A DNA stretch of 64,000 nt from Maribacter arenosus. GTDB lineage: Bacteria; Bacteroidota; Bacteroidia; Flavobacteriales; Flavobacteriaceae. Both the position numbers and the translations under genes were made by a program. The notes beneath the pieces are model-generated. The model saw only the letters and a program-made list of their open reading frames with translations. It was not told where the DNA came from and searched no databases. Below are positions 1-64,000 of this stretch, piece after piece (the first letter of the stretch is position 1; each line of letters begins with the position of its first letter). Location of the stretch: assembly GCF_014610845.1 (NCBI RefSeq), contig NZ_JABTCG010000001.1:1054001-1118000 (forward strand), given 5' to 3'.

Positions 1-825
1 GAGGTTGTTTCATCAGGAATGAATTTTGAAATGGACAATGAAATTAATTCTGGCTGGACAACTTTCAAATACTCAAATAAATCTAGTGAAACACACTTTT
101 TTATTCTAGAAAAGTTACCTGATAGTGTTGGAATTGAAAGGTACCAAAAAGAATTCCTGGCGCCTTTCAAGAGAGCTTACGAATACTTTATAGATGGAGA
201 AATTGAAACTGGAAATAAACAGTTTGAAGATCTTCCAGCTTGGTCCTCTAAAATGGAAATATGCGGAGGTGTCGCACTAACCTCACCAAATAGGGAATCA
301 GAAACTACCTTGTTTTTGGAACCTGGAACTTATATTATGGAATGTTATGTAAGAATGCCAAACGGAATGCCTCATGTTTTTTATGGAATGCTTAAAGAGT
401 TTAAAGTTTCTGCTACTAGCAATGGAAACAAAGAACCAACTGCCGATGAAGAAATATCTATTTCTAGTGCCAATGGAATTGCCTTTAAAGACAGTTTGGT
501 TGAAGGAGACTATACATTTTCTGTTGATTTTAAAGACCAGAAAATATATGAACATATGCTAGGTCATGACATTAATTTAGTGAAATTAGAGAATGAAGCA
601 CAACTAGACTCTTTAAATAGCTGGGTTAATCTTTCTGACTATTCAGCTTTCAAGACACCAGTGCCAAAAGGCTTGACATTTCTAGGAGGCGTAGAGGATT
701 TGTTTGGAGATAAAAAAGGATATTTCAATGTTACGCTAACAAGAGGTCAGTATGTTTTAATCTCTGAAGTCCCAAATGCCATAGAGAGAAAAATGTTTAA
801 ACTATTTGAAGTCACATCAAATTAG
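1..825 (+). CDS. Partial hypothetical protein with two related beta-rich domains (5' end missing)
   Basis: The reading frame is open from the first base of the window, so the ATG at base 19 is probably internal and the gene starts upstream. I do not recognise the family with certainty. Two segments look like repeats of one domain: roughly residues 1-135 and 145-268 counted from that ATG. Each begins with an SSxxx(I/M)xFxxx core followed by an aromatic strand, and each closes with a PGTY/RGQY-like strand (residues about 101 and 245) typical of a cupredoxin- or Ig-like beta sandwich. The protein is probably exported, but the signal region lies outside the window. It is the first of a series of plus-strand genes separated by palindromic spacers. 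No catalytic motif is visible. Confidence 0.6.
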   Translation, partial: EVVSSGMNFEMDNEINSGWTTFKYSNKSSETHFFILEKLPDSVGIERYQKEFLAPFKRAYEYFIDGEIETGNKQFEDLPAWSSKMEICGGVALTSPNRESETTLFLEPGTYIMECYVRMPNGMPHVFYGMLKEFKVSATSNGNKEPTADEEISISSANGIAFKDSLVEGDYTFSVDFKDQKIYEHMLGHDINLVKLENEAQLDSLNSWVNLSDYSAFKTPVPKGLTFLGGVEDLFGDKKGYFNVTLTRGQYVLISEVPNAIERKMFKLFEVTSN

Positions 826-1192
826 AAGTTGAACTGTTCATGGTCGTAAAACAAATAAAAAACGTTTGCCAACATTGTATCCTATGAAAAGCCTTAGTCC
901 TTGCGGATTTTATACCTGCTTGCCGGCAGGCAGGTTCGGTTTGTATTTGCTAATTTAGTTGCTGAAACACCTGCCTGTGGCAGGCGGAAACCGGCCAGTG
1001 CGTCAACTCGCCCGCTGCGATGGCAGACGGTGTCCGCAAAATACGAGCCGAGACATTGTGTGTAATTTCCATCCAGATGTAACATTTATGTTTTTGAAAA
1101 GTCTTCATTTATAGGCATATAACTAAATGAATTAAAAAATTTGGAAGATTACTGATGCCAAATGCTTCCCGCAAAATAAATTAAGGTCAATT
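826..1192. repeat. Palindrome-rich spacer, attC-like
   Basis: This 367-base gap holds no convincing gene. It begins near 867 with TTTGCCAACATTG, ends near 1050 with ACATTGTGTGTAAT, and holds two GC-rich hairpins of the same family: CCTGCTTGCCGGCAGGCAGG at 914-933 and a CCTGCCTGTGGCAGGCGG core at 970-987. The GC-rich centre stands out against the AT-rich flanks. The arrangement resembles the long imperfect palindromes next to gene cassettes, but I could not align a full attC consensus. Confidence 0.45.
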
Positions 1193-1978
1193 ATGAAAAT
1201 TTTGAATTCAAAAGGAAAAAGAGAAATCATTCTATTCTCGGTAGTTGTAATAGCCTTGAGTTCAGTAATATGTTTTAGTTCTTATAAATTAGATGATCCA
1301 AATGTCTCAATATTAACTGTTTTCGTACCATCAACAATTGCACTGATTATTACTGCCATCACAAAAGGGAAGAAAGGTCTCTATGAGTTGTTCGTTAAAC
1401 AGACGGTGAAGAAAACAGGCTTAAAATGGCTTCTTATTTCACTGATTGGAATTCCTGTTCTAGCATCTTTAGCCGTGCTTACTTCCTTGGATTTCGATAT
1501 TTCCAGATTTGATTTGAGAACTACTCAATTGCTGCCACAGATTATTATTATTGTATTAATTGCAATAGGTGAAGAATATGGTTGGAGAGGGTTTTTACTT
1601 CCCAGATTGTTGGATACATTTAATCTGTTATATTCAAGTATAATACTTGGTTTGATTTGGGGATTCTGGCATTTTCCAGCATATCTGATTGGGACAGGGA
1701 TCCCTTTGCAAATGAATTTTATAGTGTTTCTATTATGGGTGATTTTAGGAACACTTTTTATAAGTTGGATTTATTACTATACCAAAAGTGTGCTGACATC
1801 CATACTCGCTCATATTAGTGCTAATGCCGCCTTTAATTATCTACTAATTTTGCCGGAATTTACTGGAAGTATGAATACATTCTGGTTGTTTATTCTATAC
1901 TTGTCGGTTCTGATGATGATGATCTTCTACATTAAGAGAAAAGATTTATTAAAAGGCGATAACAATAAATACTATTGA
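1193..1978 (+). CDS. CPBP-family intramembrane metalloprotease (CAAX-type)
   Basis: A 261-residue polytopic membrane protein. The CPBP (Abi) signature is clear: motif 1 EEYGWRG with the paired glutamates at residues 127-128, motif 2 FWHFP with His160, and motif 3 around the His in LAHISANAAFN near residue 207. These are the family's metal and catalytic residues. Members act as type II CAAX-like proteases in the inner membrane, and some protect against bacteriocins; the substrate here is unknown. About seven hydrophobic segments are visible. The gene stands alone between two palindromic spacers and has no obvious promoter of its own, as expected for a cassette-borne gene. Confidence 0.88.
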   Translation: MKILNSKGKREIILFSVVVIALSSVICFSSYKLDDPNVSILTVFVPSTIALIITAITKGKKGLYELFVKQTVKKTGLKWLLISLIGIPVLASLAVLTSLDFDISRFDLRTTQLLPQIIIIVLIAIGEEYGWRGFLLPRLLDTFNLLYSSIILGLIWGFWHFPAYLIGTGIPLQMNFIVFLLWVILGTLFISWIYYYTKSVLTSILAHISANAAFNYLLILPEFTGSMNTFWLFILYLSVLMMMIFYIKRKDLLKGDNNKYY

Positions 1979-2255
1979 GTCTAGCGTTTATTAAAAACCT
2001 TATGTAGAATGGTTAAAAAGGTTGAATTAAAAATACCGAAAATACCGTTTAAAATTAAAAACCTCAAACTTAGGATGGCTATAATTCAGCGCTACTTTAG
2101 AACTATCTTGAAATTTCCTACATTTAATAAAAATTAGAAATGGCTTAAATGGCCTACCGGGTAGGGCCTGCCAAAGGCAGGCAAGCTCGCCGAAATCATA
2201 GCCAAGCCCGTTGTTGCCAATAAAAAAATTAGATAACTATAAACCTAAGTAAAAC
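1979..2255. repeat. Palindrome-rich spacer, attC-like
   Basis: A 277-base gap without a gene. A perfect inverted repeat GCCTGCC-aaa-GGCAGGC lies at 2166-2182, the same GC-rich motif seen at 914-987. An adjoining palindrome, GGCCTACCGGGTAGGGCC, lies at about 2150-2168. The spacer ends in CCCGTTGTTGCCAAT (2208-2222), similar to the GCCAAC/GTTGGC ends of neighbouring spacers. Confidence 0.45.
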
Positions 2256-2624
2256 ATGAAAGAAAAAAGAGTTACTCATTTTGAAATACCATGTGAAAAT
2301 CCTGAGAAAACTATGAAGTTTTTCGAACAAGTCTTCAGTTGGAAATTTCAAAAATTTGGGAATGAAGATTACTGGTTCGCTATTACAGGCAATGAAGACC
2401 CTGGCATAAATGGTGCGATAATGAAAAAAAGAAAACCAGACCAACCAATAACAAATTCTATATCTGTGGAAAATATGGATGAAGCTTTAAAAAATATTGA
2501 AAAACACAAGGGACAGATAGTAGTTCCAAAGATGGCGATACCTACCTCAGGGTGGCTTGCTTTTTTTAAAGATCCGGATGGGAACATTCATGGGGTTTGG
2601 CAAGATGATCAAAAAGCGAAATAG
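2256..2624 (+). CDS. VOC (glyoxalase/bleomycin resistance-like) family protein
   Basis: A 122-residue protein made of one VOC domain. It opens with VTHFEIPCENPEKTMKFFEQ, the usual first beta strand and helix, and closes with AFFKDPDGNIHGVWQ, the usual last strand with the DPDGN turn. Related proteins are small metal-dependent lyases, dioxygenases or resistance proteins that act as dimers. The substrate cannot be read from sequence. The acidic metal ligand that often follows DPDGN is replaced by HGVWQ here, so metal binding may be altered. The gene is followed after 24 bases by the DUF4287 gene, so the two may sit on one cassette. Confidence 0.85.
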   Translation: MKEKRVTHFEIPCENPEKTMKFFEQVFSWKFQKFGNEDYWFAITGNEDPGINGAIMKKRKPDQPITNSISVENMDEALKNIEKHKGQIVVPKMAIPTSGWLAFFKDPDGNIHGVWQDDQKAK

Positions 2625-2648
2625 GTTTATTATTGAATAAATGAACAT

Positions 2649-3191
2649 ATGGATAAGGCACTGAAAACAATGATTGACAATATGCCTGAAAAAACAGGAA
2701 AGTCCTTAGAAGAATGGATTGAAATATTAAAAGATAAGACCTTTTCAAAACATTCGGATGCTGTCAAGTACTTGAAGAGTGAACATAAGGTTACACATGG
2801 TTATGCAAATACGATTGTTACGCTATCTAAAGAAAAAACTTCATCTGAAGATGAGTTGGTAACAGCGCAATATAACGGCAAAGAAGCACTATTTCCTATT
2901 TACAAAGAATTGATATCTTATGTGAAAACTTTGGGAAAAGATGTGACAATTACGCCCAAAAAAGGCAGTGTAAGTATAATTAGAAAAAGACAATTTGTAT
3001 TAATCAAGCCTGCAACCAAAACAAGGATTGATTTGGGATTGAAACTCAAAAATAAACCAACTACCGAAAGGTTAGGAAACTCTGGTCCTTTTGGCACCAT
3101 GTGTACTCACAGAGTCCAATTATCACATGTGAGTGACATTGACCCTGAACTGAAGGATTGGATTAAAGAAGCGTATGATAAATCAGAATAA
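2649..3191 (+). CDS. DUF4287/DUF5655 domain protein, copy 1
   Basis: A 180-residue soluble protein. Residues about 1-60 form the DUF4287 domain, with the typical KTGKSLEEWI segment and a helix ending in HGYANTIV. Residues about 75-178 form the DUF5655 domain, with a conserved core around KKGSVSIIRKRQFVLIKP and a tail of HRVQLSHVSDIDPELKDWIKEAY. The family has no established function; the second domain resembles small nucleic-acid-associated modules, but that is a guess. A diverged paralogue lies at 5138-5707 in the same gene run. Confidence 0.82.
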   Translation: MDKALKTMIDNMPEKTGKSLEEWIEILKDKTFSKHSDAVKYLKSEHKVTHGYANTIVTLSKEKTSSEDELVTAQYNGKEALFPIYKELISYVKTLGKDVTITPKKGSVSIIRKRQFVLIKPATKTRIDLGLKLKNKPTTERLGNSGPFGTMCTHRVQLSHVSDIDPELKDWIKEAYDKSE

Positions 3192-3196
3192 ACAGG

Positions 3197-3263
3197 CTAC
3201 AACACTGTATATGAAATCATAGCACCCTGTGGGATGCTACGCTTCATTACTAGACTGTTGGGC
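3197..3263. repeat. attC-like imperfect palindrome
   Basis: The spacer after the DUF4287 gene starts with CTACAAC (3197-3203) and ends with GTTGGGC (3257-3263), which fits the GTTRRRY integron core. Inner arms pair as ATGAA (3211-3215) with TTCAT (3243-3247) and TAGCA (3220-3224) with TGCTA (3235-3239). This is the best single attC-like candidate in the window. It is inferred by eye; no folding was run. Confidence 0.5.
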
Positions 3264-3296
3264 GTAATGTGAAGAAACACAGAAATAAACTGAAAA

Positions 3297-4114
3297 TTGA
3301 TTACAAAAATCCACATACCGAACTATCCGCTAAATCAATTTATTGACCATTTCTTCTATTATACAGGATTTAATCCCGAACATTCCGTTGACCGCTTTTT
3401 ACCAGACGGGGAAGTTCAACTGATCTTTGACCTGACCGACTACCCAAAGTATATTTATGATAACGAAACTTTAAAAGAAATACAATCTTGCCAAAATGTT
3501 TGGTTTTCGGGCTTTCGGACAGAACCCATAACCATTCCATCAGGTAAGGAAAGCGAAATGTTGATTGTTCAGTTTAAAAAGGGAAAGGCTTTTCCCTTTT
3601 TGAGCGAACCAATGCAAAATCTGACAAATTATGTAGTTGATGCGGAGTTGGTTTTAAAATCGGAAATACTGAACATCCGTGAGCGACTTTTAGAATCAAA
3701 AACAAATGAAAAAAATTTCAAATACTTGAAGAAAACCTATTGCAATGTTACTTAAACCAGTTACGGGAAAACCCATTTGTCGATTTTGCAATTTCTAAAA
3801 TCCTATCCTGCCCTAACCAAATCAGCATCAAGGAAATTTCCAAAAATGTTGGTTACTCACATAAACACGTTTGCAAAATATTCAAGGAAAACGTGGGCGT
3901 TACCCCAAAGACATTTTTAAAAATCATCCGTTTTCAAAAGGCAATTCAACAAATAGAGCAACAACGTTTCGTTGATTGGTCTGCAATCGCCTATGATTGT
4001 GGGTTTTATGACCAATCCCATTTCATAGCGGATTTTAAAGTTTTTTCAGGTTTCACCCCAACGGAATACCTAAACCAAAAAGGCGAATCCTTGAACTACG
4101 TTCCAATAAAGTAA
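3297..4114 (+). pseudogene. AraC-family transcriptional regulator, interrupted by a frameshift
   Basis: Two overlapping frames encode one AraC-type regulator. The first (3297-3755, TTG start) gives an N-terminal sensing domain like those in DUF6597-type AraC proteins. The second (3740-4114) gives the DNA-binding half: a first helix-turn-helix around SIKEISKNVGYSHKHVCKIFKEN and the AraC signature AYDCGFYDQSHFIADFKVFSGFTP. One extra A in the seven-A run at 3709-3715 would join the frames into continuous protein (KKFQILEENLLQCYLNQL). The gene is therefore either a real one-base-deletion pseudogene or a homopolymer sequencing error. The next genes (DUF1761 and onward) follow closely. Confidence 0.8.
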
Positions 4115-4185
4115 GTCGAGGTAAATTTTTTCCTATCAGTTGTTCATACTTTTAAGGACCTTTGCCTTAAATAAAACATTCAATT

Positions 4186-4593
4186 ATGGAAAATATGATA
4201 ATCAACCATTGGGCAGTTTTGGTATGTGCTATTTTTAATATGGTTTTGGGAGCAATTTGGTATTCCCCTGCACTCTTTTATAGCGCTTGGAAAAGAGAAA
4301 ACAATTTGACAGACGAACAACTCAAAAAATCAAATCCTGCAAAAATTTATGGCATTAGCTTTTTAATAGCTTTTCTTATGTCGTACAACCTTGCTTTCTT
4401 CTTGGGAGATGCAAATACCGATTGGCAATGGGGATTAACAGCAGGTTTTCTTGCAGGCTTCGGTTGGGCAGCTGCAATTTTTACGTCCATTGCATTATTT
4501 GAGCAAAAAAGTTGGAAATACATATTGATAAATGGCGGTTATATCATTGTCTATTTTTCTGTAATCGGTTTTGTTTTAGGTATTTGGAGATAA
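4186..4593 (+). CDS. DUF1761 family membrane protein
   Basis: A 135-residue inner-membrane protein with four predicted hydrophobic segments. The N-terminal stretch with GAIWYSPALFYSAW, followed by a TDEQL helix and a GFLAGFGWAAA segment, is the DUF1761 pattern. No biochemical role is established. It is followed 10 bases later by a secreted protein, so both probably share a transcript. Confidence 0.85.
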   Translation: MENMIINHWAVLVCAIFNMVLGAIWYSPALFYSAWKRENNLTDEQLKKSNPAKIYGISFLIAFLMSYNLAFFLGDANTDWQWGLTAGFLAGFGWAAAIFTSIALFEQKSWKYILINGGYIIVYFSVIGFVLGIWR

Positions 4594-4603
4594 TAAAGTA
4601 ATT

Positions 4604-5125
4604 ATGAAATATAAATTCATCATTTTTATGATTTTCGGATCAATACTGACCGCTAAAGGTCAAGAAACTATTCCCGAGTGGTTTATTACGGAGATAAAAG
4701 CTCAAGAAGGTACTTGGATTGCCGACAATTCAAAATACAGCGAGGACGGTATCGAAAGTTATGCTATAGAATGGACTTTAAGTCCTCTTAAAAATAGTCT
4801 ATACGGCAGACTTTATGGAATAAATGACAATGTAGAGATTGGTACATTTTGGACGTTCCATAAATATTTTGACACTTCAAAGAATAAAGTCGTTTTGATG
4901 CAGATTGGTTACAATGGAAGTTTGGGAATCGGCACTATTGAATATAAAAACAATAACGAAACGGTCTTAACCCAAACATTTACGGACCCAGAAGGAACGA
5001 GTCGTTTGGAAGGTCACAATATGATCTATCCAAATGATACCACCGAAATAGGTTCATCTTATTCAATTAATGAATCTGGTGGTTGGACACTAAAAAGAAC
5101 ATACACTTGGAAAAAATCACTTTAA
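4604..5125 (+). CDS. Secreted beta-barrel-like protein (DUF1579-like)
   Basis: A 173-residue protein with a Sec signal peptide (residues 1-19, ending in TAKGQ). The mature part is beta-rich and begins with a QEGTWIAD motif like the first strand of DUF1579/THAP4-type lipocalin-like barrels. It continues with an EWTLSPL...LYGRLYGI segment and a C-terminal SGGWTLKRTYTW strand. The ligand is unknown, and the family assignment is a resemblance only. It sits between DUF1761 and the second DUF4287 copy with short gaps (10 and 12 bases). Confidence 0.6.
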   Translation: MKYKFIIFMIFGSILTAKGQETIPEWFITEIKAQEGTWIADNSKYSEDGIESYAIEWTLSPLKNSLYGRLYGINDNVEIGTFWTFHKYFDTSKNKVVLMQIGYNGSLGIGTIEYKNNNETVLTQTFTDPEGTSRLEGHNMIYPNDTTEIGSSYSINESGGWTLKRTYTWKKSL

Positions 5126-5137
5126 AATTAAAATGGT

Positions 5138-5707
5138 ATGGCAAAGACATCTAAAGAAATAGAACAAGAGTTCATCAATGGACTAAAAACTGAAACGGGA
5201 AAAGACCTTAAATCTTGGTTGTCCAACATTACCAAAAGTGGCATCGAGAAACGAAATGACATCATAAAATGGTTGAAAACCGAACACAATTTTGGGCATA
5301 TGAACGCCAATCTTTTAATGGGTATTTATGCAAATGACGGAAAACCCGTTTATTCCAGCGAACAAAATCTTTTGGACAATCAATTTGAGAAATATCAGGA
5401 AATGCGTCCGCTTTTTGAGGAATTGCAAAATGCAATTCTAAAATGGGACAATTCCGCAGATTTCGTTACCAAGAAAACATACGTTTCCGTAACAAAAAAA
5501 AGGGAATTTGCAGCTATCAATATTAAAAAAGGAGAATTGCGTTTAGGAATGGATTTGGGAGATAGACCTTTTGACCAACTCGTACAAAAATCAAAATTGA
5601 CCGGACCAATGCCAAGAATTTCACATATGGTAATCATCCATGAAATATCAGACCTAACCAAACAAGTTTTCGACTTGCTTGAAACATCTAAAATCCGAGT
5701 TAACTAA
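5138..5707 (+). CDS. DUF4287/DUF5655 domain protein, copy 2
   Basis: A 189-residue paralogue of the protein at 2649-3191, with the same order: DUF4287 (residues about 5-60, KTETGKDLKSWL and HNFGHMNANLLMG) and then DUF5655 (about 80-188, KKTYVSVTKKREFAAINIKK and a C-terminal HMVIIHEISDL). The two copies are clearly diverged, so this is not a recent local duplication. The stop codon overlaps the start of the next gene by one base (TAATG), which suggests translational coupling. Confidence 0.82.
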   Translation: MAKTSKEIEQEFINGLKTETGKDLKSWLSNITKSGIEKRNDIIKWLKTEHNFGHMNANLLMGIYANDGKPVYSSEQNLLDNQFEKYQEMRPLFEELQNAILKWDNSADFVTKKTYVSVTKKREFAAINIKKGELRLGMDLGDRPFDQLVQKSKLTGPMPRISHMVIIHEISDLTKQVFDLLETSKIRVN

Positions 5708-6660
5708 TGAAATCGATATTAGCAACATTTTTCTTGGTCTTTCTTTTCCTTTCCTGCGAAGAAAAGAAAAATGAAACATCAGCAAAGCAAAAATATATCA
5801 TTGCCTACAATGTACTTGTAGATGGTGAAAACGACAATTACGATATTTTTACCGTAAATCCCGAAAATGGCAAAACCACCAATGTCTCGAACAACCCAGA
5901 TGTTGCTTGGACCTACTCAAGTGTTGGAAATAAAATTACTTACATAAGTGATAAGGACACGTGCAAAAGATGTGAATTTCTTTATCAAATGGACATAGAC
6001 GGTAAAAACGACCGAAAAATAACCGACTTTAGATTACGTGATAGTTGGATGGGTTTTCGGAAAAACGGAACTGAAATTATTGTAACACCGCACCAAAGTG
6101 TTGATTCAGTATTCTATATTATCGACTTGAATGGCAAAATGCTTAAAAAAGTAAATACAGGCTTGCCTTATGCAGTTGACCCAACCTTTTCTCCAGATGG
6201 AAAGAAAATCGCCTTTCGTGGTGCCCACAAAAAATCGAAACGTGAAGACGGCTTTGCTGACGAAATTTACACGATAAATGATGATGGTACAGACTTGACG
6301 AAACTTACCAACTATCCCAAATCCGACACAACTGCCCAATGGTACGCGTACAAAGCTGGACCACCACAATGGCACCCGACTGAAAACTTTATCAGCTATA
6401 CGAGTTTCCAAAACGGAAAATATAGTTTATATGCAATCACACCTGATGGAAAAAAACACTGGAAACTGACGGACAATGCACAGAGTGAAGTCTATCATAA
6501 TTGGTCGCCTAATGGGAAATTTCTTGTAATGGATTTGTCGGACACTTTGGAGACAAAATACCAAATTGGACTAATGAATTGGAAAACCAAAGAACTAAAA
6601 GTATTGACTGATACGATTTACAAATACCAACAATCACCAGTTTTCGTCATAGACAATTGA
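5707..6660 (+). CDS. TolB-like beta-propeller lipoprotein (PD40/WD40-like repeats)
   Basis: A 317-residue lipoprotein. The signal peptide ends in FLFLSC, with Cys17 as the likely lipidated residue. The remainder is a run of PD40-type blades with repeated patterns such as DIFTVNPENGK, YQMDIDGKNDRKIT, PTFSPDGKKIAFRG, IYTINDDGTDLTKLT and HNWSPNGKFLVMD. This is the repeat of TolB and of the C-terminal half of many periplasmic propeller proteins. It probably works as a protein-interaction or sensing module in the envelope. No peptidase domain is attached. It is coupled to the upstream DUF4287 gene. Confidence 0.8.
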   Translation: MKSILATFFLVFLFLSCEEKKNETSAKQKYIIAYNVLVDGENDNYDIFTVNPENGKTTNVSNNPDVAWTYSSVGNKITYISDKDTCKRCEFLYQMDIDGKNDRKITDFRLRDSWMGFRKNGTEIIVTPHQSVDSVFYIIDLNGKMLKKVNTGLPYAVDPTFSPDGKKIAFRGAHKKSKREDGFADEIYTINDDGTDLTKLTNYPKSDTTAQWYAYKAGPPQWHPTENFISYTSFQNGKYSLYAITPDGKKHWKLTDNAQSEVYHNWSPNGKFLVMDLSDTLETKYQIGLMNWKTKELKVLTDTIYKYQQSPVFVIDN

Positions 6661-7073
6661 AAATTACGGACGGAAAAAGCGCTATGCCCCACAATGTATA
6701 TAAAAAATAGCGCAAGTCATTGCTAACACAAAGGCTTGTGCATTTCTGGAAATTCGGCTTGTGTATTATCCGAAAAGTTTGCGTCTTTTACATGCAACTT
6801 TCCCTGCAAAATACCGTTAGAACTCCTTCAAATGAAGCTGACTTCTTGTCAAACTATCGATCGAAACCAATACCCAAAACATCTGTCAAAACCAAAACCC
6901 ATAGCACTGTCAGATTTTTAACCGATTATTAAGAAAATTTGCTATATTTCCTTAAAAATCAAGCCATCGTACCAGCTCGACCACGGCCATCGCAGATGTC
7001 GTGTTTAGTGGGGCGTTGGCAACAGGTTCGGACCAAATAAATTTTGTTTAACTAATTAAAACCAATCAAAACT
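6661..7073. repeat. Long palindromic spacer, attC-like
   Basis: A 413-base gap with no supported gene. It begins with GCGCTATG...CACAATGTATATAAAAAATAGCGC (about 6680-6712), whose ends GCGCTA/TAGCGC are complementary. It ends with GGGGCGTTGGCAACAGG (7010-7026), which contains both GTTGGC and its near-complement GCCAAC pattern. The ORFs at 6720-6932 have no family features and are not supported. Confidence 0.4.
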
Positions 7074-7613
7074 ATGAAAACACTATCCAAAATCACATTT
7101 TCAGTATTAGCAATAGTATTATTTGTGTCTTGTAATCAACAAAAAAAAGAGGTTGAAAATCAAGCCGAAACAAAACAAAAAGCATTTGAAGAAAAAATAA
7201 GCGCAACTAATGACGCTCTATTCGCTGCATGGAATACTGGCGATGCAGCCATCATGGAAGCAAACTTGACTCCGGATTTTATCAGAAAGCAAAATGGAGA
7301 GGAAAGCTCGAAAAACCGAGAGGAATACATCGGACTGATGAAAACTTTTAGAACTGCCATTCCTGATATGAAATTCACCTATGAGTTAATGGATGTAAAA
7401 GGCAATAAAACATTTAGTAAATGGACCGCTAAAGGCACCAATACAGGGATGTTCGGGGACCAACCTGCAACAGGTAAACCAAGTGTAACACATGGCTTTA
7501 CTATTTTAACCTATAATGACGAAGGGAAAGCAATTTCAGAAGAAGCTTATATGGATCAATTAAGTTATCTACAAGCCTGGGGTTATACTTTAACACCACC
7601 AACAATAGAGTAA
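7074..7613 (+). CDS. SnoaL-like (NTF2-fold) ester cyclase family lipoprotein
   Basis: A 179-residue lipoprotein. The signal peptide ends at LFVSCNQQ (Cys20). The mature domain shows the SnoaL/NTF2 cone pattern: AWNTGDAAIMEANLTPDFIRKQNG, then EEYIGLMKTFRTAIPDMKFTYE, a SKWTAKGTNTGMF strand and GKAISEEAYMDQLSYLQAWG at the C-terminus. That matches the ester cyclase (polyketide cyclase-like) subgroup. The substrate is unknown, and a lipid-anchored member probably acts in the periplasm. It is flanked by palindromic spacers on both sides. Confidence 0.8.
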   Translation: MKTLSKITFSVLAIVLFVSCNQQKKEVENQAETKQKAFEEKISATNDALFAAWNTGDAAIMEANLTPDFIRKQNGEESSKNREEYIGLMKTFRTAIPDMKFTYELMDVKGNKTFSKWTAKGTNTGMFGDQPATGKPSVTHGFTILTYNDEGKAISEEAYMDQLSYLQAWGYTLTPPTIE

Positions 7614-7632
7614 AAACAAGTTGCCAACCACC

Positions 7633-7739
7633 TATAAACGCAATAGCGGTTCGAGTTGGCACTCGAACCGCTATTTTGTTAAAAAAACGTATCTTTTAAT
7701 CCGAAAATCAGGTCATTGTAGTCCGCTACTGCGTTTATA
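7633..7739. repeat. Nested inverted repeats downstream of the SnoaL gene
   Basis: An inner hairpin has two perfect 14-base arms: AATAGCGGTTCGAG (7642-7655) and CTCGAACCGCTATT (7662-7675), loop TTGGCA, followed by TTGTT. An outer pair, TATAAACGCAATAGCGG (7633-7649) and CCGCTACTGCGTTTATA (7723-7739), matches at 16 of 17 positions and competes for the left arm. The inner hairpin could act as a terminator; the outer pair fits an attC-like site. Confidence 0.6.
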
Positions 7740-7762
7740 CGATACCGAAATGGACAATTAAA

Positions 7763-8251
7763 ATGACCTATCCATTCGTTCCAAAATCTAATAAGAAATT
7801 AAACTCTGGCGATTATTGGGTTACGAAGCTAATTAATAAATCTTACGCTGTTGGAGTTGTTATTGATGTTCCTCCTTCGGATTTAAAATTGACCCGGGAA
7901 ATCGTTATTGGACTTTTAAACTGGAATGGAAATAAGATTCCTAAGCTGGAGGATTTAACAAACTCTAAAATTTTGAAACAAGGGCATGCGCATATTAAAA
8001 CAATAAGTGAAAACTCAATTGGTATTATGGGACATATTGATTTCTCAAAAGCCAATATTGAACCTCAAATTTTGATTGGTTCATATGGAGCAAATAATCC
8101 AGAATGGAATTTAATGAGAGGCTACAAAATAGTCGGGGATTATAAAAAATTGGATAAGAAAAAATATAATATGGCTGGATTTTGGGGCTATGACTTACTA
8201 AACGAAATTGCCGAAAGTGACTTTGTGAGAAAAGGTAAGAACTGGTTATGA
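7763..8251 (+). CDS. Small soluble protein, possibly Imm26-like
   Basis: A 162-residue protein without signal peptide or membrane segment. The opening PFVPKSNKKLNSGDYWVTKL followed by a YAVGVVIDVPPS strand resembles immunity protein 26 and related small beta-rich domains, in which a GD-aromatic turn precedes a G-x-V strand. No toxin gene is adjacent. The middle carries GHAHIKTI and NSIGIMGHIDF. It fits the pattern of a solitary cassette gene between palindromic spacers. The function is not established. Confidence 0.55.
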   Translation: MTYPFVPKSNKKLNSGDYWVTKLINKSYAVGVVIDVPPSDLKLTREIVIGLLNWNGNKIPKLEDLTNSKILKQGHAHIKTISENSIGIMGHIDFSKANIEPQILIGSYGANNPEWNLMRGYKIVGDYKKLDKKKYNMAGFWGYDLLNEIAESDFVRKGKNWL

Positions 8252-8354
8252 CAACGACCCCTATAAAAAGCCCTAGTATAGTTTTTTATTTAATAAATTA
8301 TTGAAGATTCCATTAATAAAAACCCAGCGTGTTGTAATGAATAACATCATTTAA
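8252..8354. other. Spacer at the end of the cassette-like block
   Basis: This 103-base gap begins with GACAACGACC and ends with GCGTGTTGTAATG. It is the last of the palindrome-type spacers; later intergenic regions look ordinary. Confidence 0.3.
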
Positions 8355-10172
8355 ATGGCCAAAACATTTCAGAACCGTAGATTGAATCCGGTTATTCTCA
8401 TAGGAAAGATCATCGCCCTTATTCCACAGTTTCCTAGGATGATAAAGTATATCAAGAAGGTTAAAACAATAGCTTCGGATAGTCAACTATCCATCGGAAA
8501 AATTCTCGAGGAGAACGCAAAGCATCATGGAAGTAACATTGCCCTAAAATATGAAGACCAAAGGTATTCCTATTCCGAATTCAACCAAATGGTGAATAGG
8601 TATGCGAATTACCTTCTTCGAGAAGGTGTTAAAAATGGGGAAACGATTACCGCTTTTTTAGAAAATAGACCGGAACTTCTTTTTTTAATAGCCGCTTGTG
8701 CAAAAATCGGGGCGGTCATTTCCCTTATCAATCCCAACCAGAAAGGGAAGGTATTGATGCATTCTTTGGAACTGGATAGATCCAATCACTTTTTTATAGG
8801 AGAAGAATTGATTCCTTTTTTTGAAGAAGTCAAAACGTCACTTTCTGGAAACACCGATCATAAGTACTATTGGATCAGTGATCAAAACATAACCGATTGC
8901 CCGACGCATTATATCGAGTTAAAAAAGGAGTTGGAAAAAGCTGATATAAACAATCCGGCTACAACCAAGCAAATAAGGGCAAATCAAGCCTATGCCAACG
9001 TTTTCACTTCAGGTACCACAGGTTTACCCAAAGCATCGCGACAAACGCATAGAAAATGGTTAGCGACCTATTACTGGTTTGGTAAAGTCAACATGAACCT
9101 CAAACCAAATGATGTGATGTATGTACCACTTCCCTTCTACCATACCAATGCCCTCATTGTCGGATGGCCTACAGCGCTTGCAGCCCCTTGTACGATGGTT
9201 ATGCGGAGAAAATTTTCGGTTACCCATTTCTGGGAAGATGTACAAAAATACAACGTAACGGCATTCATTTACATTGGGGAATTATGCCGATATCTGTTAA
9301 ATGCTCCTGAATCGGTATTGGATAACAACCACAACGTTAAAAAAATAATGGGAAATGGGTTGCGGCCCGATATCTGGCATCAATTCAAGAAACGTTTCCA
9401 AATTAAAAATATTTATGAGTTTTATGGCGCTGCTGACGGTAATGTCGGTTTTACCAATACACTAAATTTTGATTGTACCATAGGATGGTCTCCCCAAAAT
9501 TTCAAAATAGTAAAATATGATGTTGAAAACGATGCGCCCATCAAAGATCCCAATGGTTTTCTTATCCCGGTAAAAAAAGGGGAAACTGGGTTATTGATTT
9601 CTGAAATTAGCAATAAGGCCATTTTTGATGGATACGTGAATAAAGAAGGGAATGCCGTTAAAATTCTTAGCAATGTTTTTAAATCCGGAGACCAATGGTT
9701 CAATAGTGGTGATCTGTTGCAAGACATTGGTTATAGGCATGCACGGTTTATCGACAGAATTGGGGATACCTTTCGATGGAAAGGAGAAAATGTGGCCACC
9801 GCAGAGGTCGAAGGGATTATTGGCGATTTAAAATGTGTAGAGATCTGTGCCGTATATGGTGTGCAAATTCCAAATAATGACGGACGGGCAGGAATGGCTA
9901 CTATTGTGATGCGTACCGACGAAAGTTGTGATATCGAAGTTGTTGCGGAACATCTTCATAAAGAACTACCTAAATATGCAGTGCCTATTTTTATTAGGAT
10001 AAAGGATGAAATCAATTTTACACATACCCATAAAATCAAAAAGTTCGACTTAAAAAAAGAAGGTTTCAATTGCGATGGGCGACTCTATGTGATGTTACCA
10101 AAAAGCAATACCTATGTTCCCATGGATAAAAGGCTTCTAGATGAAATTAATAAAGGCGTTTATATATTCTAG
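8355..10172 (+). CDS. FATP-type long/very-long-chain acyl-CoA synthetase
   Basis: A 605-residue AMP-forming ligase. The P-loop TSGTTGLPKA lies at 218-227, the FYGAADGNVG adenine-binding region near 357, and the FATP/VLACS signature DRIGDTFRWKGENVATAEVE at 467-486. The last marks it as fatty-acid-transport-protein-like rather than FadD. It would activate long or very long fatty acids to acyl-CoA, possibly at the inner face of the membrane, aided by the hydrophobic N-terminus (residues 12-26). Length is normal for the family. No beta-oxidation genes are adjacent. Confidence 0.9.
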   Translation: MAKTFQNRRLNPVILIGKIIALIPQFPRMIKYIKKVKTIASDSQLSIGKILEENAKHHGSNIALKYEDQRYSYSEFNQMVNRYANYLLREGVKNGETITAFLENRPELLFLIAACAKIGAVISLINPNQKGKVLMHSLELDRSNHFFIGEELIPFFEEVKTSLSGNTDHKYYWISDQNITDCPTHYIELKKELEKADINNPATTKQIRANQAYANVFTSGTTGLPKASRQTHRKWLATYYWFGKVNMNLKPNDVMYVPLPFYHTNALIVGWPTALAAPCTMVMRRKFSVTHFWEDVQKYNVTAFIYIGELCRYLLNAPESVLDNNHNVKKIMGNGLRPDIWHQFKKRFQIKNIYEFYGAADGNVGFTNTLNFDCTIGWSPQNFKIVKYDVENDAPIKDPNGFLIPVKKGETGLLISEISNKAIFDGYVNKEGNAVKILSNVFKSGDQWFNSGDLLQDIGYRHARFIDRIGDTFRWKGENVATAEVEGIIGDLKCVEICAVYGVQIPNNDGRAGMATIVMRTDESCDIEVVAEHLHKELPKYAVPIFIRIKDEINFTHTHKIKKFDLKKEGFNCDGRLYVMLPKSNTYVPMDKRLLDEINKGVYIF

Positions 10173-10445
10173 ATAAATAAAACGAAACATCCAACCATAA
10201 AAAATTCTTTGGAAAGCCGAGCGTTAAGCAGAGTCCTGAAAGACCCTTGGATTTTAAGGAGCCAGCTGGGTGAAGGCGTTAATAACAATAGAATGATTAA
10301 ACGATTAAGGAGAATATGGCAGCACCTTTTATCCAAAAACCTACCCGAACCTAGTTGTTCAGTGCGGTCAGGCAGCATAAAAAGTGTAATCCAGGAACGC
10401 AAAACCCCAACTTTACCCAAAATGAAGTACAAAGTTCAATAACCT
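10173..10445. other. Intergenic region without a supported gene
   Basis: A 273-base gap. A TTG-started frame of 77 codons at 10209-10442 has no recognisable domain and no plausible ribosome-binding site, so I do not call it. No strong hairpin or -7 box was seen. Confidence 0.4.
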
Positions 10446-10811
10446 ATGGATAAAAATGATGATTTCTATTTAACCAAAGACGAACCCAACAAAAGTTGTT
10501 TATTGGCATTGCGCGATATGATCCTTTCCCAGGACGAAAACCTATCCGAAACCCGTAAATACGGAATGCCTTGCTTTTGCTACCGAAAAAAAATGTGCTG
10601 TTACCTTTGGGTGGATAAAAAAACAAAGGAACCCTATATTCTATTTGTTGAAGGAAAATACCTGGATCACCCAAAACTGGAAGTCGGCAAGCGGGCCCGA
10701 ATGAAAATATACAGGGTTGACCCCCATCACGATATCCCCATAGCTGAGATCTACGTACTTCTAAAAAAGGCATTGGATCTATATCGAAACGGAACGATAA
10801 AAGCGAATTGA
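10446..10811 (+). CDS. DUF1801 domain protein
   Basis: A 121-residue soluble protein of the DUF1801 (YdhG-like) type. It starts with a helix containing LRDMIL, then the conserved SETRKYGMPCFCYRKKMCCYLWV strand pair and a C-terminal helix IAEIYVLLKKALDLY. The fold is a small two-layer sandwich of unknown biochemical role. The gene stands alone; the next gene has its own promoter box. Confidence 0.8.
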   Translation: MDKNDDFYLTKDEPNKSCLLALRDMILSQDENLSETRKYGMPCFCYRKKMCCYLWVDKKTKEPYILFVEGKYLDHPKLEVGKRARMKIYRVDPHHDIPIAEIYVLLKKALDLYRNGTIKAN

Positions 10812-10852
10812 ATTCTAGGTGGCCAGACATTTTTAAACCCGAGTAAAGATTT

Positions 10853-10860
10853 TATCTTTG
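10853..10860 (+). promoter_or_regulatory. TAnnTTTG -7 promoter box for the DUF1080 lipoprotein
   Basis: TATCTTTG matches the Bacteroidota sigma-A -7 box. It lies 21 bases before the ATG at 10882 and overlaps an upstream in-frame TTG at 10858, so it argues for the ATG as the true start. Confidence 0.6.
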
Positions 10861-10881
10861 AGGACAATTAAATACCCTTCG

Positions 10882-11754
10882 ATGAAAAATCTTAAAAATG
10901 CATTTCTAGGCATCTGTTGTATTGTTCTATTCTTGGTAAGCTGTACCCCAAAACTGGGGCCCAATACCAACAAAGAAGAGTGGATATCTTTGTTCAATGG
11001 TAAAAATTTGGAAGGATGGACCCCTAAGATAAAAGGGTATACCTTGGGTGAAAACCCGATGGAAACCTTTAGGGTCACCGATAACAACCTTCGGGTTTCC
11101 TATGCGGCTTACGATTCCTTTGAAAGTAAATTCGGCCATCTTTTTTATAAGACCAAATTTTCGTACTACCGCCTAAAGGCCCAATACAGAATGGTAGGGG
11201 AACAGGTCAAAGGTGGACCAGGATGGGCCTTTGCCAACAATGGTTTTATGCTGCATTGCCAAGACCCAAAAACCATGTCCGTGGAACAGGATTTCCCCAT
11301 GTCGATGGAATTCCAATTATTGGCAGCCAAGGATGAGGGCGAACGCCCAACCGGCAATCTATGTACCCCAGGCTGCCATGTACACATCGATGGAAAATTG
11401 GTTGAAGATCATTGCTTACCCGATACCAAGGGAGCTACCTACCCTATCGATAAATGGGTGAATATTGAGGCCGTGGTCCTTGGCGATTCCATCGTGCACC
11501 AAATTGTGGAAGGTGATACCGTAGTTACCTTTACCAAACCCGTTATCGGAGGATTTTTAGAAGGATTGGATAAAACGCAATTCAAGGATGGTACGCCTAT
11601 GACCGAAGGGTATATCGCCATACAAGGTGAAAGCCATGACACTGAATTCAGGAATATCGAAGTATTGGATTTATGTGGTTGTACCGATAAGAAAGCCCAG
11701 AATTACAAGTCTTATTACATGAAAAACGACCCCTCAGCCTGTGTTTATGAATAA
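10882..11754 (+). CDS. DUF1080 (3-keto-disaccharide hydrolase family) lipoprotein
   Basis: A 290-residue lipoprotein from the ATG; an 8-codon longer TTG frame is rejected because a -7 box covers it. The lipobox is LFLVSC. The DUF1080 beta sandwich starts at WISLFNGKNLEGWTPK and ends at GYIAIQGESHDTEFRNIEVLDL. The family adopts a concanavalin-like fold and includes enzymes that hydrolyse 3-keto-glucosides. The C-terminus carries CGCTDKKAQNYKSYY...DPSACVYE, the GCTDxxAxNY tail often found on exported flavobacterial proteins. Unlike the DUF1080 gene at 29478, it has no oxidoreductase neighbour. Confidence 0.85.
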   Translation: MKNLKNAFLGICCIVLFLVSCTPKLGPNTNKEEWISLFNGKNLEGWTPKIKGYTLGENPMETFRVTDNNLRVSYAAYDSFESKFGHLFYKTKFSYYRLKAQYRMVGEQVKGGPGWAFANNGFMLHCQDPKTMSVEQDFPMSMEFQLLAAKDEGERPTGNLCTPGCHVHIDGKLVEDHCLPDTKGATYPIDKWVNIEAVVLGDSIVHQIVEGDTVVTFTKPVIGGFLEGLDKTQFKDGTPMTEGYIAIQGESHDTEFRNIEVLDLCGCTDKKAQNYKSYYMKNDPSACVYE

Positions 11755-11779
11755 CGCTTAAAAATACTCTATAAAAGCT

Positions 11780-12331
11780 ATGGAGCAATTAGAAAGGACC
11801 CTTGAGGAGCAACGAAAGGAATTTATGGGTAGTAAATTCTTGGCGACCCCGTTGGCGGGAATGATCGTTTGGTCGATTATCGGGTTAGCCGGAATCTTTT
11901 TGCCCATAACCGCTGCGGTTTGGGTATTGTTCATAGGCACCGGAAGTATTGTTTACTTAGGGCTTTTTATCTCCAAATTCACCGGGGAAAATTTTTTGGA
12001 CAAGACCAAACCAAAAAATACGTTTGATAGTCTGTTTATGTTTACTGTGGCCCAAGCGGCCATGGTCTATGCCATAGCCATTCCATTTTTTATTATCGAT
12101 TATTCCTCTTTACCCTTGTCTGTCGGCATATTGACCGGTTTAATGTGGATCCCATTCTCATGGATTATCAGTCACTGGGTCGGATTGTTCCATGGTATCA
12201 CAAGAACGATCACAATAGTACTACTTTGGTATGTTTTCCCAGAATTGCGCTTTGTGGCCATCCCCTTTGCCATTGTGCTGATTTATTTGATTACCATAAT
12301 AATCTTGCCCAATCGAAAAATAGCCATCTAA
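11780..12331 (+). CDS. Polytopic membrane protein of unknown function
   Basis: A 183-residue protein with a short charged N-terminal helix (EQLERTLEEQRKEFMGSKF) followed by about five or six membrane segments. The early LATPLAGMIVWSI segment recalls a family of small hypothetical membrane proteins (DUF7010-like), but I am not sure. There are no catalytic residues of known families. It follows the DUF1080 gene by 25 bases and is convergent with moeA. Confidence 0.65.
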   Translation: MEQLERTLEEQRKEFMGSKFLATPLAGMIVWSIIGLAGIFLPITAAVWVLFIGTGSIVYLGLFISKFTGENFLDKTKPKNTFDSLFMFTVAQAAMVYAIAIPFFIIDYSSLPLSVGILTGLMWIPFSWIISHWVGLFHGITRTITIVLLWYVFPELRFVAIPFAIVLIYLITIIILPNRKIAI

Positions 12332-12360
12332 AAATAAAACGAAAAGAAGCCCTAAAACTC

Positions 12361-13548
12361 CTAAGTTGGAATATATGGGACCACTTCCCCTTTTTCATAG
12401 GCTTTTTCCCTTGGGCGTAAACAAATAAATCCGTCGGAATGGACCAAACTCGTCAAATCGCCCGAACCATTCTCCCTTACGGGTCTTGCCCAAAGCACGC
12501 CTTTTTTGTTTTCCGTCTTTACCTGTACAAAACGGGTCAAAGGTAAATGTACCTCTAGAGATCCATCCAAGACTACTTCCTCCCTTGATATTTCAATCCC
12601 CAAAGAGCGGCACAACCAGGGTATAAAATAGACATGGTAGTTCGCAAATGTGGAAACCGGATTGCCGGGAAATGAAAATACAATGGTTTTCAAAGTAGGT
12701 TGTATACCGAACCAAAAGGGTTTTCCAGGTTTTTGGGCAACCCTATGAAACACTTTCTTTACTTTAAGGGAATCCATGACCTCGGGTATAAAATCGAATT
12801 TTCCTTTAGATACACCCCCACTTAACAGTACCACATCATAGGTTTTTAAGATTTGGCTTAGCTCCTTTTTAATGGTGGCTTTCTCATCCTTAAGATGAAT
12901 TGAAGTTGCCTCGATCTTTTCTTTTTGCAAGGCAGCGCATAACGATAAGGCATTCGATCGTCGTATCTGATGGGGCAATGGCGTTTCGGACACGGCAATC
13001 AATTCATTCCCCGTGGAGACCACACAGACCTTGGGTGTTTTTTTTACCCGTACTTCTGACTTTCCCACGGAGGCCAAAATACCGATTTCGGCAGGGCCTA
13101 TTATGGTGTTTTTAGGCAATAAAACCGTACCTAAGACCACATCACTACCTTTAAAATGAATGTCCTGTGCCTTTTTCACATCCTGTAACAAGGTGGCCAT
13201 ACCATCTTTGATGTTCAAATGTTCATACATGACAACGGTATCCGCATTTTTGGGCACAACGGCCCCTGTCATTATCTCAATACAATTATGGAGTTCATGA
13301 AGTGTATGCTGGGGCATTCCGGCACTGGCCACACCTTCGATCTTAAAAGTCCTTACACCTTTTTCCAACCCTTTGGAACTAATGGCAATGCCATCCTTCG
13401 TGGCGCGGTCAAATGGGGGGAAATCCCTATCTGCCAAGACATCCTCGGCCAAAATCCGTCCATTACAATGGCCTAAGGAAACGGATTCTTGATCAAAGTC
13501 CAAGGTATGGCTCAATACGTTGGCATAGGCCTCATCATAGTTTATCAT
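12361..13548 (-). CDS. moeA: Molybdopterin molybdotransferase MoeA
   Basis: A 395-residue protein that inserts molybdate into adenylylated molybdopterin, the last step of molybdenum cofactor synthesis. Recognisable parts are the N-terminal AEDVLADRDFPPFDRATKDGIAI motif, the MTGAVVPKNADTVV strand, the central MogA-like domain with STGNEL and LSGGVSKGKFDF, and SFPGNPVSTFANYHVYFIPWL near residue 300. Length is normal for the family. It lies on the same strand as the other Moco genes but is separated from them by trpB, and it has its own promoter box at 13581. Confidence 0.94.
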   Translation of the reverse strand: MINYDEAYANVLSHTLDFDQESVSLGHCNGRILAEDVLADRDFPPFDRATKDGIAISSKGLEKGVRTFKIEGVASAGMPQHTLHELHNCIEIMTGAVVPKNADTVVMYEHLNIKDGMATLLQDVKKAQDIHFKGSDVVLGTVLLPKNTIIGPAEIGILASVGKSEVRVKKTPKVCVVSTGNELIAVSETPLPHQIRRSNALSLCAALQKEKIEATSIHLKDEKATIKKELSQILKTYDVVLLSGGVSKGKFDFIPEVMDSLKVKKVFHRVAQKPGKPFWFGIQPTLKTIVFSFPGNPVSTFANYHVYFIPWLCRSLGIEISREEVVLDGSLEVHLPLTRFVQVKTENKKGVLWARPVRENGSGDLTSLVHSDGFICLRPREKAYEKGEVVPYIPT

Positions 13549-13580
13549 ACAATCAAATCAAAAAAATTAACAGCTCATCC

Positions 13581-13588
13581 CAAAGATA
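13581..13588 (-). promoter_or_regulatory. -7 promoter box for moeA
   Basis: CAAAGATA on the plus strand reads TATCTTTG on the minus strand, an exact TAnnTTTG box, 33 bases upstream of the moeA ATG. Confidence 0.55.
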
Positions 13589-13737
13589 ATCATTAGTAGA
13601 CCATCTACATCGAGAACAGTATTTACAATTCGAACGATACTAAAATGGCAACCTATTTAAAATCATTTTAACCTTCAAATTCCGTATTTTTAACCTTCTT
13701 ATTTCAATCAAGACTAACTATTTCTAGAGACCATAAT

Positions 13738-14940
13738 ATGACCGATAATTATTTTAAGACCTACCCTAACAAAGAAGGATTTTTTAATGAATACGGTGGA
13801 GCCTTCATTCCCCCGATGCTCGAAGAGGAGATGCGAAAAATAACCGATGCCTACTATGCCATCAGTAAATCGCATAGTTTCATCTCGGAACTGCGAAGTA
13901 TACGCAAACATTATCAAGGTCGCCCTACCCCTGTTTATTATTGCAATCGTCTTTCTGAAAAATATGGAGGTCGGATTTACCTTAAAAGGGAGGATTTGAA
14001 CCACACTGGCGCCCATAAATTAAACCATTGTATGGGAGAAGCCCTATTGGCCAAGCACTTGGGCAAAAAGAAACTGATCGCCGAGACCGGAGCAGGTCAG
14101 CATGGGGTGGCCCTTGCGACTGCCGCGGCCTATTTTGGTCTGGAGTGTGAAATTCATATGGGGGAAGTCGATATGGCCAAAGAACACCCCAATGTTGTGC
14201 GCATGCGTATTCTAGGGGCAAATGTTGTTCCGGTTTCACATGGATTAAAAACCTTGAAAGAAGCTGTAGACTCCGCCTTCGAAGCATATATGAAAGACCC
14301 TATTACCACCATCTATTGTATTGGTTCTGTCGTGGGTCCGCACCCTTTCCCCATGATGGTACGAGACTTTCAGCGTGTGGTTGGGATAGAAGCTAAAGCA
14401 CAGTTTTTTGACATGACAGGGGAATTGCCCGACAATGTTGTTGCCTGTGTCGGTGGTGGTAGTAATGCCATGGGTATTTTTTCCGCCTTTTTGGATGATA
14501 GTGAATGCAGCCTTTACGGAGTGGAACCCGGCGGTCGTTCAATGGAGCATGGTGAGCATGCCGCAACTATGACCTTGGGCAAACCGGGAGTTATTCACGG
14601 GTTTAAATGCTATACCTTGCAAGATGAGAACGGTGAACCCAGTCCGGTCTATTCGGTGGCAAGTGGCTTGGATTATCCAGGTGTTGGTCCGGAACATAGT
14701 ATGCTTAAAGATTTAAAGAAAGTAACCTATGAAGTGGTTTCGGATAAGGAGACCATCGATGCGTTTTACGAGCTAAGTCGCATGGAAGGAATAATTCCTG
14801 CCCTTGAGAGTGCCCATGCGGTAGCTTATGCCATTAAATTGGCACAGGAAAATCCACGTGAATCGATTTTAGTGAATTTAAGCGGTAGAGGTGATAAGGA
14901 TCTTGATTATGTGGTCGATACGTATGGTTTGCCCGATTAA
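13738..14940 (+). CDS. trpB: Stand-alone tryptophan synthase beta chain (TrpB-like)
   Basis: A 400-residue PLP enzyme. The PLP lysine is K94 in HTGAHKLNH, the catalytic glutamate is E116 in AETGAGQHG, the phosphate loop is GGGSNAMG, and [10 protein letters not shown] and the terminal SGRGDKDL are present. These fit condensation of indole with serine. The segment [18 protein letters not shown] differs from the common AHKTNQVLGQ form, so this may be a divergent or secondary TrpB. No trpA or other trp gene is adjacent; the gene splits the Moco cluster, divergent from moeA and convergent with the permease gene. Confidence 0.88.
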
Positions 14941-14952
14941 GGTATAGGTATT

Positions 14953-15726
14953 TTAAAACAATCCTAAACCATTGACCAGGAGTACTCGCACACCAACGAT
15001 CAGCACCAGAACCGCGGTGATTCTTTTGATTCCCTTGGCGGAGAGTCTTTTTAGGCTAAGCCGAACGCCCAATTGTCCACCAATCAATACCGTCAACCCC
15101 AAAACCAGGGTTTCTACCCAAGGAAGTTCTAGGGTACCCGCGACAAACAATCCGCCCAAACCCGATAGGGAATTCACCAAGATAAAAAAACTGGCTAGGG
15201 CTGCTATTTTCACCGATTTGTCCCAATTGATATGATTCAGAATAGGGGCCAAAAAAATGCCGCCTCCGATCCCCACTAGTCCGGATAACAATCCTATGGC
15301 ACCCCCAATGAGGTAGCTAATATAGGTTGGATACACCTTGGTAGGTTCGCTTAATTTGATTCCTGAGGTCTGCCAAATCAAAAACAGGGAAGAGATGATC
15401 AATGCAGCACCAAGAATAATGAAAAACACTTCTTCCTTCAATCGAAAGGAAGCACCTATAAAAGCCATTGGAATACTGGTAAGCACGAAGGGTAGAATGT
15501 CCTTTAAGCGGGCATGTCCGTGTTTAAAATAAAGAAAGGTGCTTCCAGAGACCACGACCAGATTACAGATCAAGGCGATAGACCGTATCGTGAAAAAACT
15601 GACTAAGACAAGGGTCAACAAGGCCAAATAGCTAGATCCACCGCCAAAACCGACAGAGGAATATAAGGTAGATACTACAAAAAAACCAAGGCACAACAGG
15701 ACTAAACTCTCAATACTTAGCAACAT
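14953..15726 (-). CDS. TauE/SafE family permease
   Basis: A 257-residue membrane protein with about eight hydrophobic segments in two halves. Each half carries the family motif: SSVGFGGGSSYLALL near residue 25 and GLVGIGGGIFLAPIL near residue 150. Family members export sulfite, sulfoacetate or related anions. It is the last gene of the Moco operon, overlapping the end of moeB by 17 bases. This would suit a link to a molybdenum-dependent sulfite or sulfur-compound oxidase, which is an inference because no such enzyme is in the window. Confidence 0.9.
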   Translation of the reverse strand: MLLSIESLVLLCLGFFVVSTLYSSVGFGGGSSYLALLTLVLVSFFTIRSIALICNLVVVSGSTFLYFKHGHARLKDILPFVLTSIPMAFIGASFRLKEEVFFIILGAALIISSLFLIWQTSGIKLSEPTKVYPTYISYLIGGAIGLLSGLVGIGGGIFLAPILNHINWDKSVKIAALASFFILVNSLSGLGGLFVAGTLELPWVETLVLGLTVLIGGQLGVRLSLKRLSAKGIKRITAVLVLIVGVRVLLVNGLGLF

Positions 15727-16783
15727 TCGTTCTTAGATTATATAATCCACCATCAACATTTATCAAGGTGGCTTTGGGCCTATAGGCTTGTAATTTGGCT
15801 TGTGCCTCAAGGCTTCGCATCCCTGTTTCGCAAAGTAGGTATACCGCACGATCAAAATGGAGTGAATCTTTCCAACTTTCCAAGGTTTCCAAAGGTAGAT
15901 TTTTGGTATGCTTTAAATGGAATTCTTCAAATTCGCCAATAGTTCTTACATCTATGGCTTGAAGGTCTTCGGTCTTTAATAAATTTTGGAATTCGGTTGC
16001 CTGAATTGAGTTTTCGTCCGTTGTGCAATCAAAACCATAGTCTTTTTGAAGCTCATCAATCGCTAAGTTCGAAGGGATTAAACCAAACTTGATTTTTTGA
16101 AAAGATTGATTCAAACCATTGAACAACAATAATTTACCGGAAAGCACCTCTCCCAATCCTGTAAGCACCTTTACCACCTCCAGAGCCTGAAAGTTTCCGA
16201 CGATCCCGGGAATTACACCTAGAACGCCATGTTCATTGCAATTGGGTACTTCAAACGCTGAGGGCATTTTAGGAAAGAGGCACCGATAGGTGGGGCCTCC
16301 CTTATAGTTAAAGACACTTACCTGTCCTTCAAATCCGTGTAATGCCCCATAGACAAAGGGTTTCTTCAATATGACACAGGCATCATTGATCAAATACCGT
16401 GTAGGAAAATTGTCTGTGGCATCGACCACAATGTCAAATTCCGAAATGATCGCCAAAGCATTTTCCAGAGTTAGGAATGTATTATAAGGCCGTAAAATAG
16501 TATCCGTATTTTGGCGCTTCAATTTTTTAAGGGCCATGGCAACTTTTAATTGTCCTACCTCATCGGCCGAATAGAGTACCTGACGGTGAAGATTTGATTG
16601 CGACACCTCATCGGCCTCAACAATACCCAAAGTACCAACCCCCATGGCATTTAAATAGGTTAGAACAGGAACACCAAGACCACCAGCGCCAACGACCAGG
16701 ACTTTGGATTCCCTCAATTTGGACTGGCCTTCTAGCCCAAATTCGGCAAGCATAATCTGTCTTGAATAGCGCTCCGTATTCAT
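15710..16783 (-). CDS. moeB: Molybdopterin-synthase adenylyltransferase MoeB with rhodanese domain
   Basis: A 357-residue protein when started at the ATG right after the mobA stop; an earlier TTG at 16813 would overlap mobA. The E1-like domain (residues 1-235) has the nucleotide loop VGAGGLGVP at 31-39, DATDNFPTRYLIND and the cysteine in PNCNEHGVLG (C182). A rhodanese domain follows (about 265-357) with the active loop CETGMRS (C318). It would adenylylate and sulfurate the MoaD C-terminus. The zinc-binding cysteine pairs of classical MoeB are missing: only one Cys is at TYRCLFP, and no CxxC follows. Confidence 0.92.
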   Translation of the reverse strand: MNTERYSRQIMLAEFGLEGQSKLRESKVLVVGAGGLGVPVLTYLNAMGVGTLGIVEADEVSQSNLHRQVLYSADEVGQLKVAMALKKLKRQNTDTILRPYNTFLTLENALAIISEFDIVVDATDNFPTRYLINDACVILKKPFVYGALHGFEGQVSVFNYKGGPTYRCLFPKMPSAFEVPNCNEHGVLGVIPGIVGNFQALEVVKVLTGLGEVLSGKLLLFNGLNQSFQKIKFGLIPSNLAIDELQKDYGFDCTTDENSIQATEFQNLLKTEDLQAIDVRTIGEFEEFHLKHTKNLPLETLESWKDSLHFDRAVYLLCETGMRSLEAQAKLQAYRPKATLINVDGGLYNLRTNVAKY

Positions 16784-16785
16784 AC

Positions 16786-17379
16786 TTATGTCAATTTTGT
16801 CAAGGCTTCCCAATATTCCAATTCTGAATTGGCATTCATCAAAACCTGTTGGTCGGTCGGATAGACCAAATGGGTGTCATTATTAATCAGAAATTTTCGT
16901 GGACAGGAGCCATTGGTTCCCGCTTCCATATATGATATAGCGGCTTTTAACCCCTTTGGCTCCCAAATGGCAGCTAAGGGTTCGGGCAATGAATTTTCCC
17001 TTAAGGAATAGGCCGTGGCATATGCATTTCTTTTGCGGGCAGCTATCAAATCCCGAAGCGATTTTTCATCGATCAAGGGTAAGTCGCAAGCCAGTACCAA
17101 CCAAGCCACATTGGGATATTTCTTATGTGCGGACAGTATACCATTAAAAGGGCCCTTGAAAATATCCTCATCAACAATGGTATTGAAAGTCGAAGATATT
17201 TCGGCAACCTGCTCTTTTCGTATGCTCATAAAGGTTTTATCACAAACCCCCTCCAATAATCGATAAAGATGTTCGCGTTGGGGAATGCCATGATAGGCAA
17301 TTCGGCCTTTATCCGTGCCCATACGCATGCTCTTGCCCCCTGCGAGTATCAACCCGTATATTTTAGCGGTTGAAGTCAT
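16786..17379 (-). CDS. mobA: Molybdenum cofactor guanylyltransferase MobA
   Basis: A 197-residue nucleotidyltransferase. The N-terminal signature LILAGGKSMRMGTDKG binds GTP, and WLVLACDLPLIDEKSL carries the metal-binding aspartate. It links GMP to molybdopterin to make the MGD form of the cofactor, which points to a DMSO-reductase-type molybdoenzyme elsewhere in the genome. It overlaps the end of moaC by 17 bases and is followed directly by moeB. Confidence 0.93.
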   Translation of the reverse strand: MTSTAKIYGLILAGGKSMRMGTDKGRIAYHGIPQREHLYRLLEGVCDKTFMSIRKEQVAEISSTFNTIVDEDIFKGPFNGILSAHKKYPNVAWLVLACDLPLIDEKSLRDLIAARKRNAYATAYSLRENSLPEPLAAIWEPKGLKAAISYMEAGTNGSCPRKFLINNDTHLVYPTDQQVLMNANSELEYWEALTKLT

Positions 17380-17836
17380 TCTTGCCTCCTGATTTTTTTT
17401 CTAATTGAATGGATGAAATAACAATATCATGAGACAGGGCCTTACACATATCATAGATGGTTAGCGCACTAATAGAAACTCCGGTCAGGGCTTCCATTTC
17501 GACCCCAGTTCGTTCTGTACATTTTACCGAGCACGTGATATACAAGGCGTTTTCGATAGGTTGAATATCGATATGTACCTTGGAGAGGTTGAGTTGATGG
17601 CAAAGTGGAATCAGTTCCGATGTTTTTTTAACTCCTATAATCCCCGCAATAATGGCGGTTTGGATAATACTGCCTTTCACCCCTAAAAATTCCTGTTGCT
17701 TTAGAGTTTCGAATACTTGCTTCGGAAAAAGGACTTTCCCTGAGGCCACTGCGGTACGTAACGACCTGTTTTTTTCAGATACATCGACCATTGAAGCATT
17801 ACCGGCTTCATCAACATGTGATAGCTCCTTGCTCAT
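17363..17836 (-). CDS. moaC: Cyclic pyranopterin monophosphate synthase MoaC
   Basis: A 157-residue protein acting after MoaA to form cyclic pyranopterin monophosphate. Visible family motifs are HVDEAGNASMVDVSEK at the N-terminus, the KKTSELIPLCHQLNLS active-site segment and RTGVEMEALTGVSISALTIYDMCKAL near the C-terminus. Length is normal for the family. It starts directly after the moaA stop, in a tight operon. Confidence 0.95.
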   Translation of the reverse strand: MSKELSHVDEAGNASMVDVSEKNRSLRTAVASGKVLFPKQVFETLKQQEFLGVKGSIIQTAIIAGIIGVKKTSELIPLCHQLNLSKVHIDIQPIENALYITCSVKCTERTGVEMEALTGVSISALTIYDMCKALSHDIVISSIQLEKKSGGKNDFNR

Positions 17837-18820
17837 TTATCCCCCAATTGTTGTCATTGAATTCGTATACTTTCCTTTTTGCTGCTCTTGTGCTTCAAAA
17901 CCTGTTTTGGCCCTACTGCCTATAGCCTTCAATATTTGTTCCTTGACTCTTTGTTCCGATAATTCCCCTCTAAGTATTTCCCTTATATTCATACAAGGTT
18001 GGGCATAAAGACAGGTAATCACATCGCCAGTGGCCGTTATTCGTAGTCTGTTGCAACTGCCACAAAAAGTGCGACTGAAAGATGGGATTACACCAAAGCT
18101 ACCCTTGAAACCTGGAATTTTATAATTCATCGAAGTGGATGTCGCTTCCGAAGGAAGTTCCACATAGTTGGGATACGCCTCTTTAATGTGCGACAAAATA
18201 CGTTTGTAATCCCATGCATTCCCTTCAAAATGACGGGAGCCCCCATTAAATGGCATTTCCTCCAGATATCGCACACATACGTTGTAATGTTTTGCCAACT
18301 CTAGCATGGGCAGGATATCTTGGGTGTTCTGACCACTTAAGGCGATAAAGTTGATGCGCACATTGAAGCCTTCTGTGATCATTCGCAAAATATTATCGTG
18401 TACTATATCGTATTGGTCACGTCGCGTGATCTTTTCAAAAGTCTCGCGATTTATGGCATCCATACTTACGTTGATGTTTTTGATGCCCAAGGTCTTGAGT
18501 TCATCAATATAAGGGCCGATAAGGGTTGCATTCGTAGTTACCGAAATATCCTTCAATCCCTTCATCTTGGATAGATTGCGGAGCAATACCATTAAATCCT
18601 TCCGCACGAAAGGTTCCCCTCCCGTAATCCTGATTTTATCTATCCCTTCGGAAACCAATATACCGCTCAACCTAGAGAGCTCCTCTATGGTAAAAAGGGT
18701 ATCGCTTTTTGAAAAATCGATACCATTTTCGGGCATACAATAATTACAACGCAAATTGCAACGATCGGTAACCGCCAACCGCAAATAATTAATTTTTCTA
18801 TTATGATTGTCTATCAACAT
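17837..18820 (-). CDS. moaA: GTP 3',8-cyclase MoaA (radical SAM)
   Basis: A 327-residue radical SAM enzyme. The N-terminal cluster is C21-xxx-C25-xx-C28 in DRCNLRCNYCMP, with the RITGGEPFVRKDL SAM motif following. The second cluster is in RTFCGSCNRLRIT and VITCLYAQPC. The protein ends in a Gly-Gly pair (TIGG), the conserved MoaA tail needed for catalysis. It converts GTP to 3',8-cyclo-dihydro-GTP, the first step of Moco synthesis. It lies between moaE and moaC with almost no gaps. Confidence 0.96.
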   Translation of the reverse strand: MLIDNHNRKINYLRLAVTDRCNLRCNYCMPENGIDFSKSDTLFTIEELSRLSGILVSEGIDKIRITGGEPFVRKDLMVLLRNLSKMKGLKDISVTTNATLIGPYIDELKTLGIKNINVSMDAINRETFEKITRRDQYDIVHDNILRMITEGFNVRINFIALSGQNTQDILPMLELAKHYNVCVRYLEEMPFNGGSRHFEGNAWDYKRILSHIKEAYPNYVELPSEATSTSMNYKIPGFKGSFGVIPSFSRTFCGSCNRLRITATGDVITCLYAQPCMNIREILRGELSEQRVKEQILKAIGSRAKTGFEAQEQQKGKYTNSMTTIGG

Positions 18821-18826
18821 CTATTA

Positions 18827-19246
18827 TTAGGGATGGGCAGAAACCCAAACTGTTTTATTCTTGAACATTTCCTTTTTCCAAATGGGCACCGTGTCTTTCA
18901 ATGTGTCGATCATAAACCGACAGGCTTCAAAACACGCATCTCTATGTGCGGTCGAAACACCAATGACCACCACAGCTTCCTGTACCTTTTTTACGCCCAC
19001 GGCATGGCGCATTACAACCTTGTTCAAGGGCCACTTTGCCGCTGCTTGGTCAATAATTTTAGCCATTTCTTTCAATGCCATCGTCTTATAGGCTTCAAAC
19101 TCCAAAGATACAACAGTTTCGTTATTCGTAAAATCCCTTACCGTACCTACAAAAACACAAATACCACCACTCTTGGCATCTGAAAGTTCTTCATATACCT
19201 TTGCCGTATCAATGGCGTCTACAATTTCTATAATTGGTTTTTTCAT
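18827..19246 (-). CDS. moaE: Molybdopterin synthase catalytic subunit MoaE
   Basis: A 139-residue large subunit of molybdopterin synthase. The GGICVFVGTVRD strand, the LEFEAYKTMALKEM segment, HAVGVKKVQEAVVVIGVSTAHRDACFEAC and the KKEMFKNKTVWV end are the usual MoaE landmarks with the active-site lysines. It works with MoaD to insert two sulfurs. Its start overlaps the moaD stop by one base. Confidence 0.95.
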   Translation of the reverse strand: MKKPIIEIVDAIDTAKVYEELSDAKSGGICVFVGTVRDFTNNETVVSLEFEAYKTMALKEMAKIIDQAAAKWPLNKVVMRHAVGVKKVQEAVVVIGVSTAHRDACFEACRFMIDTLKDTVPIWKKEMFKNKTVWVSAHP

Positions 19247-19488
19247 TACCCTCCGCTTACTGGTGGAATTATGGCGATTTCATCCTTTGCGTTCAAATGT
19301 AATTCCTGGGGCGCATATTCCCCATTAACTGCTACGGCCAAAGAGGTCAACTTAGTGAATCCGGGGTAAGAATCATTCAAAAAAAGTATCAATTCTTTCA
19401 CCGAATTCGGTTTTACCTCCAATGTGGACAAGTCCAAAGTGGATTTCCCTACAATATCCTTTGCAATTCCAAATAGAAATACTTCCAT
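19246..19488 (-). CDS. moaD: Molybdopterin synthase sulfur carrier subunit MoaD
   Basis: An 80-residue ubiquitin-fold protein ending in PPVSGG, the Gly-Gly tail that becomes a thiocarboxylate after MoeB action. It is the first gene of the Moco operon, with candidate promoter boxes in the 160-base region shared with the divergent methyltransferase gene. Confidence 0.93.
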   Translation of the reverse strand: MEVFLFGIAKDIVGKSTLDLSTLEVKPNSVKELILFLNDSYPGFTKLTSLAVAVNGEYAPQELHLNAKDEIAIIPPVSGG

Positions 19489-19539
19489 AACTCCAAATAT
19501 TGATTATTTCCTATGAATTTCAATGTACCCCAAATTTAT

Positions 19540-19547
19540 CAAAATTA
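19540..19547 (-). promoter_or_regulatory. -7 promoter box for the Moco operon
   Basis: CAAAATTA on the plus strand is TAATTTTG on the minus strand, 51 bases before the moaD start. A second match, CAAATTTA (TAAATTTG), lies at 19531-19538; either could be used. Confidence 0.45.
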
Positions 19548-19636
19548 TATGGGGAATTTTTTAGACGAACTTATTTAACCTTTCTTTATGGTCTTGACTT
19601 TGTCGTAAAAATAATGGAAAGTTTATCCCATTGACC

Positions 19637-19644
19637 TAATTTTG
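19637..19644 (+). promoter_or_regulatory. -7 promoter box for the SPOUT methyltransferase gene
   Basis: TAATTTTG is an exact TAnnTTTG box only five bases before the ATG at 19650. Transcription would start at or next to the start codon, so the mRNA may be leaderless. Confidence 0.5.
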
Positions 19645-19649
19645 TGCGA

Positions 19650-20459
19650 ATGAACACCTTGAAATATATAAGTAGTCCACAAAATACCCTAATACGAAAG
19701 ATCGTACTTCTTCAGGAGAAATCGCGTGAAAGAAGGAAACAGGCCTTGTTTGTTGTGGAAGGGAAAAGGGAATTGGCATTGGCCATTCAGGCCAATTATG
19801 AGTTAGATTCGATATTGTATTATCCTGGAATCATGTCAAAGAACGATCTCCTTGACCTTATTAAAGAGATTAAAAACCAACCCGAGGTAATAGAGGTATC
19901 CCAAGACGTATATCAAAAATTGGCCTACAGGGATTCCACCGAAGGGGTGATTGCCCTTTTGAAAACAAAAAAACATGCCCTAGAAAACCTTAGACTTAAA
20001 AATAAAAATGCCTTGATTTTAGTTGCGGAATCCCCTGAAAAACCAGGTAATATCGGTGCTCTTTTACGTACTGCCGATGCGGCTAATTTAGATGCCGTTC
20101 TTATTGCCAACCCTAAAGGTGACCTCTATAACCCCAATATCATCCGTTCCAGTGTCGGATGTATATTTACCAATGCCATTGGTGTCGGCACTACCGCTGA
20201 AATATTGGATTTTCTCAAGGCCAATCAAATACAGGTATTTTGTGCAGCATTATCAGCTTCCCAGGCATATACCCAAACCGACTTTACCAAGGCATCTGCG
20301 ATTGTGGTAGGGACAGAATCAACAGGGTTATCACAATCATGGCTTGAAGCTTCGACTCAAAATATCATTATTCCCATGGAGGGCGAAATAGATTCAATGA
20401 ACGTCTCAGTATCGGCAGCAATACTTATATTTGAGGCAAAGCGGCAACGATCGAAATAA
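19650..20459 (+). CDS. TrmH-family (SPOUT) RNA 2'-O-methyltransferase
   Basis: A 269-residue protein from the ATG; a GTG two codons earlier overlaps the promoter box. The N-terminal part (RKQALFVVEGKRELALA) is the SpoU substrate-binding domain. The SPOUT knot has motif 1 AESPEKPGNIGALLRTADAA, motif 2 IVVGTESTGLS and motif 3 IPMEGEIDSMNVSVSAAIL. It methylates a ribose in rRNA or tRNA, using SAM. The exact target cannot be told from sequence. It is divergent from the Moco operon. Confidence 0.92.
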   Translation: MNTLKYISSPQNTLIRKIVLLQEKSRERRKQALFVVEGKRELALAIQANYELDSILYYPGIMSKNDLLDLIKEIKNQPEVIEVSQDVYQKLAYRDSTEGVIALLKTKKHALENLRLKNKNALILVAESPEKPGNIGALLRTADAANLDAVLIANPKGDLYNPNIIRSSVGCIFTNAIGVGTTAEILDFLKANQIQVFCAALSASQAYTQTDFTKASAIVVGTESTGLSQSWLEASTQNIIIPMEGEIDSMNVSVSAAILIFEAKRQRSK

Positions 20460-20501
20460 GTATCGGCCACTTACCGAACCAGGATATACCAAAACCGAAA
20501 C

Positions 20502-21734
20502 ATGACCCATACCACTTTGTTTTATATTATCATTGCCATTTTGGTGATAGAGTTCATTATTGAAACAACACTCGACCACCTGAATTCAAAACGATATAAT
20601 GACCCTGTTCCGGAGGATTTAAAAGATGTCTTTGATTCCGATAAATACCAAAAATCACAGGATTATAAAAAAACCAATTACAGGTTCGGACTTCTGACCT
20701 CCTCTTTTTCATTGCTGCTTACCCTAGGGTTTCTCTTTTTTCGGGGGTTCGAATGGCTCGATACGATTGCACGGAGCGTATCTGACAACAACATAATCAT
20801 CGCCTTGGTCTTCTTTGCCACCATTATGATCGGGAGCGATGTCATAACCATGCCCTTTGGCTACTACAAGACTTTTGTTATCGAGGAAAGATTCGGTTTT
20901 AACAAAACCTCAAAGACCACTTTCTTTCTCGACAAAATAAAAGGGTATGTAATGATGGCGATCATAGGTGGGGGCATTACGGCAATCATCATATGGTTTT
21001 TTGAATGGGCCGGCACCAATTTTTGGATATATGCGTGGGTCGTAGTGGCCCTGTTCACCTTGTTTATGAACCTCTTTTATAGCAGATTGATAGTACCCCT
21101 ATTCAACAAGCAACAACCCTTGGATGAGGGCAGTCTTAAAAGTAAAATACAGGAGTATGCCCATAAGGTTGGATTTGAAATTAAAAATATTTTTGTCATC
21201 GACGGCTCTAAAAGATCAACCAAAGCAAATGCCTATTTCTCTGGTTTTGGCCGGGAAAAAAGGGTAACCCTCTATGATACCTTGATCAATGATCTGGACG
21301 AAGATGAAATCGTTGCTGTTTTGGCCCATGAAGTAGGTCATTACAAGCGCAACCATATCATTTTCAATATTGTGGTTTCTATACTATTGACAGGGTTCAC
21401 CTTATTTCTTTTATCCTTGTTCATCAATAACCCGGAAGTATCAAAAGCTATCGGGGTTTCTAAACCCAGCTTCCATGCGGCGTTGATCGGTTTTGGCATT
21501 CTGTACAGTCCAATTTCCGAGATTACCGGATTAATAATGAATTACCTGTCAAGAAAATTCGAATATCAGGCCGATGATTTTGCGAAAGATACCTTTGGGG
21601 CCATGCCATTGATCACCTCACTTAAGAAATTATCGAAAAACAGTTTAAGCAATCTTACCCCCCATCCTGCCTATGTTTTCATGCATTATTCACATCCACC
21701 CTTAATATCACGCGTCAAGAATTTAAAGGCATAA
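20502..21734 (+). CDS. M48 family metallopeptidase (Ste24/CAAX protease 1-like)
   Basis: A 410-residue integral membrane zinc protease. The HEVGH motif is at 276-280, and the third zinc ligand E354 lies in FEYQADDFA. Several membrane segments surround a soluble catalytic part, and the N-terminal half carries the IEERFGFNKTSKTTFF segment typical of Ste24 homologues. In bacteria it probably takes part in membrane protein quality control. The length agrees with the family. It follows the methyltransferase gene by 42 bases and precedes the RelA/SpoT gene by 43. Confidence 0.93.
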   Translation: MTHTTLFYIIIAILVIEFIIETTLDHLNSKRYNDPVPEDLKDVFDSDKYQKSQDYKKTNYRFGLLTSSFSLLLTLGFLFFRGFEWLDTIARSVSDNNIIIALVFFATIMIGSDVITMPFGYYKTFVIEERFGFNKTSKTTFFLDKIKGYVMMAIIGGGITAIIIWFFEWAGTNFWIYAWVVVALFTLFMNLFYSRLIVPLFNKQQPLDEGSLKSKIQEYAHKVGFEIKNIFVIDGSKRSTKANAYFSGFGREKRVTLYDTLINDLDEDEIVAVLAHEVGHYKRNHIIFNIVVSILLTGFTLFLLSLFINNPEVSKAIGVSKPSFHAALIGFGILYSPISEITGLIMNYLSRKFEYQADDFAKDTFGAMPLITSLKKLSKNSLSNLTPHPAYVFMHYSHPPLISRVKNLKA

Positions 21735-21777
21735 TTTTTGTTGTGTATTAAATGGGATTGTGTAATTTTATTTATGT

Positions 21778-23982
21778 ATGACGCAAGCAGCAATAGAAAA
21801 GGAAAATAAGGAAATTACAAAGCAATACAAGGAATTGCTTCGAATCAGCTATCAAACGTTATCGGATGACGACAAAACGCTGATTCGGCATGCCTTTGAA
21901 ATTGCGGTGGATGCCCATAAGGATCAACGGAGAAAATCCGGTGAGGCTTATATTTTCCATCCCATTGCGGTAGCCAAAATCATCGCCTCGGAAATAGGTT
22001 TGGATGCCGTATCCATTGCATCGGCCCTATTGCACGATGTGGTTGAGGATACGGATTATACCTTGGATGACATAGAGCGTATGTTCGGGGAATCCGTGGC
22101 TCGAATCGTAGACGGACTTACCAAGATCGCCCATCTTAAAAAAGACACAAATATTTCCCAACAAGCGGAAAATTTCCGTAAAATGTTGTTGACACTCCAT
22201 GATGACGTCCGTGTTATCATTATCAAGATTGCGGATAGATACCATAATATGTTGACCTTGGATGCCATGCCAGAACACAAACAGGTAAAAATGGCTTCGG
22301 AGACCCTATATATCTATGCACCATTAGCACACCGCATTGGATTATACAATATTAAAACAGAGCTAGAAGACCTTAGTTTAAAATACACAGAGCCGGATGT
22401 ATATCATGATATTTCGGAAAAAATCGAGGAATCTAAGGAGGAGCAGCAAGAATACATCAATGATTTCACAGGCATCATACGCGATTCGTTAGACAAAGAA
22501 GGACTCAATTACCATATCAAGGGGCGCATGAAATCCATTTTCTCCATTCGGAAGAAAATGAAGGTCCAAAACGTTTCCTTTGACCAGATCTACGATAAAT
22601 TCGCTATACGTATCATTTACAGGTCTGACAGGGCCAATGAAAAGTTCCTTGCCTGGAAAATCTATTCTATTGTCACTGATCATTTTACACCAAACCCTGT
22701 ACGTTTACGGGATTGGATATCCTCCCCAAAATCAACCGGTTATGAAGCCTTGCATATTACGGTTATGGGGCCTAAGGGCAAATGGGTCGAAGTGCAGATA
22801 CGAAGTGAACGTATGCATGAGATTGCGGAAAAAGGATATGCGGCCCATTTTAAGTACAAACATGGGGCACAAAAAGAACAAGGCATTGAGATCTGGTTGA
22901 ATAAATTGCAGGAAGCACTGGAAAATTCGAACACCAGTGCCGTGGATTTTGTAGAGGAATTCAAACTCAATCTATACTCCAAGGAGATTTTTGTCTTTAC
23001 ACCATTGGGCGAACTGAAGTCAATGCCAAAAGGCGCCACACCACTAGATTTTGCGTTCAATATACATACCGAAGTGGGCATGCACACGCGAGGCGCCAAG
23101 GTAAATGGAAAATTGGTTCCCTTGAATACCACCCTTAAAAGTGGTGATCAAGTTGAGATTATTACCTCGGAACAAGCCAAACCGAACCAAAACTGGCTCG
23201 ACTACGCCACTACGGCAAGGGCTCGGGCAAAGATAAAATCGTCCTTGCGCGAAGAGAAGAAAACCGTCGCCAATGATGGTAAGGAAATTCTCAGAAGAAA
23301 ACTCAGATCACAGAAAATAAACTTGAATGAGGATACCATAAACAAAATGGTCATTTTCTTTAAACTCAAGACCAGTTTAGATTTGTTCTATCGCGTAGGC
23401 ATAGGTGCCATAGACAATCAAAAGATAAAAGACTTTGCCTCATCGTACAACAATGCCTTTATAAGTTTCTTCAAAAGCAAGATCAGAAGGACCCCGATTC
23501 CCGAAAATATAGATAAGGATGAGATTACTTCGAAATACGATATGCTGGTCTTTGGAAAGGAAGAGGAAAAACTCGATTACAAACTTTCACAATGCTGTAA
23601 CCCTATTCCCGGTGATCCCGTATTTGGGTTTATTAGTGTCAATGAAGGTATAAAGGTCCATAAAAAAAATTGCCCAAATGCCATTTCATTGCAATCTAAT
23701 TATGCCTATCGAATCATAAGTGCGAAATGGATAGATTCGACCCAACAAGAGTTTAGATCAGAGATTCAATTAACGGGTATCGACAATATGGGATTGGTAA
23801 GTGAAATTACCCAGGTAATTTCGAACTATATGAACGTCAATATGCGAAACCTGAATTTCAGTACAGATGGCGGGACCTTTACAGGACGTATAACCGTAGT
23901 GGTCCAGAACAACAATATTCTACAAAAATTGATTGAAAACCTGAAGCTGATCAATGGGATAGATAAAGTAACGCGGGTGTAG
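21778..23982 (+). CDS. Bifunctional (p)ppGpp synthetase/hydrolase (RelA/SpoT)
   Basis: A 734-residue long Rsh protein. The HD hydrolase domain is intact (H61; H86-D87 in LLHDVVEDT). The synthetase domain at about 255-375 includes RLRDWISSPKSTGYEALH and EVQIRSERMHEIAEKGYAAH. A TGS domain (about 405-465), a Cys-containing zinc-finger-like segment (QCCNPIPGD, about 608) and a C-terminal ACT domain (about 655-734) follow. With both catalytic domains apparently intact, it should make and degrade (p)ppGpp in the stringent response. It is the only Rsh in the window and is followed by the Fur-family gene with its own promoter. Confidence 0.96.
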   Translation: MTQAAIEKENKEITKQYKELLRISYQTLSDDDKTLIRHAFEIAVDAHKDQRRKSGEAYIFHPIAVAKIIASEIGLDAVSIASALLHDVVEDTDYTLDDIERMFGESVARIVDGLTKIAHLKKDTNISQQAENFRKMLLTLHDDVRVIIIKIADRYHNMLTLDAMPEHKQVKMASETLYIYAPLAHRIGLYNIKTELEDLSLKYTEPDVYHDISEKIEESKEEQQEYINDFTGIIRDSLDKEGLNYHIKGRMKSIFSIRKKMKVQNVSFDQIYDKFAIRIIYRSDRANEKFLAWKIYSIVTDHFTPNPVRLRDWISSPKSTGYEALHITVMGPKGKWVEVQIRSERMHEIAEKGYAAHFKYKHGAQKEQGIEIWLNKLQEALENSNTSAVDFVEEFKLNLYSKEIFVFTPLGELKSMPKGATPLDFAFNIHTEVGMHTRGAKVNGKLVPLNTTLKSGDQVEIITSEQAKPNQNWLDYATTARARAKIKSSLREEKKTVANDGKEILRRKLRSQKINLNEDTINKMVIFFKLKTSLDLFYRVGIGAIDNQKIKDFASSYNNAFISFFKSKIRRTPIPENIDKDEITSKYDMLVFGKEEEKLDYKLSQCCNPIPGDPVFGFISVNEGIKVHKKNCPNAISLQSNYAYRIISAKWIDSTQQEFRSEIQLTGIDNMGLVSEITQVISNYMNVNMRNLNFSTDGGTFTGRITVVVQNNNILQKLIENLKLINGIDKVTRV

Positions 23983-24004
23983 AAACTTAATAAAAATTTA
24001 GCCG

Positions 24005-24012
24005 TACATTTG
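24005..24012 (+). promoter_or_regulatory. -7 promoter box for the Fur-family gene
   Basis: TACATTTG is an exact TAnnTTTG box 24 bases before the ATG at 24037. It overlaps a TTG at 24010 that would otherwise extend the frame, and so supports the later start. Confidence 0.6.
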
Positions 24013-24036
24013 CACTTTAATGTAGTGCTTATTGTT

Positions 24037-24492
24037 ATGCCTCCTAACAAGAACCAGGAAATTGTAAAGAACGTTTTTACCACCTTTTTAGAAGATAGAG
24101 GGCATAGAAAAACACCCGAACGCTACGCTATTCTCCAAGAAATTTACGAAAGTGATGATCATTTTGATATAGAATCGCTCTATATCAATATGAAAAATAA
24201 GAACTACAGGGTGAGCAGGGCTACACTTTACAATACCATAGAACTTTTATTGGAATGTAAATTGGTTCGAAAACACCAATTCGGAAAAAATCAGGCGCAG
24301 TACGAGAAATCCTATTTTGACCGCCAACACGACCATGTTATCTTAACGGATACTGGTGAGGTTATGGAATTCTGTGATCCTCGGATCCAATCCATAAAAA
24401 AGACCATCGAGGAGGTATTTGACATAAAGATCACGAATCATTCATTATACTTTTACGGGACAAAAAATAAAGAAGGGAATACAAATAACTAA
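24037..24492 (+). CDS. Fur-family transcriptional regulator
   Basis: A 151-residue metalloregulator. The winged helix holds [26 protein letters not shown] and the recognition helix [15 protein letters not shown] (about 59-73). The regulatory metal-site segment is [20 protein letters not shown], with H98 and H100. The two CxxC zinc pairs of many Fur proteins are missing; only one cysteine (C113) is near the site, a form often seen in Bacteroidota. The metal (iron, zinc, or peroxide sensing) is not decided. It is followed 12 bases later by purA, so both may be transcribed together. Confidence 0.9.
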
Positions 24493-24504
24493 CCAAACTA
24501 AATA

Positions 24505-25776
24505 ATGGCAGTAGATTTATTGTTGGGATTACAGTGGGGAGACGAAGGTAAAGGGAAAATCGTCGATGTACTCACAAAAAACTATGATATTATAGCGCGT
24601 TTTCAAGGAGGGCCAAACGCCGGACACACTTTGGAATTTGATGGTATAAAGCATGTCTTACATACCATACCCTCGGGCATTTTCCATAAAAACGCCATGA
24701 ATGTTGTTGGCAATGGGGTGGTTATAGACCCCGTAATCTTTAAGAAGGAACTAGATGCCCTGGACACTTTTGACATTGACGTAAAATCTAAACTTTTCAT
24801 TTCTAGAAAAGCCCATTTAATTCTACCTACCCATCGTTTATTGGACGCCGCCTCGGAAACGTCGAAGGGAAAAGCGAAAATAGGATCAACCTTGAAAGGC
24901 ATAGGCCCTACCTATATGGATAAGACCGGGAGAAACGGTATGCGTATCGGAGATTTGGAGCTGTCTGACTGGAAGGAAAAATACCGCGCCTTGGCGAATA
25001 AACATGAGGCCATGATCGGTTTCTATAATATAGAGATCGAATATAATCTTGAAGAACTTGAAACCGAGTTTTTCAACGCAATAAAAACACTCAAAGAACT
25101 TACTTTTATCGATAGTGAAGAATATTTATACCAAGCCCAAAAGGCTGGAAAAAAAATATTGGCCGAAGGTGCCCAAGGATCATTGCTCGATATTGATTTC
25201 GGGACATATCCTTACGTGACTTCAAGCAATACCACTGCGGCAGGTGCCTGCACCGGACTAGGTGTTGCTCCTAACCAAATAGGAGATGTAAAAGGTATTT
25301 TCAAAGCTTATACTACCCGTGTGGGAAGTGGCCCCTTCCCTACCGAGCTTTTTGATGAGGATGGTAAAACCATGTCACGAGTTGGCAAGGAATTCGGGGC
25401 AACCACCGGAAGACCAAGACGATGTGGCTGGCTCGACTTAGTGGCATTGAAATATGCTGTTCAAGTAAACGGGGTCACTGAACTTATGATGATGAAAGGG
25501 GATGTACTTAGCGGTTTTAAAAAACTTAAAGTCTGCACGGCCTACAAATACAAAGGTAAGGTCATCTCACACTTACCCTATAACATTGAACCAGAAAATG
25601 TAACTCCTATATATACCGAAATGAAAGGTTGGTCAGAGGATCTAACCAAAATGAGCAAGGCGGAACAATTGCCTGAAACCTTGAATGCGTATATAGCCTT
25701 TCTGGAAAAAGAATTGGAAGTGCCTATTAAAATCGTTTCTGTGGGACCAGATAGGACCCAGACGATACATAGATAA
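24505..25776 (+). CDS. purA: Adenylosuccinate synthetase
   Basis: A 423-residue enzyme joining IMP and aspartate with GTP on the way to AMP. The GTP loop GLQWGDEGKGK is at residues 8-18, the catalytic histidine is in GGPNAGHTLEF, and IGSTLKGIGPTYMDKTGRNGMR, EGAQGSLLDIDFGTYPYVTSS and TTGRPRRCGWLDL are all conserved. Length is standard. A strong terminator follows. Confidence 0.97.
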   Translation: MAVDLLLGLQWGDEGKGKIVDVLTKNYDIIARFQGGPNAGHTLEFDGIKHVLHTIPSGIFHKNAMNVVGNGVVIDPVIFKKELDALDTFDIDVKSKLFISRKAHLILPTHRLLDAASETSKGKAKIGSTLKGIGPTYMDKTGRNGMRIGDLELSDWKEKYRALANKHEAMIGFYNIEIEYNLEELETEFFNAIKTLKELTFIDSEEYLYQAQKAGKKILAEGAQGSLLDIDFGTYPYVTSSNTTAAGACTGLGVAPNQIGDVKGIFKAYTTRVGSGPFPTELFDEDGKTMSRVGKEFGATTGRPRRCGWLDLVALKYAVQVNGVTELMMMKGDVLSGFKKLKVCTAYKYKGKVISHLPYNIEPENVTPIYTEMKGWSEDLTKMSKAEQLPETLNAYIAFLEKELEVPIKIVSVGPDRTQTIHR

Positions 25777-25814
25777 GTTCTTCAAGCTTATCATTTTAGA
25801 AAAAAATAAATTGT

Positions 25815-25856
25815 AAAGTGCCTTTCAAGAATCAATCCTGTGAGGCACTTTTTTTT
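25815..25856 (+). terminator. Rho-independent terminator after purA
   Basis: Perfect stem arms AAAGTGCCT (25815-25823) and AGGCACTTT (25843-25851) around a 19-base loop, followed by a T run to 25856. The remaining gap to 26026 shows no gene and no clear -7 box. Confidence 0.85.
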
Positions 25857-26026
25857 GGTTTTATTCAATCGAAATTTATAAGAAAAGCAATAGGTCTTTC
25901 AATTTTTAAATTGGCACTTTTATCGTAAATTGTACATCAAACCCTGCACATAAAATGAAGCATACAACCAACCCCTCCAGTAGCCATTTCATGCACTTTT
26001 TAATGTATAATTGAATATAGCGTACT

Positions 26027-28048
26027 ATGAAAATAGAATATCCTGGTAATTCTATCAATTCAACGACAATCACAACCTCACTATTCGTTTTGGTCTTGAT
26101 GCTTTTCGGTCATTGGACGGTGGCCCAGGAAATCAAATTAAGTTCCCCAGATAAACAATTGGAAATTACCTTAACCTTAGCGGACAACATTTCTTGGAAC
26201 TCTATGCTTAAGGGATCAAATGTCATTACCAATGCGGTCATTTCAATGAATATGGGCGATGGGAGGATTCTCGGTCATACCCCAAAATTACGCCGGAATA
26301 AATTGGAACATAAAACCGAAATGCTGATGCCCCAAGTCCCGAATAAGGATGCCAGTATAACAAGCGAATTCAATCAGTTGACATTAAATTTCAGGGATGA
26401 TTATCAGTTGATATTCCGTGCCTATAATGACGGGGTAGCATATCGATTTATTGATGGCAACGGAAAGCCTAAGAACGTTTATAACGAGGAAATGACCTTA
26501 TCATTTCCAAACGGGACTACGTCCTATTTTCCACAAGAAGAATCCTTTTATTCCCATAATGAACGGGTATATTTAGTAAAGGAGATCACAGAAATGGAAG
26601 ATGGTGCGTTTTGTAGTCTGCCCGTGATGTTCAATACAAAATCGGCCAAAGTACTTTTAACGGAATCCGCCTTGATCGATTATCCTGGAATGTTCCTGGC
26701 AAAAATCGGCAGTAATTCGATGACCGCCACTTTTCCAAAGTACGTTTTAAAGGCCGTTCCAAATGAGGCCTCCAACCCCGACCGAAATCAAATCCTCGTG
26801 GAAGAGGCCGATTATATCGCAAAAATCAAGGGGGAACGATCATACCCATGGCGGGTGTTCATTATTAGTGATGATGACCGGACTTTTGTTGAGAGCAACC
26901 TAGTGACCCAGCTTGCTGATAAAACTAAAATCCCAAATGCTGATTGGATAAAACCTGGTCAAGTCGCTTGGGACTGGTACAATGCCAATAATATCTATGG
27001 CGTCGATTTTGAGGCAGGGCTTAATATGGAAACCTATAAGTATTATATCGATTTTGCCTCGAAAAATGGGATCGAATATGTGATTTTGGATGAGGGGTGG
27101 ACAAAATCGACCACTGAAATAATGGAGGATAACGAAAATCTCGATGTTCCTGAACTTATACAATATGCCAAATCGAAGAATGTGGAGATTATTTTATGGG
27201 TTTTATGGAAGCCTCTCGATGAAAATCCGGATGAAATCTTAAAGTTATATAGTAGTTGGGGTGCGGTGGGCATCAAGGTCGATTTTATGCAGCGTAGTGA
27301 CCAATATGTGGTTCAATCCTATGGAAAAATTGCCGAAATCGCCGCAAAGTATAAAATGTTAGTCGATTATCACGGCGCGTTTAAACCTGCAGGAGTTGAG
27401 CGTGTTTGGCCCAATATCATAAATTATGAAGGGGTTAAGGGCAATGAAAACAATAAATGGAGTGGTGATATAAACCCGGAGCACAATGTAACGCTCCCAT
27501 TTATTCGAATGGCAGCTGGGCCATTAGATTTTACGCCCGGTGCCATGATTAATATGAATAAAGTGGACTATGAAACAGGCGGGCCGAATTTCGCCCCTCT
27601 GTTCACAAGGCCAATGAGTCTTGGTACAAGGGCTCACCAAGTGGCCATGTATGTGGTTTTCGAAGCGCCCCTTCAAATGCTATGCGAATCCCCGACGATA
27701 TATTACAAAGAACAGGAAACCGTTGACTTTATCACCCAAATACCGACCATATGGGATGAAACTGTGGTTCTTGAAGGTGCGGTTTCCGATTATATCGTTG
27801 TGGCTAGACGAAAAGGTGATGATTGGTACCTTGGAGCAATGACCGATTGGACTGCTAGGGATTTTGAATTAAACCTTTCCTTTTTAGGAGATGGTGACTA
27901 TGGAATGCAAGCTTACCAAGACGGACTGAATGCCTCAAGAAATGCCCAGGATTATAAGATGGTCAACAAATCCGTAAATCGTAATAACAAGCTAGATATA
28001 AAACTTTCCAGCGGCGGAGGTTACGCTGCCATATTTAAAAAAAAGTAG
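26027..28048 (+). CDS. GH97 family glycoside hydrolase
   Basis: A 673-residue secreted enzyme with a Sec signal peptide (residues 1-33, ending in TVAQE). The N-terminal beta-sandwich domain (LSSPDKQLEITL to about 290), the TIM barrel (WDWYNANNIYGVDF, YVILDEGWTK, VEIILWVLWKP) and a C-terminal beta domain match GH97. D419 in GIKVDFMQRSDQ and E468 in NYEGVKGNE are placed like the nucleophile and acid/base of the retaining alpha-galactosidase-type members. The glucosidase-type SusB group uses different residues. It would cleave an alpha-linked sugar in the periplasm. It is the first gene of a four-gene operon with oxidoreductases. Confidence 0.9.
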   Translation: MKIEYPGNSINSTTITTSLFVLVLMLFGHWTVAQEIKLSSPDKQLEITLTLADNISWNSMLKGSNVITNAVISMNMGDGRILGHTPKLRRNKLEHKTEMLMPQVPNKDASITSEFNQLTLNFRDDYQLIFRAYNDGVAYRFIDGNGKPKNVYNEEMTLSFPNGTTSYFPQEESFYSHNERVYLVKEITEMEDGAFCSLPVMFNTKSAKVLLTESALIDYPGMFLAKIGSNSMTATFPKYVLKAVPNEASNPDRNQILVEEADYIAKIKGERSYPWRVFIISDDDRTFVESNLVTQLADKTKIPNADWIKPGQVAWDWYNANNIYGVDFEAGLNMETYKYYIDFASKNGIEYVILDEGWTKSTTEIMEDNENLDVPELIQYAKSKNVEIILWVLWKPLDENPDEILKLYSSWGAVGIKVDFMQRSDQYVVQSYGKIAEIAAKYKMLVDYHGAFKPAGVERVWPNIINYEGVKGNENNKWSGDINPEHNVTLPFIRMAAGPLDFTPGAMINMNKVDYETGGPNFAPLFTRPMSLGTRAHQVAMYVVFEAPLQMLCESPTIYYKEQETVDFITQIPTIWDETVVLEGAVSDYIVVARRKGDDWYLGAMTDWTARDFELNLSFLGDGDYGMQAYQDGLNASRNAQDYKMVNKSVNRNNKLDIKLSSGGGYAAIFKKK

Positions 28049-28051
28049 GAC

Positions 28052-29449
28052 ATGAAAAATATTGATAGAAGGAACTTCATTCGTAAAACCTCTTTGGCAG
28101 GAGCGGCCATGGCCGTTTCCCCTATACTTGCAAACGAAAATTTCAATATTCCTGAACGACCCTATGGAGCACAGTATATGGGTGATTTCGTGGCGCCGAA
28201 ATTAGAGACCATCAAGGCTGCTTTTATCGGGGTGGGAGCGCGAGGTCCGGGACATCTGAAATTCTTCGCTTCGTTACCCGGAACCGAAGTAGTGGCCCTT
28301 TGTGACCTCTATCAGGATTTAACGCAAAAATGGAGTAAGGAAGCCGAAAAAATCGGTAATGGGGTTAGACATAAAAAAGTGGCCCAATACTTTGGGGATG
28401 AAAACCAATGGCTGAAAATGCTGGATGAGGTAAAACCTGATGTCGTTTTCATTTCAACCAACTGGAACAATCATGCCCCTATGGCTATAGAAGCCATGAA
28501 AAAAGGCGCCCATGCCTTTGTTGAAGTACCTATTGCAGTTACGCTGGAAGAAATGTGGGAAATCGTCAATACATCAGAACAGACCCAAAAACACTGTATG
28601 ATGATGGAAAATGTAAATTATAGCCGGGATGAATTGATGTTCCTGAATATGTGTAGGCAAGGTGTCATTGGTCAGCCCTTGCATGCCGAGGCTTCCTATA
28701 TTCACGAACTTCGATTCCAGATGGCCGAACAAGAACGGGGAACAGGTTCCTGGAGGACCCATCATTATGCCAACCGAAATGGGAATCTATACCCTACCCA
28801 TGGCCTCGGCCCTGTAGCCCAATACATGAATTTAGCCCGTAACGAGGACAATTTCAAAAGCTTGGTGTCATTTTCAACCCCTGCCTTAGGTCGAAAGCTA
28901 TATGCTGAAAAGAACTATGCAGCTGACCATAAATGGAATCAGCTGGATTATAAAGGGGGAGACCTTAATACCTCGATCATTAAAACAGAGGTAGGTCGTA
29001 CTATTTTGGTGCAATGGGATGAAACAAGTCCACGGCCCTATTCACGATTAAATTTAATTCAAGGTACCAAGGGTATCTTGGCCGGTTTCCCGACGAGGGT
29101 TGCCTTGGAAGGTGGTGTGGAAGGAGCTACGGAAAACCACCATTCATGGGCCCAAGGGGAACAATTGGCGGCTATCTATGAAAAGTACGACCATCCTTTG
29201 TACAAAAGATTGAACCAAGCCACCAAGGATACGGGCCATGGCGGTATGGACGGCATCATGATGTACAGAATCGTTGAATGCCTGCAAAAAGGATTGCCTC
29301 TAGACCAAAACCTGTATGAAGGTTGCTTCTGGAGCGCAGTGGCCCCGTTGAGCGAGCGTTCCGTGGCAAGTGGTGGTTCACCCCAAAATTTCCCTGATTT
29401 CACTCGTGGCAATTGGAAAAATACGAATCCATTGCAAATCATTTCCTAA
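28052..29449 (+). CDS. Gfo/Idh/MocA oxidoreductase of the GH109 type
   Basis: A 465-residue protein with a Tat-like leader (RRNFIRKTSLAGAAMA), so it probably reaches the periplasm folded with bound cofactor. The Rossmann loop is AAFIGVGARGPGH, and EVPIAV replaces the EKP motif. ENVNYSRDELMFLNMCRQG, EASYIHELR and RNGNLYPTHGLGPVAQYMN are the hallmarks of GH109, in which NAD(H) stays bound and oxidises the sugar C3 before elimination of the glycoside. The substrate may not be N-acetylgalactosamine. It starts four bases after the GH97 stop. Confidence 0.88.
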   Translation: MKNIDRRNFIRKTSLAGAAMAVSPILANENFNIPERPYGAQYMGDFVAPKLETIKAAFIGVGARGPGHLKFFASLPGTEVVALCDLYQDLTQKWSKEAEKIGNGVRHKKVAQYFGDENQWLKMLDEVKPDVVFISTNWNNHAPMAIEAMKKGAHAFVEVPIAVTLEEMWEIVNTSEQTQKHCMMMENVNYSRDELMFLNMCRQGVIGQPLHAEASYIHELRFQMAEQERGTGSWRTHHYANRNGNLYPTHGLGPVAQYMNLARNEDNFKSLVSFSTPALGRKLYAEKNYAADHKWNQLDYKGGDLNTSIIKTEVGRTILVQWDETSPRPYSRLNLIQGTKGILAGFPTRVALEGGVEGATENHHSWAQGEQLAAIYEKYDHPLYKRLNQATKDTGHGGMDGIMMYRIVECLQKGLPLDQNLYEGCFWSAVAPLSERSVASGGSPQNFPDFTRGNWKNTNPLQIIS

Positions 29450-29477
29450 TCAATGTCACTAAAGGAAGACAAACAAA

Positions 29478-30158
29478 ATGAATAAAAAAGATGCTAAAAC
29501 ATACCTGTTTACTTTAATCATCGCTCTTTTGATGGTATCTTGTGGTGCCATCAAGAAGGGAAATAACGAAGGGTTCGAACCGCTTTTTAATGGTCAAAAT
29601 CTGGAAGGATGGGTCGGTAATAAGGCAGCGTACCGCGCTGAAAATGGAATGATTGTGGTTGACCCGAATGAAGGTGGTAGCGGAGGCAACCTATACACCT
29701 CGAAGGAATACAGCGATTTTATCCTGAGGTTAGAATTTCAATTGACTCCCGGCGCCAATAACGGTTTGGGCATTCATGCCCCTTTGGAAGGCGATGCGGC
29801 CTATGTCGGAAAGGAATTACAGATTTTGGATAATACAGCGGAAAAATACGCAAGCCTACAACCCTATCAATATCATGGCTCTGTATACGGGATAATCCCC
29901 GCCAAGCGTGGTTTTTTAAATCCTGTTGGGGAATGGAACCAGCAGGAAGTGTATATAAAAGGTTCAAAAGTAAAGGTCGTTTTAAATGGAAGTGTTATTT
30001 TGGATGGGGATTTCCTAGATGCCAGTAAAAATGGAACTATGGATAAGAAAGATCATCCCGGACTAAAGCGAAACAAAGGCCATATCGCATTTCTTGGCCA
30101 TGGTGATGTGGTCCGATTTAGAAATATTGAAATAAAGGATTTAGCAAACAATAAATAA
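29478..30158 (+). CDS. DUF1080 (3-keto-disaccharide hydrolase family) lipoprotein
   Basis: A 226-residue lipoprotein (lipobox LLMVSC, Cys22). The DUF1080 domain begins at FEPLFNGQNLEGWVG and ends at GHIAFLGHGDVVRFRNIEIKDL. GANNGLGIHAPL is the conserved core containing the histidine in the substrate cleft. Enzymes in this family cleave 3-keto-glycosides made by Gfo/Idh/MocA partners. It sits between two such oxidoreductases with gaps of 28 and 6 bases, which is the strongest clue to its role. Confidence 0.88.
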   Translation: MNKKDAKTYLFTLIIALLMVSCGAIKKGNNEGFEPLFNGQNLEGWVGNKAAYRAENGMIVVDPNEGGSGGNLYTSKEYSDFILRLEFQLTPGANNGLGIHAPLEGDAAYVGKELQILDNTAEKYASLQPYQYHGSVYGIIPAKRGFLNPVGEWNQQEVYIKGSKVKVVLNGSVILDGDFLDASKNGTMDKKDHPGLKRNKGHIAFLGHGDVVRFRNIEIKDLANNK

Positions 30159-30164
30159 AAATTT

Positions 30165-31610
30165 ATGGGTACGTATAGAAATGATCGTAGGGATTTTGTA
30201 AAGAAAAGTGGTTTAGGAATTCTAGGCTTGGCATTGGCACCATCCTTCATTGGAAAAATGGGACCACACAACCGGCTGAGAACAGCTCATATCGGTGTGG
30301 GCGGTATGGGTAATGAAGACCTTAAGGCGATATCTTCCCATGAGTTGGTCGATGTTACGGCTTTATGTGATGTTGACAGCAATAATTTGGCTGCCGCCAA
30401 GAAAATGCATCCGAATGCAAAAGTGTTTTCCGATTATCGGGTCATGTTGAATGAAATGGGTGATGATATTGATGCGGTAATCGTTTCAACACCAGACCAT
30501 ACCCATGCACCAGCCTCGATAATGGCTATGGATTTTGGCAAACCAGTATATTGTCAAAAACCCCTTACCCATCATGTTTCCGAAGCTAGGGCCATGAAAA
30601 AATTAGCCGCGGATAAAAACCTCGTCACACAAATGGGGATACAAGTCCATTCGTTCTATGATTATAAATTGGCGACCCTATTGATACAATCCGGAATTAT
30701 TGGAAAAGTACATACAGTACATGCCTGGTCTCCAAAAAATTGGGGCTATGATGGACCAGCTCCGGTAGGAAGCGATCCAATTCCCGAGACCTTGGACTGG
30801 AACCTATGGTTAGGAACTGCCTCCGAAAGACCATACAAAAAGGGGGTTTATCACCCTGGAAATTGGCGAAAACTATTGGATTTCGGCTGTGGTACCCTCG
30901 GCGATATGGGAGTCCATATTTTCGACACCCCCTATAATGCCTTGAAATTGGATGTTCCCAGAACCATACGAAATGAATGCAGGGAACCGAATGGTGTTGG
31001 TTTCCCTGAAAACAATTCGGTCACTTATGAATTTCCGGGTACACAACATACGGCAGATACCTTAACGTGGATTTGGTACGATGGACCTGGTGCTCCCAAG
31101 ATGCACGAAGACTTGAAATTGCCCGGGGCAGCTGAAAAAAGGTCTGTCAAAAATAAAGAAAAAGAAAAGTCGGTAGAAGATAAAATGTCCCTTGAAACCC
31201 AAGCAACCGGTCCGGGAACATTACCTGAACAAGGTGCGATGTTCGTAGGCGAAAAAGGTCGATTGTTACTGCCCCATTTTATGCAATTACCCAGTAAAAT
31301 AGTCGATGGGAAATATGTTGATATATCGGCCGAAATTACTGCAATCGGGCAAGCAAATAATATGGGTAAACCAGTACGTAATTATAATTCCGAGGGACCC
31401 AAGCATTATCACGAGTTCGTAGAAGCTTGTTTGGGCCGTGGGGAATGCAGTGCTCCATTTTCCTATGCATCACGATTAACGGAAACCATTCTTTTGGGTG
31501 TTATCGCGGGTCGATTTCCGAATAAGACCCTTCATTGGGATAACCAAACCGCAAAATTTGCTGAAGAAGAGGCGAATCAATATTTAGAAGGGCCCTATAG
31601 GGAATTTTAA
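30165..31610 (+). CDS. Gfo/Idh/MocA family oxidoreductase
   Basis: A 481-residue protein with a Tat-like leader (RNDRRDFVKKSGLGILGLALAPSF). The NAD(P) loop is AHIGVGGMGNED. VYCQKPLTHHVSEAR replaces the common EKP with QKP, a form frequent in periplasmic members from Bacteroidota and Planctomycetes. The large C-terminal dimer domain has WLGTASERPY and FGCGTLGDMGVHIFDTP. It probably oxidises or reduces a sugar at C3, in partnership with the adjacent DUF1080 and GH109-like proteins. It is the last gene before a terminator. Confidence 0.88.
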   Translation: MGTYRNDRRDFVKKSGLGILGLALAPSFIGKMGPHNRLRTAHIGVGGMGNEDLKAISSHELVDVTALCDVDSNNLAAAKKMHPNAKVFSDYRVMLNEMGDDIDAVIVSTPDHTHAPASIMAMDFGKPVYCQKPLTHHVSEARAMKKLAADKNLVTQMGIQVHSFYDYKLATLLIQSGIIGKVHTVHAWSPKNWGYDGPAPVGSDPIPETLDWNLWLGTASERPYKKGVYHPGNWRKLLDFGCGTLGDMGVHIFDTPYNALKLDVPRTIRNECREPNGVGFPENNSVTYEFPGTQHTADTLTWIWYDGPGAPKMHEDLKLPGAAEKRSVKNKEKEKSVEDKMSLETQATGPGTLPEQGAMFVGEKGRLLLPHFMQLPSKIVDGKYVDISAEITAIGQANNMGKPVRNYNSEGPKHYHEFVEACLGRGECSAPFSYASRLTETILLGVIAGRFPNKTLHWDNQTAKFAEEEANQYLEGPYREF

Positions 31611-31639
31611 TATTCGGTCACACCATAAAGATCAATTTG

Positions 31640-31675
31640 GCCATCTGCACTTTTTAAGTTCAGATGGCTTTTTTT
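31640..31675 (+). terminator. Rho-independent terminator after the oxidoreductase operon
   Basis: Perfect arms GCCATCTG (31640-31647) and CAGATGGC (31661-31668), followed by a seven-T run (31669-31675). Confidence 0.85.
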
Positions 31676-31761
31676 ATAGAGGTAAATCCAAGGCTAGGCA
31701 CAGGAAGGATTAACATTTCCTAAAACTATCCCAATCATTATATAGCTCCCTTAAAAAATCA

Positions 31762-31769
31762 TATTTTTG
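31762..31769 (+). promoter_or_regulatory. -7 promoter box for the OstA-like gene
   Basis: TATTTTTG matches TAnnTTTG and lies 16 bases before the TTG start at 31786. It restricts the gene to that start, because no in-frame ATG lies between. Confidence 0.5.
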
Positions 31770-31785
31770 GGCAAAATTATTTACG

Positions 31786-33489
31786 TTGTTCGGTAAAATC
31801 ATTTCTCTACTGGTTGTATTGGTTACAATACCCCTCTTTTCCCAAGATGCCCCTCGGGAAGAAGTAAAACAAATCAATATCGTCTATGGTGCCAACTTTA
31901 CCAAGGATGAGACCCAGTATCCCGGAGCTTCCATCTTTAGCAAAGACGAGCGACAAATACAATTTGAGCATGAAGGCGCCGATTTATTCTGTGATATCGC
32001 CATATACTATCAAAAAGAAAATAAGCTTAAGGCCATTGGCAACATTCGCTTGCAGCAAGGTGATTCCATTCAAATGACCAGTGGTAAGATCAACTATGAC
32101 GGCAATGTAAATATGGCCAAGGCTTGGGAAAATGTTGTTTTGACCAGCAACTCCAAAATGACCTTGACCACGGACACCTTGCGTTTTAATAGATTGGCGC
32201 AACAAGCTTATTATCAGGATTTCGGAACCGTGGTAGATTCTGTAAATACATTGACTAGCGAAGTAGGGCGATATTTTCTACAAAATAAAAAATTACAGTT
32301 TTTAGACAGTGTCCACCTAAAAAATCCCGATTATATCCTTGATTCAGAACAATTGGACTATTACGAAACCTCTAAAAACGCCTATCTCTATGGCCCATCG
32401 ACCATAACGGGAAAATCTTATAAAATATATTGTGAACGTGGATTTTATGATACAAAGGTAGAAAGCGGCTACTTTATAAAAAATACAAGAATCGATTATA
32501 ACAATAGAATCATAAAAGGGGATAGCGTATATTTTAATAAAGCCAGGGAGTTTGCATCGGCGACCAATAATATCAAGGTCATCGATACGGTCAACAACGG
32601 AGTGATCAAGGCGCATTATGCGGAGGTCTTTAAAGCCAAGGATTCCGTATTTGCCACAAAGCGTGCCGTCTCGATTTCCTTAATGGAGCAAGATTCATTG
32701 TATATGCACGGCGACACCTTAATGGTGACTGGAAAACCCGATCATAGGGTACTTAGGGCCTTTAGAAACGCCAAGTTCTTCAAAACCGATTTGAGCGGTA
32801 AATGCGATTCCATCCATGCGGATCAAAAGACCGGAATAACCCAATTGATCACAAATCCCATTCTGTGGAATGGTCCAAATCAAATGACAGGGGACAGTAT
32901 TCATTTAAAATCGGATTTAAAGACCGAAAAAATGGATTCGCTTAAGGTCTTGAACAATGCCTTTATCATTTCATTGGACAGTGTGAGCATGGAGGGGTAT
33001 AACCAAGCGAAAGGAATAGATCTGTTTGGCAAATTCCGGGACAATCAACTCAAGATTATAGATTTAATCAAAAATACAGAGGTCATTTACTATATGTACA
33101 ACGACGATGATGAGCTCATAGGGATCGATAAGACCATTTGTAGCGCTATTCGTATAACCATGGCCAATAATGACATTGAAGACCTTACCTTTTTCACCAA
33201 TCCAGATGGCAATATTTATCCCGAAACCGAATTACCGGAAAACAGTAGAAAATTAAAGGGGTTTATATGGCGTGGTGATGAACGCATCCTCACCAAAGAT
33301 GGTATTTTCGACGAAGACGATAACAATATTGTGCTTCCGGTAATCCGAGGAATCTCAAACCCTATCGATATCGATGCTGAGGAAGAGGAACGCAATTCCA
33401 ATGAAAACGATCCGGTGAACAGCCGCAATAAGGCGAACGACAAAGCGACCGATCCAAAGAAAAAGTCAACACAACAGAAAGCCGAATAA
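31786..33489 (+). CDS. OstA-like (LptA-type) lipopolysaccharide transport protein
   Basis: A 567-residue exported protein starting with TTG; the signal peptide ends at IPLFSQDA. From about residue 50 it is made of repeated beta-jellyroll segments of the OstA/LptA kind: KAIGNIRLQQGDSIQMTSGKINYDG, WENVVLTSNSKMTLTTDTLRFN and YGPSTITGKSYKIYCERGFYD. A charged, disordered tail (about 525-567, rich in N, K and E) follows. Bacteroidota carry this long version, and it probably helps LPS cross the periplasm. It is followed 8 bases later by an aminotransferase gene. Confidence 0.85.
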   Translation: MFGKIISLLVVLVTIPLFSQDAPREEVKQINIVYGANFTKDETQYPGASIFSKDERQIQFEHEGADLFCDIAIYYQKENKLKAIGNIRLQQGDSIQMTSGKINYDGNVNMAKAWENVVLTSNSKMTLTTDTLRFNRLAQQAYYQDFGTVVDSVNTLTSEVGRYFLQNKKLQFLDSVHLKNPDYILDSEQLDYYETSKNAYLYGPSTITGKSYKIYCERGFYDTKVESGYFIKNTRIDYNNRIIKGDSVYFNKAREFASATNNIKVIDTVNNGVIKAHYAEVFKAKDSVFATKRAVSISLMEQDSLYMHGDTLMVTGKPDHRVLRAFRNAKFFKTDLSGKCDSIHADQKTGITQLITNPILWNGPNQMTGDSIHLKSDLKTEKMDSLKVLNNAFIISLDSVSMEGYNQAKGIDLFGKFRDNQLKIIDLIKNTEVIYYMYNDDDELIGIDKTICSAIRITMANNDIEDLTFFTNPDGNIYPETELPENSRKLKGFIWRGDERILTKDGIFDEDDNNIVLPVIRGISNPIDIDAEEEERNSNENDPVNSRNKANDKATDPKKKSTQQKAE

Positions 33490-33497
33490 TGTAATTT

Positions 33498-34679
33498 ATG
33501 AAAAAGGACTTTCTTAAATTTCAAGCCCAAACCTCCCCCCACCCTTTGGGAATGCACGTGTCACATGCCCGCGGTTCCTATATTTATGATAACGGGGGCA
33601 ATGCACATTTGGACTTTGTTGCCGGTGTCTCAGCCTGTAGTCTGGGTCATTGTCATCCCAAGGTAGTCGAGGCCGTAAAAGTTCAATTGGATAGGTATAT
33701 GCATGTCATGGTCTATGGGGAGTACATTCAAGGACCCGCTGTAGAATATGCTAAACTACTGGCTTCTTTACTACCGCCTTCACTACAAACGACATATATG
33801 GTCAATTCAGGGACAGAGGCCATTGAGGGCGCTTTAAAATTGGCCAGACGGTATACGGGGCGAACACAAATCATCGCTGCACATAAGGCCTACCATGGCA
33901 ACACAATGGGTAGTTTAAGTGTTATGGGGTACGAAGAACGAAAAAGTGCTTTTAGGCCACTGATCCCTGATATTTCCTTTGTTGAATTCAATTCAACCTC
34001 CGATCTGCAGAGAATAACGGATAAAACCGCTGCGGTTATTTTGGAAACCATACAAGGTGGAGCCGGTTTTATTGAGCCTTCAAAGAATTATTTGAAAAAG
34101 GTAAGAAAACGTTGTTCGGAAGTTGGCGCTTTGCTGATACTTGATGAAATTCAACCTGGTTTTGGCCGTACGGGACGATTGTTCGCCTTTGAAAATTACG
34201 ATTGTGTCCCTGATATTCTGGTTATAGGAAAGGGTATGGCCTCCGGTCTTCCTGTAGGTGCTTTCACGGCTTCCAGGGAAATGATGGCCACCTTACAAGA
34301 TCATCCGAAGATGGGCCATATTACCACTTTTGGAGGCAATGCGGTAATAGCATCTGCCTGTTTAGCCACGTTGAAGGAAATAACAGAAAGTGGCCTTATA
34401 CCCCAAACATTAAAGAAAGAAAAACTGATAAGAAAACTACTTAAACACAAGTATATCAAAGAGATAAGAGGTAAAGGTCTTATGTTGGCCTTAATTATGG
34501 AAAGTGCCGAAATAGCGGATTACCTAATCCTTTCGGCATCCAAGAAAAACCTTATCTTATTCTGGTTATTATTTGAGAAAAGTGCGGTTAGAATAACACC
34601 TCCCCTTACTATTTCCCATGAGGAAATAGAACAAGGTTGCCATACCATACTTGAACTTTTGAATAGCTATAAACAATAA
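33498..34679 (+). CDS. Class III aminotransferase
   Basis: A 393-residue PLP enzyme of the acetylornithine/ornithine/GABA aminotransferase family. VNSGTEAIEGALKLARRYTGR binds PLP phosphate, LILDEIQPGFGRTG carries the PLP aspartate (D216), and VIGKGMASGLPVGAF has the Schiff-base lysine K245. The amino donor cannot be decided. The gene is not beside arginine genes but follows the OstA-like gene directly, a pairing that might only reflect shared transcription. Confidence 0.9.
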   Translation: MKKDFLKFQAQTSPHPLGMHVSHARGSYIYDNGGNAHLDFVAGVSACSLGHCHPKVVEAVKVQLDRYMHVMVYGEYIQGPAVEYAKLLASLLPPSLQTTYMVNSGTEAIEGALKLARRYTGRTQIIAAHKAYHGNTMGSLSVMGYEERKSAFRPLIPDISFVEFNSTSDLQRITDKTAAVILETIQGGAGFIEPSKNYLKKVRKRCSEVGALLILDEIQPGFGRTGRLFAFENYDCVPDILVIGKGMASGLPVGAFTASREMMATLQDHPKMGHITTFGGNAVIASACLATLKEITESGLIPQTLKKEKLIRKLLKHKYIKEIRGKGLMLALIMESAEIADYLILSASKKNLILFWLLFEKSAVRITPPLTISHEEIEQGCHTILELLNSYKQ

Positions 34680-34777
34680 TTTGTTAACTAATTTGTTAAT
34701 AATATAGCCCTTAACAGGTTTGAAGCTTAGTCCCAAAAAGACTACTTTTAAATCCATAGATTAACCAAATACTACCT

Positions 34778-36166
34778 ATGGCGTTAGAAGCCAATGAAAG
34801 GCCAGACAAGCCCATTGCCAAATTCGAATCCATGCTGAAGACAGATGATGTCTATTTCTTTGATGCTGAGGATTTTGAGGATATTATACACCATTATCTG
34901 AATCATGGAAAGATAGCATTGGCAAAAAAAGCCATAAAAATAAGTTTAAAACAACACCCCGATTCCATTGAACTCAAACTTTTAGACGTTGAGGTATTGG
35001 TTTTCGAGAATAATCTTGACAGGGCAGAGCAACTCTTGGATAAGCTGCAACTTCTCGACAGAGCCAACGAAGAGATCTATATACAAAGGGCGAATATATA
35101 TTCAAAAAAGGACAATCACTCAGCAGCGGTCAACTTGCTCAAAAAGGCCTTGGAACTTTCAGAGGATAGTTATGATATTTATTCCCTACTCGGAATGGAG
35201 TATCTTTTTATGGACGAATTCAAGCTCGCGAAGGAGAGTTTCATGAAATGTGTGCATTTTGACGAACAGGATTATTCCTCCCTTTATAATGTTATTTATT
35301 GTTTCGATTTTCTTGAGGATTTTGAAGGTGCCATTGTTTATCTCAACGATTATCTAGACCGAAATCCTTATTGCGAGGTTGCTTGGCATCAATTGGGAAA
35401 ACAATATATTTCTAAACGAATGTTCAAAGAGGCTTTGACGGCTTTTGATTTTGCCATAATCTCTGACGATGCGTTTATAGGTGCCTATTTTGAAAAAGGG
35501 AAGGTACTCGAAAAGCTAGGTAAGTTCAATGAGGCCATTGAGAATTATGAGACCACAATTCAAATAGACGATCCTACTTCACATGCTTATTTAAGGATCG
35601 GCAGGTGTTATGAACGTCTTTCCAATGATGATATGGCCAAATACTATTATTACCAAACGGTACATGAAGACCCACTATTGGATAAAGGTTGGTTGGCGAT
35701 AACAGATTTCTATTACAAAAAAAAGGATTTTAACAAAGCCCTCTATTACATAGATAAAGCCTTGAATATTGACGGAGAGAATCCTACTTATTGGAAAAAA
35801 AGCGCCATTATCAATACAGCCTTGAAACAATACGATCAGGCGGACTATTCCTTTCAACAAGCCGTTGAACTGGGCAATTACGAATTGGATACCTGGTTAA
35901 GCTGGGCGAATGTTGCAAAAGCAAATAAGGATTATGACTCAGGAATCCGCATATTGGCCCAAGGTCAGGAGTTTTATCCCGAAAGTGCTGAGATACAATA
36001 TAAAACAGTAGGCATACTACTCTTGGCCAATGATAAAATAAATGCCCGAATTCGCTTATTGGATGCACTGAAGAAAAATTCTGAAAAAATACACCTTTTT
36101 CAAAAAGAGTTTCCCAGCTACTTCAAAACAGCATGGACCCAGAACATTATTGCAGACAACAAATGA
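34778..36166 (+). CDS. Tetratricopeptide repeat protein
   Basis: A 462-residue protein without signal peptide, built almost wholly of TPR units of about 34 residues from residue 27 on. Examples are EEIYIQRANIYSKKDNHSAAVNLLKKALEL, AFIGAYFEKGKVLEKLGKFNEAIENYE and PTYWKKSAIINTALKQYDQADYSFQQAVEL. It is a cytoplasmic scaffold; the partner is unknown. It lies 38 bases before the DUF368 pair, which has its own promoter. Confidence 0.88.
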   Translation: MALEANERPDKPIAKFESMLKTDDVYFFDAEDFEDIIHHYLNHGKIALAKKAIKISLKQHPDSIELKLLDVEVLVFENNLDRAEQLLDKLQLLDRANEEIYIQRANIYSKKDNHSAAVNLLKKALELSEDSYDIYSLLGMEYLFMDEFKLAKESFMKCVHFDEQDYSSLYNVIYCFDFLEDFEGAIVYLNDYLDRNPYCEVAWHQLGKQYISKRMFKEALTAFDFAIISDDAFIGAYFEKGKVLEKLGKFNEAIENYETTIQIDDPTSHAYLRIGRCYERLSNDDMAKYYYYQTVHEDPLLDKGWLAITDFYYKKKDFNKALYYIDKALNIDGENPTYWKKSAIINTALKQYDQADYSFQQAVELGNYELDTWLSWANVAKANKDYDSGIRILAQGQEFYPESAEIQYKTVGILLLANDKINARIRLLDALKKNSEKIHLFQKEFPSYFKTAWTQNIIADNK

Positions 36167-36184
36167 GCTTCTAGATAAATAGTC

Positions 36185-36192
36185 TATTTTTG
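36185..36192 (+). promoter_or_regulatory. -7 promoter box for the DUF368 genes
   Basis: TATTTTTG is an exact TAnnTTTG box 11 bases before the ATG at 36204, giving a leader of only a few bases. Confidence 0.5.
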
Positions 36193-36203
36193 CTTTTTTG
36201 TTT

Positions 36204-37121
36204 ATGGAAAATCGAAATTTACTCCAGTATATTTTTATTACCCTTAAAGGAATGGCCATGGGTGCAGCCGATGTTGTCCCTGGTGTATCTGGAGGTACAA
36301 TCGCCTTTATTTCAGGCATTTACGAAGAATTGATTACTTCAATCAACAATGTTGACCCAGCTTTACTGAAAATTTGGAAAAATGAGGGATTCAATTCCTT
36401 TTGGAAAAAATTGAACGGTAATTTTCTGGTAGCATTGTTTTTGGGGATTTTCATCAGTCTTTTTTCTTTAGCTACATTAGTGAGTTGGTTACTGGAAAAT
36501 GAACCTATCTTGCTTTGGTCGTTTTTCTTTGGATTGGTTGCGGCCAGTATTTTTTTCGTTGGAAAGGAAATCGCCAAATGGAATCTGGCCACAGTCATCA
36601 TGTTACTTTTAGGAGCGGCAATTGCGTATTTCATTACTACTTTGCCTGCCTCAGAAAATGCCTCTAGCCTCCCCTATCTTTTTATGTCCGGGGCTTTAGC
36701 CGTTTGTGCAATGATCTTACCGGGTATTTCAGGAGCTTTTATCTTGGTCTTATTGGGTTCGTATAAAACTATTTTGGACGCCGTACATGAAAGGGAAATC
36801 AAAGTGATTGTCACAGTGGCCTTAGGCGCTATTTTTGGACTGCTTAGCTTTGCTAAACTCTTAAAATGGATGTTCAGCCATTATAAGAACCTTACCTTAG
36901 CCTTATTGACAGGTTTCATTTTAGGTTCATTGAACAAAATTTGGCCCTGGAAAGTAATATTGGAAGCCAAAACGATCGGCGACAAGATCATACCTTTAAA
37001 AGAACAAAACATTTCGCCTTTCAACTTCGAGGGCGACCCACAATTAATGTTCGCCTTAATCGCTGCGATCATTGGTTTTTCCCTTATTTTTATACTTGAG
37101 AAACTTGCCTCAAGAAAATAA
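36204..37121 (+). CDS. DUF368 membrane protein 1 (candidate polyprenyl-phosphate translocase)
   Basis: A 305-residue inner-membrane protein from the ATG; a TTG two codons earlier is rejected. Each half carries the DUF368 re-entrant motif: GAADVVPGVSGGTIAF near residue 17 and MILPGISGAFILVLLGSY near 175, as expected of an inverted-repeat transporter. DUF368 proteins have been shown in other bacteria to recycle undecaprenyl phosphate across the membrane (the PopT family). The next gene is a diverged paralogue 12 bases downstream. Confidence 0.9.
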   Translation: MENRNLLQYIFITLKGMAMGAADVVPGVSGGTIAFISGIYEELITSINNVDPALLKIWKNEGFNSFWKKLNGNFLVALFLGIFISLFSLATLVSWLLENEPILLWSFFFGLVAASIFFVGKEIAKWNLATVIMLLLGAAIAYFITTLPASENASSLPYLFMSGALAVCAMILPGISGAFILVLLGSYKTILDAVHEREIKVIVTVALGAIFGLLSFAKLLKWMFSHYKNLTLALLTGFILGSLNKIWPWKVILEAKTIGDKIIPLKEQNISPFNFEGDPQLMFALIAAIIGFSLIFILEKLASRK

Positions 37122-37133
37122 TCATGGCTCCGT

Positions 37134-38147
37134 ATGTACGAACCTAGAACATTTATAGATAAATTGTTTTTGGTCCTTAAGGGACTTGCTATGGGGGCGG
37201 CCAATAAAGTACCCGGTGTCTCAGGAGGCATAGTGGCTTTCGTCGGTGGATTTTACGAAGAATTCATTTACTCCCTTCAGAAAATAAATCTAAAAGCCAT
37301 TAAATTATTATTTAACGGTAGGTTCAAAAGTTTTTACCGCTATGTAAATGGTCAATTTTTAACGCTACTTATTTTTGGCATGTTAGTCAGTTATTTTAGC
37401 GTTTCCAAAATATTGGATTATTTTCTGGAACGCAAAGAACTTTTTGTTTGGGCCACCTTTTTCGGAATGATTTTAGGTTCGATCTACTATATCTCGAAAG
37501 ATTTCAAGCATTGGAACAAAAAAACATTGACCGCCGGTATTTTGGGTCTTCTTGTAGGGCTATCGATTAGTTTTTTAAATCCTGCAAAAGAAAATGACAA
37601 TCTCTGGTTTATTTTTGTTTGTGGTATGATCAGTGTTTCGGGTATGACCCTGCCAGGGCTTTCGGGCTCTTTTATTCTAATATTACTCGGGAATTATGTA
37701 CTGCTCTTAGTCGATTCGGTAAATGCCCTTTATGATTCAATGGCTGAAATGTTACGGGGGGACTTTAGCTTTGTGAACAATGGTGAACGATTGGAAACCC
37801 TAAAAATATTAGCAGTTTTCACCGCCGGATCGGCCGCAGGACTGGTCACCCTCTCCCATATCCTCACGTATGTCTTAAAGCACTTTAAGCATATTACAAC
37901 CGCTGTAATCATTGGCTTTATCACGGGTTCATTAGGGGTAGTATGGCCTTGGAAACGCACTATTTTTAAAACAGATGAGACAGGACAGGTATTTTTGGAT
38001 TCTAACGGTAAAGAAATTATTTTGAACTATGAACGGTATCTTCCCGATTTTGGAAATACCGAAACCTGGTGGGCCATATTCTTTATCATCTTAGGTATTT
38101 TTATTTTATTAGGTTTGGAGTGGTATGGCGACAATAGAAAAAAATGA
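37134..38147 (+). CDS. DUF368 membrane protein 2 (candidate polyprenyl-phosphate translocase)
   Basis: A 337-residue paralogue of the preceding protein, with motifs GAANKVPGVSGGIVAF near residue 21 and MTLPGLSGSFILILLGNY near 180. It differs from copy 1 in the motif (ADVV changed to ANKV) and in a longer loop (about 195-225, SMAEMLRGDFSFVNNGERL). The pair may form a complex or serve different lipids. The last codons overlap the start of aroE by 23 bases. Confidence 0.9.
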   Translation: MYEPRTFIDKLFLVLKGLAMGAANKVPGVSGGIVAFVGGFYEEFIYSLQKINLKAIKLLFNGRFKSFYRYVNGQFLTLLIFGMLVSYFSVSKILDYFLERKELFVWATFFGMILGSIYYISKDFKHWNKKTLTAGILGLLVGLSISFLNPAKENDNLWFIFVCGMISVSGMTLPGLSGSFILILLGNYVLLLVDSVNALYDSMAEMLRGDFSFVNNGERLETLKILAVFTAGSAAGLVTLSHILTYVLKHFKHITTAVIIGFITGSLGVVWPWKRTIFKTDETGQVFLDSNGKEIILNYERYLPDFGNTETWWAIFFIILGIFILLGLEWYGDNRKK

Positions 38148-38871
38148 GTATGGCTTGGTAGGCAAGAATATCGCCTATTCGTTTTCCGAGGGATATTTTG
38201 CCCAAAAATTCGAGAACCTATGCCTGAAGGATCATTCCTATAAAAACTTCGATCTGCCCCAGATTGAGGATTTCAAAGATCTTGTTGACGACAACAAAAA
38301 CCTCAAAGGACTGAATGTTACCATACCCTATAAAGAAGCCGTAATTCCCTATCTGCATAAACTGGATAAAAAGGCAAATGAAATTGGTGCAGTCAATACG
38401 ATCAAATTCACCAAAAAAGGTCTAAAAGGTTATAATACCGATTGTTATGGCTTTAAGAAATCAATACAACCATTTTTAAAAAAGCATCACAAAAGAGCTT
38501 TGATCTTAGGTACCGGAGGTGCATCAAAAGCCGTTGCCTATGTATTCAATGAATTAGGTATAAAATTCAAGTTCGTTTCTAGAACGCCCGGTAATAATCA
38601 ATTTGGGTATAACGAATTGGATGAAAAAACAGTTAAAAAGTATACGGTTCTGGTCAATTGCACCCCATTGGGCACTTTCCCTAATATTGAAGAAAAACCA
38701 GACATTCCGTATCATCTGATCACAGAAAAACATCTATTTTTCGACTTGATCTACAATCCGGAAAGAACGGCCTTCCTACAAGAAGGGGGGAAACAAGGTG
38801 CAGCGATCTGTAATGGGTTAAGGATGCTAGAGTTACAGGCCGAAAAGGCATGGGAAATCTGGAATTCATAA
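38125..38871 (+). CDS. aroE: Shikimate dehydrogenase
   Basis: A 248-residue enzyme reducing 3-dehydroshikimate with NADPH. YGLVGKNIAYSFSEGYF holds the substrate-binding serines; LNVTIPYKEAVIPYL holds the catalytic lysine; GAVNTIKF, GYNTDCYGF and the Rossmann loop LGTGGASKAVAYV follow. CTPLGTFPN and FDLIYNPERTAFL complete the pattern. Its start lies inside the end of the DUF368 gene, suggesting coupling. Confidence 0.94.
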   Translation: MATIEKNEYGLVGKNIAYSFSEGYFAQKFENLCLKDHSYKNFDLPQIEDFKDLVDDNKNLKGLNVTIPYKEAVIPYLHKLDKKANEIGAVNTIKFTKKGLKGYNTDCYGFKKSIQPFLKKHHKRALILGTGGASKAVAYVFNELGIKFKFVSRTPGNNQFGYNELDEKTVKKYTVLVNCTPLGTFPNIEEKPDIPYHLITEKHLFFDLIYNPERTAFLQEGGKQGAAICNGLRMLELQAEKAWEIWNS

Positions 38872-38967
38872 TATCTGTCCCAAAAAAGAACAAGTATAAG
38901 CTTTGGTATTCATTCGGTAGTTAGTATATTACATAAGCATTCTTAAGCAGAACTAACAAGAATTTCG

Positions 38968-41208
38968 ATGCAAGAAGAAAAAGATCAAGAACTACAGGAA
39001 ACTGTAGGTGGAGAAAATTATTCAGAAACTACCGAAAACACCTCGGAGAAAAGCACTGAAAATACGACTGAAAATTCAAATTCGGACGATGCCCCCGGAC
39101 CTCTGGACACCAAATCCGAAAAGGAGACTTCCGAGCTTATAACCAAAAAAAAAGCCTCTAAACCCGTATCCAAAAAGGACACATCCGAGGCGGCGCCTGA
39201 AAAGGAGACTTCTGAGCTTATTTCTAAAAAGAAAGCCTCTAAACCAGTATCCAAAAAGGAAATTACTGAACCGGTGTCCGAAGAGGACACCTCAGAACCT
39301 GCGGCTGAAAAGGAGACTTCCGAGATAGCAACCAAAAAGAAAACAGAGGAGAAGGAAGATGCGGTTCTTGAGGAAATCGACGAATCGAATGCCGAAGATG
39401 CCGAGGATCAAGACAACCATCATAGACACCATATTCCAATTCTGGACTACCATGCCATGTCTATGGAAAATTTGGTGGGTGAATTACAACGCTTGGTCAA
39501 AAATGAAAAAGTACAGGCCATCAGAAAACATGTAGATGGTATTAAATATGAGTTCGACCTGAAATTCGAGGAGTTCATTGAAGAGAAAAAAGAGGATTTC
39601 ATCAACAATGGAGGTCATGAGTTGGATTTTAAATATAACTCGGTTTCAAAAAGACAGTTCAACGAGGTATATTCCGAATATCGTGAAAAACGAAATCAGT
39701 ACTATAAATCCCTCGAAAATAGCTTGAAAGAGAATCTTGCGAATCGATTGTCGATTATCGAAGAGCTCAAAAGTCTGGTGAATGTAGAAGAGGACATCAA
39801 CACTACCTATAAACACTTTAAAGAGGTTCAGGAAAAATGGCGTAATGCAGGTCCAGTTCCCCGCAACCACTATAACGATGTTTGGCGAACCTATCACCAT
39901 CATATTGAAATTTTCTATGACTTTCTTCATATAAACCGCGAATTACGTGATCTGGATTTCAAGCATAATCTAGAAGAAAAAATCAAATTGGTCGAACAGG
40001 CAGAGGCCCTGGAAAAAGAGGAAGATCTTAATAAGGCATTTCGTGAATTACAGACCCTGCATAAAATCTGGAAAGAGGATATTGGCCCAGTAGATAAAGA
40101 GCATCGCGAAGAAATCTGGGAACGATTTAGCAAGGCCACCAAGGTATTGCACCAAAGAAGACAGGATTATTATAATGACCTTGATAAAACCTATGAAAAG
40201 AATCTAATAAAAAAGAAGGAAATTATCTCGGCCATTCAAGATATAGCCGGTAGCATCGCCAATAACCATAAGGCACTTCAGCAACAGATAAAACAAATCG
40301 AATCTTTACGAGATGCTTTTTTTAAGGCCGGTAAAGTGCCCCAAAAAGTGAACGAACAGACTTGGGCAGGGTTCAAGGAAGCGGTACGAAGCTTCAATCG
40401 AGGTAAAAATGGGTATTACAAAAATCTTAAAAAGGAGCAACAGGAAAACCTTGATAAAAAACGTGAATTATTGGATCTTGCCATTTCATTGAAAGATAGT
40501 GAGGAATGGGATAAGACCACTTCCGAAATGAAGCGCATTCAAAGCGAATGGAAAAAAATAGGTCATGTACCCCGTAAATATTCCGATAAAATTTGGAAGG
40601 AGTTCAAAGGTGCCTGTAATCATTATTTTGATCGTTTGCATGCCCTGAAAAATGAGGCCCATAAGGACGAGATGGAAAATTTTGATAAAAAGAACGCCTG
40701 TCTTGAACGATTAAAAGCTTTTGAATTATCAGGAAAAAGGGACAAAGATCTGGCATCGATAAAATCATTCATAGAAGAGTGGAAAATGTACGGCCGGGTA
40801 CCTTTTAACAAAAAGAACATCAATCAAAAGTTCAACATCATATTGGATGCCATTTTCAAGAAATTGGATGTGAGCAGGCAAGAATCAGAGCTGTTAAAAT
40901 ATGGCAATAAAATCCAACAGCTGGCCAATACCGAAAACGATAGGGCCATTGCCAACGAACGTTCTTTTATTCGCAAAAAGATAGATGAGAGTAAAAATGA
41001 CATCCGACAATTAGAAAATAATCTTCAATTCTTTTCCAATGCCTCGGAAGATAATCCTTTGGTGCAAGATGTGATCAAAAAGGTACAAAAGCAGAAAGAG
41101 GCTTTGGATGGCTGGAAAGCCAAGTTGAAAAAATTGAACATCATGCAACATCATTTAGAGAAAGGTGAAGATGATGAACCCTCGGCTGGTACATCGGAAG
41201 AAGAATAA
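38968..41208 (+). CDS. DUF349 domain protein with repetitive N-terminus
   Basis: A 746-residue cytoplasmic protein. Residues 1-155 are disordered and low in complexity, with three degenerate repeats starting EKETSE(L/I) at 51, 78 and 114. From about residue 195 the protein consists of several helical DUF349 units, each with a motif like VQEKWRNAGPVPRNHYNDVW, LHKIWKEDIGPVDKEHREEIW and IQSEWKKIGHVPRKYSDKIW. A C-terminal coiled coil follows (about 635-725). DUF349 proteins are common in Bacteroidota and of uncertain function. It is convergent with the CBS gene, 11 bases away. Confidence 0.88.
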   Translation: MQEEKDQELQETVGGENYSETTENTSEKSTENTTENSNSDDAPGPLDTKSEKETSELITKKKASKPVSKKDTSEAAPEKETSELISKKKASKPVSKKEITEPVSEEDTSEPAAEKETSEIATKKKTEEKEDAVLEEIDESNAEDAEDQDNHHRHHIPILDYHAMSMENLVGELQRLVKNEKVQAIRKHVDGIKYEFDLKFEEFIEEKKEDFINNGGHELDFKYNSVSKRQFNEVYSEYREKRNQYYKSLENSLKENLANRLSIIEELKSLVNVEEDINTTYKHFKEVQEKWRNAGPVPRNHYNDVWRTYHHHIEIFYDFLHINRELRDLDFKHNLEEKIKLVEQAEALEKEEDLNKAFRELQTLHKIWKEDIGPVDKEHREEIWERFSKATKVLHQRRQDYYNDLDKTYEKNLIKKKEIISAIQDIAGSIANNHKALQQQIKQIESLRDAFFKAGKVPQKVNEQTWAGFKEAVRSFNRGKNGYYKNLKKEQQENLDKKRELLDLAISLKDSEEWDKTTSEMKRIQSEWKKIGHVPRKYSDKIWKEFKGACNHYFDRLHALKNEAHKDEMENFDKKNACLERLKAFELSGKRDKDLASIKSFIEEWKMYGRVPFNKKNINQKFNIILDAIFKKLDVSRQESELLKYGNKIQQLANTENDRAIANERSFIRKKIDESKNDIRQLENNLQFFSNASEDNPLVQDVIKKVQKQKEALDGWKAKLKKLNIMQHHLEKGEDDEPSAGTSEEE

Positions 41209-41219
41209 AAAACTAAAAC

Positions 41220-41645
41220 CTAATCTTCATACTGCTGCAATAAAAAATTGATAAGATCGGTCGTGGTTATTATGCCGACCAGTTTGCCATCATCAACCAC
41301 TGGTATCGCATGAAACTCCCTTTTTGAAAGGAGTTCGGCCACATCTTTTACCATGGTATTTGATGATACACTGACTAGATTCTTGGCCATAACCTGCTCA
41401 ATACTGAACATATTGTACACCATAGAGTCTACTGTTTCCTCATCTTCATAAACGGCATCGGCAAAACTGATCCGTAATAAATCAGTATAACTGAGCATGC
41501 CGATCAATTTGCTGCCAGAACACACCGGTATGTGTCTTATATGATATTTTTTAAATAGACTTTCCGCTGTTTCAAGATTATCGGTTGTCTTTAATGTAAT
41601 AACGTGCTTAGTCATTATTGCCGAGACTGGAGTTCCTTTTTTCAT
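41220..41645 (-). CDS. CBS-domain pair protein
   Basis: A 141-residue protein made of two CBS domains: VSAIMTKHVITLKTTDNLETAESLF...HIPVC (residues 7-62) and IEQVMAKNLVSVSSNTMVKDVAELL...HAIPVVDDGKLVGIITTTDLINFLL (about 77-137). Such stand-alone Bateman modules bind adenine nucleotides and regulate a partner. The spacer before its start holds overlapping palindromes (41707-41727). Confidence 0.9.
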   Translation of the reverse strand: MKKGTPVSAIMTKHVITLKTTDNLETAESLFKKYHIRHIPVCSGSKLIGMLSYTDLLRISFADAVYEDEETVDSMVYNMFSIEQVMAKNLVSVSSNTMVKDVAELLSKREFHAIPVVDDGKLVGIITTTDLINFLLQQYED

Positions 41646-41706
41646 GATCCGACGCTTTTAAATTCCTCTCTAAAATAAGTAGATATGACGCAAAAAAGTA
41701 TGATAA

Positions 41707-41727
41707 AAGTCATATGACTTCGCGAAG
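41707..41727. promoter_or_regulatory. Overlapping palindromes, possible operator
   Basis: AAGTCATATGACTT (41707-41720) is a perfect 14-base palindrome, and CTTCGCGAAG (41718-41727) a perfect 10-base one sharing three bases. They lie 62 bases upstream of the CBS gene and about 100 bases beyond the last PUL gene. They could be a regulator site; no partner is known. Confidence 0.35.
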
Positions 41728-41830
41728 TACTCCCGTAATTTTGACAAGTGATAAAAAATCGATGATCAAAGCATACACAAACTACCCACAGCTTTATCAA
41801 GCATAGACCGTTTCCCTTTAATATTTCAAC

Positions 41831-42775
41831 CTATTTTTCAACCAATTGATTTGAAAAATATTCCCTCATTACCAATTTTGGAGTCCTGTCTACCTTAAAT
41901 AATCCCCAGTGTTTTTCGGGCTCAAGAGCTTCTCCCGATCCTTTCCAGGGTTCATCAAAAGCCTCGAAAACAAATGTAAGAATGTCATTCTCTTCGCACC
42001 AATCAACCAAATCATTGTAGTAAATTTGCTGGTGTTCCTCACTTACATTACTCGGGCAAATGCCTTTTCCGTTAGAAAAAGTTGTCCATCCTGCCTCAGT
42101 GATTACCACAGGCTTGTTCGGATAAGTGTCGGCCACGGCATAATAATTTTCCTTAGTGTACTCCAATGCCTCATGAATGAGCTTGTATTCCCATACGGGA
42201 TAGGTATGAATCGAAATAAAATCGACTTCCTCGACCAATTCTTTTAACTTATCAAGCCAAGGAAGGTAGTTTTCGCAAAAGGTAACAGGTTGTTTCGCTC
42301 CATTTTTAATCATCCTTACGTACTTGATGACATTGTCAACGGGGACATAGTGATCGGTCCAATCTACGCAAGCTTCATTTCCTGCAGATAACGAGAAAAT
42401 AATATCGGGATACTGGTTTGCCAAATGAATCAATTTATTGATTTGAGTGTCATTTGATATTTTGTTTTTCTCGAGTTGCTTCTCAGAATATGTCCCTCCC
42501 CAAGGGCAGCCATAATTGTTTGCCTCTGCAACTATGTAAGCCCCTAACATTACTTTAAAATCAAAATTTTCTTTTTGGATAACATCCAATACAATTTCGG
42601 CATGCACATCACAATCGTAGAGTCTTAAGTATTTCCAATGCTTATGAAGTATTAAAAGATCTTCTTTTATCTCCTCATAAGTAGGAACTTTTCCTCCAGG
42701 CATTTGCCCTTCCCTAAAACCGGAATAACATATAGCCCTTCCAGGTTCGATTTGTAATTCCTTGGTATATTTCAT
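41831..42775 (-). CDS. GH17-like enzyme, signal-less (PUL gene 12)
   Basis: A 314-residue TIM-barrel glycoside hydrolase of the GH17 type. Expected catalytic residues are E134 (acid/base, in SAGNEACVDWT) and E227 (nucleophile, in VVITEAGW). The barrel strands KYLRLYDCDVH, VMLGAYIV and DFISIHTYPVWEY support this, with substrate-cleft aromatics in EAFDEPWKG. No signal peptide is seen, so it should be cytoplasmic. GH17 enzymes act on beta-1,3-glucans as hydrolases or transglycosylases. It resembles the lipoprotein at 47605 more than the two GH17 domains before it, for example in GNEA/TEAGW and the HWGLF end. Confidence 0.85.
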   Translation of the reverse strand: MKYTKELQIEPGRAICYSGFREGQMPGGKVPTYEEIKEDLLILHKHWKYLRLYDCDVHAEIVLDVIQKENFDFKVMLGAYIVAEANNYGCPWGGTYSEKQLEKNKISNDTQINKLIHLANQYPDIIFSLSAGNEACVDWTDHYVPVDNVIKYVRMIKNGAKQPVTFCENYLPWLDKLKELVEEVDFISIHTYPVWEYKLIHEALEYTKENYYAVADTYPNKPVVITEAGWTTFSNGKGICPSNVSEEHQQIYYNDLVDWCEENDILTFVFEAFDEPWKGSGEALEPEKHWGLFKVDRTPKLVMREYFSNQLVEK

Positions 42776-42813
42776 GGACTATTGGTATCGTTACTAATGA
42801 ACTTTTATACTAT

Positions 42814-43725
42814 CTAAAATTTTAATTTTTCATCTTTATCCCACAATCCCCAATATGCGCCAACATCACCTTCAGGTCCAACTTTCCATGATTCATCAAA
42901 AGAGGAAAAATAGAACATCTCAATATTCTGTTTGGCAGACCAAACTTGGGCATTGATAAAATATTTCATTGCATTTTCAGCTGATGGCTGGGCGCCTTTT
43001 AATCCTGTTCCTTGACTTGGCCACCCCGTCTCTGTAATAATAACCTTTTTACCATTAGCGGCATGTGTGGCTTGTCCGTACATCTGTTGCATATGACCTA
43101 AGGAATATTCGAACGGACAGCCTTCCCAATAGGGATAACAATTGGCTAAAATGACATCACATAAGGTGGTAATTCGAGGATGTTCACTAAACTCATAGTA
43201 CGCATCTACATAACCCACAGGAATGCCCTCTGGCAGCTTCGCTTTTACACGTTCAATGAAACCTATTAATTCTTCCTCACTCAAATCGTTTCTGTATAAC
43301 ACTTCGTTACCAACGGCTGCGATATCAACAAATCCTTCATTGGTCAATTGAATAAGTCCTTCTATTTCCCGCTCATTTATTTCAGGGTCATCTCCCAACC
43401 ATGCCCCAACTAAGGTTTTAATGCCATATTCCCGAGCTATTTTAGGTATAAACTCATTGCCTTCTGTGCAAGAAAAGGAACGAACCCATTTGGTATATGG
43501 TTTAATGATCTCCATTCGCCTTCTCACCTGCTCTTCAGTAATAACATCACCCGGTTTCTGCCCATCTTCATAAAGGCTGAAACACAAACCGTGCATTCCA
43601 CTTTTTAACGTTTTTCGCCATAATTTTTCAAGATCTTTTGATAGGTACTTACTAAAATCAACACCAACTTGTTGGGTTAAATCAATATCCTTTATTGAAA
43701 ATTCTTGTCCTTCTCTGTACGACAT
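42814..43725 (-). CDS. GH17-like enzyme, signal-less, sister of the fusion domain (PUL gene 11)
   Basis: A 303-residue protein with no signal peptide. E141 (in AAVGNEVLYRNDLSEEE) and E232 (in VIITETGWPSQG) are the GH17 pair. It aligns along its whole length with residues 485-782 of the preceding fusion protein: MHGLCFSLYEDGQ against VHGFCFSPYMEGQ, KWVRSFSCTEGNEFIPK against KWVRSFSCTDGNEFIPK, and the shared end FYFSSFDESWKV. This implies a local duplication. It is 14 bases from the fusion gene and 38 bases before the next GH17 gene. Confidence 0.88.
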   Translation of the reverse strand: MSYREGQEFSIKDIDLTQQVGVDFSKYLSKDLEKLWRKTLKSGMHGLCFSLYEDGQKPGDVITEEQVRRRMEIIKPYTKWVRSFSCTEGNEFIPKIAREYGIKTLVGAWLGDDPEINEREIEGLIQLTNEGFVDIAAVGNEVLYRNDLSEEELIGFIERVKAKLPEGIPVGYVDAYYEFSEHPRITTLCDVILANCYPYWEGCPFEYSLGHMQQMYGQATHAANGKKVIITETGWPSQGTGLKGAQPSAENAMKYFINAQVWSAKQNIEMFYFSSFDESWKVGPEGDVGAYWGLWDKDEKLKF

Positions 43726-43739
43726 AATTTCTTATTTTC

Positions 43740-46088
43740 TTAGTTACCAAATTTTATCTTTTCATTTTTATCCCATATTCCCCAACGGGAACCAACATCA
43801 CCTTCATGATGGACTTTCCATGATTCGTCGAACGACGAGAAATAGAACAATTCCACATCATTGCTCTTTGCCCAATTATTTGCGCTGATAAAATACTTCA
43901 TTGTATTTAGTGATGAAGGTAAGGCCTTATTGATTTTTTCTCCTTGATTTGGCCAACCTGTCTCAGAAATAATCACAGGTTTACCTTTTGAAACATTCTT
44001 GACAACTGAATACATCTGTTTAAGGTAAAGTGTAGAACGATCAAAATTGTATCCTTCCCAAAATGGGTAGCAGTTGATTAGAATTACATCGCAGGCGTCA
44101 ATAAGTGCCGGTCGATCAAGAAACTGATAATAGGCATCAACATAGCCTATTTTTATGTTTGGCAATGCACTTTTCACCTTATCAATATAAGACAGGATTT
44201 CAAGCTCTGTCAGTTCATTTCGCATCAACACCTCATTACCAATGACCGCCATATCCACATATCCATTTTGCCCTAAATCAATCAAGGTTTCTATCTCCTC
44301 GTCATTTTTTGTTTTGTCATTCCCGATCCAAGCACCGACCATTGTTTTTAATCCTTTCTTATGTGCTACTTTAGGAATGAACTCATTTCCATCGGTACAT
44401 GAAAAAGACCTCACCCATTTGGTGTAAGGTGCAATCACATCCATTCTCCGCTGTATTTGGTCTTCTGATAATTGATCCCCAATATTTTGACCTTCCATGT
44501 ACGGGCTAAAACAAAAGCCGTGCACTCCTTTATTCAAGGTAGCTGAAAAAAGTTTCTTGATTTCCCGTTCAGATTTTGAGGTAAAATCCAAGTCTGTGTT
44601 TGACCTGTAACCTGAATCAATCCCGACGAGTGTTAATAGTTTACCTTTTTTATAGTAAGTAGAGAGTTGCGGTGTGGTTTTGCTTTTGCGTTTATCTAAT
44701 TCCGCACGTATTTCATTGGCTCGTTCTTCAGTAACATTATAGTTTCGCATTATAAGCATTGCAACTATTGTTCCTACCATTGGGAAAAAGCAAAAGAAAG
44801 CATGCAGGCCATCAACCGCTCCCAGTTGTTCGGTTGTTGCCAAATCAGGGTTAAAACCAACAATGCCAATAATTACCCCACTAAGTGCTCCAGCTATGGC
44901 AAAGCCTACTTTTACCATCCACCAATAAATTGCACCAAAAATACCTTCCCGTCTTTTACCTGACTTCAATTCATCTATATCGATTACATCCGCAGTCATT
45001 GACATCATGATGGTAAATAAGCTCCCTATTCCAAAAGAGAAGAAGGGCAATGCAATGATGTACAACCAAGGTTTTCCCGGCACAAAGAGAAAATACATCA
45101 TTATGTAGCCTACAATCGAAATCGCTTGGGCCCACATAAACGCCTTTTTCTTACCCATCATTTTTGACATCCAAGTAACCACAGGAATTACAATAAAAGT
45201 GGTTCCCAACGCTCCTATGCAACCGAATAATGCGACCCAAATACCAGTAGCAGCTGCATCACCATTAAATAGTCTATAAACAATAACAAAATAGGTTAGC
45301 GCAGCTACGGTATTAAATGCATTAAAAATCAAAAACGTGGCACCACATATCTTCCTAAACTCTTCTATTTTAAAGGCATCCTTAAAACTTTCAACAATTT
45401 TCTTCAAACTACCCCCGATATTGGCAAAGTTCAGTGGCTCATAATTTTCTTCAAGGGTCGATTTGCTCTTAATAAACAAGGCAGGTACCATGGCAGCAAT
45501 TGCACATGGTACGGCCACCCAAACAGCCAATTCGCGAACAGCGACATCTTGAGACGGAAACCATTCTGGATCATCCATAATCACCCAAAACCATGGCGCA
45601 ATAACCCACGCCCATTGGCCAATCCATTGTGCAACAGCCATAATGTTGGTTCGTTCGTGAAAATCATCGCTCATTTCATAGCCCATAGCGACATAGGGTA
45701 CACTAAAAAAGGTAAGCCCCAAATAAAAGACGATTGACCATAAAAAGAAATACCAAAAATTATATTGTAAAGAATTATGCGTATATAATTGCCACATAAT
45801 GGTAAACGCCACACCCATTAAAATTGCACCAATTAAAACATATTGTTTGCGTCTTCCCCATTTCGATTTGGTATTATCAGAAATGAAACCCATTATAGGA
45901 TCTGTAATAGCATCAAAAACTCTTGGAAAAAAATAAACAAGAGACCATAACCATCCATTAAATCCAAATGATTGTACAAGTACAACCATAAATATTCCTA
46001 GAATTGCTGGGAACATTTGATTGGCGAGCATTCCTACGCCAAATGCTACTTTTTGACCGAATGGGACTTTAATTGTGGTTGTGGACAT
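43740..46088 (-). CDS. MFS (GPH-type) transporter fused to a GH17 domain (PUL gene 10)
   Basis: A single uninterrupted 782-codon frame. Residues 10-450 form a glycoside-pentoside-hexuronide-type transporter: DAITDPIMGFISDNTKSKWGRR (59-80), VPYVAMGYEMSDDFHERT (130-147), about 12 membrane segments and DVIDIDELKSGKRREG (368-382). A charged linker runs from 451 to 500. Residues 505-780 are GH17, with E619 (VIGNEV) and E709 (IISETGW). GPH transporters normally have both ends inside, so the hydrolase should face the cytoplasm. That would act on beta-1,3-gluco-oligosaccharides as they enter. A sequencing join is unlikely because the downstream gene has its own complete GH17 copy. Confidence 0.9.
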   Translation of the reverse strand: MSTTTIKVPFGQKVAFGVGMLANQMFPAILGIFMVVLVQSFGFNGWLWSLVYFFPRVFDAITDPIMGFISDNTKSKWGRRKQYVLIGAILMGVAFTIMWQLYTHNSLQYNFWYFFLWSIVFYLGLTFFSVPYVAMGYEMSDDFHERTNIMAVAQWIGQWAWVIAPWFWVIMDDPEWFPSQDVAVRELAVWVAVPCAIAAMVPALFIKSKSTLEENYEPLNFANIGGSLKKIVESFKDAFKIEEFRKICGATFLIFNAFNTVAALTYFVIVYRLFNGDAAATGIWVALFGCIGALGTTFIVIPVVTWMSKMMGKKKAFMWAQAISIVGYIMMYFLFVPGKPWLYIIALPFFSFGIGSLFTIMMSMTADVIDIDELKSGKRREGIFGAIYWWMVKVGFAIAGALSGVIIGIVGFNPDLATTEQLGAVDGLHAFFCFFPMVGTIVAMLIMRNYNVTEERANEIRAELDKRKSKTTPQLSTYYKKGKLLTLVGIDSGYRSNTDLDFTSKSEREIKKLFSATLNKGVHGFCFSPYMEGQNIGDQLSEDQIQRRMDVIAPYTKWVRSFSCTDGNEFIPKVAHKKGLKTMVGAWIGNDKTKNDEEIETLIDLGQNGYVDMAVIGNEVLMRNELTELEILSYIDKVKSALPNIKIGYVDAYYQFLDRPALIDACDVILINCYPFWEGYNFDRSTLYLKQMYSVVKNVSKGKPVIISETGWPNQGEKINKALPSSLNTMKYFISANNWAKSNDVELFYFSSFDESWKVHHEGDVGSRWGIWDKNEKIKFGN

Positions 46089-46099
46089 ATTACTTATTT

Positions 46100-47596
46100 T
46101 TAGTTTGGTTGTACTATTATTGTTTGTATGGCTTGTGCATCAATACTTATAACTTTTTTTAACTCTCCCAATGAAAGTTGAAAATGCATTTCTTCTTTAT
46201 CCTGATTGAATACTACAACCGCAATCGAACCATCTGGATTCTTGGCAGCTGTAATCAATAAAGTCCTATCAGAATTTTCGATTCCGATCTTAACAGCACC
46301 CGGTCTTATATATTTACTAAAATGCGCCATCGTGTAGAACAGAGGTGTAAAATAGACCTCATCTTTCTCGGGATCCACTATCACTGGGGCAATACACCAG
46401 TTTTTAAACCAATTCGGACCTCCTTTAGTGTCAAGTACCATATTCCAATCTACCCAACCATCAACCCAATTGTTCAAGCATCCTATGATATCCCTGGCAT
46501 AACGATTTACTGGTGCATATTTTGGGTGTAGATGTTTGTCCTCTTCCGGAGCCCATTCCCAACCCCAATCAGTTGCTTCTTTTTCCCAATACCATGCATC
46601 ATCTTGCCATACAGGAATTTCTGCATCTACACATGCCTCGGATTGAATAAGAAGTTTATCTGGAGCTTTTTTATGGGCATACTGAAGTTCTTCAGGAAAA
46701 ACTTCAAAGGTGCTGGCATACCAATGTATTGCTGTACCAGCGAAATATTTTGAACTGGCCTCATCCCGGAACATTTCATCCACCCATTCCTTTAGGTGTT
46801 CCCGATTTTGATCATACCCTAATATTTTTAAATTTCCTTTGCCGTCGGCTTCTAATTTTGGCCCTAAATGATTTTGGACAAAATCGGTCATTTCTTTGGG
46901 GGTAAAATGCATACTTTCCCAATTGTTACCATTACCCAATGGTTCATTTTCCACGGTAAATCCCCAGATATCAATGCCCTCTGCTTTATAAGCGTCTACG
47001 TATTTAGAGAAGAAAAGTGCCCAAGTATCATAATATTCTGGCAATAATTTTCCTCCGACCCAATTGTTATTGTCTTTCATCCAAGGAGCTGCAGTCCAAG
47101 GTGAGGCAAAAATCTTGAACCCGTGCTTAGATGCTGCCATAGCTTCCTTGATCATAGGAATCAAGTCGTCTTGATCTTCTTTAATGGAAAAATGCTCCAA
47201 GGCCTTATCCCCTTCTACCGGGCTGTATGAGTAATTACTTATAGAGAAGTCGCAAGAATTCATGTGTGTACGTGTTAACGAATAATTTGCTCCATCTTCA
47301 CTGAAATAGGCATCAATTATTTTTTGGCGATTCTCTTTGCCCAATTGGTTCAATAAATAGGCCGAAGATTCTGTAAAAGCACCACCAAACCCTGTTATGG
47401 TCTGAAATTCTTCTTCAGGAACTATTTTTATTTCGACTGCATTCCCTTGTTTAGCGAATTCTGTGACCTTTTTAAGTTTATTTCCACTAGCGGAAGTCTC
47501 ATAAACTTCAACCTCTAATGTCCCATCCTCTTTTTTGTTGCAACTGACCATGATTAAAATCGATAGCATTAGTACCCAGTAATGTCGTGTTTTCAT
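46100..47596 (-). CDS. GH30 family lipoprotein (PUL gene 9)
   Basis: A 498-residue lipoprotein (lipobox IMVSC, Cys19). The GH30 fold has ITGFGGAFTESSAYLL (67-82), SPWTAAPWMK (165-174), the acid/base E218 in FTVENEPLG and the nucleophile E320 in LIQSEACVD. It ends with a beta-sandwich side domain. GH30 members of this kind, near laminarin genes, usually remove beta-1,6-linked glucose branches, though a beta-1,6-glucanase or other beta-glucosidase role is possible. A residue-based surface export signal is not obvious (CNKKED), so it may face the periplasm. Confidence 0.9.
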   Translation of the reverse strand: MKTRHYWVLMLSILIMVSCNKKEDGTLEVEVYETSASGNKLKKVTEFAKQGNAVEIKIVPEEEFQTITGFGGAFTESSAYLLNQLGKENRQKIIDAYFSEDGANYSLTRTHMNSCDFSISNYSYSPVEGDKALEHFSIKEDQDDLIPMIKEAMAASKHGFKIFASPWTAAPWMKDNNNWVGGKLLPEYYDTWALFFSKYVDAYKAEGIDIWGFTVENEPLGNGNNWESMHFTPKEMTDFVQNHLGPKLEADGKGNLKILGYDQNREHLKEWVDEMFRDEASSKYFAGTAIHWYASTFEVFPEELQYAHKKAPDKLLIQSEACVDAEIPVWQDDAWYWEKEATDWGWEWAPEEDKHLHPKYAPVNRYARDIIGCLNNWVDGWVDWNMVLDTKGGPNWFKNWCIAPVIVDPEKDEVYFTPLFYTMAHFSKYIRPGAVKIGIENSDRTLLITAAKNPDGSIAVVVFNQDKEEMHFQLSLGELKKVISIDAQAIQTIIVQPN

Positions 47597-47604
47597 AATA
47601 TAGG

Positions 47605-48903
47605 TTATTTCTGTTTTTCGGCTATTTCCTTAGCAGTTGGTGGGACTTCTACATCTTTCATTAAGGTATCTTTATCCCCATCGAATGTTTTGGCAATAGT
47701 ATTTCCATTTCTTGTCAATCCTTCAAAAACCCCATTATCCACAGCATCCCATAATGCATATTTTGCTTTGCCATCAACCGTAAATAATCCGAAATGGTTT
47801 TCTGACCCCATTTTATTATCAGCATCTTTCCATGGTTCATTAAAAGCCTCAAAGTAGAAACATGAAATACCCGCTTCATTGGTCCATTTGCGTATATGCT
47901 TATAGTACAATGCTTCTTTATATTCATCCGTAGCTCTTGATCCAGAAGGTCCATAAAAACCATCAGAAACAGTCGCCCAACCTGTTTCGCCAATATGAAT
48001 GGGTTTCTTAATGCCCAAACTAGCCACATAATTCGAAACACTGTCATATTGGGCTTTGGCAAAATCCAATGCTCTGAGCATCGCAGCATCGATTTTTTTG
48101 ATGTCCGATAACTTTGATTCATTTTCTGGAACTCCCCAAAATTTAGGGTTATAATGCGTATTATGATAAGGATAGGTATGCATTGAAATAAAGTCTACAG
48201 CACTAACCAATTTTTCAAGATCTTCGGTATGATAACTCGCATCACCTCCGCCCCATGAAGAAAAATCATCAGAACTGGTTATCCATAAATCCTTAGGAAG
48301 CTTTCCTTCCTTCTTCAAATCTTGGAGATAGTTTACCCATTTTAAGATAACCGAAGGCTGTACGTAATACGTTGCTGCCCAACGCACCATGGCCTCGTTA
48401 CCTACTGCAATTACTTTCACAATATCTGGATATTGATTTGCCAAATAGGCCGCTACTAAAATTTGATTTGCATTAGCTTCACTTTCTTTTTCATGATCCG
48501 GCTCCATATCTGTCCATGCATTTTTACAATCTATCCAAGCACCTAGCATGACGTACATTTCAAAATTTGGGTCGTCTTGTTTTAATTCACTAATAGCTTT
48601 TATTAGATTAGTAGCTTGAGGCAAGTGCACTTTATAGGTGCGTAGAATTTTAATACCCATCGCCGCCAAAATTCCCAGATCCTCTTTGAGCTGTTCTATT
48701 GCGGGTTCAATGTCGTGATCGACATGTCTATACCCTCCATAGGACATGGCCAAATAATCTGGATTTCCCAAAATGTCTTTTGCACTTAAACTTACTTGTT
48801 CTTTCACGGTATCCGGGTTACTTTCTTTATTAGGTTCGTTCTTGCAAGAAAAACTAAAAATCATTGATAATAGAACCATAGTTGTTTTTAAATGTTTCTT
48901 CAT
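47605..48903 (-). CDS. GH17-like lipoprotein (PUL gene 8)
   Basis: A 432-residue lipoprotein (lipobox FSFSC, Cys20, followed by KNEPNKES). The GH17-type barrel holds E170 (acid/base, in IAVGNEAMVRW) and E306 (nucleophile, in IHIGETGW). DFISMHTYPYHNTH and EAFNEPWKDADNKMG are further landmarks, and ENHFGLFTVDGKAKY ends the barrel. It would cut beta-1,3-glucan oligosaccharides in the periplasm or at the outer membrane. It is the envelope-anchored counterpart of the three cytoplasmic GH17 domains in the locus. Confidence 0.87.
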   Translation of the reverse strand: MKKHLKTTMVLLSMIFSFSCKNEPNKESNPDTVKEQVSLSAKDILGNPDYLAMSYGGYRHVDHDIEPAIEQLKEDLGILAAMGIKILRTYKVHLPQATNLIKAISELKQDDPNFEMYVMLGAWIDCKNAWTDMEPDHEKESEANANQILVAAYLANQYPDIVKVIAVGNEAMVRWAATYYVQPSVILKWVNYLQDLKKEGKLPKDLWITSSDDFSSWGGGDASYHTEDLEKLVSAVDFISMHTYPYHNTHYNPKFWGVPENESKLSDIKKIDAAMLRALDFAKAQYDSVSNYVASLGIKKPIHIGETGWATVSDGFYGPSGSRATDEYKEALYYKHIRKWTNEAGISCFYFEAFNEPWKDADNKMGSENHFGLFTVDGKAKYALWDAVDNGVFEGLTRNGNTIAKTFDGDKDTLMKDVEVPPTAKEIAEKQK

Positions 48904-48912
48904 CCCAATAAT

Positions 48913-51900
48913 TTATTTGTTTATCGATGCTATTATTTGTTTGATTTCTCCTGTTCGTTCAAATACTTTCTTACTTGTTGCCAGGTCAAGGTTTAAGCGG
49001 TCATATTCAAGAACTGAATCATCACTCATAATTACTTTCATTCCCTCTTTCCCTGCCAATTTGTAGATGATAGGAATCTGGCAATAGGTAAAGCAAATTG
49101 ACCCTATCTCAAGTTCAATTTCTTCTATATCCTTCTTGATATTCACATAAGTGAATGTCTCTGCCTTTTTTAGGAATTCTTCTTTTCTTAACAAACGAGG
49201 GTTAAACATTAGTTTGCCTTCTGATACGAATACGCCCAGTTCCCCGAATCGGCTTAAAATATCTTCTTTTACCTGACCGGTCATACCCGGTTGCTGGGCA
49301 CCTTTTGTCGCTGGTGTATGGGAATAAGGGTCAGTTGGGAAAGCACCATATAATTCTGGGGATTTATGAACTCCTATCCCCTCATTGATTTCATAATAGT
49401 GTTCTAATAACTTTCCTATTGTCACTTCGCTTTCATTATTTCCAATTGCCAATAAACAGGTTTCTTGAACGCTCAACAGTAATTTCGAAACCATATGCCA
49501 ATAGATAGACCCTAAACCTTCATAACCAAAGAAGGTTCCTGAACGACCTGTGAAGGATTTGTGATCGAAAATTTCTTCGAACGTATCTAGGAGCAAGTCT
49601 TTATCTTTTTCAATCAATTCTCCATATGGCTCGGATGGAAGCTTAGACAATGCTTCTATTAAGCTTTTGGCATTATTAAATGTTCCGTTAAAATGGTAGT
49701 TGCCCTGAACATCCTGTAGAACTATCTGTTTGTTCCCGTCTTTTAAAAGTCGTTTTAGTAAGGCAGATGCTTCTATATTTTTAGTAGAAATATTGTTTTT
49801 TACATCGAACCTCGGTAATTCTTTGTTCGGATATAATATATAACTGTATTGATCCGGTCTAAACAAGGCACTCGCTTTTAAAGCGTCTAATACCTCTAAT
49901 GATTCCGCCCCCGAAATATATCCGGAACTTAATACGGCCACCTGTCCTTCCAGCATTTCCGGCAAGTAAGAAATAGATACTTCTGAATCATTCTTTATTG
50001 TCATTAAATTGTAGGCATGATAAAGGTTATCATCCCTTTTATTGGCATCAATGGAATGATCCAAGTACTTTTTGGAGATTTCAAGAAAGCGCAACAGATC
50101 ATTTTTGGTTATGGCCTCTTTATCACCTGAAAAACCATTTTCATAAATATGTGTTCTATAATCACTCCCTGCACTTCCAAGTCCGTCTAATACTGTCTTT
50201 CTATCCTTATCGGAAACTTTCCCAGTAAGAATGCTTTCATTTTTATTTAAGGTCGAAAGCACTTTATTAAAGAATTCGGCTAATTCGATTGAAACCTCAC
50301 TGTCTTTACCAGGTCGATTTTTAACAATGCCCTCAAGGAAGTTTAAAAATCGTCGTAAATAATATAGCGTGACCATCGATACGCCATTTCCTACCAAGGC
50401 ATTGTTGGCGTCATTCCATTCAGGCCTTTGTGTATTCATCCAGATTCCTCCTTCTGGAATAAAGTTCGACACCTTGGCCAATACGGTTGCCAATAATTTT
50501 TCGACAAGATTTACTTTGTAGATAAAGTGGTTCCTATCGCTAAGTAAGGCACCATCGGCACCCAGTTCGATTCTTTTTTGGGCAATCCTTTGATCCGATT
50601 CATGGTCAAAATCAATCGTATCCTTGGGGTTGGCCAAAATATCCCGGTAGCTTTTTATTTTGTAAGGCACATTGGCGTATACAAATATGTCTTGTTTAAA
50701 ATATGTCGCTAATTTGTTGGGATAATGGTCTTCGATAAACTCCAAGAACTTTAGTAGATAGATGATTTGATGATCTCCCCAATACCCTATATATGACCAT
50801 GGATCATCGGGTTCTATGGTTTCCCAATCAAATCCTCCTTTTGTGACACGGTAAGGATTGTAACCGTCAAAGGTGGTTGCATTCAAAAATTTATGGATCA
50901 TACTTTCGATGAACTCTGGGTAAGAATGTGCCAAGGCTTCCCAGTTTTGAAAAATGTCACGCCAATTACCTTCATAATCCAATATTTTTGAACCATCTAG
51001 TTCATTGGTCGTGTTAATTGAAAATCTGTTCCAAGGTCTACTGGGGTCTCCATGCCTTCTACTAAATTTAAGAGGCATGTATTCAATCGCAAGTCTTTTA
51101 AAGTTTTTGTCCTGATCTTTCTCTGTTAAGGATTTCAAATGACCAAGTGTAAATACTTCTGGAAGATTTCTTAAGAGATCTTCCTTTTTCTTGAATACTT
51201 TTTTACTCGCGTTTTCAATGTATTTTACAAAATCCCATTTTTCAATATGATAGCCATCATCAAAAATACCCCCACGCATAATATTAAAAAGGGTATTTGA
51301 AAAATGTCTTGTATTCCTTAGTTTGTCCGCTGTGAGCTGTATCCCGTCAGAAGCCCCATTCAACTCCAGTAAATTTCCAGACCCTAGTTCTATGTCTTCC
51401 TGAATAATTGGGATTATATCGGTTTTACTTTTAATCAGTTCGGTGATTTCACTGATATTGACCATGGATTGGTTTACATTGGCCACTATCATCCAGGTTT
51501 TTTCACTACCGGGTTCCAATGCCATATCCGAACAAACAAAATAAGCGCCTTTCTCGGCCTTAATATCTATCTCTTGTTCAATCTCTTTACCCCTCCTGAA
51601 GGCATCAAGTTGTAGGGAAGAAACCAAATATTTGGCATTTTCAATACCCGCCGACCAGGCAATTGTCGCTTTTAGGGCTTCACTAGGTTCGGCCTTATCA
51701 ACAATAATGGCACTCAGTGCATATATGCCGATGCCAACTTCTGCCTCCAATTCATTTTTTTTGTAAGCATCGACCAAATTACTTTGTCTATTCTGTAGGT
51801 CGGATATAACACCAAAGGGAATTATATTTTGAATTCCGTCCAACACGGTAACTTGAATCCCGTTATTGGTATCGTTGATTATGGTCGATTTTTTTACAAA

Positions 51901-52413
51901 ACCGTATTTATCACTCGAGTTCCATTGGTACCGGAATGTAAGGCCTAAATCTTCATTGATTTCTTCGAAAACAATCTTGTTGCCATAGTTGTTTTTGTAC
52001 AAATTTCTATGGGTCTTATAGATACCGACATATCTAGTGGAAAAAGGTTCCCATAAATAGGTCTTGCCATCGGCATGTACTTGAAGTAAGGTTTTACTTC
52101 CCGTAATTTCTGCTGATTCAGTAATTTTATCATCAGTATAATAAGGGAATAAAGCAGATTCGCTGTCTTTTCTTCCTGCGGTCAACCCACCATTACTTGA
52201 GATGAACATCCAGTGGTTTGAATCGCTAACGATGCTCATGAAGAAAGGCCTTATGGCATCACTATTAAAAATTTTATAATAGTTCTCATTTTCAAAAACT
52301 ATTTGTTTTCCCTTTACTTCCACTTCTTTAAACGAAGCTTTTTGGTTTCGTATATAAATTGGATTTGTATTCATTCTTTTTATTTTTGGGTCACCCGTTT
52401 TATTTTCAATCAT
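48913..52413 (-). CDS. GH149-type beta-1,3-glucan phosphorylase (PUL gene 7)
   Basis: A 1166-residue protein without signal peptide. It resembles the GH94-related phosphorylases. The N-terminal part is a large beta sandwich (about 40-340). The helical barrel (about 375-1000) has LDYEGNWRDIFQNWEALAHSYPEF near residue 500 and GYWGDHQIIYLLKFLE. The segment YGAFPTDPYSHTPATKGAQQPGMTGQ (about 1038) is a likely phosphate/sugar-binding part. Size and motifs fit GH149, in which beta-1,3-gluco-oligosaccharides are split with phosphate to glucose 1-phosphate. GH161 is an alternative but is usually shorter. It overlaps the sugar-porter stop by one base (TAATG), so translation is coupled. Confidence 0.75.
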   Translation of the reverse strand: MIENKTGDPKIKRMNTNPIYIRNQKASFKEVEVKGKQIVFENENYYKIFNSDAIRPFFMSIVSDSNHWMFISSNGGLTAGRKDSESALFPYYTDDKITESAEITGSKTLLQVHADGKTYLWEPFSTRYVGIYKTHRNLYKNNYGNKIVFEEINEDLGLTFRYQWNSSDKYGFVKKSTIINDTNNGIQVTVLDGIQNIIPFGVISDLQNRQSNLVDAYKKNELEAEVGIGIYALSAIIVDKAEPSEALKATIAWSAGIENAKYLVSSLQLDAFRRGKEIEQEIDIKAEKGAYFVCSDMALEPGSEKTWMIVANVNQSMVNISEITELIKSKTDIIPIIQEDIELGSGNLLELNGASDGIQLTADKLRNTRHFSNTLFNIMRGGIFDDGYHIEKWDFVKYIENASKKVFKKKEDLLRNLPEVFTLGHLKSLTEKDQDKNFKRLAIEYMPLKFSRRHGDPSRPWNRFSINTTNELDGSKILDYEGNWRDIFQNWEALAHSYPEFIESMIHKFLNATTFDGYNPYRVTKGGFDWETIEPDDPWSYIGYWGDHQIIYLLKFLEFIEDHYPNKLATYFKQDIFVYANVPYKIKSYRDILANPKDTIDFDHESDQRIAQKRIELGADGALLSDRNHFIYKVNLVEKLLATVLAKVSNFIPEGGIWMNTQRPEWNDANNALVGNGVSMVTLYYLRRFLNFLEGIVKNRPGKDSEVSIELAEFFNKVLSTLNKNESILTGKVSDKDRKTVLDGLGSAGSDYRTHIYENGFSGDKEAITKNDLLRFLEISKKYLDHSIDANKRDDNLYHAYNLMTIKNDSEVSISYLPEMLEGQVAVLSSGYISGAESLEVLDALKASALFRPDQYSYILYPNKELPRFDVKNNISTKNIEASALLKRLLKDGNKQIVLQDVQGNYHFNGTFNNAKSLIEALSKLPSEPYGELIEKDKDLLLDTFEEIFDHKSFTGRSGTFFGYEGLGSIYWHMVSKLLLSVQETCLLAIGNNESEVTIGKLLEHYYEINEGIGVHKSPELYGAFPTDPYSHTPATKGAQQPGMTGQVKEDILSRFGELGVFVSEGKLMFNPRLLRKEEFLKKAETFTYVNIKKDIEEIELEIGSICFTYCQIPIIYKLAGKEGMKVIMSDDSVLEYDRLNLDLATSKKVFERTGEIKQIIASINK

Positions 52414-53954
52414 TATTTTCTCACAAGCAGTTCTTCAACTTCTTCCAATGATTTTCCCTTTGTTTCAATTACGAACTTATAGACAAACAGAATTGCGCAT
52501 AATGAAAGAATCGCATATATGGCAAAAGTGACCGTTGGTCCTAGATTTGACAATTCCCAAGGGAAAACCTGTGTCACTGAAAAACTGACCAAAGAATTGA
52601 AAAAACCAACTGCCGATATCGCAATTCCTTTGATTTTACTAGGAAATACCTCCGAAAAAAGGGTCCACATAACCGGTCCTAGTGAGATTGCAAAAGAAGC
52701 CACATAAAGCAAGATAGCAATCAAGACCAATGTTGCGTTGATCTGAATGAAATTTGTAATCTGGTTTCTTTTAAAATCCAAAAATTGATCGTCATTCAAT
52801 TTGGGTTCAACTTGTTCGAAAAGTGCTGCTTGGCCTTCAAAAGTCTTCCCTTTCAATTCTGTCAAGGCTGTTTGAATTTCAATATTACCAATTTTATCCA
52901 AATTTGCATCATTAAAGTCGTACGTTGCATTATTAAAGGCAAAGGCCGCCATCATAAGGGCAATGGTCATGAATGTAGTACCTATTAGTAATAAAGGTTT
53001 TCTCCCTAATCTATCAATTAACCAAATGGCCACCAAAGTGAAAACCAAATTTGTAAGTCCAACAACAATAGCTTGTAGAAAGGATGAATCCGTACTACCG
53101 CCGGCTTGTTCAAATATGGTGGGAGCATAGTAGAAGATCGCATTGATCCCTGTAATCTGTTGAAAGAATGCAATACCGAGGGCGATGGTCATAATGGTGG
53201 CATATTTGCTTTTAAACAAATCGGATAGTTTGCCTTTTGCCTCTTTTTTGGCCTGTCCCCTCTGAATTTCTGCTATTGTGATCTCGGCATATTCTTCACC
53301 TCCGATTTTCAATAGTATTTTTCGGGCGAGCTTTACTTCATTCAGTTTTAGAATCAACCATCTTGGACTTCTAGGTACGGTCCAGAGGGTTATAAAGTAT
53401 ATAGCCGCAGGGATCGCTTCCACACCAAGCATCCATCGCCAGCTTTCACCTTCTAAATTGACCAGAAAATAATTAGAAAAGTAAGCTACCGATATACCAA
53501 TAACAATATTCAATTGATTAAAAGATACCAAGCTACCCCTAAGTTTGGGAGGAGCTATTTCGGCAATATAAATAGGGGCGATCAAAATCGCACCACCAAT
53601 TCCAATTCCACCGATTATCCTTGCAATGATAAATTCGGTATAACCCGTAGCCATTGCAGACCAAGAAGCGGATATAGCGAATAGGGCAGCAACTATTATC
53701 AGTATTTTTTTTCTTCCAAATCTATCAGCCATAGGTCCTGCCAAAAGATTACCTGCCATAGCGCCAAAAATGACACATCCAACCGCAAAACCTAGCATGG
53801 AATCCGTCATATCGAAATAAACGGTTATGCCCTTAACCGCTCCTGAAATGACCGCACTATCAAAACCCAACAAAAATCCTCCCAATGCAACGATTAAGCT
53901 GATAAGGATAGTATAGGATTTATTCATTTTTATTTCCGGATCGATTTTTTTCAT
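52413..53954 (-). CDS. Sugar-porter MFS transporter (PUL gene 6)
   Basis: A 513-residue protein of the sugar porter subfamily with 12 membrane segments. The signatures are GGFLLGFDSAVISGAVKGI, DRFGRKKILI, PRSPRWLI, QQITGINAIFYYAPTIFEQAG, DRLGRKPLL and a terminal ETKGKSLEEVEELL. A long hydrophilic insertion of about 65 residues (about 350-415) lies in a periplasmic loop and is shared by some Bacteroidota members. It would import glucose or laminari-oligosaccharides across the inner membrane. The alternative start is M10 (MNKSYTIL). Confidence 0.9.
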   Translation of the reverse strand: MKKIDPEIKMNKSYTILISLIVALGGFLLGFDSAVISGAVKGITVYFDMTDSMLGFAVGCVIFGAMAGNLLAGPMADRFGRKKILIIVAALFAISASWSAMATGYTEFIIARIIGGIGIGGAILIAPIYIAEIAPPKLRGSLVSFNQLNIVIGISVAYFSNYFLVNLEGESWRWMLGVEAIPAAIYFITLWTVPRSPRWLILKLNEVKLARKILLKIGGEEYAEITIAEIQRGQAKKEAKGKLSDLFKSKYATIMTIALGIAFFQQITGINAIFYYAPTIFEQAGGSTDSSFLQAIVVGLTNLVFTLVAIWLIDRLGRKPLLLIGTTFMTIALMMAAFAFNNATYDFNDANLDKIGNIEIQTALTELKGKTFEGQAALFEQVEPKLNDDQFLDFKRNQITNFIQINATLVLIAILLYVASFAISLGPVMWTLFSEVFPSKIKGIAISAVGFFNSLVSFSVTQVFPWELSNLGPTVTFAIYAILSLCAILFVYKFVIETKGKSLEEVEELLVRK

Positions 53955-53994
53955 GGCAGTAGCACTTTAGTATTTAAATGACTTTAGTTATGGG

Positions 53995-54279
53995 TTATTT
54001 ACCGTGATTCGTGTAGCGTTGCCACTCATCATCGAAGTGTCCAGCCTCAACTAATTGAAAATTCCAATTATTTTTAACAATACAATTAGCCTCAAACCCG
54101 TCTGACCATGTTAACTTACAATCCCTGCCAGGCTCATATGTATATTCTTTCTGGCATATAGTAGCGTTCTCAACTTTTTTCGGATTACCGGTATTCTTTC
54201 TCCTCACTTTGTCCATACAAGAAAGTAAAGTTATTGATAACATTGGGAGAAATACAAAAACTGAAAGTAATCTTTTCAT
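53995..54279 (-). CDS. Small cysteine-containing lipoprotein (PUL gene 5)
   Basis: A 94-residue lipoprotein when started at the ATG at 54279 (the longer frame to 54315 adds a hydrophilic N-terminus that would spoil the signal). The lipobox is TLLSC. After it come an acidic/basic stretch and three cysteines in ICQKEYTY, GRDCKLTW and EANCIVKNN, and an aromatic C-terminus. I do not recognise a family. It lies between the GH16 and transporter genes, so it may be a minor binding or chaperone component of the outer-membrane complex; this is inference. Confidence 0.6.
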   Translation of the reverse strand: MKRLLSVFVFLPMLSITLLSCMDKVRRKNTGNPKKVENATICQKEYTYEPGRDCKLTWSDGFEANCIVKNNWNFQLVEAGHFDDEWQRYTNHGK

Positions 54280-54358
54280 TTCAGCTAGTTTGTTTGAAAA
54301 TAATTTCTGAACCATGGATACATTGTATAATTCCTTAAGAATTTATCCAGGGATTCAG

Positions 54359-55468
54359 TTATTGGTATACCCTCACATAATCAATTTCAAGGATGTCTTG
54401 GGTAAAGTTTTCCGGCACATCCCCGCCCAAAGTACCTCCTATAGCCAGGTTCATCAATACATAGTGCAGATTGTTATAGGGCTTGTTAGAAGAATTAGGC
54501 AGTTCATAGATCATTTCGTTATCCACATATATTTTTATGCTACTGCTGTTCCATTCCATAGAGTAAATGTGAAATGCACTGGAAGCATCCGAAATTGAAG
54601 TTGTACCACCAGAGTTCATATATTCACCTGTATTCATGTCTCCCCAATGAAAATGAGCTATAACACTATTTTTGTTCCATCCATTTTGTTCCATAATATC
54701 AATTTCTCCACAAGCTGGCCAACCCACGCTGCCATATTGGTCACCAAAATAGTTGCCTGTTTCATTGATGTTCGCACCAAGAGTCCAAAATGCAGGCCAT
54801 GTACCTTTTTCAATAGGAAGTTTGGCGCGAAACTCAATACGGCCATAGGTAAATACAAATTTTGAATTTAATCTTGCTGAAGTATATGATTTAGTGGAGC
54901 TGTTTGTAGTGTATTGTTCTTTTAAAGCTACAATTTTTAGAGTGCCGTCACTCACGAATGAATTGTCAGCTCTATCGGTATAATGCTGCAGCTCATTATT
55001 ATACCAACCCCCATTATTTGGTGGAATGACTTGATGGTGCCACTTTTCAGAATCAGGGCTTCCTTCATATTCAAATTCATCTGAGAATACCAAGGTGGCA
55101 AAACCTTCGTCAGATTTAAAAACTTCCACGCTCAGCGTTTCATTGACAAAGTCTCCGGCTTCTGAATAAGCCCATGCCGTAATAGTATACGAATGCGTAC
55201 CAACTTTGGTGAATGCATGCTCTATGGAGCCAGAAGGGCTTTCTTGCAAATCCCCATTTTCAAATCTAAACGCATATCTGACAGCATTTTCGGCCGAGGC
55301 AGAAACCTGCACTACCCCTGAACCATCCCCGTTTGGGTTTGTGGCATCCGAACCAACTATGGTTACGTTCAACACTAGTTTGGATGGTATATTGTTGGGC
55401 TGTGAATCCCCTTCACTACATGAGATCACAAGCATTAGGATTATCAAGGCCCTGTGTAAATAGTTCAT
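54359..55468 (-). CDS. GH16 laminarinase-type lipoprotein (PUL gene 4)
   Basis: A 369-residue lipoprotein (lipobox MLVISC, Cys17, followed by SEGDSQ). Residues 30-118 form a PKD-like beta domain (HAFTKVGTHSYTITAWAYSEAG). Residues 122-369 are GH16, with the catalytic signature GEIDIMEQNG: E255 nucleophile, D257, E260 acid/base. GTWPAFWTLG and GRIEFRAKLP are also conserved. It should hydrolyse internal beta-1,3 links of laminarin and is likely exposed on the cell surface. Confidence 0.94.
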   Translation of the reverse strand: MNYLHRALIILMLVISCSEGDSQPNNIPSKLVLNVTIVGSDATNPNGDGSGVVQVSASAENAVRYAFRFENGDLQESPSGSIEHAFTKVGTHSYTITAWAYSEAGDFVNETLSVEVFKSDEGFATLVFSDEFEYEGSPDSEKWHHQVIPPNNGGWYNNELQHYTDRADNSFVSDGTLKIVALKEQYTTNSSTKSYTSARLNSKFVFTYGRIEFRAKLPIEKGTWPAFWTLGANINETGNYFGDQYGSVGWPACGEIDIMEQNGWNKNSVIAHFHWGDMNTGEYMNSGGTTSISDASSAFHIYSMEWNSSSIKIYVDNEMIYELPNSSNKPYNNLHYVLMNLAIGGTLGGDVPENFTQDILEIDYVRVYQ

Positions 55469-55656
55469 TTTAAATATTTGATAAATGAGATTTTATTTCT
55501 ATGTTCTATCATATGTACTTTAACTTATTGATAGGCCCCTACAAAAAATAGGGGCTTATCTGTTAACTAGGCTAACTCAAACTAAATCTAATTGCACTGT
55601 GCCGTATGCTTTTTCTTTTATAGCGTTATTGGACAATTGGAAGAAATAAATGCAGT
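55469..55656. other. Intergenic region with a strong hairpin between the binding-protein and GH16 genes
   Basis: A 188-base gap, the widest inside the PUL. It holds arms GATAGGCCCCTA (55530-55541) and TAGGGGCTTATC (55549-55560), 12 pairs with one G-U. On the minus-strand transcript it could act as an RNA-stabilising stem or partial terminator that sets the ratio of susCD and binding-protein mRNA to enzyme mRNA. No U tract follows in that direction. Confidence 0.5.
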
Positions 55657-57822
55657 CTATCTATAAAAATAAAGGTTATCGATATACACAGTAATACTTG
55701 CATCACCGGCCACTAAATTATCGAATAAAATTTGAGTAACTTGAGATCTATCCATTGCAAAATCGTCCAGTGCTATATCTACACTTACCCATTGGCCTTG
55801 TGTTACCGTTCCAAAAGATTCCAAGTCTTCTTGTACCGGGTCAACCGCAGTATTCACAAGCTTAATTCCTAACTCCGTTCCATCAGCTGTCCAATAATCG
55901 ACATGCACATGGGTCATGGCCGTCAAATCTGTAGGATTTCCATAATCTGTTACGATTCCCGTGAAATCGAGATCAGAATATTTAATGGTATTGTTTCCTT
56001 CGATCTGGATTTCTTCAAAACCGGAACCAGACCATTCGGTAGGCAATTCACTAACCGTAGTTGGTGTGTATGCATCACTGTAAATTGAAATCACATCAGC
56101 CTCGGCGACGGTTGGCGTGGGTGCAGCACCAGTGGGTTCGATAGAAGACTCATTTAAAGCATAGAAAAATAAATTATCTATGTACACCGTGATGTTTGCG
56201 TCACCGGCTACCAAATTATCCAACAATATTTGAGTAACTTGAGATTTATCCATTGCAAAGTCGTCCAGTGCTATATCTACACTTACCCATTGGCCTTGTG
56301 TTACCGTTCCAAAAGATTCCAAGTCTTCTTGTACCGGGTCAACCGCAGTATTCACAAGCTTAATTCCTAACTCCGTTCCATCAGCTGTCCAATAATCGAC
56401 ATGCACATGGGTCATGGCCGTCAAATCTGTAGGATTTCCATAATCTGTTACGATTCCCGTGAAATCGAGATCAGAATATTTAATGGTATTGTTTCCTTCG
56501 ATCTGGATTTCTTCAAAACCGGAACCAGACCATTCGGTAGGCAATTCGCTAACCGTAGTTGGTGTGTATGAGTCACTGTAAATTGAAATCACATCAGCCT
56601 CGGCGACGGTTGGGGTGGGCGCAGCACTTGTGGGCCCTGTTGGTTGCCCATTATGGAAATAAAGGTTGTCTATATAAAGAGTGATGTCCGCACCAGCTAC
56701 TAAATTATCGAACAATATTTGAGTAACTTGAGATCTATCCATTGCAAAATCGTCCAATGCTATATCTACACTTACCCATTGGCCTTGTATTACGGTGCCA
56801 AAAGATTCCAAGTCTTCTTGCGCCGGGTCAACCGCAGTATTCACAAGCTTAATTCCTAATTCCGTTCCATCAGCTGTCCAATAGTCAAAATGCACAAAGG
56901 CTTTAGCTGTCAAATCTGTAGGATTTCCATAATCTGTTACGATTCCCGTGAAATCGAGATCAGAATATTTAATGGTATTGTTTCCTTCGATCTGGATTTC
57001 TTCGAAACCGGAACCAGACCATTCAGTAGGCAATTCGCTAACCGTAGTTGGTGTGTATGAGTCACTGTAAACTGAAATCACATCTGATTCTGGTAATATT
57101 GGCGCCGGTGCTGCGGTTGTAGGTTCTTCGGCTTCAACTGGTGGGATAATTTCACCTGCCTCCCCCAATATGATGTCATCAAAATAGTGTGTCGTTGGGG
57201 CATCCTTCTCACCATTGAAATTAAAAAAGAGTACCAATCTATCATATTTGTCAGAATCACTTGTAGAAAAATTAAACGTCAATTCTTCCCATTCATTGGC
57301 CACTGTTGTAGTACCCATAACCTCTTTATTAATTGACCCATCACCACTATCCTCTAATTTTATAAGTATGGTCTGCTCGGCCGCAGGTGAATACACCTTA
57401 AGTTTAATAGCCTGATTTTCAGAAAAATCGACCTTACCGGACAAATCGAAAAACATACCAGCCCAAGGTTCTACACCTGCGGTCTGAATAAACTCAACGA
57501 CTTTTTCTGAAGTGTTTATTCCAGAAGCAACTGGATTATCGACATATTCTAATGTAAAGGAGCCGTCTTTTTCCCCAAAAAAAGAAATCTCAGGGCCTCC
57601 ACATTCAAAATCCAATCCGATGGAAATGTCATTCACGATAGGATCCTCTGGACAGCCTTCAACAACCGGTAAAGGTTCTGGTTCAACATAGGCCGAAGGT
57701 GGTGGAATGTCATCTTCCGTTTCGCAGGAAATGATAATGCTTATTATCCCCAATCCGAAAATTAATGCTATCAGGGGTAATCTTGTACTAATCTTACTTT
57801 TAGTGCTTCTATTCGTATTCAT
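55657..57822 (-). CDS. Surface glycan-binding lipoprotein with triplicated domain (PUL gene 3)
   Basis: A 721-residue lipoprotein; lipobox SIIISC (Cys33), followed by acidic ETEDDIPPP, which fits export to the outer face. Residues 68-219 are a CBM-like beta sandwich ending THYFDDIILG. Three repeats of about 155 residues follow, at 237-389, 399-553 and 565-720, each opening SDVIS(V/I)YSD or ADVISIYSD and ending YIDNL(Y/F)F, joined by AAPTPTVAEAD-type linkers. They are probably carbohydrate-binding modules. Its place after SusD fits a SusE/F-like surface glycan-binding protein for laminarin. Confidence 0.82.
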   Translation of the reverse strand: MNTNRSTKSKISTRLPLIALIFGLGIISIIISCETEDDIPPPSAYVEPEPLPVVEGCPEDPIVNDISIGLDFECGGPEISFFGEKDGSFTLEYVDNPVASGINTSEKVVEFIQTAGVEPWAGMFFDLSGKVDFSENQAIKLKVYSPAAEQTILIKLEDSGDGSINKEVMGTTTVANEWEELTFNFSTSDSDKYDRLVLFFNFNGEKDAPTTHYFDDIILGEAGEIIPPVEAEEPTTAAPAPILPESDVISVYSDSYTPTTVSELPTEWSGSGFEEIQIEGNNTIKYSDLDFTGIVTDYGNPTDLTAKAFVHFDYWTADGTELGIKLVNTAVDPAQEDLESFGTVIQGQWVSVDIALDDFAMDRSQVTQILFDNLVAGADITLYIDNLYFHNGQPTGPTSAAPTPTVAEADVISIYSDSYTPTTVSELPTEWSGSGFEEIQIEGNNTIKYSDLDFTGIVTDYGNPTDLTAMTHVHVDYWTADGTELGIKLVNTAVDPVQEDLESFGTVTQGQWVSVDIALDDFAMDKSQVTQILLDNLVAGDANITVYIDNLFFYALNESSIEPTGAAPTPTVAEADVISIYSDAYTPTTVSELPTEWSGSGFEEIQIEGNNTIKYSDLDFTGIVTDYGNPTDLTAMTHVHVDYWTADGTELGIKLVNTAVDPVQEDLESFGTVTQGQWVSVDIALDDFAMDRSQVTQILFDNLVAGDASITVYIDNLYFYR
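55663..57114 (-). repeat. Three tandem DNA repeats coding for the binding modules
   Basis: Repeat units lie at about 56656-57114, 56164-56628 and 55663-56130, offset by 489 and 498 bases. The last two are nearly identical in DNA: bases 55763-56049 show no difference from the matching stretch 498 bases upstream by direct comparison. The first is more diverged. Confidence 0.9.
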
Positions 57823-57857
57823 TTCACAATTTTTTAATTAATGTAATATATCGGTCA

Positions 57858-59471
57858 TTAGTTATATCCATCGTTTTGAGGATAACTAGGCCCTAATAGA
57901 TCCATTTGTTGCTGAGGAATTGGCCAATTTTGCATATACTCTCGAAGTATAACCTTTGGGTTACCTTCAGGGTACGACTCATTCATATTATCGTTGTTCA
58001 TATGATCTAGCAAAAACTCATACAATTTACCGGTTCTTTTGAGGGTATACCAACGTTGCCCTTCAAATGCAAGTTCGCGGGCCCTCTCGTCTAAAATTGC
58101 CTGCAGATCAACTGTGGTTACAGATGCTGCATTGGCTCTATTCCGTACTTCATTAATGTATTCCAACGCTTTCGTATTATTTCCCAACATCATGTGTGCT
58201 TCGGCTCCTATTAAATAGGTTTCGGCCAATCTGTAGATCATAATATTTTTAAAGTGATTTCTATCAGTGGGTTCCACATTCTCATCAAAGAATTTCAAGA
58301 CCCCTGGGTTTTGTCTCCTATAATAGAGCATAAACTCATTTTGATCGGTTTCACTATTTTCATATAGGTCCAATGGATCACCCAACTGTTTGCCTGGTGG
58401 GAGCGAAGGCTCATCGTTATAGGCATACTTGAAAATATAATAGGTATTGTCCTTTCTGTCATCATTGGGGTCCTCATTCAGCAAATTGATGGTATAATCA
58501 TTCAATGATAGGAAACCTACTCCGGCCCCTCCATTTTCAATCGACTGTATCATACCAGGCGCATCGGCATAGGATGATACCACATTCCAGTTCATGATAT
58601 GTGGACTACCTCCTCCTATTGTCTCATTTTCAAAATTAAGGGCAAACAATGTTTCAGAATGATCTAATTCACCCGCAAATACTTCGGCAGTTGTTGCGGT
58701 TAGGCTATGGTTGCCACTATTTATTACAGCATCTGTTTGTGCGGCTGCTTCGTCCCAGTCATTTTCCCACATGGCCACCTTGGCCCTAAGATGCCTTGCC
58801 GCACCTTGACCCCATCTGCCAAACTCTTCTGGATTGTATTCCAGGTTGGTAATGGCAAAATCCAAATCTGCCCTTAATAGCGAAAATATTTCCTCTTTGG
58901 AAGATTTGTCTTGTGGTACATCAAACGCATTTTCAGGAGTGGTAGGTTCCGTAGTGATAAAAATATTGTTGAAGAGTCTGTACAGGATAAAATAGGAATT
59001 AGCCCGCATGCATTTGGCTTCGGCCAAGATTTGGTTTCTTCTACTATCATCAATATCCTGTAAATTCTCAGCTCCTTGTATAATGGCATTTGCCCTGTCC
59101 ACTATTTTGTAATAATTCACCCAATAGGCATTAACCCCTGAAGTGGTTCCGAAGTCCCCCAAACTTGCACCCCAAAGTAATCTACTGTATAGAGAAACTT
59201 CTCCGGTTATTCCAACTCCAAGGTCACTCTTGGCCTGTGGAATAAGTGGGTATGTGCCGTTTAAGCTTAAGTCTTGGTAAAGATTCCTATTTAAAGAATA
59301 TAATCCCACAACTGCAGACTCCAGGCCTTGAGGGGTTGAATACAGGAAATCAACAGAAGTGTTCGAAAGAAGCTTGTCCTCTAGAAAATCCTCCCCGCAG
59401 GAAGTAAAAAGGAAAAGGCAACCTAGAATTGTATAAAAGCTTTTTGATAACATATTATTTAAATTTTTCAT
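57858..59471 (-). CDS. SusD-family nutrient-binding lipoprotein (PUL gene 2)
   Basis: A 537-residue lipoprotein from the ATG at 59471 (lipobox FLFTSC, followed by GEDFLED, a surface-export-like acidic run); a longer alternative start at 59504 would overlap susC. TPR-like helical SusD landmarks are NAYWVNYYKIVDRANAIIQGAENL, EAKCMRANSYFILYRLFNN and, near the C-terminus, MIYRLAETYLIGAEAHMML and RELAFEGQRWYTLKRTGKLYE. It forms the lid of the SusC pore and binds glucan at the cell surface. It is 10 bases after susC. Confidence 0.95.
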   Translation of the reverse strand: MKNLNNMLSKSFYTILGCLFLFTSCGEDFLEDKLLSNTSVDFLYSTPQGLESAVVGLYSLNRNLYQDLSLNGTYPLIPQAKSDLGVGITGEVSLYSRLLWGASLGDFGTTSGVNAYWVNYYKIVDRANAIIQGAENLQDIDDSRRNQILAEAKCMRANSYFILYRLFNNIFITTEPTTPENAFDVPQDKSSKEEIFSLLRADLDFAITNLEYNPEEFGRWGQGAARHLRAKVAMWENDWDEAAAQTDAVINSGNHSLTATTAEVFAGELDHSETLFALNFENETIGGGSPHIMNWNVVSSYADAPGMIQSIENGGAGVGFLSLNDYTINLLNEDPNDDRKDNTYYIFKYAYNDEPSLPPGKQLGDPLDLYENSETDQNEFMLYYRRQNPGVLKFFDENVEPTDRNHFKNIMIYRLAETYLIGAEAHMMLGNNTKALEYINEVRNRANAASVTTVDLQAILDERARELAFEGQRWYTLKRTGKLYEFLLDHMNNDNMNESYPEGNPKVILREYMQNWPIPQQQMDLLGPSYPQNDGYN

Positions 59472-59481
59472 AATATTTTTT

Positions 59482-62463
59482 TTAAAACCCAACTTTGACC
59501 CCAATCGTTATATTTCTGGTTTCTGGAAATGCCGTTCCACCGCTGTCGTTGAGCGGATTTTGTTCTGGACTATATGATCTGAAATCTGTAAAAGTGAACA
59601 AATTGGTGCCCGTTACATATATTTTTGCATTTTGAAATCCAATTTTTGAAAGCGTCTCTTTAGGGATATTATAACCCAGTGACAATGTCCTCAACCGAAC
59701 ATATGAAGCGTCCCTGACAGCAAACGGAAAAAGGTGTAAATGGGTGTCAGGTTTAGGTCTGGGATAGTCCGTTGAAGGAAATTCTGGCGTATAGTACTTC
59801 GTCCGAATTCCATTGATCGCTCCTTTCCATAGCTCCCCATTGGCCAGAACTGGATTCAATTTTGTTGCTCCTTCTACGATATAGATGTCGGCAAACAGGT
59901 CAAAATTCTTGAATGAAATGGTATTGGTTATCGAACCATACCAATCAGGATCTGTACTTGTAAATACATTGTCCCTGTTATCAATCTGTCCATTCCCATC
60001 TTGATCTATTACCCTAACGTCACCTGGTTGGGCCAAAGGGTTCCCTGAACCTGCAATATCATCACCTACTTGATAGATTCCATCGTACTTCGGTAGCCAA
60101 ATGTTGTTGATAGGCTGACCTACTGATAATCGTCTTCCTGAAGCAATGTCCGTGATATCAATTTCATTACCATTTTCATCAAGTTCTCCTGTGAGCGAAA
60201 GAACCTCGGTCCTGTTCCTTGAAAACACCATACCTAAAGACCATCGTAAGTTTTCATTTCGTATAATATGAGACGTCAAAGATGCTTCAATACCGCGGTT
60301 CTCAAGTTCGCCAGCGTTAAAGCGGATTACGTTGAACCCCGTAGTACCGGCAATTGACCTATCCAATAATAAATCGGTGGTGTTCGCTTTATAATATTCC
60401 AAAGTACCCTCAAAGCGGTTTTTAAACAACCTAAAATCAATACCGGTATTCAAGGTAGTAGTGGTTTCCCACCTCAAGTCTGGATTGGGCAAACGTGAAG
60501 AGGCAGTTGCTCCTGCCACGGTTTGATCCCCAAAAACATAAGGTATGTCATCGGCTACACCCAAGGACTCCAACGAATTGATACCTTGATTTCCCGTGGT
60601 CCCGTAGCTGACCCGCAATTTCATTTCATTTATGGCATCCACATTTTCTAAAAATGGCTCGTTCTGCATTTTCCAGGCTAGAGAAACTGCGGGGAAGAAT
60701 CCCCATTTATTGTTCTCAGCAAATACAGAGGCACCATCGGCACGGGCCGTTGCCTCCAGCAAATACCGATCAAGATATCCATATCGTACCCTACCCAAAA
60801 AGGAGAGCAATTTACGTTGTGATACGTCTCTTTGGTTATTGAGAAGTACAGTTGCGTTTCCATTAAAACCAAGAGCATCATTGGTAAAGCCTGATTTGTC
60901 AATTTGGGTATATTCATTCCGCTGTTCATCAAAGGCTTGAACTGCAGTAAAGTCTAGACTATGGTTTTCGTTGATCTGTGGTGTATAGTTGATGATGTTT
61001 TCCACCAAAACCTGTTTAAATAATTGGTTTGAAATAACTGCAAGTCCATCTATCCCTTCATCCCCTGCTGAATGTAAGGATGTTCTATATATGCCCCTAT
61101 TTGTATTTCTGTTCCTCAAAAACGTCTTTAAGGTGTAGCTTAGATTGGGTGTAAAGTTGTACACCAAGCTGAGGTTGACATCTGTGAGGTTTGTTTTTGT
61201 CTCGTCGGTTGATTCCCTTTGATCCCATAGTGGGTTTACCGCAGTGTTTGATGGCCCTAAATAGAATTTGAGCAATTCGCCCTCATCGCCTATTGGTTTG
61301 GCCAAGGGTGTTATGGTAGTAAAGTTTAGGCCGCCTGTTTCTTGATCCTGTATGGAATTTTGATAGTTGAAAATTCCTCTGAATAAAAGTTTATCCGTTA
61401 ATTCCTGCTCCAAGTTCAGTTTCAAAGTACCTCTATCAAAACTAGAATTTGGGATAATACCTTCTTGAGCGAAATAATTGACACTTGAAAAAACCTTGGT
61501 TTTTTCAGTACCTGCTGAAAAACTCAAAGCATGGCTCTGTATTACTGCGTCCTGTAATACCAAATCTTCCCAATCTACAAAGTTACCATTCTCTATGGCT
61601 TCGATTTCAAAAGGAGTAAAAATGTTTTCATCCCTCAAGTATTCTCCAGTAAATCTATTACGGTTCGCTTCCCTCTTTAAATCAATGTACTGCTGACCGG
61701 TATATTGATTGAAATTTTTAGACAATGATTGTATAGTGGTATAGCCGTGGTAGTCAATAGATACTTTGCCGGTCTTCCCCGTTTTAGTGGTAACCAGTAT
61801 AACACCATTTGACGCCCTTGAACCATAAATCGCAGTTGCCGAGGCATCTTTTAGGATTTCTATATTGGCTATATCATCCGGTGATACATCATTTAAGCTA
61901 TCAAATGGCAAGCCATCAACTATTATTAACGGAGAGTTTCCATTTGGAGCAACAGATACATTACCCCGAATGACAATATTGGAGGCCCCTCCTGGTCTTG
62001 CATCGCCTAGATTAACTTGGACACCTGCCGCTCGACCCCGTAACATCTCCGATACGTTTGTGGTTGGTACAGACGTGGCGTCGTCAACCTCAACGCTTGT
62101 TACAGAGCCAACTACGTTGCTCTTCTTTTGTGTACCATAACCCACGACAACAACTTCCTCCAATGCACTTACATCATCTTGCATTATTACGGTAAGTTCT
62201 ACGGATTCGCTAATAGGGATCTCCTGGGTAACAAACCCTAAATAGGAGAAGACAATAATATCCCCGGCTGAAAGATTTGTAAGATTGAAATTTCCATCAA
62301 AATCGGTAGTGGTTCCGGTGGTAGAATTCTTAACTATTATACTTACCCCGGGTAAGGGCTCACTGTAACTTGCATCCTTAACAACTCCACTAATTGTCAA
62401 GTCCTGGCTCCATAAATTTTGCATGCTACAGATGACAGTAAGAAATAAAAAAATGCGCTTCAT
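59482..62463 (-). CDS. SusC-family TonB-dependent outer-membrane transporter (PUL gene 1)
   Basis: A 993-residue protein with a signal peptide (1-19, ending LWSQ). A carboxypeptidase-D-like domain (about 22-105, SGVVKDASYSEPLPGVSIIVK, GNFNLTNLSAGD) precedes the TonB box EEVVVVGYGTQKK (about 117) and the plug, with SEMLRGRAAGVQV, SPLIIVDGLPFDSLNDVSPDDIANIEILKDASATAIYGSRASNGVILVTTK in sequence. A large barrel ends in an aromatic residue (GVKVGF). It imports glucan oligosaccharides with SusD. It is the first structural gene of the locus. Confidence 0.96.
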   Translation of the reverse strand: MKRIFLFLTVICSMQNLWSQDLTISGVVKDASYSEPLPGVSIIVKNSTTGTTTDFDGNFNLTNLSAGDIIVFSYLGFVTQEIPISESVELTVIMQDDVSALEEVVVVGYGTQKKSNVVGSVTSVEVDDATSVPTTNVSEMLRGRAAGVQVNLGDARPGGASNIVIRGNVSVAPNGNSPLIIVDGLPFDSLNDVSPDDIANIEILKDASATAIYGSRASNGVILVTTKTGKTGKVSIDYHGYTTIQSLSKNFNQYTGQQYIDLKREANRNRFTGEYLRDENIFTPFEIEAIENGNFVDWEDLVLQDAVIQSHALSFSAGTEKTKVFSSVNYFAQEGIIPNSSFDRGTLKLNLEQELTDKLLFRGIFNYQNSIQDQETGGLNFTTITPLAKPIGDEGELLKFYLGPSNTAVNPLWDQRESTDETKTNLTDVNLSLVYNFTPNLSYTLKTFLRNRNTNRGIYRTSLHSAGDEGIDGLAVISNQLFKQVLVENIINYTPQINENHSLDFTAVQAFDEQRNEYTQIDKSGFTNDALGFNGNATVLLNNQRDVSQRKLLSFLGRVRYGYLDRYLLEATARADGASVFAENNKWGFFPAVSLAWKMQNEPFLENVDAINEMKLRVSYGTTGNQGINSLESLGVADDIPYVFGDQTVAGATASSRLPNPDLRWETTTTLNTGIDFRLFKNRFEGTLEYYKANTTDLLLDRSIAGTTGFNVIRFNAGELENRGIEASLTSHIIRNENLRWSLGMVFSRNRTEVLSLTGELDENGNEIDITDIASGRRLSVGQPINNIWLPKYDGIYQVGDDIAGSGNPLAQPGDVRVIDQDGNGQIDNRDNVFTSTDPDWYGSITNTISFKNFDLFADIYIVEGATKLNPVLANGELWKGAINGIRTKYYTPEFPSTDYPRPKPDTHLHLFPFAVRDASYVRLRTLSLGYNIPKETLSKIGFQNAKIYVTGTNLFTFTDFRSYSPEQNPLNDSGGTAFPETRNITIGVKVGF

Positions 62464-62699
62464 GTGTTGTGTATTTAGAAGTCACAAGGTATTTCATAAT
62501 AATAAGGAATCCTTAAATTACACCACTACAAAAAACATACATGATCAATAATAAAAGCAAAATATATGGATATGATATTTAAACCCCAATAAAAATGCGG
62601 GTTTAGCAATCAAAAAGAAATATCAAATAATTAACATTTTTTTTAGATATTTGAATTTGTATAGGTGATGTTGTGGTATTTTGGTATAAATATAAACCC
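62464..62699. promoter_or_regulatory. Putative PUL promoter region between the regulator and susC
   Basis: A 236-base AT-rich gap after the regulator stop. It must hold the promoter for the PUL operon unless transcription reads through. I found only an inexact -7 match, GCAAAATATA near 62556 on the plus strand (TATATTTTGC on the minus). No clear palindromic operator was found. Confidence 0.35.
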
Positions 62700-64000
62700 C
62701 TACAGATTTAGTATATAGTCAGATAAGCTCCTATCATGCGGCAAGGCCATCTTCTTTCGCAATCTATAACGCTTTACCTCAACACTGCGTACAGAAATAT
62801 TAAGTAGTGGTGCAATTTCCTTCGAAGAAAGATTTAACTTAAGATAGGCGCATAGTTTTAAATCGTTAGGTGTCAATTCGGGATGCAGTCCCTTCACTTT
62901 TCCCAAAAAATCCTTGTCGGCATTATTGAAAGCCTCCTTAAAAAACTCCCAATCATCATTTTTCTTCAAACTCTTGTCGATAATTCTTATTACTGGACTC
63001 ACCAGGTTTTTCTCTGGTAGGTTCTTGAGCCCGTTTTTAATTGTGGTCAAAAGCTCGTTTTTCTTGATAATAATCATTGTTGAAGCCGCCAATTCCTTAC
63101 TTTTACTCTTGATATCGCTCTTTAACGCTTCATTTTTTAGTCTTATGATTTCTTTCTCATTTTGCACCTGTGACAATTTTAGCTCACGCTTGTTTCGCTC
63201 TATCAACCTTTGTTGCTGGTTTCTATAATGTTTTTTATAGGTAATATGTATTACGTACAATACGAGCAAGATGACCACGACATATAGTACCAAGGCCAAA
63301 TTAGAGATATACCAAGGTTTTGCTATCTTAAATGAATACGAAGCAGTATTCCCAGATAGGGTATCCCCGATTTTAGCCCTTACTTTAAAGGTATAATCAC
63401 CGGAAGGTAAATTTTCAAACAATTCGGTGGAATTTTCGGACCAATCACTCCAATTATCGTAAAGGCCCGAAAGCTGATACTGATATTCGGTTTCCAGATA
63501 CTCGTAATACTCTGGTACCGAAAAAGAAAATGACAAAGTATTCTCTTCGCTTTTAAAATTGCCTTCCAAACTTTTGTCCAATAAATGTGAAGCCTCATCA
63601 TCATCCCTTTTTTGATTTGTAATTTTAGTGAAACCTATTCTAAAGTCTCCTATATCGAAATTATCGATATCAATAGTATAATAACCTGAGTAATTGCCCA
63701 ATAAATAAACATCATCATCCTGTAGTTGAAGAACGTTCTCATAGTCGATAAGGTCATTTCGCAAGGCCAATGGAATAGGAATCCTCTTTATTTTAGGTTT
63801 ACTAGACACCCCACCTGAAGTTAAGAGACTAATATTTGAGCTAGAGATTCCCCACAATTTATTAGTCTTATCGTCATGGATCAACCTGCCTGATATAAAA
63901 TCGTCCCCTGTTGAGTATAAGGTGCTTAGAACACTGTCCTTTTTAAATCTTTTTTCGGAAAGCTCATACCTAAAAACCCCGTCCTTTGAAGAATAGAGCA
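62700..64000 (-). CDS. Y_Y_Y/LuxR-type PUL sensor-regulator (5' end beyond the window)
   Basis: The frame stays open to the window end, so the start lies outside. Upstream of the first in-frame start, the codons still read as a beta-propeller blade (LYSSKDGVFRYELSEK). The visible part gives propeller remnants, a Y_Y_Y domain (YQYQLSGLYDNWSDWSENSTELFENLPSGDYTFKVRAK), one membrane helix (WYISNLALVLYVVVILLVLYV), a coiled coil and a C-terminal LuxR-type helix-turn-helix (LTPNDLKLCAYLKLNLSSKEIA...SVRSVEVKRYRLRKKM). It probably senses a glucan breakdown product in the periplasm and activates the PUL. No histidine kinase domain is seen, unlike the hybrid two-component form. Confidence 0.88.
   Translation of the reverse strand, partial: LYSSKDGVFRYELSEKRFKKDSVLSTLYSTGDDFISGRLIHDDKTNKLWGISSSNISLLTSGGVSSKPKIKRIPIPLALRNDLIDYENVLQLQDDDVYLLGNYSGYYTIDIDNFDIGDFRIGFTKITNQKRDDDEASHLLDKSLEGNFKSEENTLSFSFSVPEYYEYLETEYQYQLSGLYDNWSDWSENSTELFENLPSGDYTFKVRAKIGDTLSGNTASYSFKIAKPWYISNLALVLYVVVILLVLYVIHITYKKHYRNQQQRLIERNKRELKLSQVQNEKEIIRLKNEALKSDIKSKSKELAASTMIIIKKNELLTTIKNGLKNLPEKNLVSPVIRIIDKSLKKNDDWEFFKEAFNNADKDFLGKVKGLHPELTPNDLKLCAYLKLNLSSKEIAPLLNISVRSVEVKRYRLRKKMALPHDRSLSDYILNL

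Follow-up and report, generated by a model that had tools for sequence, protein, structure and literature searches.

Laminarin is one of the major storage sugars of algae, and in bloom samples the laminarin hydrolases and transporters of Formosa were reported to rank with the most abundant proteins (PMC6246565). In Formosa sp. Hel1_33_131, Unfried et al. (2018, PMC6246565) described FORMB_24740, in which an N-terminal 12-helix MFS part is joined to a GH17 domain, FbGH17B, with the gene order FbGH17A (24720), FbGH30 (24730) and the fusion (24740). FbGH17B is described there as turning oligosaccharides into glucose, a possible coupling of hydrolysis to uptake was proposed, and a BLAST search indicated that the fusion is common among marine Flavobacteriia. 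According to a 2023 study (PMC10108472), most expressed variant 1 laminarin PULs contain at least one GH17-MFS fusion, the carriers including SAR92, Luminiphilus and one SAR86 MAG in addition to Bacteroidota. For Muricauda, the counterpart MFS and GH17B are reported to be encoded by two different genes (PMC13188888); MlGH17B of Muricauda lutaonensis is reported as a predicted cytoplasmic transglycosylase (PMC11005184, PMC13188888), and its Tyr136, Trp191 and Glu192 are held to be important for transfer (PMC11005184).

The window analysed here is a stretch of 64,000 nucleotides from Maribacter arenosus, and its features are listed in Table 1. The fusion gene starts with ATG and has no internal stop, and the plus-strand reading of the same interval is full of stops. 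Pfam MFS_2 matches residues 16–454 (E 5e-66, 223.4 bits against a cut-off of 27) and Glyco_hydro_17 (PF00332) matches residues 705–780 (E 5e-9, 36.7 bits against a cut-off of 28.2), while the remaining part of the GH17 barrel is recognised by phmmer over residues 539–771 against the Rhizomucor beta-1,3-glucanosyltransferase 4wtp (E 3e-31). The original prediction of one 782-codon frame holding an MFS transporter and a GH17 enzyme with two catalytic glutamates is thus borne out: E619 and E709 are Glu in 76/76 fused and 102/102 unfused GH17 relatives aligned, and E709 aligns with Ala in 4wtr, a PDB entry titled 'active-site mutant'. The GH17 assignment is based on the PF00332 match, the glutamate pair and the fold of a solved GH17 enzyme. 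The structure model was built from an alignment of 84 of the 86 fused proteins (the near-duplicates L032 and L038 were left out) and has a pLDDT of 85.4; an earlier model from a three-row alignment (pLDDT 51.1) was discarded. Foldseek matched the GH17 part of the model, and VIA-align listed transporter rows only. Release of a free GH17 enzyme from an internal start was considered and rejected for this gene, in which residues 448–530 hold no in-frame ATG (TTG at 500 and 518 and GTG at 522 are present); other fusions may differ, since a Met occurs within the linker region of 35 of the 84 fused proteins.

Table 1. Coordinates of the fusion gene, its parts and the neighbouring genes, numbered from the first letter of the window.
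Feature	Position	Strand	Remarks
MFS-GH17 fusion gene, 782 aa + stop	43740..46088	-	ORF and Pfam
MFS_2 (GPH-like) transporter, residues 1-470, with predicted cytoplasmic C-terminal helix at its end	44679..46088	-	
Linker, residues 471-504	44577..44678	-	model confidence <50 at 470-478 and 491-496
GH17 barrel, residues 505-780	43749..44576	-	
E619, general acid/base position	44232..44234	-	alignment
E709, nucleophile position	43962..43964	-	alignment
M622, equivalent of MlGH17B Tyr136	44223..44225	-	alignment
SusC/RagA TonB-linked outer membrane protein	59482..62463	-	
SusD-like protein	57858..59504	-	
CBM protein	55657-57822	-	
GH16	54359..55468	-	
Sugar_tr MFS sugar transporter	52413..53954	-	
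GH149 beta-1,3-glucan phosphorylase	48913..52413	-	NCBIfam equivalog, 1812 bits vs cut-off 1150
GH17A-type laminarinase	47605..48903	-	E 2e-192 to 6fcg over residues 8-429; lipoprotein-like signal (by eye)
GH30	46100..47596	-	lipoprotein-like signal peptide (by eye)
Separate GH17, standalone type, motif GNEVLYR (Tyr)	42814..43725	-	best PDB relative the transglycosylase 4wtp
Third, divergent GH17	41831..42775	-	6fcg E 1e-32 vs 4wtp E 1e-12; no visible signal peptide

The protein is an FbGH17B-type MFS-GH17 fusion of laminarin utilization loci: an N-terminal MFS_2 and a C-terminal GH17 lie in one uninterrupted frame, the gene adjoins GH17A-type and GH30 genes in a SusCD locus with GH149 and GH16, and its GH17 domain falls within the clade of fused-type domains described below. 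It shares with FORMB_24740 the architecture, the position after GH17A and GH30, the laminarin locus and Met at the Tyr136 position, but it comes from another species, and its likeness to FbGH17B is taken from the published descriptions (PMC6246565, PMC11005184). The fusions of PMC10108472, from Bacteroidota, SAR92, Luminiphilus and SAR86 MAGs, are likewise similar in architecture and context as described there. Since this type of fusion was published in 2018 and 2023, the gene of the window is a further example of a known fusion, to which the present analysis adds genome counts, the GH17 clade, the pattern at residue 622, the membrane side and other fusions. A Formosa MAG (L063) also has the fusion, with 67% (MFS) and 66% (GH17) identity to that of the window, and its GH17 domain belongs to the fused-type clade, because L113 alone among the fused domains falls outside it. 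The GH17A-type neighbour closely matches 6fcg, the structure of Formosa FbGH17A. The fusion starts 11 bases past GH30 and ends 14 bases ahead of the separate GH17.

The reading that the fusion imports laminari-oligosaccharides and cleaves them in the cytoplasm as part of a laminarin locus is given a probability of about 0.75. The SusCD pair would take laminarin into the periplasm, where, judging from characterised Formosa and Muricauda homologues, GH30 would remove the beta-1,6 branches and the GH17A-type enzyme would cut the chain into oligosaccharides. The GPH-like transporter would then bring the laminari-oligosaccharides, once debranched, through the inner membrane, probably in symport with a cation, and the GH17 domain, held on the cytoplasmic side by a flexible linker, would cleave them as a beta-1,3-glucanase or exo-glucosidase, the remainder being handled by GH149 and the separate GH17 enzymes. 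Coupling of transport and hydrolysis, proposed before in 2018, is plausible; if tethering helps, the fusion would exemplify something rare in nature, a transporter handing its cargo directly to a hydrolase. The rival reading, in which the fusion only co-localises and co-expresses two parts that work independently, is given about even odds. The low model confidence of the linker favours independent parts, as does the divergence of the two domains. In 73 of the 84 fused proteins, restricted to loci with a single separate GH17 and excluding L111, L112 and L113, pairwise identities of the transporter correlate with those of the fused GH17 at r 0.39 and with those of the separate GH17 at r 0.45 (mean identities: fused GH17 0.62, separate GH17 0.65, transporter 0.73); a special co-evolution of transporter and fused GH17 was therefore rejected, as the first correlation is no higher than the second. 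Unfused transporter orthologues also exist, including those of the congeners G004, G006 and G010, which have 80–82% identity to the transporter of the window.

The evidence against wholly independent parts comes from the GH17 tree of 271 distinct domains, each more than 40% identical to the fused domain of the window. In this tree, 102 of 103 fused and none of 168 unfused domains lie on one side of a single branch (SH-aLRT 100, two changes). Fused-type GH17 was thus not seen without a transporter in this sample, a pattern suggesting that the enzyme benefits from its tether. A smaller GH17 set agrees (88/89 fused, 0/125 unfused; FastTree 0.832, SH-aLRT 97). The sample was mostly obtained via the transporter, with GH17-led picks among the 30 best loci of the GH17 query and among 40 added regions chosen to include the highest-scoring unfused GH17 matches; after these regions were added, the single fused clade persisted and its support rose. 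The transporter tree (118 domains) requires 17 changes between fused and unfused states, or 16 without L099, which was scored as unfused owing to its broken frame. Unfused and fused transporters are neighbours in several places, such as L036 with L032/L033 (support 87), L076 with L043 (96), L122/L123 with L128 (100) and L005, from the genus of the window, with L037 (95). Because no unfused GH17 in the tree is of the fused type, these changes seem to reflect repeated loss of the fused GH17 domain from transporters, and since many close transporter relatives have no GH17, transport is evidently independent of it. The window copy itself is one more example of the fusion, and the useful addition is this asymmetry: the transporter can lose the enzyme, and the fused-type enzyme clade is not seen without the transporter. 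The tethering idea can therefore be tested by comparing natural fused and unfused orthologues.

Other fusions were also found. L111 and L112 carry a fused-type GH17 on a transporter from a different clade, which shares about 40% identity with the transporter of the window. In L113:3384-5846 (genome G100), the partner of the transporter is a GH17 of the standalone type that has Tyr at 622; the linker contains MSFREERF, which resembles the start of separate GH17 genes, and on these features it looks like a younger, separate fusion, seen in one genome only. In L114:4047-7451 (genome G442), MFS_2 and a complete GH3 share one 1135-residue frame, a combination found in one genome among 392 of the phylum, and this gene adjoins a distant GH17 match; narrow literature searches returned no published description of an MFS-GH3 fusion. 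A bolder and rather doubtful extension would hold that the fused-type GH17 depends on its transporter, that the enzyme, tethered at the cytoplasmic mouth, hydrolyses laminari-oligosaccharides at once on entry and so traps them, as a hydrolytic counterpart of group translocation, and that selection has rebuilt such fusions several times in loci of the laminarin type, the cases being the old GH17 clade, the second MFS clade, the standalone-type GH17 of G100 and the MFS-GH3 of G442.

The original prediction left open whether the domain is a glucanase or a transglycosylase, and of these the glucanase is favoured, by M622 and the precedent of FbGH17B, the transglycosylase being less likely. Activity as a beta-1,3-glucanosyltransglycosylase, extending or branching the oligosaccharides as they come in, would agree with the closest PDB relative, the Rhizomucor transglycosylase 4wtp, and with W677 and E678, the equivalents of Trp191 and Glu192 of MlGH17B, which are conserved in 76/76 fused proteins. 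The third residue of that trio, Tyr136, is replaced by M622. It has been reported that FbGH17B also has Met at the equivalent position, and that a Tyr-to-Ala change at this position in RmBgt17A abolished transfer, though the same paper allows that FbGH17B may have undetected transglycosylase activity (PMC11005184); glucose is the product reported for FbGH17B (PMC6246565). The transfer reading is accordingly judged improbable, and M622 favours a lean of the fused GH17 toward hydrolysis, like FbGH17B. RmBgt17A (PDB 4wtp/4wtr) shares the GH17 fold and catalytic residues with the fusion but is a separate fungal protein, a transglycosylase with Tyr102. MlGH17B shares the locus type, the catalytic Glu pair and the acceptor-site Trp and Glu, but is a separate protein with Tyr136 (PMC11005184, PMC13188888). 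Judged by the Tyr motif alone, its better counterpart is the separate GH17 of the window, a comparison that favours this gene over the fused GH17 as a candidate for transfer. Across the fused clade (n = 102), residue 622 is L in 63, M in 25, Y in 7, Q in 3, F in 2 and H in 2 domains, and outside it (n = 169) Y in 154 and L in 15. In the first, smaller set, Tyr occurred in 1 of 88 fused-clade domains, so the rule is weakened by the seven Tyr of the larger set, which also leave some room for transfer in the fused clade; with 7/102 fused-clade Tyr and 15/169 Leu elsewhere, residue 622 is a correlate drawn from sequence and does not mark activity cleanly.

The transporter model has a MelB-like fold over residues 7–472 (compared with PDB 7l16, 9old and others) at about 16% identity. 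D59, D63, T126 and K393, which align with D55, D59, T121 and K377 of MelB when positions are counted by hand on the alignment, are present in 84/84 fused proteins, whereas D124 and R149 of MelB are replaced by S129 and Q154 in the window transporter, and MelB has no C-terminal enzyme. The roles of the aligned sites are taken from MelB, in which D55 and D59 are the cation-site Asp pair. The kept acidic pair, together with S129 and Q154, points to cation coupling and to a sugar site unlike that of MelB. Of the GPH-type assignment made originally, the MFS_2 profile, the MelB-like fold and the acidic pair stand, but NCBIfam TIGR00792 (GPH) scores 186.2 bits against a cut-off of 231.35, and the transporter is therefore termed GPH-like.

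Both ends of MelB are cytoplasmic, and the K/R-rich loops of the fusion alternate as expected for a cytoplasmic C-terminus, so the GH17 domain likely faces the cytoplasm, as was originally proposed. A periplasmic GH17 domain would suit the adjoining GH30 and GH17A enzymes, which are thought to work in the periplasm, and Unfried et al. describe cleavage and transport as simultaneous in a passage that names no side (PMC6246565); against the fold, the charge pattern and two separate adjoining GH17 genes that show no N-terminal signal peptide by eye, this placement is very unlikely.

In a whole-protein search, 16 of 392 phylum genomes, that of the window included, hold both parts in one stop-free frame, and all 16 frames were read as ORFs. 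With the GH17 domain as query, 112 of 395 family genomes have a match at E ≤1e-70, and fused frames of ≥782 residues occur in at least 27 of the 395; these 27 frames were also read as ORFs, and two of them (G398, G111) are among the phylum 16. An MFS_2 search of 99 genomes, with at most 15 candidates scored per genome, listed 50 distinct genes in 35 genomes, six of them in frames of more than 600 residues, all six being GH17 fusions. The best 80 of 551 loci, which include Flavobacteriaceae, Cyclobacteriaceae, Saprospiraceae and Chitinophagaceae, comprise 66 fused (one, L094, runs off its contig), 13 unfused and one with a broken frame (L099), a sample biased toward fused copies because it is the best of the 551. 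Two plasmid records were matched, neither with a single place covering 80% of the query. The two-domain architecture recurs in other genomes, and no stop separates the domains here; the Maribacter assembly itself carries the identical frame, which is not independent support, but the same joined frame in other genomes is. The fusion is real and chance is excluded: a stop missed through sequencing or assembly error, which unfused orthologues within the genus might hint at, has next to no chance against many independent genomes with the joined frame and a clade formed by the fused GH17 domains. All 13 adjacent unfused transporter-GH17 pairs of the best 80 loci share a reading frame, in several cases with just one stop separating the two genes, against 7 of 39 pairs from other locus sets (a few of the 39 being the same genes fetched twice); stop-codon read-through in such pairs was rejected, because the tblastn ranking prefers in-frame pairs.

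Several smaller observations were made in the window. The third GH17 shares about 25% identity with the fused domain, and genes like it adjoin other GH17 genes elsewhere, for example in L118, L126 and L128. In the CBM protein gene, a unit of about 498 bases is repeated in tandem about three times at 55676-57084 (91% matches), which suggests a recent internal duplication of a binding module. Degenerate 81-base repeats at 39145-39312 lie where a gene for a DUF349 protein encodes its N-terminal region, and the adjacent, similar-looking membrane protein genes at 36198-37121 and 37134-38147 likely represent a tandem duplication, judged by eye.
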